DNA from: Gracilariopsis chorda
Lineage: Eukaryota > Rhodophyta > Florideophyceae > Gracilariales > Gracilariaceae
Direction: 5' to 3'
NCBI GenBank assembly: GCA_003194525.1
Contig: NBIV01000194.1
Coordinates: forward strand, 91,990-155,989
Length of the DNA: 64,000 bases
The position numbers and the translations under genes are program-made. Positions 1-64,000 of this stretch are shown piece by piece (within the stretch, counting starts at the first letter, position 1; each line of letters begins with the position of its first letter). Below the pieces are notes generated by a model. That model saw only the letters and a program-made list of their open reading frames with translations, was not told the DNA's origin and ran no database searches.

Positions 1-2
1 CA

Positions 3-1724
3 AGTTCATTAAGCGAAAATGCACCTGTCCAATCAACTGTGATCCATGGTCGTGTGTGGGAAACCTGTACGACGTTGAGTCCTCTGAATGGCTGTATGCA
101 AATGCATCAGTGGAAAGTGGTTGGCCCAGCTGGAGATTTTATCTCACCGCGTCACGTTCCTCCAAACATGAGTGCATTAGATTTCTTTCTTTGGATGTTC
201 CCTATGCAGCATTTGCAGTTCATAGTGAACAGAACAAATGTTCGGTTAGAAAGCAAAGACGTTCGGAGGACTTCAGGGGGAGAATTGCTCAAGTTCTTTG
301 GAATTCTTATCCTCATGACTCGCATTGAGTTCTCTAACAGACGGGATCTTTGGAGCCTCGAGCCTTTTTCTAAGTTTATTCCTCAGCCAAATATTGGTCT
401 TGCGATGTCACGGAACAGATTTGAAATGCTTAGAAGTTCAATATGCTTCAGCGGAAATGGTGTGACTGAAGAGCAGGGAATCGCGCGTTGGTCCTTCGTA
501 ACAGATTTTGTGAAGGCAATCAATAACCATCGTCGGTCTTTTGTCACGCCATCACATGCCTTATGTGTTGAAGAAGGAATGTCACGATGGTACGGATTAG
601 GCGGTAATTGGATTGATGTCGGGCTTCCGCACTATACGGTATTAGACAGAAAGCCGGAAAATGGTCTTGAAATGAAGGCCGTATGTTGTGCACGAAGTGG
701 CATAATGCTCAACATTGAGCTCAATATGGGTGCAAATATTCCAGAACAAGTTTTTGATTCTGATAACGCCCATGGAACGGCAGTCTTACTTCGCTTAGTG
801 CAACCATGGTTTGGATCAGAAAGGTTGGTATGTGCGGATTCCTTTTTTGCATCTGTCAGTACAGCGAAAGCATTACTGGAAAAAGGTTTAAGGTTTACTG
901 GAGTTGTCAAAAATGCTACTCGTGAATATCCCATGACACATCTCTCCGAAACTACTTTATCAGACAGGGGAGATTTTGTATCTATGCTATCGAAAGGAAG
1001 CATTATCAATAATGATATAATGGCTGTAATGTGGATGGACAGAGAAAGAAGGTATTTCGTATCAACCTCTGGCACGGTTAGTCCTGGCTGTCCTATTATT
1101 CGAGAAAGGTGGAGACGGGAGGGAAATATTTCTAAGAAAGTGGAAATGGAGGTCGCAATTCCCGAAGTGTGTGAAGAGTACTACAAAAACTGTTCAATGG
1201 TAGATCGCCATAACAGATGCAGACAAGATGATCTGAATCTGGAGAAGAAAATTGAAGTGAAAGAGTGGTCATTTCGAGTGAACTGCTCTCTTTTATCGAT
1301 TTGTATTGTGGACGCCTGGAAGTTGTACAAAGCCGCAAATGGAACCCGAAACGTGAAAAGTCCGCACCACTTCTATTGCCAATTGGCTGATGAACTATTT
1401 GAGAATACAAGGGATACCACAGGTCTAATGAGCAGAGATGAGCAAGAATGTGAAAATGATCATGAGAAGCCAATGTTTGCAGGCACTGGCTTGCATTTAA
1501 TGCAGACGAATAGAAGGAGAAAAAACCAGGATGGCAAGATTACAAAAGCTTTATATCAAGGACGATGCAGTTTCTGCAAAGTTAATACAAAGTCCAAGTT
1601 TTTATGTTCTGGCTGCTATATCAGAAAGGAAAAAGAAGTGGTTTTATGTCACACTGGTACTAATAGAGATTGTTTTATGAAACACATTGAAGAGTGTCAC
1701 GGTATAATGAAGTTCAGAAGCTGA
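3..1724 (+). CDS. piggyBac-like DDE transposase, 5' end outside the window
   Basis: Cut-and-paste DNA transposase of the piggyBac (DDE_Tnp_1_7) family. The frame is open back to the window edge, so the N-terminus is probably missing; the first in-frame ATG is at 96. Counting residues from the codon at 39, the RNase H-like core spans about 45-430. The second and third acidic residues are visible as CADSFF (D267) and MVDRHNR (D389). The usual first DES/DEG motif reads VEEGMSRW, so the first aspartate is E178. A C-terminal cysteine/histidine cluster (C510, C513, C523, C526, C537, C545, H549, H554) resembles the zinc-binding domain of piggyBac proteins. There is no internal stop over 561 codons, so the copy is recent or constrained. 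Family call is strong; activity is doubtful because of E178. Confidence 0.85.
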   Translation, partial: SSLSENAPVQSTVIHGRVWETCTTLSPLNGCMQMHQWKVVGPAGDFISPRHVPPNMSALDFFLWMFPMQHLQFIVNRTNVRLESKDVRRTSGGELLKFFGILILMTRIEFSNRRDLWSLEPFSKFIPQPNIGLAMSRNRFEMLRSSICFSGNGVTEEQGIARWSFVTDFVKAINNHRRSFVTPSHALCVEEGMSRWYGLGGNWIDVGLPHYTVLDRKPENGLEMKAVCCARSGIMLNIELNMGANIPEQVFDSDNAHGTAVLLRLVQPWFGSERLVCADSFFASVSTAKALLEKGLRFTGVVKNATREYPMTHLSETTLSDRGDFVSMLSKGSIINNDIMAVMWMDRERRYFVSTSGTVSPGCPIIRERWRREGNISKKVEMEVAIPEVCEEYYKNCSMVDRHNRCRQDDLNLEKKIEVKEWSFRVNCSLLSICIVDAWKLYKAANGTRNVKSPHHFYCQLADELFENTRDTTGLMSRDEQECENDHEKPMFAGTGLHLMQTNRRRKNQDGKITKALYQGRCSFCKVNTKSKFLCSGCYIRKEKEVVLCHTGTNRDCFMKHIEECHGIMKFRS

Positions 1725-2010
1725 TGAAGATGTCCACAACCTTGTCAACCTTCGTTTTTATATTAAAAATCTATGTTTGAATGCAAAAGTTTACAATACG
1801 TTCATTTTACCTTTAGCCCCCTACTAATTCAATACGCGTTATTTAGACTTGCTAGATCATTTAAACTCTATTACGAAACTGCCCCTTTACCAGATGTCAC
1901 CGTATTCTTTCTGCTGTTCAAGTGGGTGTTATAAACGTTCTGAGAGTTTAAAGATATTTAGAATTTGTCGAGCTCCGGAAGGAGTTTTGGAGTTTTATGA
2001 AACTCAGCGA
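1725..2010. other. 3' flank of the piggyBac-like gene, no gene seen
   Basis: AT-rich sequence after the transposase stop. I see no open frame with recognisable content and could not place the terminal inverted repeat or a TTAA target site with confidence. Confidence 0.4.
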
Positions 2011-2084
2011 GGTTCGAACTCATGTTTTGTTGCTCGCATGTGACCTGACGACCACTGAGCTGCTGTTATGGCTCAGTGGTCGTC
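2011..2084 (-). repeat. tRNA-like SINE trace with 14-bp hairpin
   Basis: On the minus strand a box-A-like stretch (GCTCAGTGG) lies about 42 nt upstream of a box-B-like stretch (AGTTCGAACC), close to the spacing in a tRNA gene. The anticodon arm and acceptor stem do not form, so this is not a functional tRNA; a tRNA-derived SINE head is the likeliest reading. The A-box part is also one arm of a perfect 14-bp inverted repeat (2047-2060 against 2071-2084) around a 10-nt loop, so the A box occurs on both strands. Confidence 0.35.
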
Positions 2085-2202
2085 TTCTACAAGTACTTAT
2101 AGTTGAAAGACCACCCGGTTGGCCATGTTTCAAGTTCAAAATTTGAAATGTGGGGCCATGGGGATCAGATTTCTTTTTTTTTTTAATTTTGCGTGCCGTT
2201 GC

Positions 2203-2279
2203 GCTGACCTCATATGAGGTCAGCGGACCGGTCCGATAGACACTAGTGTCTATCGGACCGCTGACCTCATATGAGGTCA
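2203..2279. repeat. nested perfect palindromes
   Basis: A perfect 22-bp palindrome (2203-2224, centre CATATG) is followed by 5 bp, a perfect 30-bp palindrome (2230-2259, centre ACTAGT), and a second copy of the first palindrome (2260-2279, 20 of 22 bp). Together they could extrude a cruciform. The half-arm of the 30-bp palindrome recurs at 2607-2618, which suggests transposon termini joined head to head. Confidence 0.9.
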
Positions 2280-2618
2280 AAACAATCAACTTTACGTTTA
2301 ATTTTAGTTATTTTGATCGGAATTTTTTGCCTTTTGTAGTCCGTATAAGTTATGCAACATGTTTTTGTATAGCAAAAATTCTAAGCTTCTGTTGTTTATG
2401 CTACGTGAGAAGCAGAAACTTAAGGCAACCAAATGGGTTGATAGAGATGTGCTTGTGAAATATGGCTAATTTACTACAGAGCTTCAGAAAACCGGCTTTT
2501 TTGATATCAAAAACGTACTTTTGATTCAAAAACACCGTTTCTGACGCGTGTATGAAAGGTTCAAAACCTTCAAAAAATAATCATTTGGCAACATTACATC
2601 CGGGCGGATAGACACTAG
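2244..2618. mobile_element. MITE-like 375-bp element with CTAG-flanked inverted repeats
   Basis: CTAG followed by TGTCTATCGG at 2244-2257 is mirrored by CGGATAGACA followed by CTAG at 2605-2618. This gives short terminal inverted repeats flanked by CTAG, which may be the target duplication. The interior is AT-rich and noncoding. A second inverted copy of the left terminus abuts the first, making the 30-bp palindrome. Non-autonomous DNA transposon status is inference from the termini alone. Confidence 0.4.
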
Positions 2619-2622
2619 GGAC

Positions 2623-3143
2623 TGTTGGGACGGGATACACGTGTCCGACCTGAAGGAAGGTCAGGCGTGCCTGCAAGACCCTACATAATATTTAATTAAT
2701 TTATAAAAGGCGGACGCAGGCCCGCCATTGGCCCATAGTTGCCGAGGTGCTTCATCGCCGAGGTGCACTTCGGGGCCGGCGGGTCTACTTAGGATAACAG
2801 TACCCCCCGACCCCCATGAACGAGTAAAGAGAGACGTCATCCCACCAAACGGACTAGTTTTTTGTTCTAGTTGGCGATACAGACACCCCACTAGCTTGTA
2901 CTACTCCTGCGCACGGTAAACCACGAGCGGTACACGACCGCCAACTCTCTACACGTGCTCCCTGACCACGCCTGACGCAGTTGCCCGTTCGGTTCCGCAG
3001 CCCTCGACCGGCGTCTCCTGAATTTTACTCTTCGGATCACTGAGCCCATCGTCCGCCCTGGCTTTCTAGGAAATTCTTTTACTGACCTCTGAGGCACGTC
3101 CGACAGGTCAAAAGCTTGTACTAAAGCATTGCGATTCCCCACA
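2623..3143 (+). mobile_element. probable solo LTR, about 521 bp
   Basis: The stretch starts TGTTGGGA and ends TCCCCACA, giving TG...CA ends with short imperfect inverted repeats. It is much more GC-rich than its surroundings and contains TTATAAAAGG near 2702, suitable as a TATA box for plus-strand transcription. No internal coding region or second LTR is next to it. The 5-bp flanks (GGGAC and ACGAA) do not match, so the boundaries or the insertion history are uncertain. Confidence 0.45.
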
Positions 3144-3409
3144 ACGAATATGTGCTCTACAAAGATGAAGATTTTTTCTCGTGTGAAAACGCTTCAGCCC
3201 CCCGTTTACAACCGTCGCAAAATCCATCTAAGAAGCAAATTCCGAATATCGAGATCACGTTGGCCATATCAACCAGAAAGCAACCCCAAATACCATATCT
3301 GTACTATAGTATTACAGGAATCCGTGAAAACAATAGTTAAGTGGAAACCACTCTTTCCAATTCATATGCTTGAATGTGATTCAAGAACATGAACGATCAG
3401 AGACTTGCC

Positions 3410-3633
3410 TATAAAAGAGCAAGGGTCTCATAGCCAACGACAGAAGCAGCGAGCTTCATAGTTTCAGTGTGTAAAACGTGAAATTTGAAAGTCATCGCCT
3501 TTCCTTTCTTACAACATCTGTAGCACTTCAAGCTCGTAAGAGACAGTTATATCACCCTTGTAGCACTTCAAGCTGTTTGACGACGGTATACACGTTGCAT
3601 GTAAATTACGCTAGTCTAGTATTACTATAAAAG
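3410..3633 (+). promoter_or_regulatory. two TATA boxes around a duplicated 16-mer
   Basis: TATAAAAG occurs at 3410-3417 and again at 3626-3633. Between them the 16-mer TGTAGCACTTCAAGCT is present twice, at 3519-3534 and 3559-3574. This looks like a core promoter region, possibly from an old LTR, but no recognisable gene follows downstream. Confidence 0.35.
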
Positions 3634-3639
3634 AGGTGA

Positions 3640-6190
3640 GAAAGCCAAAGCCCCGTGAGAAAGAGGGAGCTCAGACAATCATTCAACATTCTTACCCTTC
3701 ATTGTGATCAGTGTTACGCCATCTCGAAATTCTCTTCGTAAAAATGTTGTTTCAAACGCCATCTCTTCACTATCCCGTCTCCCCAAAAGAAAACCAAATA
3801 CTGATATTCATAATACCATTGCAACTGCTCTACTGGACAAGAATAACCAACGCTAGCTGGAAACCTTTTTGGAGCTCAGAAGTCCTACCTTTCTTAAACG
3901 TACAAACTAGGCAGAAAAAGGTCCGGATAGTGCTTTTGATACGGTGCCGAGCAGCATCACGGTGGCGTTTGCAGAAGAAGACAGAAAAGTTCGCGATACG
4001 GCTGGGAAATGTAGCGGGAGCATGGAGTGTTGTCTGTTGATGGATTATGTGATGGATTTGTTCATGATAGAGGGCACAGAATACACTGATGGAGTGAGCT
4101 GCGTGAAAGAGATGGCAGAGATTTTCAAGTCTGGGACGAATGTGGATGGGTGGCAAAGGGATGATACTGAACGCTTTGCTGAGCCACTAAAGGCTTCCTT
4201 ATTCTCTTTAGTAATCAGAAAGTTCTAAAAGCCAACCATTGGCGTTCTAAAATGTCCAATAGAGCCCCACTTTTGCCGTCTAACGATTCAGTTTTTCTTC
4301 ATACAGCAACATTGCTCCCAATGATTGGCCAGAGCGAGCTGAAACGCAGCCTGCTTTGCGTCCTTTGCCTGCCTTGCGAGAACGGCAGTCATGTTCACTT
4401 CTGTATAGGCAGCAGATCTACGCCAATGACGAAACGTTTCCCTCACCACCACTATAAGTGCATCTTGAAGGCCAATCTAGGCAATCAGGAGTGATAAATG
4501 CTGTAGCTACCACAACTCACTCTCACACCTAGAATGTTTTACCCAAACGAGCCAGACCACCCAATGTATCTGCTTCGTGTGCGTTCTTCAACGTCTGTGA
4601 CGAATAGAGTTCGAATTTGACTCAGTTCTACCATGATTGTTCTGTAGTAAAACAAGAGAACAAAATAAAGTAATCAGCCACTTACATTCTCCACCTTGCT
4701 CTCAACGAATGCGATCCTGAAGTATTGGAAAGCAGGATCGAAACGATATCGTGTCCTACTCCGATATTTGACGCAAAGACCTTGCCTGCTAGTTGTGGAT
4801 GAGAACGTGTGCCTTTTATCCCTCAATAAGAGTGGTCTGACAACTTTTAATCACTCGAAGAAGTGTTTAGAAACATCCAGACATTAAGCAGCAACAAAGA
4901 TGTACATGTCATAAACTGATGATGGACGGTTAGAACTACGTTTGATAGCACGCGTGATGTCCTGCGCGTGGAGTCACTTAGATGTGTGCACGCCCATCCA
5001 ACGTGCATCGAAGTAGTACTATGGCTAAGAGAGAAATGATTCTTGTTTTTGAACGCAGCTTCAATGACAATTAAACCCTTATAGTTGCCGTAAACTTTTT
5101 CCGGGTTTTCGTACATACACATAAGTGCTGCAGTTGAGGATTCATTGATTGAGCCATGCGTCTTCAAACCACATTCAATAATTGTTCCCAGTGGAGAGAA
5201 TTTTAGCGAATTTCGTTCTTAGTGACCGTGATGCCATCAAGCAGAGCAGGAATTATTACCATGAACAAGAATTCTCTCGCAATACAGGGCCCTTGCAATT
5301 CGTATCGATGATGGATACAGAAATCATAAAGTTCTTGGTCATGTATCAAGCTCCAAACCACAAACAGCCCAATTTTGCACCTGAACTACAAAGACTGCCA
5401 GAAAAGTACCACGTCGGGTGCTCTTTTCTTCATTATAACCAGCTTTGGGCTTAGAAGACACTTTGCCCGCATCGAAAATGCTAATGAAAACTACATAAAA
5501 GGCCTTTTATGGAGAAAATCGCTATTAAGGCGCGCTGGAGGTCTCTTACGGAGAATAGACAATATTTGGACAATGGCAAGGCTTGCCTACTTAACATGAA
5601 AATACCCAAATATGGGCAGGCCCGCGCAAATGTCAATGCCCTTCAGTTTCAAAGCTTTCTGCAACTTACATCATAGCTTTCGGGACAGAGATGCAATGGT
5701 TAAATTCATTGGAAGTCGATGGTGATCATAGGAATTGAAATTTGGAGCATCCATCGGGGTTTGTTTAGAAAATCTTGCGTAGTTCTATCGGTGCCAAGAC
5801 TTCATAAGAAATTGGCCAAGTTAACCGGCATGATGTTTGGCTTTTTTTTGGTCTTCGTATTTGGATGTTTTACCGGATTCCATGCCATATCTAGTCGTTT
5901 TATGACTTGGCGAGTTCCATCAGCGCTGATGACTTGTTACATGAGTTGGCAAGACTCAGAGACAGGCAGCGTCTTGATCATCGGGCATGAAGCCTCGGTG
6001 CCCGTGATGACTTGGCACAGATCTCTTGAGAATCTTTCATGACCGTTAAATCATTGCTGTACCTTGTGAAGTGTCTGTCGACGTTATAATTAGTAGGAGA
6101 CCATCATTTTGAAGCCAATGTGTCCACGTGGTCGTCAAGGACTTCTCTGACATAAACATGTCGTCATGCTATATTGGCAGTATATCAAAA
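3640..6190. other. 2.5 kb without a recognisable gene
   Basis: Only short frames of up to about 108 codons occur here, on both strands (for example 3944-4228 plus, 4847-5167 minus and 5719-6042 plus). None shows a domain, codon pattern or neighbour that I can use, and most lack a convincing start context. I see no terminal repeats. Probably decayed transposon or intergenic DNA. Confidence 0.5.
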
Positions 6191-6231
6191 AGGATATCAA
6201 CTCAGTTTTGAGGTATGAGGATAAAGCTCCT

Positions 6232-6435
6232 CTCACCGTCCTTGTCAGACGGTGAGGAAGAGGGAGATGAAGTGGACCATCTCACCATCCTTGGAGATGG
6301 AAAGAAAGCGTCTTGCATTCTCACCATCGCCGATGATGGTGCAATGGCTGCTTACAGTGCCGCTTTTTGGGCGAACATGTTAGTACTCTAATTACTAAGA
6401 AAGACGACTAGCGTCTTTCTCTCTTAGTATAAAAG
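6232..6435 (+). promoter_or_regulatory. hairpin series leading to a TATA box
   Basis: Four inverted repeats lie in succession: 6232-6240 with 6248-6256 (9-bp stem), 6277-6283 with 6294-6300 (7-bp), 6322-6328 with 6335-6341 (7-bp), and 6398-6406 with 6412-6420 (9-bp, extended by ACTAAG/CTTAGT arms). The first three share a CTCACC(G/A)TC core. The last ends just before TATAAAAG at 6428-6435, which is followed by a GC-rich purine stretch. This resembles an LTR promoter, possibly that of the copia element downstream. Confidence 0.35.
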
Positions 6436-6989
6436 GAGGGGATAGAGCCCGGCCTTCGCCCCTGGTCTGTTCCCCAACCCGTTTTATTCCCTAAGCAAAG
6501 GAACCTTCGTTTTTGGGCCGTCTCTAGCTACCACTACAGGTCGCCCTTTTTCTAAAGTATTGTTTCACGACATTCCGGAATTATCCGTGGATAGTCGTCG
6601 ATTCTTACCGTTTACAAGTCATTCGACATGTAAAGAATTGAAAAATTCCGTTGATACTGATTACGAGGTATTAACCAATACGTATAAGACGTAATTACTA
6701 ACCACAAATTTTTCCTAATCTATATTCTTTTAGTGTCTAATCAGGATATAAATACAGTGGCTCGTAAAAAGCCAGGCACTGTTTTTGTTAATAATTAAAC
6801 CTATCCTACGGTAACTGTAGAGCATCCACCCTCCCCGCATCGTCAGCACATAGCTGTACACCCAGCGCCGCCAACCATTGAACTGAAACCGTGCATCTTG
6901 GAACTATTAACCACTTCAGATGTAGATATTGAATCAGAAACAATCTAGCACTCAACTGTATCCAGCTGCAATCCGCTAAGTATCACTGA

Positions 6990-7370
6990 ACTTGAAGCCG
7001 AAGAAGTACCAGTGCCACACCGCCGCCAACACGCACAAATGCCTGTGCAGCCGAGCACCAGTGGCATACAGAAGATCCGCAGGAATAAAGCCAAGTGTCT
7101 GGCTGACCAAGTACAACCGAAGAAGAAGACTACACGTGTGGCACGTGCCAAACGCTTCTGCACGTTATGCAGAATTCAATGCAACAGTGGAAACACCTTT
7201 TTCACCACTGTCAGTCTAAAACACACCGCAACCACGTGCAGTGCAAACGTACTTCGCCTTAATGTGCTATCTGTAAGCGCTCATTTAAGTCGCATCATCA
7301 TTTGAACCGTCACAAAAAGGGCAAGGCACACCACAACGTGCTTAACAATCAAAATTTAAATAAATAAATA
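6990..7370 (+). pseudogene. broken two-finger U1-type zinc-finger protein
   Basis: Reading plus-strand frames gives a basic region (KIRRNKAK, PKKKTTRVARAKR) followed by two C-x2-C-x12-H-x5-H fingers: CTLC...H...H about 7157-7230 and CAIC...H...H about 7259-7340. The C-x2-C-x12-H-x5-H spacing is that of U1/matrin-type zinc fingers, which often bind RNA or structured nucleic acid. A frameshift near 7200 and an in-frame TAA just before the second finger break the gene. It lies 140 bp upstream of the copia A gag start and might belong to that element or be an older captured gene. Confidence 0.55.
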
Positions 7371-7504
7371 CTTTTCTTTTTGCGTATTACTCTAAGGTTA
7401 CTTACCAATACTAATAGGGTAATTGCGTACGAGTCAAACTTAGTAACACATATTAATCTATTTAATTAGCATACAAAACACTGTAGTAATTGGTATAGTT
7501 CATC

Positions 7505-8877
7505 ATGCCGCCACTTAACGGAAATTTTACTAGCAATGCTAGGTATGCAAATCAGCAACAACGACAATTTATCGAATTTTTTAAGAATATACAAGAAAAC
7601 AATACCCAAAAAGAGCCTGCTCAAATAATCGAACTTTTGAGAACTGAATACCCTCCAGATAAGCTATTTACTTTTACAATTTTACAAGTAATGGGTTGCT
7701 TATGCGTAAGTTTGCAAGGTTATTAGAAGATCTTGGAATTAATCTCGCAGAACATGAAAGCGGTCACCTTTTAAAAAGAATTGCCAAAACTATTTTCCAG
7801 CAGTCTTATTTAGTGGATTCTTTCACTGCTATAGATTTATTCGAGCAAACGCCGGCACCTGCTCCGCCTACTCGACAACAACCACTGAGATATGCACACG
7901 AAAAAGAAGACACTGAGGTTGAGCGACAATGTGAGCTCTCACCTCCAAAACGCGTGAATGAGCAAAATCGCCAACGCCAGCCATGGTGTCCTCAAAACAT
8001 TAACAATGAGCCACAGACGAAATTTGGAGACAAGCGAGATAGAACTGCTCATTATTTCGCGTCTCGTTTCAAAAATGGATCTTCTAAATTCTCAGGAGCC
8101 CTTGGTGAATGTCGGGAAGAACTTCTGAGCGACTATAAGTATGGCGCTCTAGATTAAAATCTATCCAACCATCAACGACTCCAATACTTACACCACCTTT
8201 TGTGTGGAAACGTGAAGCGTTTTTACGTACAAAACGTTGATGGCAGAGTGCGAAGTTTCAGGGAAGCTTCAGTAGTAATGGAAAAGGAATATAATTCTCT
8301 TTCCCGTCAGAACCCCATTGCGGCCTACTTACGTAACTTACGAACACAAAAATTTGTTCCAAAAAGCTCTTCATTAAGTGACGCTTGGGAGAAAGTGCAC
8401 GAAGAAATATCGAATTTGTCCCCACAAGGCCCTATGCACTGCCGATCCGAGCGCAACAGAATTGAATATTTACAGAATGCTGTAATTGGTAATTCCTGGG
8501 AACGATATACCTGTAGCAGAGCCAATGCGGGACTGATTAGTTACCATGAACTTTACGGTCAGTTGGAAGCCGGAATTCAACTGGACTAAGAAGAGAAAAC
8601 CGGTCGCATGCGAGATCAAAAGAGCCTTCAGTTGGATTCACTTTCCACCGACGATTTTCAGATCTCTGACACGAGTGAAGCGTTCTATGCTGGCCAAACC
8701 CGATACGTACGCATTCCAAAAACCAAGGCAACCTTTCGTCAATCCAGAAACAAACGAAACGTTCACGGTTGGATTTGTGGAAAACTCGGAAACGTAATTG
8801 CCGATTGCAGGCGAAGCAAGGACCACACCTACAATGCTGCCAGCCGTGTGCAATATTTGCAAACACAAAGGCTGTAA
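7505..8877 (+). pseudogene. copia A gag
   Basis: Capsid-type gag of a copia element, spread over three frame segments (7505-7726, 7696-8157, 8200-8877). The first begins at an ATG at 7505. The middle has a proline/glutamine-rich stretch followed by KFSGALGECREELLSDY, typical of the gag helical core. The third continues with KRFYVQNVDG and many helices. It has an in-frame TAA at 8587-8589 and ends in a degraded zinc knuckle (WICGKLGNVIADCRR) in which the first cysteine and the histidine are lost. Frameshifts near 7700 and 8160 make this a pseudogene. Confidence 0.7.
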
Positions 8878-9269
8878 GGACCAGAACAATGCTTCGAAAC
8901 GCGTCCTGTACGAAATCTGCCAACAACTCGAGAAGTCCAGTGATTCCGATGAATTTGAAAGCGTGGACAAATTTTTTTCTTGCAGTGAAATGGCAGACAG
9001 AAGTGCAAATGATGAAAAGTCTCACCCTTCCTAATAATTCTTTGCATCTAATTTTGGAACGCAGAGTAGCGACCCTTTTCCTTCGAACTGCCTTGAGTAT
9101 TTTTAACTAGGAGTACTAACGATTTCTGCCGTAGTGCTCTTCCCAAACCGCAGAACAAAAAAGGACCAGACAAGTCCTCCAATGGCTCACCTCGAATCAT
9201 TCGTTTTTGTACACGAAATAAATCAAAATGCAGTTCACGAACACCTCTCTGGAACCTTGTTGATATTCA

Positions 9270-10996
9270 AATCGTGAAGACAAGTTCATTCGACAGAAAA
9301 CGAAGCGAATTTCAAGGCGCATGTCTGGATTCTGGCGCACAACAATCTTTAATAGGAAAACAACAAGCCCAGGAGTACTGCAAACTTGTAGGCATTCCAT
9401 TTAAGCTGCAATAATCTAAAGAAGCTTTTTAATTTTGGAGATGGAGTACACTTCAGCCATGGAACCATGCAAATACGCATTCCAATTCCTGGCAAAACTT
9501 TTATTCCACTCGAGATTGACGTCGTCTACTCCTCTGTTCCTTTGCTTTTTGGACTCGATATCTTGGAATTACACGCTCTTGTACCTGACAACGTGGACAA
9601 CATGTTAATCAACAAGAATTTCAAGTGGTCGGTACCAATCACGCGGAAATTCGGTCATATGTACTTACAATGAGACTTCTCTGAGATTCTTTACAAAAAG
9701 AGTGAACTCAGAAAAATGCATATGAATTTCTACCATCCAAATGCAAAGAAGCTTTTCAACTTGATCTTCTGAGCAAAGCCAGAACATGCCATGGTTGAGA
9801 CCAGGAAACCCACTGAGCGTATCTCAAAATCATGTGCCACGTGCCAACGTTTTAAACCCCAGCCAAAGTCCTTCCAAGTCTCCATTCTAAGCAGAAAAAT
9901 ATTCAACAGTGATTTTGCTTTGGATCTTATGTTCTTGGGCAAAATGCCAGTTCTACACGTTTTCCACACACAAAACGAACTTCATCTCTGCAGTTTTCCT
10001 TGAGAGTCACACCACTGAAGCAATCTGGTGTGCATTTATCAGTTGTTAGGCAATATTATACACTGGCTATCCAGAAAAGATGAGACTGGATAAGTGCAGA
10101 CAATTCTCATCCGCTCGATGGAAAGAACTGACAAGCATGGCTGGAATCTCATTACAATTTTCAGGCGTTGAAAGTCATAATGCTCTTGCAACCAGTGAAC
10201 GGTACCATGAACCCCTACTTCGTATCTACCAAAAGATTCGATACAGCAAGCCCGATGTCTCCATTGCCTTAGCCCTCTGACTTGCTTTCAAGGCTATGAA
10301 CGATAAAATGAACCCCGAAGTACGTTTACCTTCGCTAATCGTATTTGGAGTTCTTCCCCGCTTCATACCCCTTAGCACAGAACTTCCAAACCATGAAGAG
10401 AGAATGAGAGATCTTAAAATCGTGGGCAATGAGATGGAACCCATCACTTCGGAGCTTCGTTTGCGCCGTGCAATCGAGGCTTGCATTCCATCTACCTCAT
10501 CGACAAAATTGAAAATTTGACAAGAAGTTCCAGTTTATCTCGAAGATTTGAAGCCAATAAAATGGACTGGACCCTACTAACTTGTAATAATTGATAACAA
10601 AAAGGTCATTATCAAACGCAATGGCGAAGCAATCCAACATTCTATTGTGCAAGTCAAACCCTTCGACCGTGACTAACTAATGGACAACCTTCATACTTGT
10701 CTCCAATCAATACTTTCTAATGATTTTGAACTCTATGATGTTCAAATCACTGAAGTGTTAGGTCCTTCCGATCACCGTCAGAACCTACTAGCATTCAGTG
10801 AATCTAAACGAAAAGAGCTAGCAGGATTAATATCGCGCGGAACGTCGAAAGTCATTAAACAAGACGAAGTGTCATAAGACGCCAGTATTCTCACTGTACG
10901 ATTGGTGCTCGCGATCAAGAATCTCGAAACTGATGAAGAGATATTCAAAGCCAGATTTGTCGCCCAAGTGCACAAAGATCCAGAAAGAGCTCTTCT
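9270..10996 (+). pseudogene. copia A pol (protease, integrase, RT start)
   Basis: The aspartic protease motif CLDSGAQQSLIG lies near 9320, followed by the flap-side region with GLDILELHALVPDN (9467-9673). Then comes the integrase zinc-binding region (ELRKMHMNFYHPNAKKLFNL, with C-x2-C in SCATCQRF) and the integrase core, split over frames and stops (9700-10520). It includes ERYHEPLLRIYQKIRYSKPD and ALAFKAMNDKMNPEV. The RT N-terminus (SKRKELAGLISRGTSKVI ... LVLAIKNLETDEEIFKARF) occupies 10790-10996. At least five frame breaks are present. The frame is cut at the TG of the gypsy A LTR. Confidence 0.75.
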
Positions 10997-11898
10997 TGTA
11001 GTGCAATACCCACAAGCGGGACAACACACGAAGACGTTCGGAATCTTCCTCTCACGAGGGTAACACAGCGAATGGAGCCTCTCCGGATGAGCACGAAGAA
11101 GTCGGGTTGTAAAGCCGAGGCTCACCCTCACGCCAAGCGGGGAGAGTTGAAACGGTAGGATTAGGATCACCACGAATGGGAAAACAGCCCTTCCAAGGAG
11201 TACGAGTCCACGTAAGTGGGGGAAGACGTCACGGGATACTGGCACGAGAGACACGCGTCAGCGGTGACGAGCAACCACACAAAGGGGTAGAAACCACGAG
11301 AGTGGGGTAAGGGAAATACGGGGGATGCCCGATTGGGGGCGACAGGGGTGTGGGCCAACGGGACCACGGAAAAAGGTACAAAGGAACCCTATACAGGGGC
11401 GAGAACACGGCGGTGGTGAATTAAGTGACAAGTTCCCAAGGCGGTGATACTCCTAGTGACGCAGGGTGGATAGGTCTACCGTTAGTAACGCGGCTTTACC
11501 TCCGAGGAGTGTAGAAGACTCGCGAAAGCGGAAAAGACTTAGAGCCAAGAACCCTAGTTGGGGAAGTTTACTCAGTGTCAGGGCGAGGTCGCCGAGCCAC
11601 TATATAGTGTAGTAATCTCCCTACTGTAGCGTAGATAAATAATAAATAATAAATATAAGTTAACTGAATGTCCACACCGTGGTGCCAACCTCCTCTTGAC
11701 TATCCGTGTCACACGTGGTCCACTCACACCTTGGGCGGCATACGGCGCATGCAAAGGTGTGCACCTGGCGCACAGTGCGGATCCGCTGAGGGCTGAGACA
11801 CCCGTTAATAGCGGTAGTAATCATAAACACGCGAAAGCGGTAAAAACATCAAGTCCACAGGGCATCGCTGAGTCTTCCTCCTTGAGGATTGCACTTCA
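10997..11898 (-). repeat. gypsy A left LTR (3' LTR in element sense)
   Basis: 902 bp with ends TGTAGTGCAA and TTGCACTTCA, a 9/10 inverted repeat. The partner copy is at 21508-22411. It holds a perfect 12-bp palindromic TATA (CACTATATAGTG) at 11598-11609 and an AT-rich stretch of repeated ATAAATA units at 11630-11660. It could drive gag-pol leftward from the other copy and ORF2 rightward from this copy. Confidence 0.93.
11598..11609. promoter_or_regulatory. palindromic TATA element in gypsy A LTR
   Basis: CACTATATAGTG is identical on both strands and is preserved in the right LTR at 22111-22122. A symmetric TATA could support transcription both ways, which would suit an element with genes on both strands. 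Use as a promoter is inference; gypsy B does not keep the same palindrome. Confidence 0.35.
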
Positions 11899-11915
11899 TA
11901 TCCCCCTCCTGAGGT
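11899..11915 (-). promoter_or_regulatory. gypsy A terminal polypurine tract
   Basis: Read on the minus strand, CTCAGGAGGGGGATA lies directly before the 3' LTR. This is the expected plus-strand primer site and fixes the element's orientation. Gypsy B has the same core (AAGGAGGGGGATG) next to its LTR. Confidence 0.85.
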
Positions 11916-11933
11916 GCGAATACGACATCCACG

Positions 11934-13757
11934 ATGGCGACGGAAGCACCGCGCAAGGTCCTTAAATGTAAGTCCGGTTCGCCGGTTCTCCATCCCACTC
12001 TGGGTAACGAGCACCTAGCTGCGAACAGCGAATCTGCGACCAACTCTTCCGAGGTTCTTCCAACAACACGTACGCTTTCGCGGCCTTCTTCTCCGATTAC
12101 TCGGCTTCCTTCATCTACAATGAACAACAACAACGACAACGGCAACGACAACGGCAACACCAGCAGCGACACACCGTTACAGTACTTCTCCGGATTTCGT
12201 TCCGTGCCTCTACCGCAGAGCGGTCTCTCGACTCTGTCGCAACAAACAGGCACAAATGCGAGTGCGGCTCCCACGGGATGGTATCTAATGGCAGCGTGGC
12301 CGTCGTACGACATGCTGGTCGGGCTGCAGCCTTCGCAACATGCGATGAATCTCCGGCTGGCGCCGTGGTTCCACCCGACTGTGGTGTTCAATGATGCGCT
12401 TCTGGCGATGTATACCGATGGAAACGGAATGCTCCCGGGTGACGTTCCGGCAATCGTGACCACTTCGTGGGATTGGCGCAATCGCATAGCGATACCCGTG
12501 CACACGGTAATCCGACGGGGTTGGGAATCAGCAGCTTCCGCGCACGCGGCGTTGGTCTTACTCGCTCATCAACGGCTTCGCCGGGCTCCCTTTGAGTATC
12601 CCATCCCCGATGGTATGGGCTCCGACATCGGATTGTATCGCACCCAAGGTGAAATGGGGTACCTCGACCGCCTCGCGGGTTTGGAACCACTCTTGTGGAG
12701 AAGCGTTCCCGCGGCGCGCCAAGACGCGGTGTGCTGGACACGACCGATCATTCGGGCTGAATTCCGCTATATGCGTCGCTTAGCGAGGGCCAACTTCTTG
12801 TCGATGATACGCTTTGAGTGGCGAGCACGGTCCCAATTCGGGTATTTGATTCCGTATCAGAACGTAGAAGTCGAACGCATCCGCGTGGTCAACCGACGGG
12901 GTCGGTACGTTCCGATTCCACCGTGGTGGTCGCATCTCGAAGCGTGCCGAGGTTGCTACATCAAGTTGCCTCCCGTGATCACGTATTACGGCTCATTCCT
13001 CATCGACGATCTTCAGTCCGGGCTCTGGTCCGTGGTGGTCACCGAATGGGCGGTCCGCACAGCGGCTTTCATCCTCTGGGAGGTTTATGACCAGTACAGA
13101 CTGTGGTTCATCCCGTTGCGGGTCCGTGCCGCCATCCGAGCGCTGGACTTACGAATCCCACTAGGTGGTGAGGCAAACGCTGACGAAGTAGCGGGGCTCC
13201 TCGATTTCATCGACCAGATTGACTGGGCTTCAGTTCCTCTAGAGCAGAGTGGGCGTACTGCCGGTAGCCGGATACAGGACCTGTCGCCAGGGCGTCGAAC
13301 TCCGCTCGCGGGTGACTTCATCTACTTCAACCCTTGGGAGGGGCATGAGATCTCCGCGGAGGAAGCGAACGAGCTCCGGTTTGCACCGAGATATATCCCC
13401 GAGGGGCATCCGACCGGGTTTGTTGACGCCGATGAGTACTACAACGTCTACTACGGTGAGGATCCGATGTTCGACAACGAGCCCGACGAGGGTGCCGGTC
13501 ACGCCGAGGCGGAGGGAGAACCATATGGTATGGATGCTCCTGGAGCCGCCCCAGCGAGTCAGCCGTCCAATCCGTCGGTCGTTCTTCCCACTGGTGGGTC
13601 CTCTACGCCAGGTGAGGCGAACGTGGCCCCTGCGGGTCAGGCTGCCGTGATCTCTCAGTTCCTCCGCCAAGTGGGGCTGGGAGGTAACGAGGCCAGTGGC
13701 GATGTCACCGCGATGCGGGATGCTCTGATAGCCCGACTCCAGGGAAATAACCACTAA
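11934..13757 (+). CDS. ORF2-A: conserved antisense gene of gypsy A, unknown function
   Basis: 607 codons from ATG at 11934 (context ACGATGG), 36 bp beyond the LTR edge, transcribed against gag-pol. A second candidate start is M63 (12120), where both homologues read STMNNN. The N-terminal ~110 residues are Ser/Thr/Asn-rich. The core (about 140-470) is rich in Trp, Tyr and Arg with blocks shared with gypsy B: APWFHPT (143-149), DWRNRIA (180-186), RPIIRAEFRYMRR (270-282), PYQNVEVER (307-315), WW (331-332), AAFILWEVYD (377-386), GGEANADE (411-418), SPGRR (451-455). An acidic stretch follows, then a low-complexity Ala/Gly/Ser/Pro tail. No signal peptide, clear membrane segment, zinc motif or enzyme signature is seen. 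It does not resemble env, integrase, RNase H or known gag. Base composition is GC-rich like pol. Function unknown; intactness in a broken element suggests selection. Confidence 0.85.
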   Translation: MATEAPRKVLKCKSGSPVLHPTLGNEHLAANSESATNSSEVLPTTRTLSRPSSPITRLPSSTMNNNNDNGNDNGNTSSDTPLQYFSGFRSVPLPQSGLSTLSQQTGTNASAAPTGWYLMAAWPSYDMLVGLQPSQHAMNLRLAPWFHPTVVFNDALLAMYTDGNGMLPGDVPAIVTTSWDWRNRIAIPVHTVIRRGWESAASAHAALVLLAHQRLRRAPFEYPIPDGMGSDIGLYRTQGEMGYLDRLAGLEPLLWRSVPAARQDAVCWTRPIIRAEFRYMRRLARANFLSMIRFEWRARSQFGYLIPYQNVEVERIRVVNRRGRYVPIPPWWSHLEACRGCYIKLPPVITYYGSFLIDDLQSGLWSVVVTEWAVRTAAFILWEVYDQYRLWFIPLRVRAAIRALDLRIPLGGEANADEVAGLLDFIDQIDWASVPLEQSGRTAGSRIQDLSPGRRTPLAGDFIYFNPWEGHEISAEEANELRFAPRYIPEGHPTGFVDADEYYNVYYGEDPMFDNEPDEGAGHAEAEGEPYGMDAPGAAPASQPSNPSVVLPTGGSSTPGEANVAPAGQAAVISQFLRQVGLGGNEASGDVTAMRDALIARLQGNNH

Positions 13758-13865
13758 GGTGGGGGCAGTTCCAACCCGTAAGGGGGCGTGTTCCCTCACC
13801 ATGGGGGGGCAAACTTGTGACGTAGTGTAGTCCTTCGACTAGTCTGTGTTCCATCGATCGTATCG

Positions 13866-13871
13866 AATAAA
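13866..13871 (+). terminator. AATAAA polyadenylation signal for ORF2-A
   Basis: AATAAA lies 109 bp after the ORF2-A stop, on the ORF2 strand and before the convergent end of pol. It is followed by a pyrimidine-rich run. This placement would let ORF2 make its own polyadenylated transcript. Confidence 0.5.
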
Positions 13872-13970
13872 ATCCAAGTTGACTTGTGTTCCTTCTTCTT
13901 TCCTTTCCTTTCTTCCTTTCCATACCACAACTCTATCCTTCATTTCCTTCCTTCCACCGCAGTGGCTTGC

Positions 13971-14180
13971 TTATCCCAGTTGGGCGTTTATCACCGATGC
14001 CGGGATTCCCGTTCGCGTTCTGCGATGATATGAAACCACTTTAGAACGTGGGAGGTGCTCTATCGGCTCATCCGAATCATATTCGGGCCTGAAACCGTAC
14101 CAGCGTACGCGGTACTGGATGTAACCATCTGGATGGTAAGAATGTTCCACAATGTGGTCAACGACAAACTCCTGTTTGTA
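13971..14180 (-). other. gypsy A chromodomain
   Basis: The C-terminal segment YKQEFVVDHIVEHSYHPDG ... YRVRWYGFRP ... EPIEHLPRSK has the chromodomain fold signature found at integrase C-termini of chromoviruses, where it guides insertion to marked chromatin. It is followed by SYHRRTRTG and ends GIPASVINAQLG. Gypsy B has the matching domain with an intact DTWEP. Confidence 0.85.
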
Positions 14181-15176
14181 GACTTCCCGGCCTCGCCGTG
14201 TTCGCATTATCGCGTCCTGCACGGCATGCTCTACCACCACTGGTGGGTGTTGGACAGTCTTCCCCGGAAGGGGCATGGCTTGGTACAGCCTGTCCATGCC
14301 CTTTGAGGGGTCATTAACCGGTTTCCGGGTAGGTTCATCCGTTTCGCGGGTCTGGAGGTCCTCGGCACGGCCGGTTGCGTCGACCACTTGATGGTGCGTA
14401 TCGGGACCCTTGCTGTGGGTTAAAGTATCCCGCTTCGCGGTTTCTTCGCTCCTTGAGGGGGCTTCTAACGCATCTGAAAGATGAGCATCTGGGTCGCGAA
14501 CCACTGGTTTGTGTGTAGATATCCGTCTTGACGGGGGTGCTTCAGACGACGAAGTCGGTTGTACCACGGTGCGTCGTACAGTACGCGTCGACTCGCCTCG
14601 GGCGGTAATTAGTGCCTTTGCCGTCCGTACGGTGTCGGGGTCACGTGCCGTTTGCAACGGATGGTCGAGGGTTGTCCGCGCCGTGTTGCGTTCCGCCTCC
14701 TCACGTGAGGGCGGTTGCAACGGTGCTGCCGGTCTGTTCTGCCGTGCAGTAGAAGTTACCACGTCCGATGTAGTCGGCTTAGAGGATCCCGCGAGGGCCT
14801 GCTCTGCATTATCCAGCGTAGCTGTTGTTGACGAACCGTGACCCACGGAATGCGGATCAACGCTCGACGGCACAGCCGGTTCAGTATCGCGAACGCGAAT
14901 AGTTTCCTGCAACGATTTCACTTTGGCGAGAGACTTCCCACTGCGTGGTGCATTTTGACGACTAGAATCCCGGTGGGGAGTGCGATCTGGCGCAGATGCG
15001 GTAGAAATTCCTCGAGAGGGTTCAGCGGGAGCTGTAGCGCGCAAATGCGAAGATGGCACGTCAGTAGACGGAACAATCGGTCCACTAGTATCCTTTTCGA
15101 TGTTTCCGGAGGTCCGTGCACCACGGTTGTCATGACGCGACGAAGCGGTCTCAGTCTCTCGACGAGAGTTAGGGTT

Positions 15177-15192
15177 CTCCTCCCCCTCCTTA
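15177..15192 (-). promoter_or_regulatory. internal polypurine tract 1 in gypsy A pol linker
   Basis: On the minus strand CTAAGGAGGGGGAGGA repeats the core of the terminal polypurine tract, 1.2 kb before the pol stop, encoding SKEGEE. Gypsy B has the same tract about 1.1 kb before its pol stop (63887-63900). It could be an extra plus-strand priming site. Confidence 0.45.
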
Positions 15193-18100
15193 GATGGAGC
15201 GGCATGGGGAGTGGTAGAAGCGCCCAAACTGCGGGGATAGACACCGCGTGGTGGCGTTAGAGAAGAAAGGCCATTCGGGCCTGCGTCCGATAAGGACGGT
15301 ATATCTGAGAGTCCCCTTGAAGGGTGTGGCAACACAGAAGGCCTGTTAACCACAGATGTGGGTTGTTCCACTGGGGTGTGTTGGTTCTCATCTTGGTAAG
15401 CAACCTCTACGGAAGGTGGCGGTGCCATAACAACGAGATCGCGGGAAATCCGCTCGTGAGCGTCGTTCATTTCCACCGCTAAGGTGTCGTTATCCACTGA
15501 TATGACCTTGTAGGGACCGTCCGCGACGGGTGAGAGCTTATGCCGTTTCTCCTTATCAGGGTTCCAGTGCTCCTTACGGACGAGGACGTAGTCACCTTTC
15601 GTAATTAGCGGTGCAGTACCTCGTACACGAGAGTCAAAATCACGCTTGTACGCGGCCTGTGCACGTGCCATGGAGCTCCGGGCGACCGGGATTAACTTTG
15701 TAAGCCACGCTTTCCATCGTTGGCGATAATCCTTCACGGAAGGGAAGTTTGCCAGCGTAGGCTGGGGTTCCAACGCTACGGCGGGCGGATGACGCGAAAG
15801 TACCAATTCAAATGGAGTCAAACCCGTTTTACGATGTACCTGTGTGTAATACGCAAACGTCAAGACGTCAGTGTACAGGTCCCATGTTTTGGGGTGATCA
15901 GCAACGTAAGAACGGAGAGAGGCTAACGGCGTTCGGTTAAACCGCTCGACTTGCCCATTACACTGGGGGTGGTAGGTCGTTGTGAACAGATTCTTGATAT
16001 CGAGAATCCGACACACGTCCTCAAAGAATCGCGATGCGAATTGCTTTCCGTTATCGGATAGAATGTTAACCGGTGGTCCGTACACAAATACCCAATGGGT
16101 GACGAAGGCTTGCGCCACCGCGAAAGCGGATATCTTCCGTAAAGGTACGGTGCGAACCAACTTGGAGAAATGATCCGTGATAACGAGTAAAAACTTATGT
16201 CCACGCTTTGTGGTGAGCAGCGGTCCCAAGAGGTCAATAGCGACAAACTCGAGAGGGGCCCGTGCTGGAAATAACTTCAACTTCGTTGAGTGCTTCCGGA
16301 GTTTGACCCGGTTTTTGGCACACTCCGTGCATGACCGCACAGTCGCGTAGTAGTCCACAGCCATGGCTGGCCAATAGTAACTCCGTCGCAACGTGAGGTA
16401 AAGTTTCCGTCCACCGGCGTGTCCACCAAGTTTCGCATAGTGCGACAAGTGCAACACTCTAGATTGTAGAGTATGCGGTACCACTACCTGTGGGGTTGTT
16501 TGAACCGTCCTGACGAGGTATCCAACATCATTCACCTCGAAAGGGAGTTGCGCACCGCCATTAAGTCGGGCGCGAATCTGAGTACAGAAGGGATCACCTT
16601 GTTGTTCTCTGACCATCTCCTCCGGGGGTATTGGCACAAAATTACCCGGTGGGGGTTTCTGAGCATCGTCCGAGACGAGTAGTGCGTCCAGTTCATCATC
16701 CGATTCCGGTTCTTCATCCGAGTTATCGGGTTCACGGTCCGGGGCCTCCGGTTCTCGACCGTTGACGATGAAGCAAGAAATGTCCTCGTCCCCAGCGGGT
16801 AGAGTTTCACCATCCGTGGGTAAACGCGACAGCGCGTCCGCCTGAGCGTTCTTTGTGCCCTTCTTGTAGATCACCTCGAAGTCAAATTCCGCAAGGCGGA
16901 GCCTCCAACGCATTAAGCGGCCTGACGGTTCAGAGACTGTCATGAGCCATCGTAATGATGATTGATCCGTGTAAACGGTGAAATGCACACCCATAAGATA
17001 GGGGCGGAGAGTGGAGAGTGCCCACACAACTGCAAGACACTCTTTCTCCGAGACGGAGTAATTCCGCTCGTGAACGTTCAGTGAGCGTTACCAGTACCCA
17101 GTAGGGGTTCGTTCTTCTTCGGGAGTTGTCTGAAAGAGAGCGCAACCTACTTGGTAGTCACTAGCATCCGTGTCTACGGTAAACGGTAGTCCGGGTTTCG
17201 GTAACGATAAGATCGGTGCTGATGTTACAGCCTCCTTGAGGGAGTTAAACGCCTTCGTCTCGATGGACGTAAAGGGTTCCAATTTCGGTGGTTGGCCTTT
17301 CCGCAAGAGCGCGTTCAAGGGTGCTGAGATATCCGCACAACTCGGGATAAACCGTCGATAGACGTTGACTAATCCTAGAAAGGAGCGTAGTTCCGTTTGA
17401 GTGGCGGGTTCCTTCGCTTGACGGAGCGACTTAACTCGAGCTTCCTCGATCATCACACGCCCAGGGCGGATTATGTGGCCCAGATACTTCACTGTATCTG
17501 TAAAGAACTCACATTTCCTCAACTTGAGAGTAACTCCAGCTTCACGTACCGTGGTCATGATATCTCTCACGTGCGTGAGGTGGTCATCCAGATTATCTGA
17601 GAATACTATGATATCGTCCAGGTAGACGAGGCATGTACGGCATTTGAAGCGAGCCAGTAGTATGTCGATAGCACGCTGGAAAGTAGCGGGAGCATTGGTC
17701 AAACCAAAAGGCATCCGTTTGAAACGGTAGAGTCCGGACTGACAGACAAAAGCAGGCTTGTCGCGGTCCTGTTCCCTGACGGGCACCTGCCAGTATCCCC
17801 AATTGGCGTCTAGAGCCGTGAAAACGGTAGCATTTCCGAGTGAATCGATGTACTCATCCATTCGTGGGATCGGGTACACATCCTTGATGGTTACGGCGTT
17901 CAGTCGACGGTAGTCGATGCAAAAGCGCCAGGATCCATCCGGTTTTGGAGCCAGTACCACTGGGGATGCCCACGGCGATTGAGCCGGTTCTATTACTCCA
18001 GCTCGGAGTATCTTTTCCACTTGGAATTCTTCCTCTTCTCGAGCTTTAGGGCCTGCCCTATAGGGGTGCTGAGCGATCGGCCTGGTATCAGGTAGCAAGT

Positions 18101-18306
18101 AAATCCGGTGCTCCGTTGTAGTAATCTCACCTAGGGAGCCATCCCACATCGTGGTGAAATTCCGTAGCATCTCACGGAGACGTTCACGGTGCGATTCCGG
18201 CACATGACCGAGGTCAAGTTCCTCGAGTTCTTTCACGGGATCAATCCGGTCGTAACTCGTTGGAACCGGCTTAGCATCCGAGCATTTCGGCATTTGGACG
18301 GCAGTG

Positions 18307-18322
18307 TCCTCCCCCTCCTTAG
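18307..18322 (-). promoter_or_regulatory. internal polypurine tract 2 in gypsy A pol
   Basis: A second exact copy of CTAAGGAGGGGGAGGA occurs between protease and RT, encoding SKEGED. Two identical 16-mers over 3 kb inside a coding region, both matching the terminal tract core, are unlikely to be random. Confidence 0.45.
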
Positions 18323-19291
18323 AGTGAACGAGACCGAGGACGTCGGCGGCGGTCATTCTCGTGGGAACCATCGCGGTGGGGTGGGGCATTACCGAACCAA
18401 TGACTTGGTTTTTCACCAGTGAATGGGGCGTAGAGCCTAGATTGGCGACCAGCACGTTGAACGGTTTATTGGGCTCAATTTGAGCTACTCCATTCGCCAC
18501 AGCGAGTTGATACCTATCATATAAGGATGAAAGGGGTTGAATTACTCGTAAACCGTGTTGACGGAAGGTGACTCGTACCCAAACTTGAGATTCCGGTGGA
18601 AGTTGGACAGACGCGGCAACGCGGAGCTTTGTAGAGTCCCGGGAAGCAGGTGGGGGTTCCTGCGCAGCAGGTAATGGAACGTGCTTCTTCGAGGCACGTA
18701 GTAGAGGACGACGTACGATCGAAACGGAGGAGCCGGCTTCCATTTCCACACGTCTTAGACGTGGCCTGATGGCATCGACGAATCTGTCACAGAAGTCGCA
18801 TCCCAAGATCAAAGGGGCGGCAAGTTTCCGACAAACAATAAAGTTGAGTTTCACAAGAAAGGAGCCAAGGCGCACGACCAGGTCGATTGTCCCAACCGTT
18901 GATAACGGGTTATCATTCGCATCCGCGACATCCGGTATCACGCCATGGCGGATCTGAGACTGCAATGACGGTGGCAGGAGCGACTCAACGATGAAGTTCG
19001 GGCCTGCACCTGTGTCCAAAACAGTGAGAACTCGCACCATAAACTGGGTGGAAAGGCCAAGGTCAGCATATAACTTGTATTTTCTCTTGGCCATTACCAA
19101 AACTCTGTCCGGGAACCGGTTGTTTCGAACAAGTTTCCACGGTCGACGCAGAACACTAAAGTGTTCAGAGTTCACGTCTGAGACGGCCTGTTTCCTAGTA
19201 AGGATTTTGACCGGGGAGCGAGGCAGTGACGCCTCGGGCGCCTTCAACCTCAACTCTGAGGGCGCCTCTCCCGTAGGGGAGACTCCCGAAA

Positions 19292-21392
19292 TCAGTTTTC
19301 TTGAGCCCGTTCCGCCTGAGGCGGGGTCTCAGAATCCTGAAACACTAGCAGTGGAGCGCTAGCGGGGGTGTCTTGTCGAACAAGACGGGGGTTAGTGACC
19401 TGCTCAGCAGGGGAAAGCAACGCGTGTCGCGGGTTCGTATCCGGGATATTCCAGGGGAAGTCCGTCTTCGCTCGTAAGTACGAGGCAATCGGAACGGTCT
19501 GCTTCTCCGCTGGAGTGAGGGCTTCATAGTTACCGATCACTCGGGTTACTTGTCTCATAGTGAGGATGCAGTCCGGTGAAATGTGACTGTGTTCGTGACA
19601 TATGTGGCATACGACTCCAGAGCGTGGGGGCGGCTGACCGGAACGAGCATCCGTGTGTCTCACCGCTGGGCGGGAATCCTTCCATCCACTCTCGCACCAT
19701 TCGAATAGGGGATGCGAGGTCCGTGAACACGGGGTCCGTCAACATACAGCAGGGAATTCTCCTGAGCTGTGTCGTAGGACGCATCCGTCGTGGACGGCAG
19801 TTCCGTGGTCGCAATAGACTGAGCACTGGCCTGAGTGAGGTAAACGTTATCGTAGTCCCTTGAAGGGCGTCCACTCGCTGCTAGCTATAAAGATGGTGAA
19901 CTGGCTTCCATCATCAACGCCTTGGCGGGACGAGACTTCGATGCAGGGATACGAGCTCGAAGTGCATCACCTTCCGCTTGCGCGTGTTGAATCAACTCCA
20001 GGTAGGTGGTGTTACGACGATCCTCCCGATATCGGGCCACCAGCGTACGGATTGCCGGATCCAATCCATCGATGTACATGGTGCAGCGCTCTCCGGAGGA
20101 GTAAACATTGCCCACCTGTGGAAAGCCTTATTAAGGCGTACCGAGAATTCGGTTTCCGTCTCTCCAGATTTCTGGCGGGTATCGCGTAAAGCGAGAATAG
20201 CCGCTTGAATAGCGTTGTTCGTCGCGTAGGATCGCAAGAGGTACTGAACCGCTTCCGGCCAGCACGTTACACTTCCTTCGGAGGCTCGGGAAGAACCTCT
20301 TACAGAGTTGTACTGATCCTCGGCGAGGCCACGTAGAAAATACGGTAGGGCAATAAACGCCTGTCCTTCGTTCATACCAAGTATGTCCGCTTCGGAAACG
20401 AACCTTCCGAGGAAGTCTAACACCAATATGGGATCCTCTCCAGAAAAGGACTGGTTACGAAGGGAAAGCTGCATACGCTTTATGCAGTCCTTCACCTTAC
20501 CCGTACCACGGGGTGTACGATCCAATGAGGAGTCCTCAAGCCGATAATATCGGTACGATACCAACCTCTTGTAGAGGGGATTAGTACATTTGAGTTCCCT
20601 CAATCCTAAGTGTTTCCTTCCCTTCCTCCGGGGGCGAATCACACCTTGGGTGGAAGAAGACCGTTTAGAATAGGACGGGCGTCGGCGACGATCATCGTCC
20701 GACGAAGAATCCGACGACACCGAACCATCTGAATTGTGAGAATCCTGTGAAGACAGGGAGGAATCCGACGAGTCGGGATCGTGCTTGGGCTGCTTCTTAC
20801 GAGTGCGGCGGGTAGAATCTTTCTTCTCGCGCTTCGCTTTTTGCGAGACAGCAGCGGCTTCACCCGGGACGTTGTCATCCATCAAGATAGTTTGCTCCAA
20901 CGTCCTCAGACGGGCACTGACACGATCAAATCGGGTTTCCACATTCTCAACATAGTTGGCAGGGCCACCAAAACATTCCAACACAATGTTGACATCCGCC
21001 CTTAAAAGGCGAATGTCCTCAACCAAATCATTCATAGAAGAGGTGTCAAACCTGACACGCAGGACTTCAAACTCCTCCACGAGGGCATTGTGTGCTTCAC
21101 GCATCTCCTCAAGCTGTGCTTGGACACTAGGGGGGGCGTTGGTATCGGGGTCTCCCCTCCGGAGTGCAGCTACATCGGCAGAAGCCGGGTCGACACCAGA
21201 GTTGGGAGCGTCCTTCAACGCCTTAGGCGGGGGTTTCTGGGCTCTCGACGAGTCTTGGCCCTTCGACTTGCCTTTCAAAGTGGCACGTCGAGGGTGGCCA
21301 GCGGGGACCTTCGAGATCTCTGCCTGTTCCACGTCACTGACGGAACGACTCCGCGTGACAACGGGTTCGGCGGAGGATGGTCGCCGAGACAT
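19292..21392 (-). pseudogene. gag: gypsy A gag with frameshifts
   Basis: Gag starts at an ATG (21392-21390, MSRRPSSAEP), 115 bp after the 5' LTR. The N-terminal half has a coiled stretch (QLEEMREAHNALVEEFEVL), then a basic/serine-rich region (SSDSSLSSQDSHNSDGSVS). The capsid core is about 20520-20120 (LDFLGRFVSEADILGM ... LNKAFHRWAMF). A frameshift near 20115 moves the frame to MYIDGLDPAIRTLVARYRE, an in-frame TAG lies at 19885-19887, and another shift near 19663 leads to a perfect CCHC zinc knuckle (CHICHEHSHISPDC). The frame ends with TGA at 19292-19294, where pol takes over in -1. Confidence 0.85.
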
Positions 21393-21482
21393 GTGTAGAC
21401 CAAAAACTCCCACGAAGTGGTAATAAACCAAAAATTTGGTCAGTGAATCTCCGAGGAGAGGTCATACAAAACCTAACCGTTT

Positions 21483-21504
21483 CCGATTCTAGGTCGGGAG
21501 ACCA
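21483..21504 (-). promoter_or_regulatory. gypsy A primer-binding site
   Basis: Three bases after the right LTR, the minus strand reads TGGTCTCCCGACC and continues to 21483. Its complement ends in ...GGGAGACCA, and can be laid out as a tRNA 3' end: T-loop CGATT, a 5-base stem strand, a 7-base acceptor strand, discriminator A and CCA. The matching tRNA species is not identified here. Confidence 0.7.
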
Positions 21505-21507
21505 CTT

Positions 21508-22411
21508 TGTAGTGCAATACCCGCAAGCGGGACAACACACGAAGACGTTCGGAATCTTCCTCTCACGAGGGTAACACAGCGAACGGAGCCTCTCCGGATG
21601 AGCACGACGAAGTCGGGTTGTAAAGCCGAGGCTCACCCTCACGCCAAGCGGGGAGAGTTGAAACGGTAGGATTAGGATCACCACGAATGGGAAAACAGCC
21701 CTTCCAAGGAGAACGAGTCCACGTAAGTGGGGGGAAGACGTCACGGGATACCGGCACGAGAGACACGCGTCAGCGGTGACGAGCAACCACACAAAGGGGT
21801 AGAAACCACGAGAGTGGGGTAAGGGAAATACGGGGGATGCCCGATTGGGGGTGACAGGGGTGTGGGCCAACGGGACCACGGAAAAAGGTACAAAGGAAAC
21901 CCTATACAGGGGCGAGAACACGGCGGTGGTTAATTAAGTGACAAGTGCCCAAGGCGGTGATACTCCTAGTGACGCAGGGTGGATAGGTCTACCGTTAGTA
22001 ACGCGGCTTTACCTCCGAGGAGTGTAGAAGACTCGCGAAAGCGGAAAAGACTTAGAGCCAAGAACCCTGGTTGGGGAAGTTTACTCAGTGTCAGGGCGAG
22101 GTCGCCGAGCCACTATATAGTGTAGTAATCTCCCTACTGTAGCGTAGATAAATAATAAATAATAAATATAAGTTAACTAAATGTCCACACCGTGGTGCCA
22201 ACCTCCTCTTGACTATCCGTGTCACACGTGGTCCACTCACGCCTTGGGCGGCACACGGCGCATGCACAGCTGTGCACCTGGCGCACAGTGCGGATCCGCT
22301 GAAGGCTGAGACACCCGCTAATAGCGGTAGTAATCATAAACACGCGAAAGCGGCAAAAACACCAAGTCCACAGGGCATCGCTGAGTCTTCCTCCTTGAGG
22401 ATTGCACTTCA
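21508..22411 (-). repeat. gypsy A right LTR (5' LTR in element sense)
   Basis: 904 bp, TGTAGTGCAA to TTGCACTTCA, about 98 percent identical to the left copy. It should hold the gag-pol promoter. The palindromic TATA recurs at 22111-22122. Confidence 0.93.
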
Positions 22412-23187
22412 GTACGCGAAGAAGAAGTGTGAGCAAGAAGTAAGAAGAAGAAGAAGAAGTACGAACGCACAAGTTTTTTACTCTGTGTTCAGAAGATCTA
22501 TCACTAGGTGATCAAGTACCGCCAGTTGGCTACACTCCCTATGGGGGACCGGCACCATCTTTGTTTGACGCCTCGGACATCTGGCGTGTATCGCCTGATT
22601 TTCGAGGAACCGGAATGTCGGAGGAACACATCGTGAGTCTGTTACTCAAGCACTTTGGCGCCTGCGAGTTCCGTTCAAAGAACGAAGGAACCCTCGGCTA
22701 AGGAGGGGGAGATGTGGCGCAACGCTAAAGACGTGGAAATCGCGATGATGCTACTCATAGGAGTGCGACGCGGTTACCTTGACGCCTCTACCGTATAAGA
22801 GCTGGACCCGTATGAGGTGATGCCAATGGGATGGTTAGTTGTGTGACGTTTTACCTAGAGTTTCACCTAGGAAGGTAGGAATCTAGAATGGATTGCAGGA
22901 TGAGTGGACGCGTGTGAGCGTGTGTGACAGCACGGTGCTGTAGTGTTATGCATCACTTGGGTTTACCCCTCAGGGTGCCTGAGACTGGCCTGGTCACGTG
23001 CGTGGACCTGAGGAGGTTTGCACTATTGTAATTAATTATTTTAATTTATTTGGTAGTGTAACTACTTAGGTGAGCGCAACCTCATCGTCGCAAGCACTTA
23101 GTAAAGTTAACCCGAGGCTTCGGTCATTAATAACTGTTCAGTTTGACCTGAGGTATCCGGTTCTGAATTGTGAGGTCGTTGCGCCGT
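22412..23187 (+). mobile_element. 3' end of a different LTR element
   Basis: A GAA-repeat start (22437-22458) leads into an open plus-strand frame from 22462 to TAA at 22699-22701, encoding a tail with GYTPYGGPAPSLFDASDIW and KHFGACEFRSKNEGTLG that I do not recognise. Directly after the stop comes AGGAGGGGGAGA (polypurine tract) and then TGTGGCGCAACG, whose complement CGTTGCGCC recurs at 23177-23185. This fits a 3' LTR of about 475 bp. The exact 3' edge is unclear. Its 5' part has been replaced by gypsy A. Confidence 0.5.
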
Positions 23188-23305
23188 GTACTACTGCTCG
23201 CAGAGGGTCACCGTATTAGGTTCGCTCAATACACCCGCTTGGTAAACCTACAGATACTCTGTGTTATAGTTGTCGTGTGACATTTATGTACCGTGTGGTA
23301 TTGGT

Positions 23306-23659
23306 ATGGCCCCTGTAATGGGTAATTTTTCCGCTACATTCCATGCATTTGCACCCTCCGTCGGGTCTGTTTCCGCTTTCCAGACGACCCCCCCGGTGGT
23401 TTTTCTCCGCCCTCGGAAGGCAATTTTCACCATTTATAATCTAAATCACCGCATCGCGTGGCACACCGATCTCTGGGTTTACCCACTTTCTGGCTCCCAT
23501 TCACATGTCTTTATTCACCTGTGTGGTCAATTCCAAATACCTACGGAGTTACGCTCCTATTACAGGTATATAGAGGGCTCTATCATTGGGTCTGCCTCCA
23601 CAGGGGCCCCAGACACCTTGAGTGTGATACCCAACCCTCGGATTTTGCACTACAAATAA
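23306..23659 (+). CDS. hypothetical ORF, unknown
   Basis: Open frame of about 117 codons from ATG at 23306 (MAPVMGNFSATF) to a stop at 23657-23659, GC-rich like the LTR remnant before it. Patches such as YNLNHRIAWHTDLWVYPL look protein-like, but I recognise no family. It may be the 5' region of a neighbouring element or chance. Confidence 0.2.
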   Translation: MAPVMGNFSATFHAFAPSVGSVSAFQTTPPVVFLRPRKAIFTIYNLNHRIAWHTDLWVYPLSGSHSHVFIHLCGQFQIPTELRSYYRYIEGSIIGSASTGAPDTLSVIPNPRILHYK

Positions 23660-23712
23660 TATTGTTAAGGCATTGTACAATCATCAGGGAGTAGATCTAG
23701 AATTGTAAATCT

Positions 23713-24129
23713 TTGAAAAAACAAATAAGAAGCACCAGTATCAACGTTTTGTCTTCATTTTGCGAAGAAACAATTGCAGATCATCTTGTTCTCTGTACTA
23801 CATCGAATACAACCTTCTTTTCAGGCTCTGAATTCGTTCTTGAAGCAGAACCCATCATTCTAAACCTGTGTAATAAAAAGCTCCTGTGTACTGCTGCACA
23901 TGTATTGGTATTTTTTCGGGGTTTCACCACTGATTTGCAGCAAAATTTGGAAAGATATTTTGGCAGTTGTAAATGGGACAGTGAAACCGAAACATCTTTT
24001 TTCGGGCATTCTGGTTTTGAAGTAATACTCTTGTTAGCAAGTACACGCAAATTATCATTAAAGCAGATGAATAAACCTTTCGAAAATGGGCATGGAAGAT
24101 TAAAGAAGCAATTTAAAAGTTACATATAG
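23713..24129 (+). pseudogene. hypothetical 138-codon frame, no ATG start
   Basis: Open frame without an early ATG, coding-like composition (CEETIADHLVLC, LERYFGSCKWDSETETSFFG). It sits in AT-rich DNA unlike the GC-rich LTR remnant to its left. Not recognised; possibly a truncated exon or transposon scrap. Confidence 0.2.
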
Positions 24130-25150
24130 TAAGTTTTGAGACATGTTCTACTTTTTACTATACATTTTTGTGTACGAACCAATTTTTCCAAGATAAATTT
24201 GAACAATCACGTTATATCCGAGTGATAAACATCTTGAAGCTATATGTCTATTGATAGAGTAGGTTTTGCGATTAATGAACTACGGCTTTTAGCAAGAAGT
24301 GTTACTCACAAAAATTTTAATCAGCTGGACTTCGGTACGAAATTGATGTTTCGATCGCAACTGGAAATATCTTGTGGGCTACTCGACCTCTTCCTTGCTG
24401 TTCTCATACAGATCTTTGCAATTTCTGAAAAGACCTTAAGCACACATTATTTGAAAATAAAATAGTTTGTGATTAAGGGTATCAAGATGATGTTTTTTTG
24501 AACAAAAGTCATATTCCGTCACAATATAGGTATATTTTGACTCGGCAACGAACTAAAGACGAATTAATGAACTCGATAATCAAATGTTCTATTCTGTTGA
24601 GCTATGGATATCGCCACAAAATTTCATGGCACAATTACCGCTTCTTTGCTGTTTTGAATATTGTTGTTTTTGGTTTTTTTTTTACGGGGAACCAGTATTT
24701 TACGGAAAAAAAAATCTTTTTATTTTCCAATGTGCATTTAGAGAGAAGTTTATTGACATACACAATAAAATAGTGGCAAAGCTGTGTACTAAATAAAACA
24801 TTATGAAGTAGTGCACAGTATGCTACAAGACAAATAAACACTATTTTACTTAATTGCAGCTATGTTTTGTTAGCATTCACCATACTTCTAATTTGTAACC
24901 AGATCCCAGCAAGTCAGTATCTTTTTTAGAAAAGATTCTTCCAAGAAAAGCATGCAACCAGTAAGATTAGTAGACACAATAACTTTTTAGTTCTGTTTAA
25001 TGAATTCCCGCACCCCCCGCGCTTCGCCCTCCTTTCCCCTTTGCTTGCTCCTCTTTGTTACACTTGCCAGGTGCTCTTCAAATCACGTCCCTCCACGAAT
25101 TATAACAGTTAAGGAAATTTGCTCGTTTCAGCCGCAGTACCGTCCACGAT
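24130..25150. other. AT-rich stretch, no gene seen
   Basis: Only short frames, several with long A/T runs. No domain, terminal repeat or LTR is recognisable. Confidence 0.5.
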
Positions 25151-25199
25151 GAATTTAATAATCGCATTCACTGTTGCGATACTGCGGTCGTATCGTATC

Positions 25200-26560
25200 T
25201 TGTTCGATCAACATCATGGCGTCCGCATCAACGCCACACGCATTGGTGACAACGCCTTCCGGCACGAATGGCGAAGAAAACAGCTACATTCTTCAACCTC
25301 CGTCATCCGTCGCCTTTTAGGTTAATCACCCTCGCCTGCTTTCTACCACGCCTAAAGCGATTGGAGTGTTCTTGCGTCACTATGACCAGTATTTTAAGGA
25401 AGTCACAACTCGAGCACTTCAACTGGCAGTTGTCGACTCAACGACAACAGAGCCGGTTCGCCCGGTCAATTTATCGCACTGCGTCGACGCAGAATAGCTC
25501 CAGTCTTCAATTGATCTAGACTACATCTCTGGAGTTACAAAATCGAGCCTACCACACTTGCACACAAGTACAAACTCTTTCTGCGCCGCAACCTCGCACA
25601 ACTGTGCCTACAAGCGCGGAGTTTATTCCTCGACAACGCGATGAAACTAAGTGCATGCGTCGTCCACATTCTCTCCTCTCCCACAAACACTTCGTTTGAA
25701 TCGCACAGCTCTACATGTACAATTCTATATGAAAATATAAACGCGCCAACGTCGGCCATGGCCGACCGATAAGTGATAACGAATACATTACATCAGGCAA
25801 GTTGAACTTAGAACACGCTTAGCTGAACTGCATTTCATCCCCAAGAACAGTGCTACCGTTTTGCACTTCCTATCATTCATTTTCAACACAAGCCTCAACG
25901 GATTTCATCACTGCACCACCTCTGCCGTTATGCATGCTCTCTCTGCAACAAAATTTTTCACCTAAGACATTCGTTTCATTCCAAACATATCACTCTTGAC
26001 GCTACTTCTCATCTTTTTGAGGCACATTTCAAGCTTCATTAGGACGTTTTCCTTTACGATGAGGCCATGCACTCTGTAAAGCTTGCCATCGAGTATATGT
26101 GGTACCTACAGAACGCCCCATCGTGGGTTAAAGAAGATTTACCCCACCCTACCAAAACACTGCTGCCGGGTATGAAATCCATCACTACCAATTCCACCCC
26201 TCCAGGTGAGTTTTTATGAAAGCAGAACTCACTAAAACAACCGCACACCCCCCTACGCCTACCGCGCCTCAGCGAATCGAGGAGGTTCAAAAACTAAACC
26301 AACTTTTCCTAAAAGGTGTGCCACTTATGCAGTGTCACACATCTGGATATCTCTTTCTCCTGGACCCACCACAGAATTCGTTTTAGCGCCGTACAGCTTA
26401 CGGACCATCTGAAACTCAAAAATGGCATGATGCACGCCACGAACGCTCTAATCGGCTTCACGTAGAACTTGGCTTTGTCAATTATCTCACGCACAAGCCA
26501 CACCGTCGTTGAGATGATGACAGATAATTTCGATGCGATGTACTGCGACGCGACCTTAAG
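25200..26560 (+). pseudogene. decayed retrotransposon gag-like region
   Basis: A plus-strand frame with PKAIGVFLRHYDQYFKEV, LQLAVVDSTTTEPVRPVNL and LQSSIDLDYISGV, interrupted by stops, followed in other frames by SVKLAIEYMWYLQNAPSWVK and LKLKNGMMHATNALIGF. The first part resembles N-terminal gag-like proteins of LTR or tyrosine-recombinase retroelements known from algae and oomycetes. At least four breaks. The family assignment is from memory of the sequence style and is weak. Confidence 0.35.
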
Positions 26561-27044
26561 AAGCTAAATCGATTTGTTCTTACAACCATCTGTATGCCCA
26601 CCGAGCGAGTTGTGCATCGCGTGGAATATATGATTCCAAAGGATGAAGGTTCGGTTCTTGAACCTATAGAATTAATTCAAAATAAACCGTTCCACTTGGT
26701 GAGGTTGGACACATCGTTCCTCTGTATCAAGAGATGGGGGTCCCTGTGGACGAACGTACGATAAGTAGTCCGTGACGAAGAACTGGTCCAACCTCTTCCA
26801 CGAGCGTTGCAATGCATGTTTCACTGTCGAATTGTTTGTACAAAAGTTGTATGAAACGCTTAGTACCGGATGCACCAGGAGGAAGCAATAGTGGGACTCT
26901 GGTCCCGGATAAGATTGGGTGCAACAATACACACGGAGGCCCTTTAAGAGCTGCGTGTAGGGTAGTAAAGAAGGAACTTTGAGCCTAGCTCTCAAAAGAG
27001 CTGATTATGCGGTAATTCAAACAAATTAGTTGATGGACTGTAGT
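26561..27044. other. no recognisable gene
   Basis: Short frames on both strands (for example 26672-26995 minus) without motif support, ending at the target duplication of the solo LTR. Confidence 0.4.
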
Positions 27045-27049
27045 ACTGT

Positions 27050-27309
27050 TGTTGGATGAACGTCGGACATCGTGTGGAGGTTCATAATCGCGTGCACGGT
27101 GGGAGGGGGTTCTATGTATATACAACAATGGGCGGCACAACTCTGCCGGGAGCTTGGTGTAGCTCCGGAAGATTGGGGCGTTTATATAGGGATACTACGC
27201 GACCTTTAGGCTACTGAATACGCACGGAACACGTATGAATTGCTTCCCGTGGAGTTACTTATACGTGTTTTCGGTTCTTCCGCCGTCTGGAAGTCGTACG
27301 TTATTCACA
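27050..27309 (-). mobile_element. solo LTR of the copia C family
   Basis: 260 bp, TGTTGGATGAAC to ATTCACA, flanked by the 5-bp duplication ACTGT (27045-27049 and 27310-27314). It aligns along its length with the 272-bp LTRs of copia C; shared blocks are GGCACAA, CTCTGCCGGGAGC, TAGCTCCG and GTTTATATA. A solo LTR with intact duplication is the product of recombination between the two LTRs of a former full element. Confidence 0.8.
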
Positions 27310-27314
27310 ACTGT

Positions 27315-29300
27315 AGATGTTAGAATGATGATCATGCTGATAGTTGTTTTTAATGATTTTTTCTACAGCTGTGGATAACCCCTGGTACCTGTACAAATAT
27401 CTAGAGACCACTCACTTTCATTCTCTTACAGAAAAGGTGCTGCCCAACAATTTGGTAAACCGTGTGCTACCTCTCCTTATCTGTTCATAAGTTGCCAGAT
27501 ATCATGCACATGTCGGTCGCCCTCTCCAAAGCCCAGTAATACTCTCCGGTCTTTCCAGAATCTTGACAGAATGAGTCACTTTATTCTAAAAGAGAGCAGG
27601 TGAGCCGATTTTATTTGGGTACAGCCCTATAGATATACATTGACATTCGTAAATGCTCGAGCTGTTCAAACCTGAGGTGTCCATGCAGGATTTTAAATCG
27701 TACGTGAACTCCAATTCTTGCCAGACATGACTGCTGGATGCATAATAACAATATATGTAATTGATGAGGAATGAGAGTTCTTCAAATTGGATACCATACT
27801 TGAAGGTAATACACAGTCTGCCATCGAAGAATTACTAAAGGCACTTGACAAACACTGCTATGTAAAAACAGAGCCTCTACAAAATCCAAGCCCGTTCCAG
27901 GCGATCCCTATCTAGAGAGGGCTTCTTTTTATTGTGAAATCAAGGGAACAACGGCGACAATAGATGCTTGTGTAACACTGATCACGAAAGTACGGGAAAC
28001 TGGTTTGCAAAGTCGTGGGGTTCCTCTCTTTCGGGGACCTCCATGATCTTTACGTCTTTATAGAAAAATACAAACTGGCTTGAAGACACAACAGATCCAA
28101 GAGTTGTGACGTCCAATGGCTAGAACATTCTAACCAATTCAAATAAATAGACTAGCTTGTGCCATAGACGTAACCCTATTGTCTTCAACTAGCTTGTAGT
28201 GTTACAGCTCGCACATGTATAGGTTGAATGACATGATTAAAGTGCAATATCATCTTCTGGTAGCGCCAAAGAGAAATTTTTACTAGGACTTCAGCGGTGG
28301 CACAAGCTTCTGCCAGTAAAGAACGATCAGATTTGAGAAGAATGAAACTATGACGCCTTTTTTTTATGACGGAAGATTGACTCCAGTACAATTGTCCGTG
28401 CTAAAGTGGAGGAGCGACGGGCTCCCATCAAAGGAACTGTGTGCTTCTGATGAAAGAAACTGTTGCAGAGATATTATCATACTTGTACAATCTTCTTGGA
28501 GATTTTGGCTCATGCCAAATGGAATGTTTGCAGGATTTATAAATACTTCAAATCCATTAGACTCAACAGGTCGAAGTCTGCAAGATCAGTTGGGGTTTGA
28601 GTATCCTTCAACTCTTTCAGAATGTGAATCTTAATTTATTTAGACCCTTTTATAAGAAAAGAGTCCGGTATAGAACAAGTTGAAACGATACCATCTTGCT
28701 AGCCACAAAAACAGCAGCACTACTATCGATACTTAAACCAAGCAGGGTCAACTTTCTTCATTCCAGAAGCATAGAAGTATATACTGATTATTTGATGCAG
28801 CGTATACACTTGGGGTTGCATAGTATTGCCTGTTGAAATATTTGAGCCTCATCTTGGGATGTAGGGTGTTCTCTGCAGTAGTAACTTTTTTAAGGGAGTA
28901 CCAAAAGAAACAGGTTGACAATGCCTTCAGCCTTCATTGACTTTTCATATCTTTGGAACCAGTTCGTGTAACTTGTGGGAAGCTTTGTCTAAACTATGAA
29001 GGTGAAATCATCGGAGATTCGATCATATGCACACACATGCTTCGAATTTAGCTCTCTTCTCAAGAGCAGGCCGCGCTCGATGTGAGAAGACCGAAAATCA
29101 TGCTGAAAATGAAGTGCTGATTTCAAGAACATAACACAAGTCAACAAAATAATTGCGGTGACACAAATAGATTCACGGCATCAAAATAGATTATTTCCTT
29201 AAGAACCATTCATTCACAACTTTCTAAACGGTGACCAAAGAAAAAGTCTTATACAACTCATACAGAGTGCAGTGCAAAATAGAACTTAAGAAAGCCTAAG
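27315..29300. other. 2 kb without a recognisable gene
   Basis: Scattered short frames only (longest 28350-28634 plus, 94 codons, no motif). I see no repeat ends. Probably intergenic or old transposon DNA. Confidence 0.5.
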
Positions 29301-29301
29301 T

Positions 29302-30102
29302 ATGCAGTCACGAAACAATTCTGGCTCAAATGGTCCGCAACGTCATTACTCAAGCGGCAGCAGGCATCAAAAGAGAAAAGGAAACCAAAGCCAACAAAAT
29401 CGTCCTACAAATGAAGAATTAGAGGTTGCCGAAACTCTGGCTAACATGCCTCACGGCCGCAAGCCCTCTCGAAGCAAACCTTGCGCAATAGGTTCGTTCC
29501 CGGGTAGCCAGAATTTAAATCAAAGATTCCACGACAAAGAAAAATCAGATGCGGCTCAAATTCTTCTCACCATGAAAAATCGTGCTTCGTTCACAGCATG
29601 GGGTGCGCCAGGATCCATGCAAGATCCCGCAACTAGAGATGGGTTGTCCAAATCCAAGATAGTCCCAGTTTTGCCACCTGCGGCTTCGTCTGCCGGTAGA
29701 CCGTCTCAACCTCGATCTTCAGTGGACGAACTAAAAGCAAAAGCACAATGCGAACCTCGGTCTCGGGATGAACGTCTACGGAGTCTGAAATGTAAGAAGT
29801 GCTCACGGCAAGTGCAAACTCGGGAAGCACTTTACGCTCATCAACGCGAATGTACAGTGGAGCTCCGATGCCAAAAGTGCAACTTCAAAGCAGCGTCCAA
29901 GCTTTTTCTAGCTCGTCACCAAAAATCGCATAGCTTGAAAAGTTGCCCGCATTGTCGCTTCAAAACTGAAAGCACGAAAACGCTTTGGAACCATGTTGCA
30001 AGAAATCATAATCCACAAGTCACTCGCCGTATTTGCCACCAAAGCTACTCCAGAGAAAGTTCACTCGCCACTCATGTACGAGACAAACATCCGTCGAAAT
30101 GA
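29302..30102 (+). CDS. four-finger C2H2 zinc-finger protein
   Basis: 266 codons from ATG to TGA. The N-terminal half is basic and Gln/Ser-rich with EELEVAETLANM and DAAQILLTM, likely disordered. The C-terminal part has tandem C2H2 fingers: CKKC...H...C (about 163-185, last ligand Cys), CQKC...H...H (about 190-210), CPHC...H...H (about 214-236), and a last finger RRICHQSYS...H...H where the first cysteine is replaced. Likely a nuclear DNA- or RNA-binding protein. It is single-exon and TE-flanked, so it may be host or transposon-derived. Confidence 0.6.
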   Translation: MQSRNNSGSNGPQRHYSSGSRHQKRKGNQSQQNRPTNEELEVAETLANMPHGRKPSRSKPCAIGSFPGSQNLNQRFHDKEKSDAAQILLTMKNRASFTAWGAPGSMQDPATRDGLSKSKIVPVLPPAASSAGRPSQPRSSVDELKAKAQCEPRSRDERLRSLKCKKCSRQVQTREALYAHQRECTVELRCQKCNFKAASKLFLARHQKSHSLKSCPHCRFKTESTKTLWNHVARNHNPQVTRRICHQSYSRESSLATHVRDKHPSK

Positions 30103-31070
30103 GTTCCATACGCTCCTTCTCAATGCCGCAGTCTTATATCTTAGCACTCATACATACTCCAAGCTTTCGAGTTGGTAGTATTTCAGGATTTTATCGACCT
30201 TCTGACTATTCTTGTTGAAAGTACTGGCGAGTTCCTTGCTCTCTCAACGTTCAGAGCCAGATTCCAAAATTTTAGATTTGAAATAAAAGCTAATGTTTCA
30301 CATAATGTATATACCGGAAAACCTCTTATGTACGAAACACTCATAATAAGGAAAGAATATATCGATGAAAGATTAAGTGCAAGTACTAGGCTTCTACCAC
30401 TAGAAGTGGCGTTAGTTTCGTTCTTAAGCTTGGCAGGCCTATTCTCTAGCCAAAGAACTTTCCTTTCTGTTTAGACTTGCTGTGAAGCCGACGGAGGGAG
30501 GCGCTTGAGTTCAATCAGACACCTGCCGGTTCTTCTTGACTTTACTGGGCATACGGCAAGCGCGTAAATAGTGCTTCGGTGCCTCTCCTACTACATAAAT
30601 TCTTAGTGCACAACATAGTAACACGTACACTAATCCTGAACACGTATACCAATGCTAGAAGAAAACAGCTATAGTTCCATTAGCACCAAACTCACGTACA
30701 AGTACGAATTCATCAGCACTACGATCCAAAGTGGCATTACCTGCTGAGTGATCCATCGAAAACTACAAATCACTCTACGTAGTTCAGAAGTTCAGAAGTG
30801 TAGACAGCAAAGCCGTGCAGAGGTCACGTCATGTCTATTGTGAACCGTGTCACGGTAGGTGTCACGAATCCAAAAAGTCAGAAACGTATGATGTCAGTCT
30901 CCTCATTAGCCTTAGAAACTAAAATCAAGTATTATCCGCAGATTGAACAGTACCCGGTATTCTGGTTTGCAATACGAAACATCGTCAAGCGTATGACTAC
31001 CCACACACTCTTCAGCAACCTGTGTTTGTAGTAGAACCTTTGTGATACTCTGCAACGTTCTCCTCTCCTT
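30103..31070. other. no recognisable gene
   Basis: Frames at 30172-30474 and 30831-31031 (plus) lack any motif. No repeats noticed. Confidence 0.4.
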
Positions 31071-31091
31071 TCTTGGCGAGTTACCATTTCT

Positions 31092-31186
31092 CTATATTTC
31101 ACTCGCCACTCATCACTCTATCTTTTCACTCGCCACTCATCACTCTATCTTTTCATTCGCTGCTTATCACTCTATTTTTCTGTAAT
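31092..31186. repeat. 27-bp tandem repeat, about 3.4 units
   Basis: Units of about 27 bp built on CTCGCCACTCATCACTCTAT; the last is diverged. It lies just upstream of the RING-like gene and stays open in that frame as a repeated Ser/Leu/Ile/Thr peptide. Confidence 0.8.
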
Positions 31187-31201
31187 CCCGTTACCGATAG
31201 T

Positions 31202-31606
31202 ATGCTTTTTCAACCTCTGCAAATCACCCAACCAAAACACTGTATGATATGTCTTGAAAAGCTGAAAGAAGAAGTAACTGAGCTGTATTGCAAACATTTG
31301 TATCACAATAAATGCCTTCAGCCATTTTACAACCCACCACCTGTTCATACTACTAGGACGAATCGCAATGGTGATCCAGTGGAATTTTATGAAATTCCGC
31401 CGCCAGGAACATTTCCTTGTTGCAGAGAAAAGATTGATGAAACAAAGTGGATAACGTGGTCTACGTATTCGAACAAAAAAGCGGAAATCGATCTAGAACT
31501 GTTATCAGAGCAGGAACGAAAACTTGCCTTGAAGCGTTGCAAAAGAAATGCGAAGCGTAGAGAGAGAAATATGCGGAAGATTGGTGTTCAGGAGATGAAT
31601 CATTGA
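31202..31606 (+). CDS. small RING-like zinc-binding protein
   Basis: 134 codons from ATG at 31202 (MLFQPLQITQPKHCMICLEK). The order C-x2-C, then LYCKHLYHNKC, then FPCCRE after a long insert matches a RING-H2 finger, the E2-binding domain of ubiquitin ligases. The seventh ligand position (normally the first C of CPxCR) is F, and the loop between ligands 6 and 7 is longer than usual, so zinc binding at the second site is doubtful. The C-terminus is a basic helix (KRCKRNAKRRERNMRK). Could be a host gene or a transposon cargo. Confidence 0.5.
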   Translation: MLFQPLQITQPKHCMICLEKLKEEVTELYCKHLYHNKCLQPFYNPPPVHTTRTNRNGDPVEFYEIPPPGTFPCCREKIDETKWITWSTYSNKKAEIDLELLSEQERKLALKRCKRNAKRRERNMRKIGVQEMNH

Positions 31607-32160
31607 GAAGAATGAGAAGTGCATTCGCTTCAACTAAAATGAAATCTGTGAAGTCTCAGCGAGTCCCTGCAACAACGGGGGTATACCTTTACAAGGACTG
31701 TTCTTCTGTAGGGTCGATACTCGCCCCTTTCTCTGCAGCTAACGCGTCAAACTTGTTGATAAAGAAAACAAATGGTCGCAAATCTGGTTCAGTCCCGGGG
31801 CTGGAGCTTTGATCACATATTGGATAGATCATAGTGATCTGACACGACCATCTTCGCTAGCTAGGAGGCTCCCCATAATTCTCAGCTGCGCCCACTCAAC
31901 CCGGCATAGCCATAGTGCCTGCGTGGCTGCAATTGATGTAACGAACTTACCTTTTTCTATGATGATGCGACGCAGACGGAATTTTGTAAACGTGACGCTC
32001 TTGGAAAACGACAACCAACAGCGCGCTAACTCGTATTCTAGCAGAAAATCTTTCCTGTTTAGGTTTACTTTCGAACTCTGAACACAAGCAGATATGCGTC
32101 TGGTGCTAAGAGCTTGCTATTTCAAAACAAACTCTCATTTTCTTTCGTAAACAGATGGCT
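31607..32160. other. no confident gene
   Basis: Short frames on both strands (31829-32014 minus, 31809-32081 plus). A minus-strand stretch containing FVFFINKFDALA faintly recalls an ATPase Walker-B region but is not supported further. Confidence 0.3.
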
Positions 32161-32165
32161 CATTC

Positions 32166-32855
32166 TCAATACTTGGTCAGCTTGTCCGACTTCAGTGACG
32201 ACCAACAAGTCTCTTCACCTCTTCCAGAGCTTTGAAAACTTTTAGCCCGGCGTTCATCCGAATGCAAACGAAGCTCTTTGATCTTGTTACGGTTGTCATG
32301 AGCATTCCTGCTGTCCTCTCGAGCTTGTTTGGAAACGTGGCCAGCCGCAATCACAGTGTTTTTGCTCTCACTTTTCAGTCGCTCCACTTCATCCCGGAGT
32401 CCTGGGCATATAGCGCACTCCGTTCCGTCCTTTTCAGCGCAGGTTTAATCGCTTGTGAGTTGCACCTCTGCTACTTCCGCATTTCAGTTCGCTTTTCTTG
32501 CCTTCGCCGCCAATCTGGTCAGGTTTCTCGATCCTCTGTACACCCTTTTCCCGTCTTGGATAGCGACCAATGCCAGACAACCAGATTCTGTTACAGCATC
32601 GATAATTAAATTGCCATCCTTCTCGATATTCTCAATTTCCTGAGCACTCATCTTATTTCGCATCTGATCCATCGATTTGATATCGTCGTTTGTCACTATG
32701 ACGTCCAACTCAATTGCAGGGATTTCATAAACCTCTAGATTCTCGATAAGAATGGCGTCAGTCAGACTGTTCACTTCCGTTTGCATTTTGTCCACCGCTA
32801 TCACACTGTCCATCACGTAGTCAAATCTGGTGCATATCCCGGCGTCAATCGTCAA
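32166..32855 (-). pseudogene. charged coiled-coil-like protein, two in-frame stops
   Basis: One minus-strand frame of 230 codons from ATG-like start (MTIDAGICTRFDYVMDSV) interrupted by TGA at 32484-32486 and a TAA shortly after. The N-terminal half is acidic; the C-terminal half is Lys/Glu/Arg-rich with a CAIC pair (LRDEVERLKSESKN), likely helical. Not recognised. The identical frame across both stops suggests a recently disabled gene. Confidence 0.35.
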
Positions 32856-33082
32856 ATGGAATCGGAACGGAGTCGTTTCGCTAGGTAGCGCGTTTTCTTT
32901 CGCCGTGTGTAAAGCACATCTGGATCGAGTTCACATTTGATATCTCATGCGGTCGCAACGATAGGATGGTTTGCAGGACCCAAGTAGATACATTCCACTA
33001 CCTTCATGACGCATGAAAACTCCTGAAGATACCTTTTGTGAACACGGGCACGACTTCAACTAAGGTTATATTCACTGCGATC

Positions 33083-33361
33083 TTAAAACTTGGATTTGCT
33101 TTCCTTGATAGTTTTTTTCAAGTCCGCGTACGCTCTCGACTCGGCAGCAATAAAGATTCGTTCCAGAGGTTTTCTCAGCACGTTTTCCAAATAGTACCTA
33201 TTTTCAATGGGCAAATTGTATTCCAAGACATAGAGAGGGTCCTCTGCTCGAGAGTGTACGCAGGCTCGTTCTGGGCGAATTGTGTGCTTAGGGTCGAGTA
33301 CGGGTTTAGCGGAGTTCTGAACGGCGAGGGCTGGGGTGTTTGCGTTGGTTGTGTTGGGCAT
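33083..33361 (-). pseudogene. DNA polymerase delta catalytic subunit, C-terminal fragment
   Basis: Residues about 38-70 of this frame, AEDPLYVLEYNLPIENRYY and LENVLRKPLERIF, match the region of eukaryotic polymerase delta after the palm/thumb, just before the C-terminal cysteine motifs. The sequence then diverges and stops; neither cysteine cluster is present. Best-matching coordinates are about 33152-33265. It lies on the same strand as the N-terminal fragment 7 kb away, with a MULE in between. Confidence 0.7.
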
Positions 33362-33436
33362 GGCGTGGTTGGGCGATGGATGGGGAGTGAAGGAACGGAA
33401 CCCAACGGCGAAGTTTGGGGTGAAGCGTGGAGATGA

Positions 33437-34210
33437 CGGGGGGTGTCAGGAGGGCGGGTCGGGATGGCAAGTACACGTCTGTGCACGACGTGGTGCAGAA
33501 CGAATGTGTATAGCGACTCAAGATATCTGGCTCTACACTAGTAGATTAGGGGAAGGGCTAAACTACACTGCGTAGATAGTGTAGGCGAGTCAGCGCGCAT
33601 TTGCACCAATAAAAAGAGAGAGTCAGCGGGCACGTGCCACGGCGAGCTGCACAAGTGCCCGTGCCACTTGAGATCTTACTGTAGCCAATAATATGCCCCT
33701 ATTTTGGATTTCAACCAGTAGATCCGCAGAGTCAGAGCATTCCCTCTATCCCTGCTCTCTCCGGCCGCCAAGTCAGCACAACGTAAATATCATAATTTCC
33801 ATTTGGTGCCATCTTTGTGCAGACGGGTGAGCGTAGCCAAGGGAGAAGAGGCATAGGGAATCGTGATCGTGCTCCGCAAGCTTGATCTACGTCTGTTCAA
33901 ACTCGACTGGAGAGAACTCTACAAAAACATCTCAGCCGGTTGTTCTCGGGTACTTGTGACAGCTTTTCGGTGAGCCTTCCGCCTGCGTCATGAGCTTCTG
34001 GCATAGGATCTCTGAGATCAGGAGCCTCTTCACTGAACCGTTCCAGAAAATTCTTAGAAGGCTTTTTGCATGAAGAACTAATGGCGACGTTCAGTTCGAA
34101 GATCGATCATAGATAAGGAAAGGAGTATCGAGTAATTTGCAGGTCTAGTAGACTAACCAATTGAGCGAACTATTTTCTGCGAATGCTTTTACTAACTTGT
34201 TCGTAACCTT
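33437..34210. other. no recognisable gene
   Basis: No open frame of note. The stretch is mixed in composition and may include one end of the MULE, but no terminal inverted repeat could be paired by eye. Confidence 0.4.
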
Positions 34211-34216
34211 TTTGAT

Positions 34217-34510
34217 ATGCAGATTGACAACGCACGCTCTGATGAGTTTGTAGGGAGATTTATTGGCGCTACAACCACCACTACCAAGCTAGATCCGAGT
34301 GATAGGAAAGAATGTGGGTTGAAGTTCTTGGGATGTGATCTGCAGGAAATTGAAGACCCAAGGTGGCGGGCACACTTGGCTGTACATACGTTTGCAGAGT
34401 TCTTCGGAAGACTAACTGCTTCGGTACCAGATGAAAAGAAGAGGGATAACATGGTGAGAAGATTGAGAACCTTCTTCGGTCCAAGTCTAAGACTGCGGAT
34501 ACGCGTTTGA
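34217..34510 (+). CDS. hypothetical 97-residue protein or exon
   Basis: ATG frame with coding-like composition (DNARSDEFVGRFIGATTTTT, DPRWRAHLAVHTFAEFFGRL). Preceded by a pyrimidine-rich TTTGATATGCAG that could be a splice acceptor. No family recognised. It lies on the strand opposite to the MULE, so it may be unrelated. Confidence 0.3.
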   Translation: MQIDNARSDEFVGRFIGATTTTTKLDPSDRKECGLKFLGCDLQEIEDPRWRAHLAVHTFAEFFGRLTASVPDEKKRDNMVRRLRTFFGPSLRLRIRV

Positions 34511-34943
34511 TGCGGCTTATGGTGCGGGTGGGATTGGATTGTTTGTTCATGATTTCAGGTGATACTATTGTTTAGTCTTCTCAGAGATCCCTTGGCTCTT
34601 CCGTGATCGAGGTGCATGGAACACTTCCAACTGGGCTTCCATTTCGGGGTTCTCAGATGCAAGGAAGACTGTTCACGCGTTCTTGGACGGGGTTTTAGAA
34701 TACGCAACGATATCTAGAAGTTGAACAAAGAAGTAAAGTGAAGCAGAAGGCGAAAGAAGCAATAAATCAAGGCCCTTATGAAGAAGAGAAAGAGCTCAAA
34801 GAAATTATGAAAGAAGGAAAGGGATCAAACGCCTGTGGTCAATGCTACAGCTAGTAGATGTGTCCGAGAGACTTTGACATAATTCGAATTACTTTGTCTT
34901 CCACGTCTTGGGCTATGGAAGTTGAGGGTGCCACAGCTGATTC

Positions 34944-37900
34944 TCAGGATGTTGAAGGTGGGTCACAGTCTTTCTGAGACGCTTCCTGGGATGAATGTGG
35001 GCTTGTCCTCGCTCGCTTTCTCGTGCGCTCCAAGGAGCTTTTATTTCTCCGTTGTGCCCTGTGGCGTCCATTGTTTGGCAGACGGATCCCTGATGAACTA
35101 AAATGTTTTGTAGAAGAAGATGGATGCAGTAAAGTGACAGTGTTCCCTGTTTCTTTTGCGTGTTCTGTTAATGAAGCCAGCCTTGTTTTAAAGGTCCCTC
35201 TAGCTTTGAAGTGTGTCGCTTTTCCTTGCTGAATGTATGCGATGGCATCCCTTAAAATACGTAGAACTCCACTCACCGCAACACGTCCAATTCCAGTAGC
35301 TTGTCTATTTAAAGCATCGTAGAGGTTTTTCCCTTCCAGTTACGTATTGTACCCATCTACTTCCGAATCTTCTTTACTGGTTCTAAGTATATCTCAGTCA
35401 ATGGGGATAAGCTCTTTCTCCGTCAACTCATCAAAATGGCGTAGTCGGTAATCCATCTCCTCGTTGTTGAAGTATCGGGTCTCTGACCTGATTTTCGCCA
35501 ATTATCGGACTGTCATAGCAGAAGTATCTTTTCTCCAGTATGTAGAGAAAAGCGGTTCAAGAGTTATGAAGAATTCTAGTATGTTTCGTAGTTCAGGGAA
35601 CGGCAGATGTTCTTCCTGATAAACCACAGCACACCGAACCATGTGACGACAAGCAAATCCAATGGACCACGGCTGCCCACAGGAACAGACACCAATACAC
35701 TCTGCCTTAACGTCATCCCTAAACCCCGTATACCGTTTTGAGAATTGTACAACAGTCTCCTTTGAAGAGCGTTCTTCATCCACTGACGCATTCCGGCTCT
35801 GACTCAGATGGCTTCCCCATTTCAATTTGACGCGAGCTACAGGTCCAATTGCTGGGGTTGAACTACTTTCCTGGTTTCTGATTGCTTCCGGCCACGCTTC
35901 CAGTGAATAATCCACAACCTCTGTGCTGGAAATAATGTCGTTCTTCGAGGGCTTAAAGCTCAAATCTACGAAGTGTGCCAAGGCGTAGTTCGTGTACTCA
36001 GCCACCAGGCTGTCTACAACTTCTACAGGTAGAAAGTGCTCAAGCTCTCTTGTCTTCCGATACCTCCCACTTTGAGAAGATAAGGTTCGTACAAGGTCCA
36101 AGTTCCGGGTATCAGCCCGTTCCTGGGATACACGCGGAACCTCCAAAGGAACCTTGCACAAGGGAGTCTTCTTCGATATAATGATCTTCTTGTATGCAGA
36201 GTTAGAAGATTCGGTGTAGCCAGTTCCTTGGAACATGTAACGGGTAGGTATAGCCGCATTTCGGAAGCAAGACATCAGCATATGCGGCTTATAGTGGTAC
36301 AAGTACTTATACCACACAGGGAGACGATCGTCAAAAGCATCAAAGTACTTGGATTCTAGCATTCTTCTCCTTTCGAAAAACGTTTCCGACGTATATGACT
36401 TTCTGAGGTTGAAGAGGTCTTTCTTCATATCGTTCATCCACTCCATCTTACCAAATGTTCTACACCAATTTGCCACATTCTTCTTCTGATTTTCGTTCAG
36501 ATGCCATTCGTTGAGGCTTATATAGGACGAATTGAAGACCTTCTCAGCTGCATTTATACACGCAGTGTTCTGGTCCATCACTACCATCGCCGGTGAGACG
36601 GCGACTATAGACTTGAAGTAGGACAGAATTCGTACGAAATCCTCTTCTTTTTCGGAGCACATGTACCCCATGAAAAATTTCAACACATGAACATCATTGG
36701 CTCTTCCATTAATGGTGACCAGAGGGAAACCGTATCTATTGGCTATGGCTTTACAATCGATAGACACCCCCGGAACAATGCAGAACTTCTGGTAGTCTTC
36801 CATCCACTCTCGAAACGACCAACAAGCGTACTTCATCCTACCCGAATCATCCGCAGCGAAGAATCCCTTATTACCTGCATCTTCCTGGCTCAACGAAAAT
36901 AGCAGGTCACACAACCTTACACATTCCAAATCGCAGGGATTGCTTGTGGAGGAAGCATACCTCAACTTCTTCCTCGCCGATACCGGATTAATCTTTTGAT
37001 TGTACTTGTCTTCCAGGTATCGTATCGTATCTCTAAAGCTCATATGCAAATCCTTCGTCATATGTATCGCTTCAGAACGCATTTGCGGCTTGAGATGTCT
37101 AATACCAAAGCTCCCAGAGGGACCATGTCCATGTTTACAACCATTTTAATTAGCCACGTAGATCATTCCACCATCTTCCTCCTGACCAGAATCCTCCGTC
37201 TTAATCGTTATCGAGAAGAGGCATCGCCTCATCTTGTTATTTTACTGATCGCAATTCAAGATTCCCTTCTTCAGCACCCTTCTATTCCCACGTTCAGCAC
37301 CATGACTCTTCGGAGACTTTGCCTTATCCGGATATAGGTTTCGTTCTCCAAAGTATATAGAAGTTCTTACGAATAAGCTGTATCCGAAGCAGTCCGCGAT
37401 AAATTGAACTTCATTCAGAACCGTGACACTAGAAGCATTGAGAGGAAGGGATTCCAGATAGGCTAAGACAGCTGCTTTAAACACTCCTCAATTCTCTCAT
37501 TCGGTATCGTGTTCTGTACGGATTCCGTGCCCAGTTCTTCATCACCATCTTCTGCCAAGTAGTTTTCGTCCTTCTCTCCAAGGCCATCCTTCTCCTTTGA
37601 TTCTGATTCTTCTTCATTCAGGATGCCACCATCAGATTCTTCAAAGAAGCATGAAGGAACATCCTCTTCGTCATCTAAGAATCGATCAATGAGCAGCGCC
37701 TCCTCCTCTTCAACGGATTGCTCATCTGAAACCTGCTGCGCATATGCAACGTTTGCGTTGAGAGTTTCACTCACCTCACTCATTTTTGAGTCTAACTCGG
37801 CGCCCACAGCGCTGTGGGGTGCACGCTCGCATTTCGCGTCCACTGTTTGTGTTGAGGAGTTGAGAGAAGCAGCAGTGGGGTCAGCTTCAAAAGAGCTAAT

Positions 37901-39346
37901 GCCAAAATCGGCTCTTACGCCACTCTCGATGTTAAACGCGTTATCCAAAAGTCCATCCGAGCATTTTACATCGTTTACGCCTCCTTTTCCGATGCCCTCC
38001 CCTGAGATAGGTCCTTGCTGCGCCCTTTTCGGTAGATTGGAAACCGGCCTACCTCCTTCCTGTGAAACCGAAGAGTGTTGCTTCCAAAGCTCGGGTTTGG
38101 GTTCGTGCACTGCTCTTTGCGAAGCACGGCAATCAAAAACACCTCCCCTCTCAGGGCACTTTGTGCTATGCAACATGCAATACAAGGGATAAAATTCCTC
38201 AGCCCCACTGGAGTCGCCATACGCTATATCGTCTTCGCTACCTGTTTCTGCATCGCTTTGATATAAAGGTCCATGTGAATGCTCTAGGAGGTAGCATGAT
38301 GAGCTGTTGTAGAACTCGGCTCCCTGAAAGGGGGGTATGGTTCGAAATGTGCACGACAGAGGTACATATTCTCCATTTTTCCGTATATGCTCTTCCCATT
38401 CTTGTAGACGGGAGGCTAAAGGGGAGCAAATGCCCTCGAACCTCCTTCTCACAACATCATCGGGGCATGGAAGTCGTTGGGGAGTGTGCTTGTGTATCAG
38501 CTCCTGTTCAATTACCCAACATCTCGCCATGGGATAGAATTTTGCCCGAATGTTGGAGCGGCACTGCGACTTGTGCCGCAGACACCGCAATTTTCCGGTG
38601 AGCAGGGCAGAAGACCTCGACTTTCTCGTCTGCAACACTGAGACGTATTGTGCACCATAGAGGTAGCCAAAGTTCTTAGTGATGTATACAACCAGTGCAG
38701 GGAGGTCAAAGACCTCCTTTTAACCTTTCAGAGCTGAGACAAGCCTCTCCTTTGATATTGCAAGTTCTGTCTTACATTCACCACCGTCCTAAAGTTTCAC
38801 ATCAGCTCCTGAACGCCTTCCATTGTTTTCAAATGTCTCTTGGAAGTCTGCCTGAACCTCAGTGCATGACCCGGTCTTCGTAGTTCGTCCTTCACACATA
38901 TCAATTGATGGTAGCTCCATGTGCGGCTTCTCCTGTATCTGACCATCAGAACAGGGTGCCAGCTCTTCATTCAGCTCTTGAGCTTGACCACCATTCTCAA
39001 AAGCCTGCTTCTTCTCTTCAATCTGTTTTTTAGTTTTTGCCTTCAGCTCAGAAGGCGCCACGGTATCCTTCGTTCCTTCTTCAGCCTCAACTTCTACCTG
39101 TGCCTGTGTCTCACTGATCGTCTCTGCTGGTGAATTTCCGTCCATTTCCATGTCAAATTCACTATCTTCTCCATTCTGAATCCTTTTCTGCTCCTTTTCT
39201 ACACCAGATACTCCAATTACTTCAGAACTTCTTCCAGTTTTCTCATCTAGCGCTTTGTGCACCACCTCGGAGTGCTGTAGTACACATATCTCAATCAGTG
39301 TGTTCAAAATTTCTGCTACAACCGGAGCAGAATCAGAAAACTGCAC
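34944..39346 (-). pseudogene. MULE transposase (FAR1 - DDE - SWIM), multiple stops
   Basis: From the upstream end: an acidic/Gln-rich region (39346-38790), a FAR1-like finger (KLRCLRHKSQC ... IHKHTP, about 38600-38500), a long acidic spacer, a second FAR1-like finger (MRRCLFSI ... NGCKHGHG, about 37230-37130), the MULE core (SIDCKAIANRYGFPL with first D; VVMDQNTA with second D; LNEWHLNENQKKN in place of the usual C-x2-H), a SWIM finger (CSCGQPWSIGFACRH, about 35690) and a basic tail (ERTRKRARTSPHSS). Breaks: TAG 38789-38791, a TAA near 38720, a frame change near 37470, stops at 37242-37244 and 37150, and in-frame stops at 35502-35504, 35394-35396 and 35340-35342. The frame is otherwise preserved, so decay is recent. 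Confidence 0.8.
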
Positions 39347-39814
39347 TCGTGACTCTATGCAAATCTTCAGGGTAGACTCATCCCATTGCTCTGAACAGAA
39401 CTTTGGTTCAGCTCATGAACACGCTTTGTTCGCTGGCTGCTTTTCCGTATAGCACGCGCCTCAGAATCACGCGTACCCAACGGCATTGGCTGAAGATTCG
39501 TCTCTCTACAGGGGTCGTTGAAAACATCTACGACGTTTCCTTCTCCTGCTTCCCGTTCTCTCAGAACTGTGTTCACATCTGTTCCCTCTTCCTTTCCAGC
39601 TTCTTCCTTTCCAGTTTGCTTCCCAACGCTCCGCTCCGCGCTTCATTCCCTACGCTGCCGTTGTTTACCTTCTTTCCACATGCGCAGGAGTTCTAAACGA
39701 TGCTCCGACCGGAGCCGTACTAACATTGTTTCAGTAACAATGTCGGTTTGAAAGAACTCCTTCGCCATGAGTATGTGTAGAATCCGGATTCTAATGGACA
39801 TCCATCGAATCCTC

Positions 39815-40330
39815 TCAGTCAACGCTCGGCTGTACCCAGAGGCGTAGGTTCGCTTCGGGATACAGCCGTGGTCTGCACTGAACATGGTTAAAAAGGGAAA
39901 CAACATAGCAACCACAGCTATGCCAGTCCTTTTTTCGCTTAAAAACTTTTACCTGTAGCATGTAGTTCCGCTCCAATATCACCGCACGTAGCGCTTTATC
40001 TCCTGTGAGGCAAAAGGGAAACAAGAAAGAGAATAGTTTCAGAATCCTTCGATCGAAAGACATTCTAAGACTGTGACCAAACCAAACCGTCCATTTTCGC
40101 GTTCTTCGCGCCGCATTGACAATTTTCTTCCCTACCAAAACACCCCAATGGCTGTTAGACATGTTCAAAGAGACTGAAAAGGTGTTATTCTCTGCATCAC
40201 CATTACCTTTAAAGGTAAACCACTTCTTGAACACTTCCAAATCCTCTTCCGGTATGTTTTCCTTCTTTCCTTTGAATGATTTCGATAGTCTTGTCAGCAT
40301 CACTTCAATATAACATGAGGCAAAAGCCAC
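39815..40330 (-). pseudogene. Ulp1/C48-like cysteine protease of the MULE
   Basis: 171 codons. SHWGVLV carries the catalytic histidine (H61) and WHSCGCYVVSLFNH carries the catalytic cysteine (C139) in the SCG context of SUMO proteases. The aspartate usually found in a ...YDSL motif after the histidine reads FGHSL, so the triad seems incomplete. C-terminal sequence similar to the family continues in the neighbouring frame (SRALTERIRWMSIRIRIL, 39900-39760), indicating a frameshift. It may cleave SUMO or a MULE polyprotein; neither can be shown here. Confidence 0.6.
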
Positions 40331-40347
40331 ACTAACAGAAGGTATTA

Positions 40348-41170
40348 TGTTCGTTTGTGGGAAATGATTTCATCGGCATCGGCATCAACATCAACTTCGA
40401 TTTGAAGATGGGACTCTCGCTGCCCATGGGGAACTAACTAATTTGTACGTGCTTGCGGGAAAGGTAAGCCACGAATATCCCATAAGGCCCGTCTATATCA
40501 TGAAACGCAGGGCATAGTCTAAAGTTGATTCAAATGTGACAATTTCTGGTAAGGGCTTCATTCCATCGGGTGTTTCTACACGCAAGCCTCCGCTCTGTAA
40601 CAAGGACGCAGTTTCCTTCATATACCTGGGGTTCAGAATTGTAATCCTAAAGAACTGCATCTCTGAATCCCCAGGAACGAAGTACATTATGTTGCGCTTT
40701 GTCACAACCCGGACATGGACGACGATTTTGTGGTTCATGCCGTCATGTTTCTTCGACAATGCCACATTAAGACCCTCGTTCAAAGTTGATGCATCATCTC
40801 CAGGTAAAACGGGGACATATAAGCAATGATAAAATCTGTGACCACGCAAGAGAACACTATTTCCTTGTTCAGTGACTCCAAACAACCGAAGAATTGCTGA
40901 CCCATTCCTTTCTGTGGCGTGATCGTCGGACACGTCAACTTGCATGATTACCAAGGGGTCTGCTTGATGATTGAGATTCGGCAGCGGTGGACGTCTCCGT
41001 ACATCCCGAACCTTAACGGTTTGAAGGTCGGAAGCTCCCATCTCTCCCCAGTTACACTTGGTACACAAAGAATCACCCAGTGCTAAGCCGAGAAACACAA
41101 TGCCGAGTTTTAGCAGCTCTTTGCCAAGGAGGCCTTTGTTAAGGACTATTTTTGCGCGAAACCGGTGCAT
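40348..41170 (-). pseudogene. DNA polymerase delta catalytic subunit, N-terminal fragment
   Basis: Matches the start of eukaryotic polymerase delta: RRPPLPNLNHQADPLV, then ILRLFGVTEQGNSVLL, GHRFYHCLYVPVLPG, FFRITILNPRYM, and TLDYALRFMI, the region before the 3'-5' exonuclease domain. An in-frame TAG (40493-40495) follows; the frame continues as TGLMGYSWLTFPAS, and after a frameshift near 40420 as SHLQIEVDVDADADEIISH, then ends at 40345-40347. The exonuclease and polymerase cores are missing. The first ~40 codons are not recognisable and may be flank. A cellular rather than viral origin is suggested by the RPPLP leader. Confidence 0.75.
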
Positions 41171-41358
41171 CCAAAAACACGTGGTGCAATAGTCATCGAT
41201 AAACTCGAATCAGGTAAAAACGTACTGTACCTTCGCGAAAACAATTGAAAGCTACTAAGCCCATCTCCAGCAGTGAAATAAACGCCAGACCGCACACACA
41301 CGGAACACAAGTACGTTGTAAACGGAGATATAGTGATAGCTATCGTCGCCCCCAAAGT

Positions 41359-42501
41359 ATGTCTGTTCCTAACAGCGTTTCAACACGCGTTCGAAAAGGG
41401 AGAGGTTCAAAGACGCCAAACCTTAGTCTCAGCGGCAATGAAACAATTCTTGCTCAATACGAACTTGTGTCTTCTGCTTGCAGTGCTTCTACTAAGTCCA
41501 ACATAAAGCTCGCTTTGAAATTAATTACAGATTACGCAAAGATCAAACAAGCTCCTGATCCTATAAGGGTAACGCCGTCCAGTTCAACCATTCTTTTGAA
41601 TCTATTAGCGGAATACTGCAAATTCGGCAAGCCAGACAGCCTGAAGAATGATGCAATGAATGCGTTAATACAAGGCTTGAGACACGTTTACTCTCAAAAT
41701 GGTCACAGCAGGACATGGTTTGTTGATGAAGCAAATTCGAGAGCTCATGGAAACCCTTTAATAGGCAATCCCGAGCTCGATGCCTTACGAAGATCACACA
41801 GAGTGTATCTTGCACATTACGGTGTTGTAACATTGATCTCACAGCCTATAATGGTTGAGCAGATTTGTGATCACGCCAAGAGGTACTGGTATAGTTTTCA
41901 TCACCGATCTGTCAACATAATGGATGTTCTTCTTCATTCTATTATGGTCATTGGTTTAAATTTGGGACTGCGTTTTGATGAAGTTCCTAAGCTTAAAGTT
42001 GAAAATGTGTCTGTGGGATCCGGTGGATGCAATTTTATTATAAATGAGTCTGTAAAGAACTCTACCAAGCAGAGGATTTAAAAACTTAGAGACTGCGCAG
42101 TGAACACTGCTTTACGATGTTCATTGCTCATGGATCCTTTTGTTGCAATGTACTCCTGTTTGATGTTGCGCGGGAGCTCACGAGCTTTGTGTGGCGATGT
42201 ACGAACTTCAGCAGGTGGAAATGTTCTTGACCATTCTCGGCACTAGAGTGCAAAAACGTTCACGGAGTTCCTTCAACGGCGATTACTCTCAATAGGCGTT
42301 AGCGAAGGTGAGATTAAAATGTACTCTGGATATTCCATCATAAGGGGAGCAGTTCAGCTGTATCGATCGCTAGGTCTCAGAGATGAAGCGATCATGGAGA
42401 TAATTCAGATGACTGGTCATCACGCATACGCAAACTATTGTGCGGCATATAACGACTGTGCCCCCCAATCTCTTCCTTGCTTTACATCTGTATCAGAGTA
42501 A
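41359..42501 (+). pseudogene. Crypton-like tyrosine recombinase, two in-frame stops
   Basis: One frame of 380 codons from ATG 41359 (MSVPNSVSTRVRK) with TAA at 42079-42081 and TAG at 42244-42246. The N-terminal core-binding part is helical (TLLAEYCK-type segment, SLKNDAMNALIQGLRHVY). The catalytic part shows Arg I (GLNLGLRFDEVPKL), a possible beta-hairpin Lys (ESVKNSTKQR), Arg II in GYSIIRGAVQLY, where the usual HxxR is YxxR, and GHHAYANYCAAY with a final His and the nucleophile Tyr. Lack of an adjacent RT favours a Crypton or a captured integrase over DIRS. No termini identified. Confidence 0.65.
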
Positions 42502-42929
42502 ATCAAGCATGCCGAGAATATATCCATAGAGTCAGATATTATTCACGATAGTGTGGCTTTTCAAGAGTTCATGACAGATGTTTATGAAGAGAAAATGACG
42601 CACAGCATCATTAAACCCGTTTTCTAATACACACAACTTCTTTAGGTCATGGCAGGTGGACTAGTTTACCACACGTCTATCTAACCAAGATAGGACTACG
42701 TATATCTACCCCACGTAATCAGTACTAACAATAGAACAGCTATTTACATAGACGTAAACAGAAGCGGTAAGCGTTGCACGATTTGGCGTATGTTTCTAAA
42801 GTTAGGGATAGGATTGCACTAGCGTGGCCACACAAATCATGTAGAATACGTAAAAGAACCTCCGAACAACAGAGTAGGTACGCAACGTAAAACAAACCAC
42901 TTCAATAAAGATTTGCCACATATACCATT
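42502..42929. other. no recognisable gene
   Basis: Flank between the recombinase pseudogene and the satellite. No frame or repeat with support. Confidence 0.4.
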
Positions 42930-43490
42930 CTCCTGAAAAACAATGGAGGTGGCGTAACCACCCTCTCCATGACATCCAGCGGGCCTAACCCAATGGACGC
43001 GATGTACTGAAGGAGGAGGTGGCATAACCAGCCCTCCTCGTGGCACCGAGTGGGCGTAGCCCACTCAGTGGCACACCAACAGAGCCGAGGTGGCATAACC
43101 GCCCTCTTCATGGCGTCCAGCGGGCATAATCCACTTGAGTCCATGAATCGTAGGAGTAGGTGGCATAACCTTCCCTCTTCGTGGCACCGAGTGATTGTAG
43201 CCCACTCAGTGTCATACGAACAGACTCGAGGTGAGGTAACCCCCCTCTTCATGGCGTCCAGCAGGCATAACCCACTGGAAGCCATTTATCGTAGGAGGAT
43301 GTGGCACAACTAACCCCTTCTCGTGGGACTGAGTGATTGTAGCCCACTCAGTGTCATACAAACAGACTTGAGGTGAGGTAACCCCCCTCTTAATGGCGTC
43401 CAGCAGGCATAACCCACTGGAAGCCATTTATCGTAGGAGGAGGTGGCACAACTAACCCCTTCTCGTGGAACTGAGTGGGCTTAGCCTTCT
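42930..43490. repeat. 141-bp satellite, four units, 47-codon period
   Basis: About four tandem units with landmarks (CATGACATCCAGC or CATGGCGTCCAGC) near 42970, 43110, 43251 and 43394, that is 140-143 bp apart. Each unit is itself two related ~70-bp halves starting GAGGTGGCATAACC or GAGGTGAGGTAACC; one half carries the GGCGTCCAGC landmark and the other a GTGGCACCGAGTGGG landmark. On the minus strand the repeat remains open for long runs, giving a repeated peptide with GLCPLDAMKR and CATEWATPTRCHEEG. Confidence 0.85.
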
Positions 43491-43622
43491 TGGTGAACTT
43501 TTTATATCTCAATCTATCTAGTTACAATAATATAAGTATTAAATGTGAACTGATTACCAAAAGATAATGATATTGTCGTTGGTGTGTTTAAACTGTTTTA
43601 TACTTCGCTCAAAACGTAAACG

Positions 43623-44020
43623 CTATCTACTTTTAAGTATAGCAGATATGGATTGAGGTCTTTCTCGCAATTTAAACAGCTGATTGAATCCTTCAAGAGC
43701 TGCTTTCCATCTTTTATTAGTTCCATCTTCGTTGACTCGAAAGATAACTGCACCAAACTTGAATATTAGTTCCATAAGGGCCCTATAGCGTAGAAAAAGG
43801 TTCTTTTGACCTGTTTCGGACCACATCCAGTCTTCGTAGCCAACAATATACTTTCTGCGATTTGCCGCATTCCCAAAAGTCTGACTTCCTTATACAAATT
43901 GTCACTAGAACCTTTACACCAAATTTCTACGGCTTCTTCGGCTGTTTTTGGCATCCATGTTATAAATCGAACAAATGCTTTGAGCTTCTGATCTTTCTTT
44001 AGTTCTCCAGAAGATAAAAT
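43623..44020 (-). pseudogene. hypothetical protein, frameshifted
   Basis: Minus-strand coding-like text in two frames: KLKAFVRFITWMPKTAEEAVEIW and LLGMRQIAESILLATKTG (43954-43766), continuing after a frameshift as LRYRALMELIFKFGAVIF and WKAALEGFNQLFKLRERPQS (43826-43623). Helical and charged, no family recognised. Confidence 0.35.
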
Positions 44021-44039
44021 AGAGGATGTCCGAATTTGA

Positions 44040-45090
44040 AACTCATTTTCTGTGTTGGAGCTATTATTAGAAGCTAATGTATTCTATGGAGTTTTCGAAA
44101 GTGATGACATCCCGTTCGTCACTTGGTTATCAGCGACCGTGAAACCCTTTTCGAATTGCTATTTTTGCTGCAAATTTCTAATACCTCTACGATTTTTTTC
44201 AAGGTTTCGTTGATGTATCAAAAACAGTTGATGTTTTAATTCTTTCTTTCATACTTACATTCTTTCGTCATTGTTATTTGACGAAGTAGAAGATTGATTG
44301 AGAATATTACCACTGATTTCGACGATTTTTGTGGATTCAAGCTCTATAAATTATCTTGGTGTTTGAAACCCAATTCCATTTCCACTTCCCTGTATAGGTT
44401 TAACGTACCCATGGCGTTTTATGGTTTTAAGATAATCGTTGCTATAAGAAGTGTCTGTGGCTGGCATATGTTGGCGATTTACACGACTAGAAATACTTTA
44501 CCTATGGAATTCATTGTACGGTTCAAACTGGCAAAATAACGATTCTGGGCGATTATTTTGACAGTTGGAACCTTTTGCGAGCCATTTGTGAACCTTTTAG
44601 TGTTTTGCAATTAATTTTCTACATGGTTTTTACTCAAGGGATAGATTGCTCACTAGGGGTAAATCATAGTCATCGTAGATCTTATTGAAAGTTTGCAAAG
44701 CTTCTCTAGGTAATGTTGTCCTGGCTGGTTGGCAGATTATAATCTATTCTTACAATTTGCTTTTGACGGGAGTAATTATTTCTTAAGTAGCTTTTGGGCA
44801 CTTTGTGGGGTAACTTAAGGCGACATTGGTGTTTACAATGGGTCACGCGGTTTAAGACCCACTTAAAATGTGACGTAAGGGTAACTTACACTTGCAAACC
44901 TAGGGAGGGGGTTCAATTTGGCTCGTAATCCATCATTACACCCAGAATCCATTTCTTGTTTGTTTACGGAGATAAGTGCCAGATGGAAAAGGTGAGTTGG
45001 GGTGGGGGCGTGAGATTAGAAACCCGCAAGACCACTCGTCAGAACACACGCGCCGGTATGTGATCACTGGAGAAATGAATAATAACGAAA
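44040..45090. other. no recognisable gene
   Basis: AT-rich; only short unsupported frames (for example 44294-44539 plus). Confidence 0.45.
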
Positions 45091-45100
45091 GCCCTCTGTG

Positions 45101-45613
45101 ATGCATAAGTTTCGCTACAAAAACAGCGTCGCACCAGAACGCGCAAAAGCTCTCCCTTGCAGAGGCGCATGCCCATATCACAAACTCCATCCCTCCAACG
45201 GCGTTGCTAAGCTTCCTGTGAAAAACTTTGCACCAGCTCTATCGTCCTACGAACACCTCCAAATTCTACAAATGTCGAATCACAACCCGAATGTGCAACC
45301 GTTCGCAACCCATTCCACTCCCATCACCCCAACTCTGGTCCCCGTCCACGGCTCTACAACACCACCGTTCGAGCTACCACCGTCGATTTCTGACTACGTC
45401 CCATCATTGCCATGTGCCTGCCAGAGTTTTTTCGCGAACGTACATTGGAATCCGTTCACTCCTTGTGCGTGCCACTGCCCCAGCTGTTCAGTGCGCGTCG
45501 TGGTAGTCGATAATGCTGACGTTAGCTCAAGGGACGGTAATATAAACAGCCGTTTTATAGTGCTTCGCACTTGCATCTATCGATTGCTCTGCATACCAAT
45601 TCCTTGCCAGTAA
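45101..45613 (+). CDS. hypothetical 170-codon ORF
   Basis: ATG at 45101. Pro/Ser/Thr-rich centre (HSTPITPTLVPVHGSTTPPF) and a cysteine-rich stretch (CACQSFF ... CACHCPSC). No matching family; the alternative frame is also partly open, so coding status is weak. Confidence 0.2.
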   Translation: MHKFRYKNSVAPERAKALPCRGACPYHKLHPSNGVAKLPVKNFAPALSSYEHLQILQMSNHNPNVQPFATHSTPITPTLVPVHGSTTPPFELPPSISDYVPSLPCACQSFFANVHWNPFTPCACHCPSCSVRVVVVDNADVSSRDGNINSRFIVLRTCIYRLLCIPIPCQ

Positions 45614-47260
45614 TTTGTTTTACCATTGCATATCTCTGCATCGGTACTGACATCCTTCTTTTCATCAATCATTCCTGGCATCTTCCTTCAATCCTTTGGT
45701 CTTTGCTTTAGGTACAACCATCCATCTGTCACTATATATACGTCACGTACGACTCAATCTGGGGGCGCCACAATGGATATAGTGTGAAAGCGGCTTCTTA
45801 TTTGCGTGATTTATGTTTGCGCATAGAATTCAGTCTGGTCCTTCCAATCGAAACTGTGAGGAAATGTGACCTATTATTCTTAGAACAAGAGAGCTTTCCT
45901 GACCATTTGAAGCTGAAAGATCTCCCTGTCTCCCTAGAAACCGCACCCTCCACAAAATGGATTAGGTGTTTTGATTTAGACCTGGGTGCCTAGTTCTAGG
46001 TATACTAGTAAAAACATTTTCTTTCTAGCTGCGGCATCTTCACTCGTGTCGACGCCAGCTTTCCGAACGTACATAACACCTACACAACCAGCTTTCTCAG
46101 TAGAGTGGCACATAATCTTTCTCAGTAGAGTGGCACATAATCTTGCTCAAAAACGATTCGGTATCCCGTGGTGTTGCCATGAATTCAAAGACATGACAAA
46201 ATGAAGCTACTACAAACCAATAGACTGCTTCTGCAGTTCCAGGCGATGGCAAGAAACAACTAGCTAGACAGAATATTCGTCTTTGCTATCTCATACGCCA
46301 CACTCCGCTAATATTCGTGAACTTATTCCTGACATGATGACAAGGTTTTGCTTGGTAGTGCACAGGGGCGTATACGTGAGTGACTATTTTGCCATAATCG
46401 CGAATGTGACTGACTATCTTGATAAAAAATATTAGTCATCATCCTATATCTTGGTTATTTACTACCAACTCTGGAAAACTATTGACCACTCAATACGCCC
46501 AGGTTACTGCACCACTAGTTGATAGGAGACAAGTCCCAGCCAGTCGTGATTCATTTCTAGCCAGGTGCGTTTATAGTACTTTACATGCAATACGTCGCGT
46601 TTGCTCCCGCATGACGCCCGCCGGCTCAGTAGCCTGCGATCGCTGTGGCTTGCAGCCTCTTGGACGAACTTATTTTTGAACCCACCCTACCTTTAACCCG
46701 GGTACTTCTGATTGGAGTAAATCGAATTTTTACCCTTCTCTAAGGCCCAAAGTTTTCGCTGCAGCCATTTCCCCGAACAGAATAAAGATGATCGTTCAAA
46801 CGCTAACAACGAGTGAAAGATGCTGTTGCGAGAAGGGTTGTAGAGTTAATTCTTACCTTCGCACTGTTACGCTTAATTTGTGCAGTGTGCTATGCAGTTG
46901 CGAGGGGAAAGGTGTAGTGCGGTAGTTGGAGCTACCTTCTTCTTTTTACTCAGATCAAGCTAGATCTATCGCTGCTTATACTGTTTTTCAGACCTAGCCT
47001 ACTTAGCTGTTCAACTGTTTCTTACATCCTGCTTGGAGGTGAACTTCCTCTCTGAGGAACACCACTGGTGGCTATCTACCCATGCCGCAGTTTGGTAGGT
47101 GATGAACAGACCTCGACGTTTGACCAGACTGCTTGCGTAGACAAGCCACATTTTCTGACGTGGAAAGGCACGAAAATGCGCCAGCCAGGATATGGTAAAA
47201 TATTCTGATGTTTTTCTCAATGCAGGATTTTGCTGCAGCGCAAGAGTCCCCTTCTTTTCA
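45614..47260. other. no gene; contains a 25-bp duplication
   Basis: No supported frame. A 25-bp unit containing CAGTAGAGTGGCACATAAT is directly repeated near 46093 and 46118. The right part may include the 3' LTR of copia B, not resolved. Confidence 0.4.
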
Positions 47261-47264
47261 CGTC

Positions 47265-48990
47265 CTACGCTTCACTGAGTAGTAGTGCATGTATGGCACG
47301 GTTGTGCGCCATCTTGTCCAATGCCTTGGTGAGGACATCTGCTACCATGTCCTTGGTATTCACGTACTCCACCTTCACTATACCGCGTCGAACGGCACTT
47401 TGTACAAGATAACATTTCACATCAATGTCCTTTGATCGTTCATTATAGCACTCATCCAAGCTTAGTGCTATCATTCCCTGATTGTCCCCAAACAGGGTCA
47501 CGCAGAATAGTGTTTGTCCCTGTAGTTCTGCATGTAGCCTCCTCAGCAAGATTGTCTCACGGACTGCGAAGGACATTGCAACATACTCCGACTCAAGTGT
47601 AGACTGCGCCACCTCAGTCTGTCTCTTACTCTTCCATGCTACTGGTCCTTCTCCAAACATGAATACCAAACCACTCGTGGACTTCCTCCCCGCCCTATCT
47701 CCAGCAAAATCTGCATCAAAATATTCTACCAAATTCTATTTGGCTCCTTTTCTGTATTTGATCTGGTAGTTGATTGTGGTTAGCAGGTATCTGACTATTC
47801 CCGTTGCTGCTGTCCAACGTTCCTTCCTATAGTCATTCATGAACCTTGCCAGAAATCCTACTGCAAATGCAATGTCTGGGCGAACTGTTGTAGAAAGATG
47901 CATCAGAGATCCTACCAACTCGCGATAGGGAACATCCAACTCCCCTTCGCACGCATCTTTGCCCTGCAACAATGGCAAATCCTTGACTGAGTAGTAGACC
48001 GGTTTTGCGTTCTGTAATCCAAACTTCTCTACCAAAGCCTAAATCATGGGCTCGTTTTGGATACATAGCGCTTCATGCCTATTAGAGTAGTTCATTATGA
48101 TTTGCAGGAATTTCGTTGGTTTAAAATCGATGCCTATTTGAAGATGCTGACCGAATTCTTTGAGAAAGGCTATAATGTTGTCTCTGCTCTGTCCAGCCAC
48201 AAGTCTGTTATCAGCATAAATCAATACCCAGATCTTCTTCTTTCCTGAGTGTAAAAGGAACAATCCCAGATCTGCCTTCGACTATGTGCAACCCAATGCC
48301 TTCAATATCTGCGCATACTTCTTCCACCAAGCTCTTGAAGCTTGCTTGAGACCATACATGGCCTTTTGAAGAAGATACAGATGTTCTTGCTTCCGTTTCT
48401 GCACAAAACCTTTGGGCTGGGACATATGAATTGTCTCTTTGAGCCCTTCATGTAGGAACGCCGCTCGTACGTCAAATTGCACCAGTTCCAAATTCGAGCC
48501 CACCAACATCGCTAACATGGTCTTTAGCGTTGCATATCTCGCTACAGGAGCAAATAGTTTGTTGTAATCAATACCTTTTTGTTGACGGAATTCTCTGGCC
48601 ACCAGTCGGGCCCTGTATCGGGTTACGTTGCCCTCAGCTTCTTTCTTCTTGAATTAAAACCACCTGTTTTCCAGAGGCTTGCAATCCTCTGGTCGCTTAA
48701 CAAGGGTCCAAACCTTCATTTCTTTCATGTTCGCCATGTCTTCCTTCATTGCCTGCCTCTCCACCTGTGCCTCATTTCCACACACAGCATCTATGAAAGT
48801 GTCTGGAACGTCTTTGTGAGGTATTCTCAACTTCTCGCGAATCATCAACGCCACCAAAGCGTTCGGGGTATACCTTGGGGTAGATTGTTCCCAGCGCTTT
48901 TTGTACAGTCATTCTTAGTCGATTCTCAAAGAATAGGAAGGGCTGAACAAGGCCAGCAGTGATACTTACATTTTTAAGATAACAAATCAC
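47265..48990 (-). pseudogene. pol: copia B: pol remains (RT and RNase H)
   Basis: Minus-strand Ty1/copia RT-RNase H in four frame segments. The upstream segment (48990-48654) has the RT start (VWTLVKRPEDCKPLENRW). Next REFRQQKGIDYNKLFAPVAR and DVRAAFLHEGL with GLKQASRAWW (48602-48282). The RT active-site region reads IYADNRLVAG (48263-48039), where the usual YxDD second Asp is Asn. Then VPYRELVGSLMHL and RPDIAFAVG (48035-47736), and RNase H with YFDADFAGDRAGRKSTSG, STLESEYVA and ADVLTKAL (47732-47265). gag, protease, integrase and LTRs are not seen. Distinct from copia A and C. Confidence 0.8.
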
Positions 48991-50264
48991 ACCAGCTCTA
49001 CTCGAACATGAACTGTCGACCTAGTTTTCATCTTGAGGTGTACAACAACCAGTCTTTCTTCGGTTGTTAATACTTGCATGGCCTGTCTCGGTTTCGACTG
49101 TGCACCAATATTGGGCTACAGATTTTCACTTTGTCGGGGGGCTTGAGGTACAATTCGAGATCGACGCTAATTAGCAAAACTGATACAAATCAGGCCAGTA
49201 TCATCCGTATGTCTTCGGCGTGATCTACTTTGCGTTATTCATATATTATTCGTGTGTCTTTACGCATATCTTTTGTATATCACCTGCATACTTCTTGCAC
49301 ATCTTATGCACATCTATAAAAGGCCTTCTAACTCAAAGTCACCGGGCTATCTTTCGGAGATCTATGGCCTATCCAGGCACTTCTCTGAGCGCACGGTCAT
49401 CACAGAATTCCCAGCCTCTTTCTCATGGAACCACACGTCTCACAATGAGTGTGCAGATTAAAACAGGGAGGTTTCTATCAACAACGTGATCCCTATTGGT
49501 GCCGTCATCATCGTCATTTCAAACGCTTATGCTCTTAACGTTTTGGTTCGGATTAGCGAAAAGTAAACTTCTCGCGTAATCGAAATACTGACTTTTACAT
49601 CTTTTCTACCGTATTTCCGGGTACAGTGATGTAACAGCTGAAAAGCAGTTGCAGAAAGGACGGCATAGGGCAAAGTCGTAATAGTAGGTAGTAAAAGATG
49701 GAAAAGGCAGTTGATGAGTTTGTTCAGGCTTACTGCTCTTCGTTATACTTGCTGATGTCTCTTCTAAAAAACTCTTTTCCCAGTCATGTCTTTTACTGGT
49801 CGATAGATGTAGCGAAGGCACACCTAATCATTAGCTAATTATACAGAAAAAATAGCGTCGCGCAAAGCTCGATGGCTCTGTGTAAAGCTCAATTGTGCAG
49901 TTTTGATACGTCCAAAACGTTCAAATTCCATTGCTCATGCGCTTTAGAGGTCCCTAAACTGCGTTTGCAATAGATCCCTAGATATTCCAGCATGCCAAGT
50001 GGACACGCCAAACTGCGTCAGCCGGTGTTACGTACTGAACTCTTGAGAGGTTGCCAGAAGTGTAAACAACCTTCGCCTGCATGCGGCACTGCGTGCCACT
50101 GAATATGATCTCGGGGGATCTGTATGCCATTTCTGCTCTCTATTGCTCGCAAATGCCCTGCACAAAAATAAGGATTGCGGCGCCAAAAATGAGTATGGAA
50201 TCGAGTTGCAATTTCACCCCCGCACGTTAGCGAGTGGCTGGCACTGCAGTAGTCTTTGTAGAGT
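48991..50264. other. no recognisable gene
   Basis: Flank between copia B and copia C. May hold the missing 5' parts or LTR of copia B, but no paired repeat was found. Confidence 0.4.
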
Positions 50265-50269
50265 ACAGT
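50265..50269. repeat. copia C target-site duplication, left
   Basis: ACAGT, repeated at 55317-55321 directly after the right LTR. Confidence 0.85.
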
Positions 50270-50541
50270 TGTTGCTTGAACTTCTGACATGCGGTCGATG
50301 TTCATTGTCGTAAACGCAGTGTGAGAACGTTCAACTATGCTTAAACAACAAATGTGGCACAAGTCTGCCGGGAGCTTCTCTTAGCTCCGGTAGATTGGTG
50401 GGTTTATATAACGTTACCTACGCGACCTTTGAGCTACTTGGGTCTTCACGTCCCGGACTCTGGTCCTTCGTTATTGTACGTTTTAGCTGACAAAATACGT
50501 TTTCTGGCTTTTGGGAGTACGGAAAGAGTACGTAACCTACA
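50270..50541 (-). repeat. copia C left LTR (3' LTR)
   Basis: 272 bp, TGTTGCTTGAAC to AACCTACA. A C-rich run to its right (50544-50550), on the minus strand GACGGGGGGG, is the polypurine tract. Confidence 0.9.
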
Positions 50542-50636
50542 AACCCCCCCGTCGCGCTAGTATCCTTAGTATAAACGTATCCACCTTAACAAACAAAACA
50601 GTGTAGAAAGTGTCTGGCAGTACGGGTCTGCGGTGA

Positions 50637-53600
50637 TTAATACCAAAGTTCGGTGTCGTGTATTATTCTTTGAGAGAGATCGACATTCCATATGCCATGT
50701 TCGAACATTCGATTCAGGTTATTCCCATGTGTGATGCTGCGCGTAGTTAATGCGTCTGCTAGATTCGCGCTTCCTGGGATCCAAGTGATCTGGTCGAAAT
50801 CCCCTGATTCAAATGCGTCTCTAATCACGGTAGTCGTTTTGCCCAACCTGTATTCACGACATTCTTGTAGTGTCATTATAGTATCAAATAGTGCTTTAGA
50901 ATCCACCATCACATGATGCTTGATTTCGACGTTTGGGAAGTTGCTACGATAAGAGGCTTTGATATCGTATCCTCTGTCCTCTGCTTCAGAACAAGCTACA
51001 ATCTCCGCCCAAAAAGACGAGTAAGTCACGCATTTCTGCTTAGAACTGACCGAGTACACGGAGTGGAAAACATCCTTTTCTCCGAACATTGTCGAAAGCT
51101 TCATTCCACAGACGATCTCTGTTTGGCCATAAGGATTGTCGTTTCGACTGTGGGATGCGTCTGAAAGGCTGATGAGTGTGGCTCTCTGGATCCCGGTTGG
51201 TCTGATGAATTTTATCACTGGCTTCAGATTTTGCAGTTCGCGAAGCATGGCGTTGGCATCTACCAAGTGTTTCACGCGTAGATTCCCTAGTTCTTGTTGC
51301 ATCATCGAGGTAACCATAGATGCATGAGGCAGAACCGTGGATCCAAGGTACATCAGCGTACCCGCTTAAGAGCGGTATTGCTGTACCTCTTCGTCTGTTG
51401 CTCTGTCTTCACGCTCTCTTCTTCGTGCCTTTGTCAGCTCGATAGCGCAAACCCTTTCATTGTAGGATAACATAGACAGAAGCACGTTCGAGTCCGCATC
51501 TAGAGAAATGTCGCATCCTGCAAAGGTAAGCTTCTCTTCAATCCTGACCTTTCCTATAGCGAACTCGTGTTAAAGCTCCGACATGAATTGCTCGATGTTT
51601 TGCCTTATTCCTGCTACTAGGAGGTCGTCCACGAGTTTTGCCATAATCAACACTATGTTTCCATCATGATCACGTTTGATGAATAGCTGGTTCACTCCAA
51701 ATACCCTTTCGAGCCTTCCGTTGCACATCATCAACGATTCAATCCTCTTAGCCCATTGCCTTCCGGCCTCCACGATACCATATGGAAACTTAGTAAGCTT
51801 CCACAGGACTCCTTTCTCCCTCCTTTATTCTGGTGCTGGGCGTACATATACTTCGCGCGAGATTGGACCGCTCTGTAAGTACGCTCCCTTCATATCGGCG
51901 ACGCCAAATACGAATCCAAGACATAGTGCTATGCTGATGAGGATTCGCACAAGGGTCATGTCTGCGTTTGAACAGTCTTTCCCAATATCGTCTTTGAAAT
52001 TGTCCCGGTTGCCATGAGTGACCAATCGTGCCTTGAGTTTTCGGTGCTGTTCTTCGTCTTCCTTCACTTTAAATACCGTGTGCGAAGATATGACATTCGC
52101 ATCTTTTGGTACGTCTGACTCATTGACCTCTATGTATGCGTGAGACCAGTTGTCTTGATGCTCCTTTTCAATGGCATCCCTGAGTGTCCATGCTGGAGCG
52201 AACGGCACTTCGGGCGGGGTTACTTGTCGGGATCACACTACTTCTTTCATATGTTCCAAGACTCTTTACTTATCTGATCCGAAAGGGAGTTGTGCTTCTT
52301 CTTGAGGGTTCTGCAGTAAGGCATTAGCATACTCCCCTATATCCTTGTGGGCTTTATCTGCCTCTCTGGCAGGCTCCGGTCGTTCTGAAGTAAATAGGGA
52401 TTCCACCTGCGTCTCTCCAACTTCATTCAGAGAATCGCACGGGGAAAGTGTTAAATCGATATAGTCCTCCCTCACGCCTTCACTCAATTATCGTGCTAGA
52501 CTTGAGTTGGGCCGCAGCCTTACGTCCCCGTATGCAACCTTAGATATGGGAGCAGTTGGTTTTGTTCGTACTTCGACGTAGTGTCTCTGCGGCTGTACGA
52601 CTTTGGCTGGCTTCCACTCCTCTCTTTGGTTAAGCGCGGTGGTCCGGTAGTAGAACAAGATTTCGTCCCCGGGTTTTATAGATTCCTTCCAGAGTTGAGA
52701 GTTGTCCCTGGATCTAAGCAGGCGTTGCAATGCCCGTGTTGCGGACTGTTCCATGTACGAGTTAAGCAACTCTTCGCTTACCAGCTGACGTGGAACGCCA
52801 AGTATTGCAGGTTTGTATCCGCGTGCTAGTTCGAAGCTACTCATGACCTTTGAACCGGTGAATAGATTCGATAAAAATACTGCTCTGGACAGTAAGACCT
52901 TATCGTTACCGAAGGTCTCGTCCAATTGGAGTTTTTCCAGTATTCTCTTGAGTACCCCGTTCTTTCTCTATAGGATCCCTGTCTTGTTGTGTCTTCGAAC
53001 TGGACGGGGTTTGAACCTGATATTCTGTCTGGAGAGGAACTTGCTTACAGCTTTGGAATTGAGTTCGTCGTCTGCTGATAAAGAGTCGGGTCTCCCATGC
53101 TTATGTATCCATTCGCATTATACCACGAATATGATAGTTTTCGCGTTTCTATCTTGTGTGATTGTAGCTTCGGAGTATCCAGTACCTGCATATACCATGA
53201 GCAAGACAATACACTTCGTTTCTCGGATGGTTCAGAACGTGAAGTCTACCTGTATCTCAACGTTAAATGCCACGTTGACGTGTGAGATTGATACCTTTTT
53301 GGATGTAATTGGCGGTCCTGCGCTGGAACATACGATGCAATTTGAAGTAATCTTTCTTACTTTTTCTTCGAGTTCCTTTGTTGCTTTTCCAGCTCTGCGA
53401 CACAAGTTCATGAATTCGTCCGGTGGTGCGTGTGTCAACCTTTGCAAACGCTTGGCTAACGTTTTAGGTCTGATCTTTCTGGTGTTTGTACTCATCATTG
53501 CTCTTACTGAGGGAACGATCATCAACCTCGAACGCTTTTCCGTCGATTGCGTTCCTGTCAGGTATATTTCAAACACACGCTCACTCGTGTCTGAAGGTCT

Positions 53601-53957
53601 TTCGATGGTTAGTGTCGGTGGAGTTTGTTGAAAGTCTGTGATGCTGTACTGCTTAACGTGTAATCCATTCGTCAGAGGAGAGTCATCGTCGATCAAGTCC
53701 AAAGTGAGATCTGTGGGTCTATCATTCGTGTCTTGGGTGGATAGAGTCCATGAGCATACAACCGGTTTCGCCTCAATGCATTCGTGACCCCATCCTCTCT
53801 GATATACCTTTCTCGGTTTATACGGTTCGAAATTTATACGCAGCACTTCACAAAGCCACATTGCAGACGATAGGTCACCCCATGAAGTTGGGTTACCTTC
53901 GTCCAGTATGGGATTCGGATCCTTACAGGTCACCGAATCCCTTACTGAAAAAACCAT
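50637..53957 (-). pseudogene. pol: copia C pol
   Basis: The upstream part (53957-53232) ends with an integrase zinc region (LQRLTHAPPDEFMNLCRRAG ... NCIVCSSAG, then VNVAFNVEIQVDF). The integrase core is in broken frames to about 52930. Its C-terminal part (52925-52488) has FELARGYKPAILGVPRQL and KPGDEILFYYR. RT begins at 52208 (WSHAYIEVNESDVPKDANV, KARLVTHGNRDNFKDD, VADMKGAYLQS) and continues at 51773 with active-site MAKLVDDLLVAG. RNase H (51353-50637) contains SLSDASHSRN, QKCVTYSSFWAEIVA, HHVMVDSKALFDT and SANLADALTTRS. At least four frame breaks. Confidence 0.85.
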
Positions 53958-55044
53958 TTAGTGGGCTTCTTTTCCTTCTTTTCGTCGCTGTGGGAGCGAT
54001 TTTTTTTCTGTGAAAAAGATCCACTGTGCTGGTCATTCTTATCCTTGCTGTCATTGCTCAAGTTTTTGTTTCCCATGTGCTTCGGGCGCGGTTGGATGTC
54101 CTCCTTTTCGTGGAAATCTCGTTTGTGTCTATGCTTCTTTCTGAAAGGGCGAGTAAAGTTCATAAGAGCCCTAGAACCTTCACCTTTGACTTTCGCTGCT
54201 GGTCTATTATCGAGGTCTTCATCCTGTATTTGAGCCTCACCGAGAGCATTCACCACATTCTCAAGTCCTATCCATATAACTTTCCTGTCTTCATCATGAT
54301 TACGATAATATTGTTCGATGATGGCTTGGAAAACTGCCAAACAGGAAGTGAATTTTTGGTGACTGGTCTCCTTCGGAAAGTTCTCGTTAAGATCTGTGAG
54401 TATTTGGTGGATTGCTTCTAGGCGGTGCAGATTGATAGAAACAATGGCCTCAGGGTCCTTTGCCTTATTCTTGCAGGCCGTCACTACGTTGTTCATAATA
54501 TTTGCGAAATTCTGGGATTTTATTCCTGCATTTGAGGGGCATGATATATCTAGATTCTGACTTTCGCTTGAGTCCTGGTCCGATCTTGTTAGGTCAACAT
54601 ATGAATAGTCGGTCCCGTGAAATGGTCTAAGTACTCAGGGATGGATTCCGATACCTTTCTTTTGCAAAGGTTAGCTTGTTTATGAAGCCTGACCATTCTG
54701 AGCGGACGGTCTGTGGTTGAATCCTTTGCCATCAAGTAGACAATTTTTCTGACAACTTCTGATTGACACACATCTTCGTGGCTTTTGAAATTCAATGTTA
54801 GTTCCCCTTTTCTTACTGCTTTCTTAGTGATCTCCTTCTTTCCAAATTCTAGCGATCGGTAGAGAGTCATAGCAAGTGTCCCAGCTTCTGCTTTTGCGCG
54901 GCTGTCGTCTAAGCTAGCACGTGCTTCTAGATTTTCCGCCCACTCTGAGACAGCCTCTCGCCAGAGTAGCTTGTCGGTACCATGCCGGAATCTGGGTGGA
55001 TTTAGAATGTTGTGCCCACTGTGATCGTTCTCTGGGCCCATAAT
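53942..55044 (-). pseudogene. gag: copia C gag
   Basis: Begins at an ATG only 2-4 bases after the 5' LTR (MGPENDHSGHNILNPPRF), leaving little room for a separate primer-binding site. Helical capsid-like text (WREAVSEWAENLEARASLDD ... IPEYLDHF) to 54589, then a second frame segment (54496-53942) with HQILTDLNENFPKETSHQKF and a strongly basic Lys/His/Arg-rich C-terminus, without a clear zinc knuckle. Confidence 0.75.
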
Positions 55045-55316
55045 TGTTGCTTGAACTTCTGACATGTGGTCGATGTTCATTGTCGCAAATGCAGTGTGAG
55101 AACGTTCAACTATGCTTAAACAACAAATGCGGCACAAGTCTGCCGGGAGCTTCTCTTAGCTCCAGTAGATTTGTGGGTTTATATAAGGTTACCTATGTGA
55201 CCTTTGGGCTACTTGGGGCTTCACGTCCCGGACTCTGGTCCTTCGTTATTGTACGTGGTAGCTGACAAAATACGTGTTCCGGCTTTTGGAACTACGGAAA
55301 GAGTACGTAATCGACA
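55045..55316 (-). repeat. copia C right LTR (5' LTR)
   Basis: 272 bp, TGTTGCTTGAAC to AATCGACA, followed by ACAGT (55317-55321). Confidence 0.9.
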
Positions 55317-55329
55317 ACAGTAACTTGTA

Positions 55330-56960
55330 ATAAGCTGGCACAGTCAAATTTACTGCAAAGCCAGAAACTGGTCAGTGGCGTAGCTGGCACTGCTGTATTG
55401 CCAGTCATGAAGCAGTAGCGGCAGTCAACCTATAGCAGCATCCAAAGAGTTTTACGTGTTGCTGTTATTGCTTCTACCGCTGCTGCTGCTGCTGGTATAT
55501 TATTTATGTAAAAGAGAGGCATTGCACCAAGAGAGGGTTTTGCTCATGTTGAAGAGAGCATGCGCTCGTGTTTATTTGCACAGCTTCAGGGTTCAATAAA
55601 AAACTACCTCTTCATTTCTTTCCAAACCTATCTATGGTAAAGACATAAATATAGCTTCAGATCCATTTTTAGCTTGGCGCAGCAAAAAGTGTTTCTGTTT
55701 ACTGCAAAGGTGCCAAATTTGGGTTGGTCGATCCGAAAAGATTGTAAAGGTACAAATCCAAACTTGAATTACTTTTGACTGACTTGTAGCGATCGAAGTG
55801 CGCGTGATTGCAGTTCGCTTGCACTGCATAAATGACTGCCGTGCGAGCCACTCTGGTACTGAGTAGCTTGCCGCCCTGTAATTTCATTCACTCAGCAGCA
55901 GCGGCAGTCAACATATAGCAGCAGCTAATGAACTTGGAGCTTTATTGCTGCTGTTGCTGGTGACTTTTGTGAATGGAAGGGAGGCATTGCGCCAGGAGAG
56001 TTTTCTTCACATGCTAAAGGGGACGTGCATGCGTTTATATTGACGCAACGCCTCCGCTAAGTCAACAAATACCTCCTCATGCCATTACTAACATATAAAG
56101 GGGAGCAAGTTGTTATCCTAAAAACTAGAAAATGCCATCGTATCTATCTTTGGCCTAGCGCAGCAAACAGGGTTCTGCATGTTGCGAAAGAGCCAAAATT
56201 TGGTTGATGGACCTATAAAGATAGTAGAAACGTACCTTTAACTTTGATCTGTTTTTCGCTAACACATGGTGATCTAACTGCACTTGATTGCAATTGACCG
56301 CTACTGCACTCATTAGATGTAGTCCCAGCGTTTCAGCAGCTGGTACAGTCAACATGCAGCAGCAGCCAAGCAACCAATAGGCGTTGCATTTTGCTGCTGC
56401 TGCTGTTGCAGTTTTTATTTGGCAGGAAGGCTTTTCGCCAAAGTAGAAACTGCATGCACGTACGGGGACGTGCAAAGAAAGTTTCTGGAACAACGCCTCT
56501 CACTAATCATCAACACCCCCTTCGTCCGTCAGCAAGTCATTATAGTTTGGAAACTATGAAGATTCTTAGGTACGTTACAAACATGTGCTTTCGGATCCAT
56601 CTTTGGCTTCGTGCATGAGAGAGGGTTCTGCATGCTGCGCCAGAGACAAATTTTTTTGATGGATCCAAACGAGTACTAAAGGCAATACTGCAAATTCGAT
56701 ATCTTTTTGACTGACACGTGGCGATCTAAGTGTACTTGATAGCAATTGGCTGGCACTGCAATCGTTCACTGTATGCCCAGATACTCAGCAGCATGCACAC
56801 ATAAAATGCAGCAGCAGCTACGCAGCGATTAGTATTTGAGCTGTGTTGCTGCTGCTGTGGCTGAAATTTTTGAATAAATGGGAGGCGTTGTGCCAAGAGA
56901 GGTTTTTGCATGCACTGAAGAGGACATACGAGCGTGTGTTTCGGCGAAGCGCGTCCTTTC
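55330..56960. repeat. ~450-bp satellite, about four units, with CAG/CTG hairpins
   Basis: Diverged tandem units. The landmark (G/A)CAGTCAAC(A/C)T..(A)GCAGCA recurs at about 55422, 55904, 56345 and (weak) 56799, spacing 440-480 bp. In each unit a run of CAG is followed 30-40 bp later by a run of CTG, giving a stem of up to 11 bp. Other shared blocks are AGGCATTGC.CCA.GAGAG, GGGTTCTGCATG.TGCG and ATC.ATCTTTGGC. No coding content. Confidence 0.75.
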
Positions 56961-57122
56961 AATTAACATGTACTACTCGTGCATGAACAAATCCCTAAGA
57001 AGAGGGAGACAAGAGAAAGCAGCGTTCGGCCACGAGTAGCGTTACGCGCCGCAGTAAAGGAGTGACAAAAAGCGGTGGGAAGAAAAAAGGTTGGCGAAAG
57101 CAAAAGCATAAAAACCAGTAGT

Positions 57123-57552
57123 TTAATTCAAGCAAGGAAAAGGGCATGAAATGTGATTAAATTTTGGGAGGATGTAAAAATGAATGGCTTCAGACAGCAC
57201 TGGGTTTGCGATGGCCAGACGCATGAGATGCATAGTTTGTGCATTTCTGGTTGTGAGGTGTGAGTCATGCAGAGGCAGTACATGATCGCTCTTTCGAATG
57301 CGAGACAATGCGGAATACAACTGAACGGCGGAGAAGAAGTTGGATTGCAAATCCACAACTAAGCAATCTAAGGTCTTTCCATGCTGCTTTCTGCCCAAGA
57401 TGAGGTTGTACAGTCGTTGCTGACGAAAGAGTGTTGTGCTCATCGGGAAACAGATCCAGCGCTGCCGCATTATGTTCATAGACCAACTGGTTTTTGGACA
57501 CAGTGAGCACTTTTCTGAGATCCAAATCTTCCTTTCGTCGTGTTGTTAGCAA
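57123..57552 (-). pseudogene. Helitron/PIF1 helicase, C-terminal part
   Basis: GKTLDCLVVDLQSNFFSAV followed by QLYSALSRIRKSDHV matches the last SF1B helicase motifs of PIF1/Helitron proteins (GQ/KTLD...VDL and QLYVALSR). A preceding piece in another frame (57552-57265, QLVYEHNAAALDLFP) belongs to the same region, so at least one frameshift is present. Confidence 0.65.
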
Positions 57553-58859
57553 GTTTCACAGGAATTGATAAGCATTTTGTGTAGAGCAATGCGTGCGAAC
57601 ATAGTTTGTAGGCAAGGTGGATCATGATTGATTCAATACGGACGTGGCATCAGTTCAGCTCAGGTATGAGTCGACCCTCGGAAATACTGAGTGAAAATCG
57701 ATATGAATTTTAAATGGTATTTTTGGAACCCTCGTGGGTGATTTCTGTGGTATCTGGAGTAGATGGACGCGTGGCAAGCGTCCGGATATTATTAACGGTT
57801 GGCATGATTCACACGTGTCGTTTTGTGCCGTGGCCGGCAGTGCCGCCAAGTGACACAAGTGTGTGGACCAGAAGTGTGGTACGCTACAGTAGTGGTATTC
57901 TTAGTTTATTGTGACCCAATAGTACTTAACGGAGGACGGCTTTGCCGTTTCATTCTTAAGTAAAGAGAGGCTGTCACTTGGCTCTGCGTTTATCGCCTGC
58001 GCGAAGTGACCAACTCCTGCGGGAGTTTCACCGCGCTCAGTCTCATTATATTCATCCCCACAGTATCACCAAGAACTGCTGATCTGTCTTACCCCATGGG
58101 TTCGCCCACTATGCACTGTTTTTACCGTTTTGGTTACTTTCTATTGTGGAGACAGATAACCGTTCGACTCAGTATTAAGTTTTGCAGTGCTGGCTGAACA
58201 AGCAACACCCTCCATTGCCGGGTTTCTTTTAGCTTTCCGCACGACCCACCGGGTTGTACCTTCCCCTTTCCTTTCTCCCCTTTTTCCCTTTCCCTTCCTG
58301 GATTCTCCGTGGACCGGAACACCGCTCACACGGACCTGTGCCCTACGTTGACCAGCTGGACACCCGATTCTCGATACATCTCCGTCAGTATAGCCGGAAG
58401 CCACTTCGGTCTTACACCCGAACACCGTGTGGTACGGAAAGCCCTGTCGCTGCGCCTACTCCACAAGAGAGCAAGGCAGCGAACAACTTGGGAGTATTTC
58501 GCGACTAGAGATATTGCTCCGCATTTTGCGTGCGGTACTTGTGATGTTAGTGGAGCGTTGGTTAATCTTTTGTTGCGTACAATGACACGTAACAGCGGAT
58601 CCTTGCACAAAACATATCTTTTGAGGAGTGCTTGTGCGCTTTTGCAGCCCTTGTCATTGTTGCAATTTGGCAATGAAGGCGTCAATGACTTGTCATTGGG
58701 GAGCTCTTAACGACGTATGCCTTGACTGCAAAGTTGAGGCATTTCTCCGAACACGGGCGTCTCGAATTATGTAACTCGACTCTTCTCAGTCAATGCTGCA
58801 TCATCCTGATGTAGGTGTTCGGAGGAGAAGCTGTGATCGCGTAATAGTCATCACTGTGC
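57553..58859. other. unresolved interior between Helitron fragments
   Basis: The helicase motifs I-IV expected here are not readable. The stretch at 57900-58720 is GC-richer and has open frames on both strands (58309-58710 plus, 58326-58685 minus) with no recognised family; it may be another insertion. Confidence 0.35.
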
Positions 58860-59649
58860 CGATATGAGATCTCCACAATGCGTCCATACATCTAATGATT
58901 TCTTTTGCTGCTCATCCCTTGTATCTATGTCGCTACAAAGCGCCTCCCAGTCTTCTACGGCCATTTTATCTGGGCCTGCGCCTTTTAGATGTAGGGTAAC
59001 GGCCAGAAGTTATAGCTTAGAGGACGTGCTGTAGATCTGCAATGATTTTCGAAACGCAATATGATACTCGGATCTGTCTGCGAGCAGTCCGCTTGCAATC
59101 GCAGTTTAGAGATATATTTAATACTGCTGTCTGCTGAAAGTCTTTGTGTCTTCATGAGAGCTATAGTGATGATTCATGAGCAGCAAGCGAAGAGCAAACA
59201 GCTCAATATCAGACGGTGAAACACCTCTGATCCTCGCAACGCATTCCTCGTCCTCCTTGCACTCTACAACATACATGTGTGAGTTGCAGTGGTTTGTGGG
59301 CACCTGAGTGCTGTCTTTGTCGTGTTGATTAAGCAAACGGGCAGTAATTGTGCGATAAAAACGGGTCTTTTCAAAATACGAAAGGTAGTCGAGGTTTGCA
59401 TATGCTTCCGGCATTGCAAAGTATCTCTCCAACATAGACGGATGCAATGCGGAAGGGAGCTGTTTTGGACCTCGGAGCAGAATTGTGCTCTTCACTCGCA
59501 TGTGAATAGCCAGTAGCTGTACTTTAGGTATGATGTGCACATGGCAAAACTCAAAAATTCTCCAAGCTACGTTGACGGCGCCCACCACACGCGCATGCAG
59601 GTATGCACGAAAGTTGTTCTGCACCTTCCGCTGTTGTTGCTGCTCGTTT
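58860..59649 (-). pseudogene. Helitron protein, region before the helicase
   Basis: YLHARVVGAVNVAWRIFEF with LAIHMR, then YFEKTRFYRTITARLL and VSPSDIELFALRLLLMNHHY ... SHEDTKTF follow the order of the Helitron segment N-terminal to the helicase. After a stop at 59118-59120 similarity continues in shifting frames (SEYHIAFRKSLQI-like, then LAVTLHLKGAGPDKMAVEDW) to about 58860. The open frame runs without a break into the LTR of gypsy B at 59650, showing that gypsy B inserted into this gene. Confidence 0.7.
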
Positions 59650-60562
59650 TGTGGTGCAATCCCGGTGTGGGAAAGGCACCCAAGGCAGCTCGAAGCCTTG
59701 CTCTCTTGGAGAGGTAGGCCCAGCTGGGTAGAGCCCTCCGTGTCCCGTATGACGGGTGTAACTCCGTCGGGAGCCTGGATGTACCTCGGAGGTTTAGGGG
59801 TTAGAACGGGTCGGAACCACGGCTGGTCCGGAAGTAGCCTGCGAACAGTGGAACAAAAGGGGGAAAGGGACCACCCGACGGGGGCGTGCGGAAGGCGGGA
59901 ACAGACCCCGGAGGGGGGTGCCGATACACACACACGAACACGCACCGCGCGGCGGTTAGGGGATATGAAGGGAAGGGATGGTCTCACGGTCTCACGACAC
60001 ACGTCGGTAATATCAATACCCAAAACTGGGGCGGAGATAGGGCCTGTACGGGTGGTCACACGACAACAATGAATACCACGAGGGTTCACAACCCACTGGG
60101 TACGACGAGCACGGTCTCCTCGGTGGTGCGAGTCGGGTGAAACTATCGGGCAAGCGGTGTACCTCCGCGAGGAGTTAGACACTTCGCATGGCGAATAGAG
60201 TCAGAGCCGAACTCTTGTTACTTTTCTTGGTGAGCTCGCCGCCGTGCGGCCGACGCTCAAGTACTAGCTCAGTGCAGTACAGTAGGTAGTGCACTAGCCT
60301 AAGTAAAATTAACCCCTAAACTATACTAAAATAAGTAGCCGTTTTGGGCCTCCTGGCCGGGGCTGTAGCCACGTGTCCACCACCCTTGCCAGGCAAGTAC
60401 CACAAAATATGAATGTTCCCATAACCACCCTGGGTAACCAGACCGCTAATTAGCCCGGTAAACGGGGGCTAAAATTCATGCATCCCGCTTCATCGCTCGC
60501 ACCGAGTACACCTCAGATATGAGTTTCACCATCGCCCGTACGCGGGAATGTATTGCACTACA
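59650..60562 (-). repeat. gypsy B LTR (3' LTR in element sense)
   Basis: 913 bp, TGTGGTGCAA to TTGCACTACA (9/10 inverted repeat, cognate to gypsy A). An AT-rich stretch at 60300-60340 lies where gypsy A has its ATAAATA units. Left neighbour CGTTT would be the target duplication. Confidence 0.85.
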
Positions 60563-60580
60563 CATCCCCCTCCTTAAGGG
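60563..60580 (-). promoter_or_regulatory. gypsy B terminal polypurine tract
   Basis: Minus strand CCCTTAAGGAGGGGGATG directly before the LTR, matching gypsy A. Confidence 0.8.
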
Positions 60581-60612
60581 CCGAAAACGAACGCGAGTAT
60601 AGGCGTGAGGAG

Positions 60613-62454
60613 ATGAGGCGCGAGGGTATAAATAGTCCCGACAAGGGAATCGCCGAGATACCGGTCCCCCGTACCAACACGGTTACAACTGATCAACCCT
60701 CAGTACCTTCTTCAACAGACTCTGCGCCCCTCTCTACTATGAACAACAATCCGTTTTCGAACAACCCGCCTGCGGGCGCCCCGCAGGGGACTTCCGCGAG
60801 CGGACAACCTTCCTTCGCGACGCCGGAGTCGTGGGTTCGTCACCCAACCTCTGGGTTCCTCTCCTTGCCTCTGCCTGGAGGATCGTCTCATGTTCCAACC
60901 TTGGATGCCTCGGATGCCGCGAGTATCGCCGCCTGGAATTCCGCCCAAGCGATACCGATCACTGCGACCGCCGCCGGCTGGGTGTCACCATCGACACTTT
61001 GGGCCCGCAATCCCCGGGAAGACGCTCTCCTCTTTTCGCGTGCGCCCTGGTTCCACCCCACATGGGTTTCCGACTCGGACCTCATCGACTCCTATGTGGA
61101 GGAGGGCGAGCTCCCAGGGGGACTAGGCCGGGATATGGTCGACTCCTTCGACTGGAGGACGCGTATCGCGGTAGAGCCACAGTTCCTCGCACGGAAGCGC
61201 ACCAGATATGGTTTCGAGACGCTGAATGACGCCCGTGCCGGGATGGCCAAGGTCGCCTACGACCGTCTCGCCCGCGCGAGTTATCCGGATGAGCTGGTAC
61301 CAACGGAATACAGCTTTGACCTCTCGCGGTACCGTACCTACGGTGAAGTCTCATACTGCGAGAACCTTGCTGCCTACCAGCCATCTACACCGTTCCGGTC
61401 CACTCCAATAGAAGCCGGGATGCTCCTCTGGAGGCGCCCAATTCTGCGTGCAGAGTTCCGATATCTTCGTCGTCCGAATCATCGCGGATCCTTCTTCGAC
61501 CGACTCCGGTTTGAGCGAAAGGCGCGCTCCCGCTTCGGGTTCCTGGTACCATACCAAAATCTCGAGGTCGAGAGGCTCCGTCCATCCGCGATGCGCGGCC
61601 GGTATGCACCTCTTCCCCATTGGTGGAGCAGGTTCGAAGTCCCGAGGGGATGCTTTGCGGAGATGCCTCCGTGCCTCAGCTACATCGGTTCACGATTAAT
61701 CAACAATCCGGATTCCGGTTACTGGACTCTCTTCCTCGCCGAATGGGCTGCTCGCGTTGCCGCATTTCTCCTCTGGGAGGTGTACGACAAGAACCGTCTG
61801 TGGTACATTCCTCCTCACCTACGCCAGGTTATCCGCCGATTGGATCTCTATATCCCTCTGGGATCCGAAGCCAATGTGGATGAGCTTCAGTGCCTTCTGA
61901 ACACCATCGATATGGTTAACTGGGATACAGTCCCCGTCTCCAACGTCCCTGACGGTGAGCCTTCCAGGCATGATCGCTCTCCAGGCCGGAGAAATCCAAA
62001 CGCTGGCAACTTCGTCTTCTATGACCCTTGGGAGGTATCCGTGACTTCACGGGCTCACGCGCTAGCGTTACGCGATGTACCACGCTCCGTTCCGCGAGGC
62101 CACCCGGTTGGGTTCATGTTTTCCGATGACTGGCACGGTTCCTACGAGGATGATCCAATGGTGGATGACGACCCCGATGAGGTGGAGGAGGCCGTAGCCC
62201 CGGTAACGGCGATGGTCAACGATCTCGACGGATCCGGCCAGCATGTGGCTGCTCCAGATGGCTGGAATATGGCCGCCAGTGCGGCTGCTTCTCCGTCTAC
62301 CGCATCTCCGGTCCCCGTGGACCCTCAGGCCGTTGCCCTCAGGGCTCACCTCCAGTCCATTGGAGTGGTTGCGCCTTCCAACCTCACCAGCGTGAGCGAG
62401 TTATTGGCTTTCGCGTCTGCGAACTACCAACCGCCAACGAGCGGCTCATCCTAA
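60613..62454 (+). CDS. ORF2-B: antisense gene of gypsy B, homologue of ORF2-A
   Basis: 613 codons from ATG 60613; the frame is open 60 bp further into the LTR. The conserved Met of STMNNN is at 60739. Homologous to ORF2-A over most of the protein: APWFHPT, DWRTRIA, RPILRAEFRYLRR, ARSRFGFLVPYQNLEVERLR, RYAPLPHWWS, AAFLLWEVYD, GSEANVDE, SPGRRNP, then PWE, RGHPVGF and an acidic DPMVDDDPDE. The two differ at roughly half the positions yet keep spacing, so the similarity is old. The C-terminus is a low-complexity Ala/Pro/Ser tail with no shared sequence. No recognised domain. It is the only long intact gene of this element in view. Confidence 0.85.
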   Translation: MRREGINSPDKGIAEIPVPRTNTVTTDQPSVPSSTDSAPLSTMNNNPFSNNPPAGAPQGTSASGQPSFATPESWVRHPTSGFLSLPLPGGSSHVPTLDASDAASIAAWNSAQAIPITATAAGWVSPSTLWARNPREDALLFSRAPWFHPTWVSDSDLIDSYVEEGELPGGLGRDMVDSFDWRTRIAVEPQFLARKRTRYGFETLNDARAGMAKVAYDRLARASYPDELVPTEYSFDLSRYRTYGEVSYCENLAAYQPSTPFRSTPIEAGMLLWRRPILRAEFRYLRRPNHRGSFFDRLRFERKARSRFGFLVPYQNLEVERLRPSAMRGRYAPLPHWWSRFEVPRGCFAEMPPCLSYIGSRLINNPDSGYWTLFLAEWAARVAAFLLWEVYDKNRLWYIPPHLRQVIRRLDLYIPLGSEANVDELQCLLNTIDMVNWDTVPVSNVPDGEPSRHDRSPGRRNPNAGNFVFYDPWEVSVTSRAHALALRDVPRSVPRGHPVGFMFSDDWHGSYEDDPMVDDDPDEVEEAVAPVTAMVNDLDGSGQHVAAPDGWNMAASAAASPSTASPVPVDPQAVALRAHLQSIGVVAPSNLTSVSELLAFASANYQPPTSGSS

Positions 62455-62790
62455 GTCAGGATCCTGGACCGTGGCACGCACACCTGATATAGGTTAGCGC
62501 TTAACGCTCCATAGCTTGTGGTAAACGACTTCCTTCTTCTATATCCGTATGTCCGGACTCTTCTTTTTCTTCTTCATAGCATCTTCATGCTGGACCGCTA
62601 GGCGGTATTCTTCATTAAACCGTTACTTCGGTCGGACCGCTAGGCGGTGTGACGTCCAATGACCATTGGTTTCCCTATCCAGTCCATTACTTCGTGTAAC
62701 CTTCTGTAGCCAGATCTCTTCCTGTGTCCTCTTCTCTTCGGAGACTTCTCTTCCGTCTTCGGAATCTTCTGCATAGTGCAGTGTATCGTC
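62455..62790. terminator. convergent gap of gypsy B with twin hairpins
   Basis: 336 bp between the ORF2-B stop and the pol stop. ACCGCTAGGCGGT, a 5-bp stem around TAG, occurs twice (62594-62606 and 62636-62648). Twin inverted repeats in a tail-to-tail gap could mark 3' ends of both transcripts; no AATAAA was found here. Confidence 0.35.
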
Positions 62791-63516
62791 CTACCCAACC
62801 TGGGCCATGTCCAAAGTGGATGGGAGTGGGAACCGCGTCCGGCGGTGGTAGGTTATCACCTTGGAACGAGGAAGGTGCTGAATGGGCTCCCATGTGTCCT
62901 CTTCTGGGGGGTATCCGTACCATCGGATTTGGTAAAACCACACTCCTTTGGAGTCCAGAACATGATCCACGATGTGGTCAACGACAAACTCCTGGTCGTA
63001 CGTAGCCGGCTCCTGACCCGTCATGGCAGGGCTTAAGGGGAGAACCCTGTGAGGGGACTTGCCTGAAATTGGCGCGACCCTGCGGGCAAAGTCAGCTTTC
63101 CTCGACGCTGCGAGTGCTGGGACTTGATACCGCATTGCGGTCTTTCCGCTTCCTAATCCTCTCCTTGTGGGGGGGGCCTTCCGTTCTAACCGGATTCCCC
63201 TATTGACGCGCAGCTCGCGAGCTCTTCTCCCACGCGACCCGTGCAACTCTGGTGAGTTTGACCGTTCACGGTGAGGGAGGCGGTTCACTACGGTTCCGAC
63301 GCCAGGAGGCGGATTGCCATGCATCACACACTGTGATTGGCTGGCCGCTGGCGGCAAGTGTCGCGCGCGGTCTTTCCACGACGCGGGTCTTGACTGTACT
63401 CCTGACGCCGGCCGGCGGTATGTACGTGTACACCTTTCCACGGTTTGAAATTTCGGGCTTCGTCCGCGTGACAGTGGCGTCACAGTGTCCATTTGTAGGG
63501 CTCTGCGGTAACGCAC
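62791..63516 (-). CDS. pol: gypsy B pol, linker and chromodomain (partial)
   Basis: The last 241 codons. A basic Arg/Pro/Ser-rich linker leads into YDQEFVVDHIVDHVLDSKG, FYQIRWYGYPPEEDTWEPI and QHLPRSKVITYHRRTR, a complete chromodomain with the DTWEP aromatic that gypsy A lacks. It ends STLDMAQVG, similar to gypsy A. Integrase would lie further right. Upstream frames to 64000 are not continuous, so a frameshift is likely near 63520. Confidence 0.75.
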   Translation of the reverse strand: MRYRRALQMDTVTPLSRGRSPKFQTVERCTRTYRRPASGVQSRPASWKDRARHLPPAASQSQCVMHGNPPPGVGTVVNRLPHRERSNSPELHGSRGRRARELRVNRGIRLERKAPPTRRGLGSGKTAMRYQVPALAASRKADFARRVAPISGKSPHRVLPLSPAMTGQEPATYDQEFVVDHIVDHVLDSKGVWFYQIRWYGYPPEEDTWEPIQHLPRSKVITYHRRTRFPLPSTLDMAQVG

Positions 63517-63886
63517 GCAGTGTCAACCACACTCTCCGTGTCCGCGGTTGCTTTTCAGCTCACCACGAAACTGGTTATGACCGAGGTTGTATGTGCTCCG
63601 TGCTCGGAGATATCATTCGCCACATTAGTGACCACACCGAGTCCGGTTCACTACTTCCTCCTTCGCTACCCAGCGACTCGCTCGACAGGAGTGCATCCGG
63701 GTCCGCGGAGACGGCCTTCTCGCTTCGTGATGCGTTCAACTCCTCCCTGCTCCGGGGTGCTCATCCGACGATGCCGTATTCCCGATGCGGGCTCGTCCAC
63801 TGTTCCCAACCTTCTCCCGTGCCGGGCTTACCACGCGTTCCGTGACGGCAGGAGCTTCCTTCCGCGATGGCGCGATCGATTCCGTC

Positions 63887-63900
63887 CCTCCCCCTCCTTA
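63887..63900 (-). promoter_or_regulatory. internal polypurine tract in gypsy B
   Basis: Minus strand TAAGGAGGGGGAGG, about 1.1 kb upstream of the pol stop, the same place as in gypsy A (15177-15192). Suggests a conserved internal priming site rather than chance. Confidence 0.45.
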
Positions 63901-64000
63901 GGTGAGAGGGCGGTGGGTTCAGGCTGAAGGACCTCCGCGGGCGGAGTAACGGTTAGGCGTTTGGGGTCAAGCGTGCGTTGCACGATACGCGCGGCGCGCC

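Follow-up and report, generated by a model that had tools for sequence, protein, structure and literature searches.

In a Ty3/gypsy element of the red alga Gracilariopsis chorda (Rhodophyta, Florideophyceae), an antisense open reading frame separates pol from the 3' LTR; comparisons between diverged groups of copies show that it codes for a protein and is preserved by selection, which is purifying between these groups. Our best reading is that the protein family is new while its kind is familiar, accessory ORFs in antisense orientation being located at this place in elements such as Grande, RIRE2, Retand and Boty. With regard to function, we lean, with some reserve, toward an antisense accessory gene of a red-algal chromodomain Ty3/gypsy lineage that would be transcribed from the LTR and would encode a nuclear regulator.

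Elements A and B

The window, that is, the whole 64,000-nucleotide stretch of DNA that was analyzed, contains the antisense gene in two elements, A and B (Table 1). Element A reads on the minus strand from its 5' LTR to its 3' LTR, the two being identical at 884 of 902 aligned bases, and its antisense gene is convergent with pol, their ends lying about 213 nt apart. Pfam searches identified reverse transcriptase, RNase H, integrase and chromodomain in the minus-strand pol of A, with PF00665 and PF00078 above the cut-off and the chromodomain (PF00385; E 3.2e-05) slightly below it, at 24.2 bits against a cut-off of 25.1. In the same element there are the motifs VLDTGA and YLDD, which we take to mark protease and reverse transcriptase, respectively, and a CCHC knuckle in the gag region. 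Element B is truncated by the window end, and its order of LTR, antisense ORF and pol end is the same as that of A. By their domain content, both elements have a Ty3/gypsy pol with a C-terminal chromodomain and are of the chromovirus type.

Table 1. Positions in the window of the features of elements A and B.
Feature	Position	Strand	Length or basis
Antisense gene (putative accessory gene) of element A	11934..13757	+	ATG ORF, 607 codons (607 aa)
3' LTR of element A	10997..11898	-	902 bp; alignment with 5' LTR
5' LTR of element A	21508..22411	-	alignment with 3' LTR
PPT-like sequence of A, in the interval between LTR and antisense gene	11899..11910	-	label from position and composition
AATAAA, candidate poly(A) signal of the A antisense gene	13866..13871	+	
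pol of element A	13971..19328	-	protease motif, reverse transcriptase, RNase H, integrase, C-terminal chromodomain
gag region of element A	19295..21461	-	frames 19995-21461 and 19295-19738, the latter with the CCHC knuckle
Homologous antisense gene of element B	60613..62454	+	613 aa
3' LTR of element B	59650..60562	-	
C-terminal pol end of element B with chromodomain	62791..63522	-	PF00385, E 1.6e-10, above cut-off

The antisense proteins of A and B are 43% identical over 437 aa (A residues 86-506; E 2e-111) and the C-termini of their pol proteins are 58% identical over 69 aa. The bodies of the A and B LTRs have no significant DNA similarity, the best match being 13 bp at the termini (E 0.029). 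These results uphold the preliminary description, made from the sequence of the window, on three points: a plus-strand gene of 607 codons in A, flanked by the 3' LTR and by pol and running against the latter, a homologue at the same place and in the same orientation in B, and LTR bodies that have diverged between the two elements.

Several details of the two elements may be recorded here. The 13-bp match joins 10997-11009 to 60550-60562 in inverted orientation, and the antisense frame of B, read from stop to stop (60523-62451), starts inside the LTR. A single in-frame stop at 17088-17090 splits the pol frame of A in two, and the part at 13971-17027 (minus strand) has approximately 600 residues from the integrase core to the chromodomain, an unusually long tail.

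Family size, placement and selection

A degenerate pattern for the PY(Q)NxE(I/V)ER block of the protein had 506 exact matches (235 forward, 271 reverse) in the 91.3 Mb assembly, while the same pattern read backwards, as a control, had none. Searches of the genome with five family proteins returned at least 75, 75, 75, 82 and 82 match rows, which overlap between queries and some of which are two pieces of one copy. The preliminary description of the gene as one shared by two elements is thus correct as to its presence in both, but the gene is far from limited to them. Seven diverged groups of the family were read, designated A, B, C, C2 (with C3), D, E and F, and the annotated protein P0005 represents another.

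In a collection of 5.8 billion protein sequences, a search with P0001 identified P0003 and P0004, as did a profile search, and a search with P0004 identified five further proteins (P0005-P0009). Two of these are annotated proteins of G. chorda: P0003 (BWQ96_03215) is 100% identical to the assembly over residues 1-491 and P0005 (BWQ96_10156) is 99% identical to it over residues 88-565. Homologues in related elements, which the preliminary description had sought beyond its two copies, are therefore many within the genome, and others exist outside it. No relative was found among the viral contigs or the prokaryote genomes searched. In a maximum-likelihood tree of 14 rows P0004 is sister to B plus E (support 100/99), and P0007-P0009 are on long branches that make their placement unsure. 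This sister position, together with a best genome match to P0004 of 59% among the 75 rows listed, suggests a gene that predates the divergence of P0004 from B/E, transfer between species being also possible. On two contigs (C705 and C701) there are two gene copies each, in opposite orientation and a few kb apart, which represent either an inverted duplication or an assembly artefact.

To relate the gene to its elements, 105 integrase matches were compared with the listed gene matches (68 rows for group A and 59 for group D, with 24 C-type rows left out). Among the matches listed, 56 of the 105 integrases have a gene of the same group no more than 6 kb downstream (38/55 A-type and 18/50 D-type integrases), and in all 56 pairs integrase and gene are on opposite strands; the other 49 have no partner among the matches listed, some of them being located at the start of a contig (e.g., C222:307-1491). 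For A, B and D1 (whose pol end is NAQVG) both sides were seen and the gene lies between pol and the 3' LTR. For C, C2, C3, E and F the LTR side was seen, with an LTR end and a PPT-like sequence immediately 5' of the gene. At 38 A and B loci (8 A and 30 B, out of 44 different copies), the PPT-like motif preceded the gene by an almost constant distance in 6/8 A and 29/30 B, and the exact chromodomain motif EFVVDHI was present on the opposite strand in 5/8 A and 27/30 B.

One A-type locus (L069; 801 bases at 105600-106400 of contig C3) joins a match to window position 12092 directly to a match to ~13891, with most of the gene missing. This locus belongs to a tandem trio of A-type integrases, of which it is the one read, with a spacing of 8.81 kb; a tandem A-type pair with the gene on contig C98 has a spacing of 10.76 kb. 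It is possible that L069 represents a gene-less derivative of an A-type element, and its lack of most of the gene indicates that persistence does not require the gene in cis.

The evidence for selection comes from pairwise omega values (NG86, with bootstrap intervals), for which group C was used only up to the in-frame stop of its copy L060, discussed below. Between groups, omega was 0.18 for F-D1 (95% bootstrap 0.13-0.24), 0.19 for B-E (0.14-0.25), 0.31 for C-C2 (0.25-0.40) and 0.33 for D1-C (0.25-0.42); for A-D1 it was 0.15 (0.13-0.25), with dS near saturation and 571 of 1000 bootstraps usable, and for D1-D2 it was 0.45 (0.27-0.74). Eight sequences, of which C and C3 were represented by their longest uninterrupted stretch, formed 28 pairs; dS was saturated in two of these, and omega in the other 26 ranged from 0.145 to 0.446, except for C2-C3 at 0.845; many of these values are rough because dS exceeds 1. 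When three between-group pairs were read in all six frames, the annotated frame alone was stop-free. One reverse frame in these pairs had a pN/pS of 0.45-0.59, yet it has 13-27 stops per sequence and we consequently regard its low values as the shadow of the coding frame. As the sole stop-free frame of six, with purifying selection between groups, the ORF is beyond what chance would give.

Within groups little or no selection was evident. Among eight A copies pN/pS was 0.82, with 0.71-0.92 in the other five frames, whereas among 36 B copies it was 0.58, the lowest of the six frames (others 0.79-1.63). Variants common to at least two B copies had a ratio of 0.37 (13 synonymous, 14 non-synonymous) and B singletons a ratio of 0.84; for A the shared and single variants gave 0.75 and 0.90. 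The variation within groups thus looks mostly neutral, as dead copies would give, and the difference between shared and single variants fits a picture in which selection would act during propagation and neutral decay would follow insertion, with A as an older, decaying group. The shares of stop-free frames among the matches listed agree with this picture: 47/56 full-length B rows (29 of the best 30), 55/58 rows placed in group D according to their identity, D being a group of which two copies were read, and 20/39 full-length A rows. A dN/dS near 1, which the preliminary description had named as a result that would speak against its suggestion of a functional accessory gene, is accordingly contradicted between groups, where omega is well below 1, but approached within one of them, A. 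The suggestion itself is borne out as to selection, by the between-group values, while the activity of the gene lies outside the range of this evidence.

The antisense protein, its expression and its possible role

The antisense protein has a low-complexity N-terminus, a core rich in arginine and tryptophan, and an acidic tail. The core, of 325-329 residues, contains 36-40 arginines and 10-16 tryptophans and has a pI of 8.1-9.2 in six of seven proteins (6.8 in P0003), while the C-terminal part has a pI of 4.1-4.8 in all seven. No transmembrane segment was found in these seven proteins with Kyte-Doolittle windows of 19 residues, the maxima being 0.95-1.45. Across 13 proteins, some of which are fragments, 21 residues are invariant, chiefly R, E, W and G; since the set includes one D and no H or C, we infer that a usual hydrolase or metal site is disfavored.

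Pfam searches with 14 family proteins identified no credible relative, the best match (E 0.098) being to families of unknown function, and no match to gag, env or Transposase_28; profile searches of the PDB gave matches at chance level (E >=0.38). AlphaFold2 models of the full A protein (9 sequences; pLDDT 37.5, pTM 0.35) and of the core (12 sequences; pLDDT 35.3, pTM 0.25) were too poor for a fold and, because no fold can be assigned, a role in binding nucleic acid is suggested by composition. These searches agree with the preliminary description in that the protein matches no known retroelement product and no known family of which it might be a captured member. Its further claim, that the family is undescribed, is true of the protein family within the searches made, but an antisense ORF between pol and the 3' LTR is a kind already known (PMC7264820, in the extracts available). 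In the literature searched, which included few subscription journals and from which the G. chorda genome paper stood apart, no title or abstract described the antisense gene. Two assignments could be rejected, that to retroviral or retrotransposon env by the antisense orientation together with the Kyte-Doolittle maxima of the seven proteins, and that to the Retand TRP28 family by the absent Transposase_28 match in the 14 proteins.

Counted from the LTR/PPT boundary, the first in-frame ATG comes after 35 nt in A, 47 in both C and C2, 50 in B and 56 in D1, and after 109 nt in the F copy and 213 nt in E; in C3 the open frame runs back beyond the boundary. As only 35-56 nt of non-LTR sequence is available in five of these eight sequences, the antisense message is expected to originate within the U3 side of the LTR, and we predict that the antisense promoter is probably located in the PPT-proximal (U3-side) part of the 3' LTR. 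The groups yielded no shared promoter motif. At the other end of the gene AATAAA is present in all eight A copies read, 99-117 nt from the reference end position, and ATTAAA is present 3' of the gene in those 12 of the 36 B copies that were inspected.

Translation might possibly begin not at the first ATG but at a downstream methionine (M-N/S-x-N), given that E has no earlier in-frame ATG and that in B, alone of the eight sequences, there is a TATAAA 112 nt upstream; an SGSPV-like segment ahead of this methionine is, however, common to A, C, C2 and D. Compared with the genome, short stretches are left out of the annotated proteins P0003 and P0005. The stretch skipped in P0003 is conserved as protein in other groups and, in L060 (contig C219, 98900-101100), the one C copy read there, it contains an in-frame stop, which is not included in the genome-match table. 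It is possible that this stretch is a real intron, an annotation artefact or the mark of a broken copy.

By place and orientation the red-algal gene is of the aORF-3R kind, that is, the antisense additional ORFs situated between pol and the 3' LTR, for which extracts of PMC7264820 name maize Grande gene23, rice RIRE2 and PvRetro13. Like these, it has no clear similarity to other proteins; the three are from plant elements and were compared with the red-algal proteins through Pfam only. The plant aORF-3R are described in the same extracts as present in most copies of a family, the corresponding counts here being those of A- and D-type integrases given above for the matches listed, and the promoter of Grande gene23 as located in the region upstream of the gene (PMC7264820), where the red-algal gene has 35-56 nt of non-LTR sequence in five of eight cases. 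The TRP28 ORFs of Retand are likewise antisense, located from pol to the 3' LTR, conserved across copies and suggested to be regulatory (PMC11963269, in part). Retand, however, belongs to a flowering-plant lineage outside the chromoviruses, with a pol-3' LTR region of 2.9-6.6 kb and ORFs with a TRP28/Transposase_28 domain (in the same extracts), unlike the red-algal elements, which carry chromodomains, and their antisense proteins. Boty of Botrytis cinerea, a Ty3/gypsy element with the added antisense gene brtn between pol and the 3' LTR (PMC8365987, PMC7264820, both in part), is fungal and is likened to the red-algal gene by layout, not by sequence. HTLV-1 HBZ and HTLV-2 APH-2 are antisense genes whose promoter is inside the 3' LTR and whose products have a nuclear location (PMC11963269, PMC7264820, in part); these belong to human retroviruses, the likeness is in layout only and no sequence relation is expected. 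The extracts of PMC7264820 and PMC11963269 give the function of aORFs as unknown, with regulation suggested.

In the role toward which we lean, a reverse-direction promoter inside the 3' LTR would drive the antisense gene and the message would end near the candidate poly(A) signal situated between the gene and pol. Less surely, and based on its composition, the protein may act in trans in the nucleus by binding nucleic acid or chromatin, and it may, again less surely, regulate transcription of the element or the fate of its RNA, with a layout comparable to those of HTLV-1 HBZ, a bZIP-type protein, and Grande GENE23. As convergent transcription would make double-stranded RNA, an element of this layout might be in acute need of anti-silencing, and the convergence with pol, the chromodomain in pol and the high copy number of the gene would all suit a factor that shields the element when the host silences it through RNA or chromatin. 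A precedent is VANC, an anti-silencing protein encoded by a transposon. We nevertheless consider this role rather unlikely for the red-algal protein, as its 14 members have no Pfam match to a known family and no sequence feature indicates RNAi or methylation. That the protein is structural or serves entry, as an env-like or second particle protein that is antisense by happenstance, would agree with its large size and with the position of env in retroviruses, but appears improbable given that the seven proteins have no segment of transmembrane strength, that the Pfam searches gave no gag or env match and that env-like ORFs are in the sense orientation (PMC7264820, in part).

The matches listed leave room for a single-copy host progenitor of the gene, which would then be cargo, either captured from the host or brought in as a nested foreign element, and would play no part in the life cycle. 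The place and orientation of the gene are, however, constant across diverged groups, purifying selection has been lasting, and P0004 falls with B and E despite its distance from the listed genome matches, all of which make such cargo quite improbable. There is least to be said for the idea that the antisense RNA matters and the protein is a by-product: non-coding antisense transcripts are described for some retrotransposons (PMC7264820, in part), but the purifying selection between groups is specific to the protein frame and, with omega well below 1, refutes an RNA-only role as the sole explanation, so that we regard it as highly improbable, although an added role of the RNA would be compatible.

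Beyond the regulatory role that we favor, we tentatively entertain, as a rather doubtful extension, an old red-algal retrotransposon lineage with a bidirectional LTR and an antisense regulatory protein of unseen fold, which would be an independent parallel to HTLV HBZ and the plant ORFs. If this is true, antisense control genes would have had one more independent origin in LTR elements, and such a gene could help account for the hundreds of copies in the genome. If the family is unrelated to the plant and fungal ORFs, with which it was compared through Pfam only, such genes would seem to have arisen more than once, and repeated origin would suggest a general need of LTR elements rather than an accident. 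The family is well suited to finding the function of aORFs, as many diverged versions, a good share of them stop-free, are present in one 91 Mb genome and the residues, promoter and partners of the antisense gene can be compared across them.

Other features of the window

A transposase ORF of 561 aa (39-1724) matches PF13843 (DDE_Tnp_1_7; E 2.9e-49), which we take to be a piggyBac-type domain, and a MULE transposase domain (E 5.2e-08) is present at 35502-37082. An ORF at 29302-30102 has a C2H2 zinc finger (E 2e-05) and the sequence at 40493-41170 weakly matches POL3_N of DNA polymerase delta (E 2.4e-05). Two stretches of 274 nt (50269-50542 and 55044-55317), 93% identical and 4.8 kb apart, form direct repeats that are perhaps the LTRs of another element. 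Finally, a 141-bp unit with an inner period of 70 bp is repeated in tandem, in 3.8 copies, at 42946-43477.
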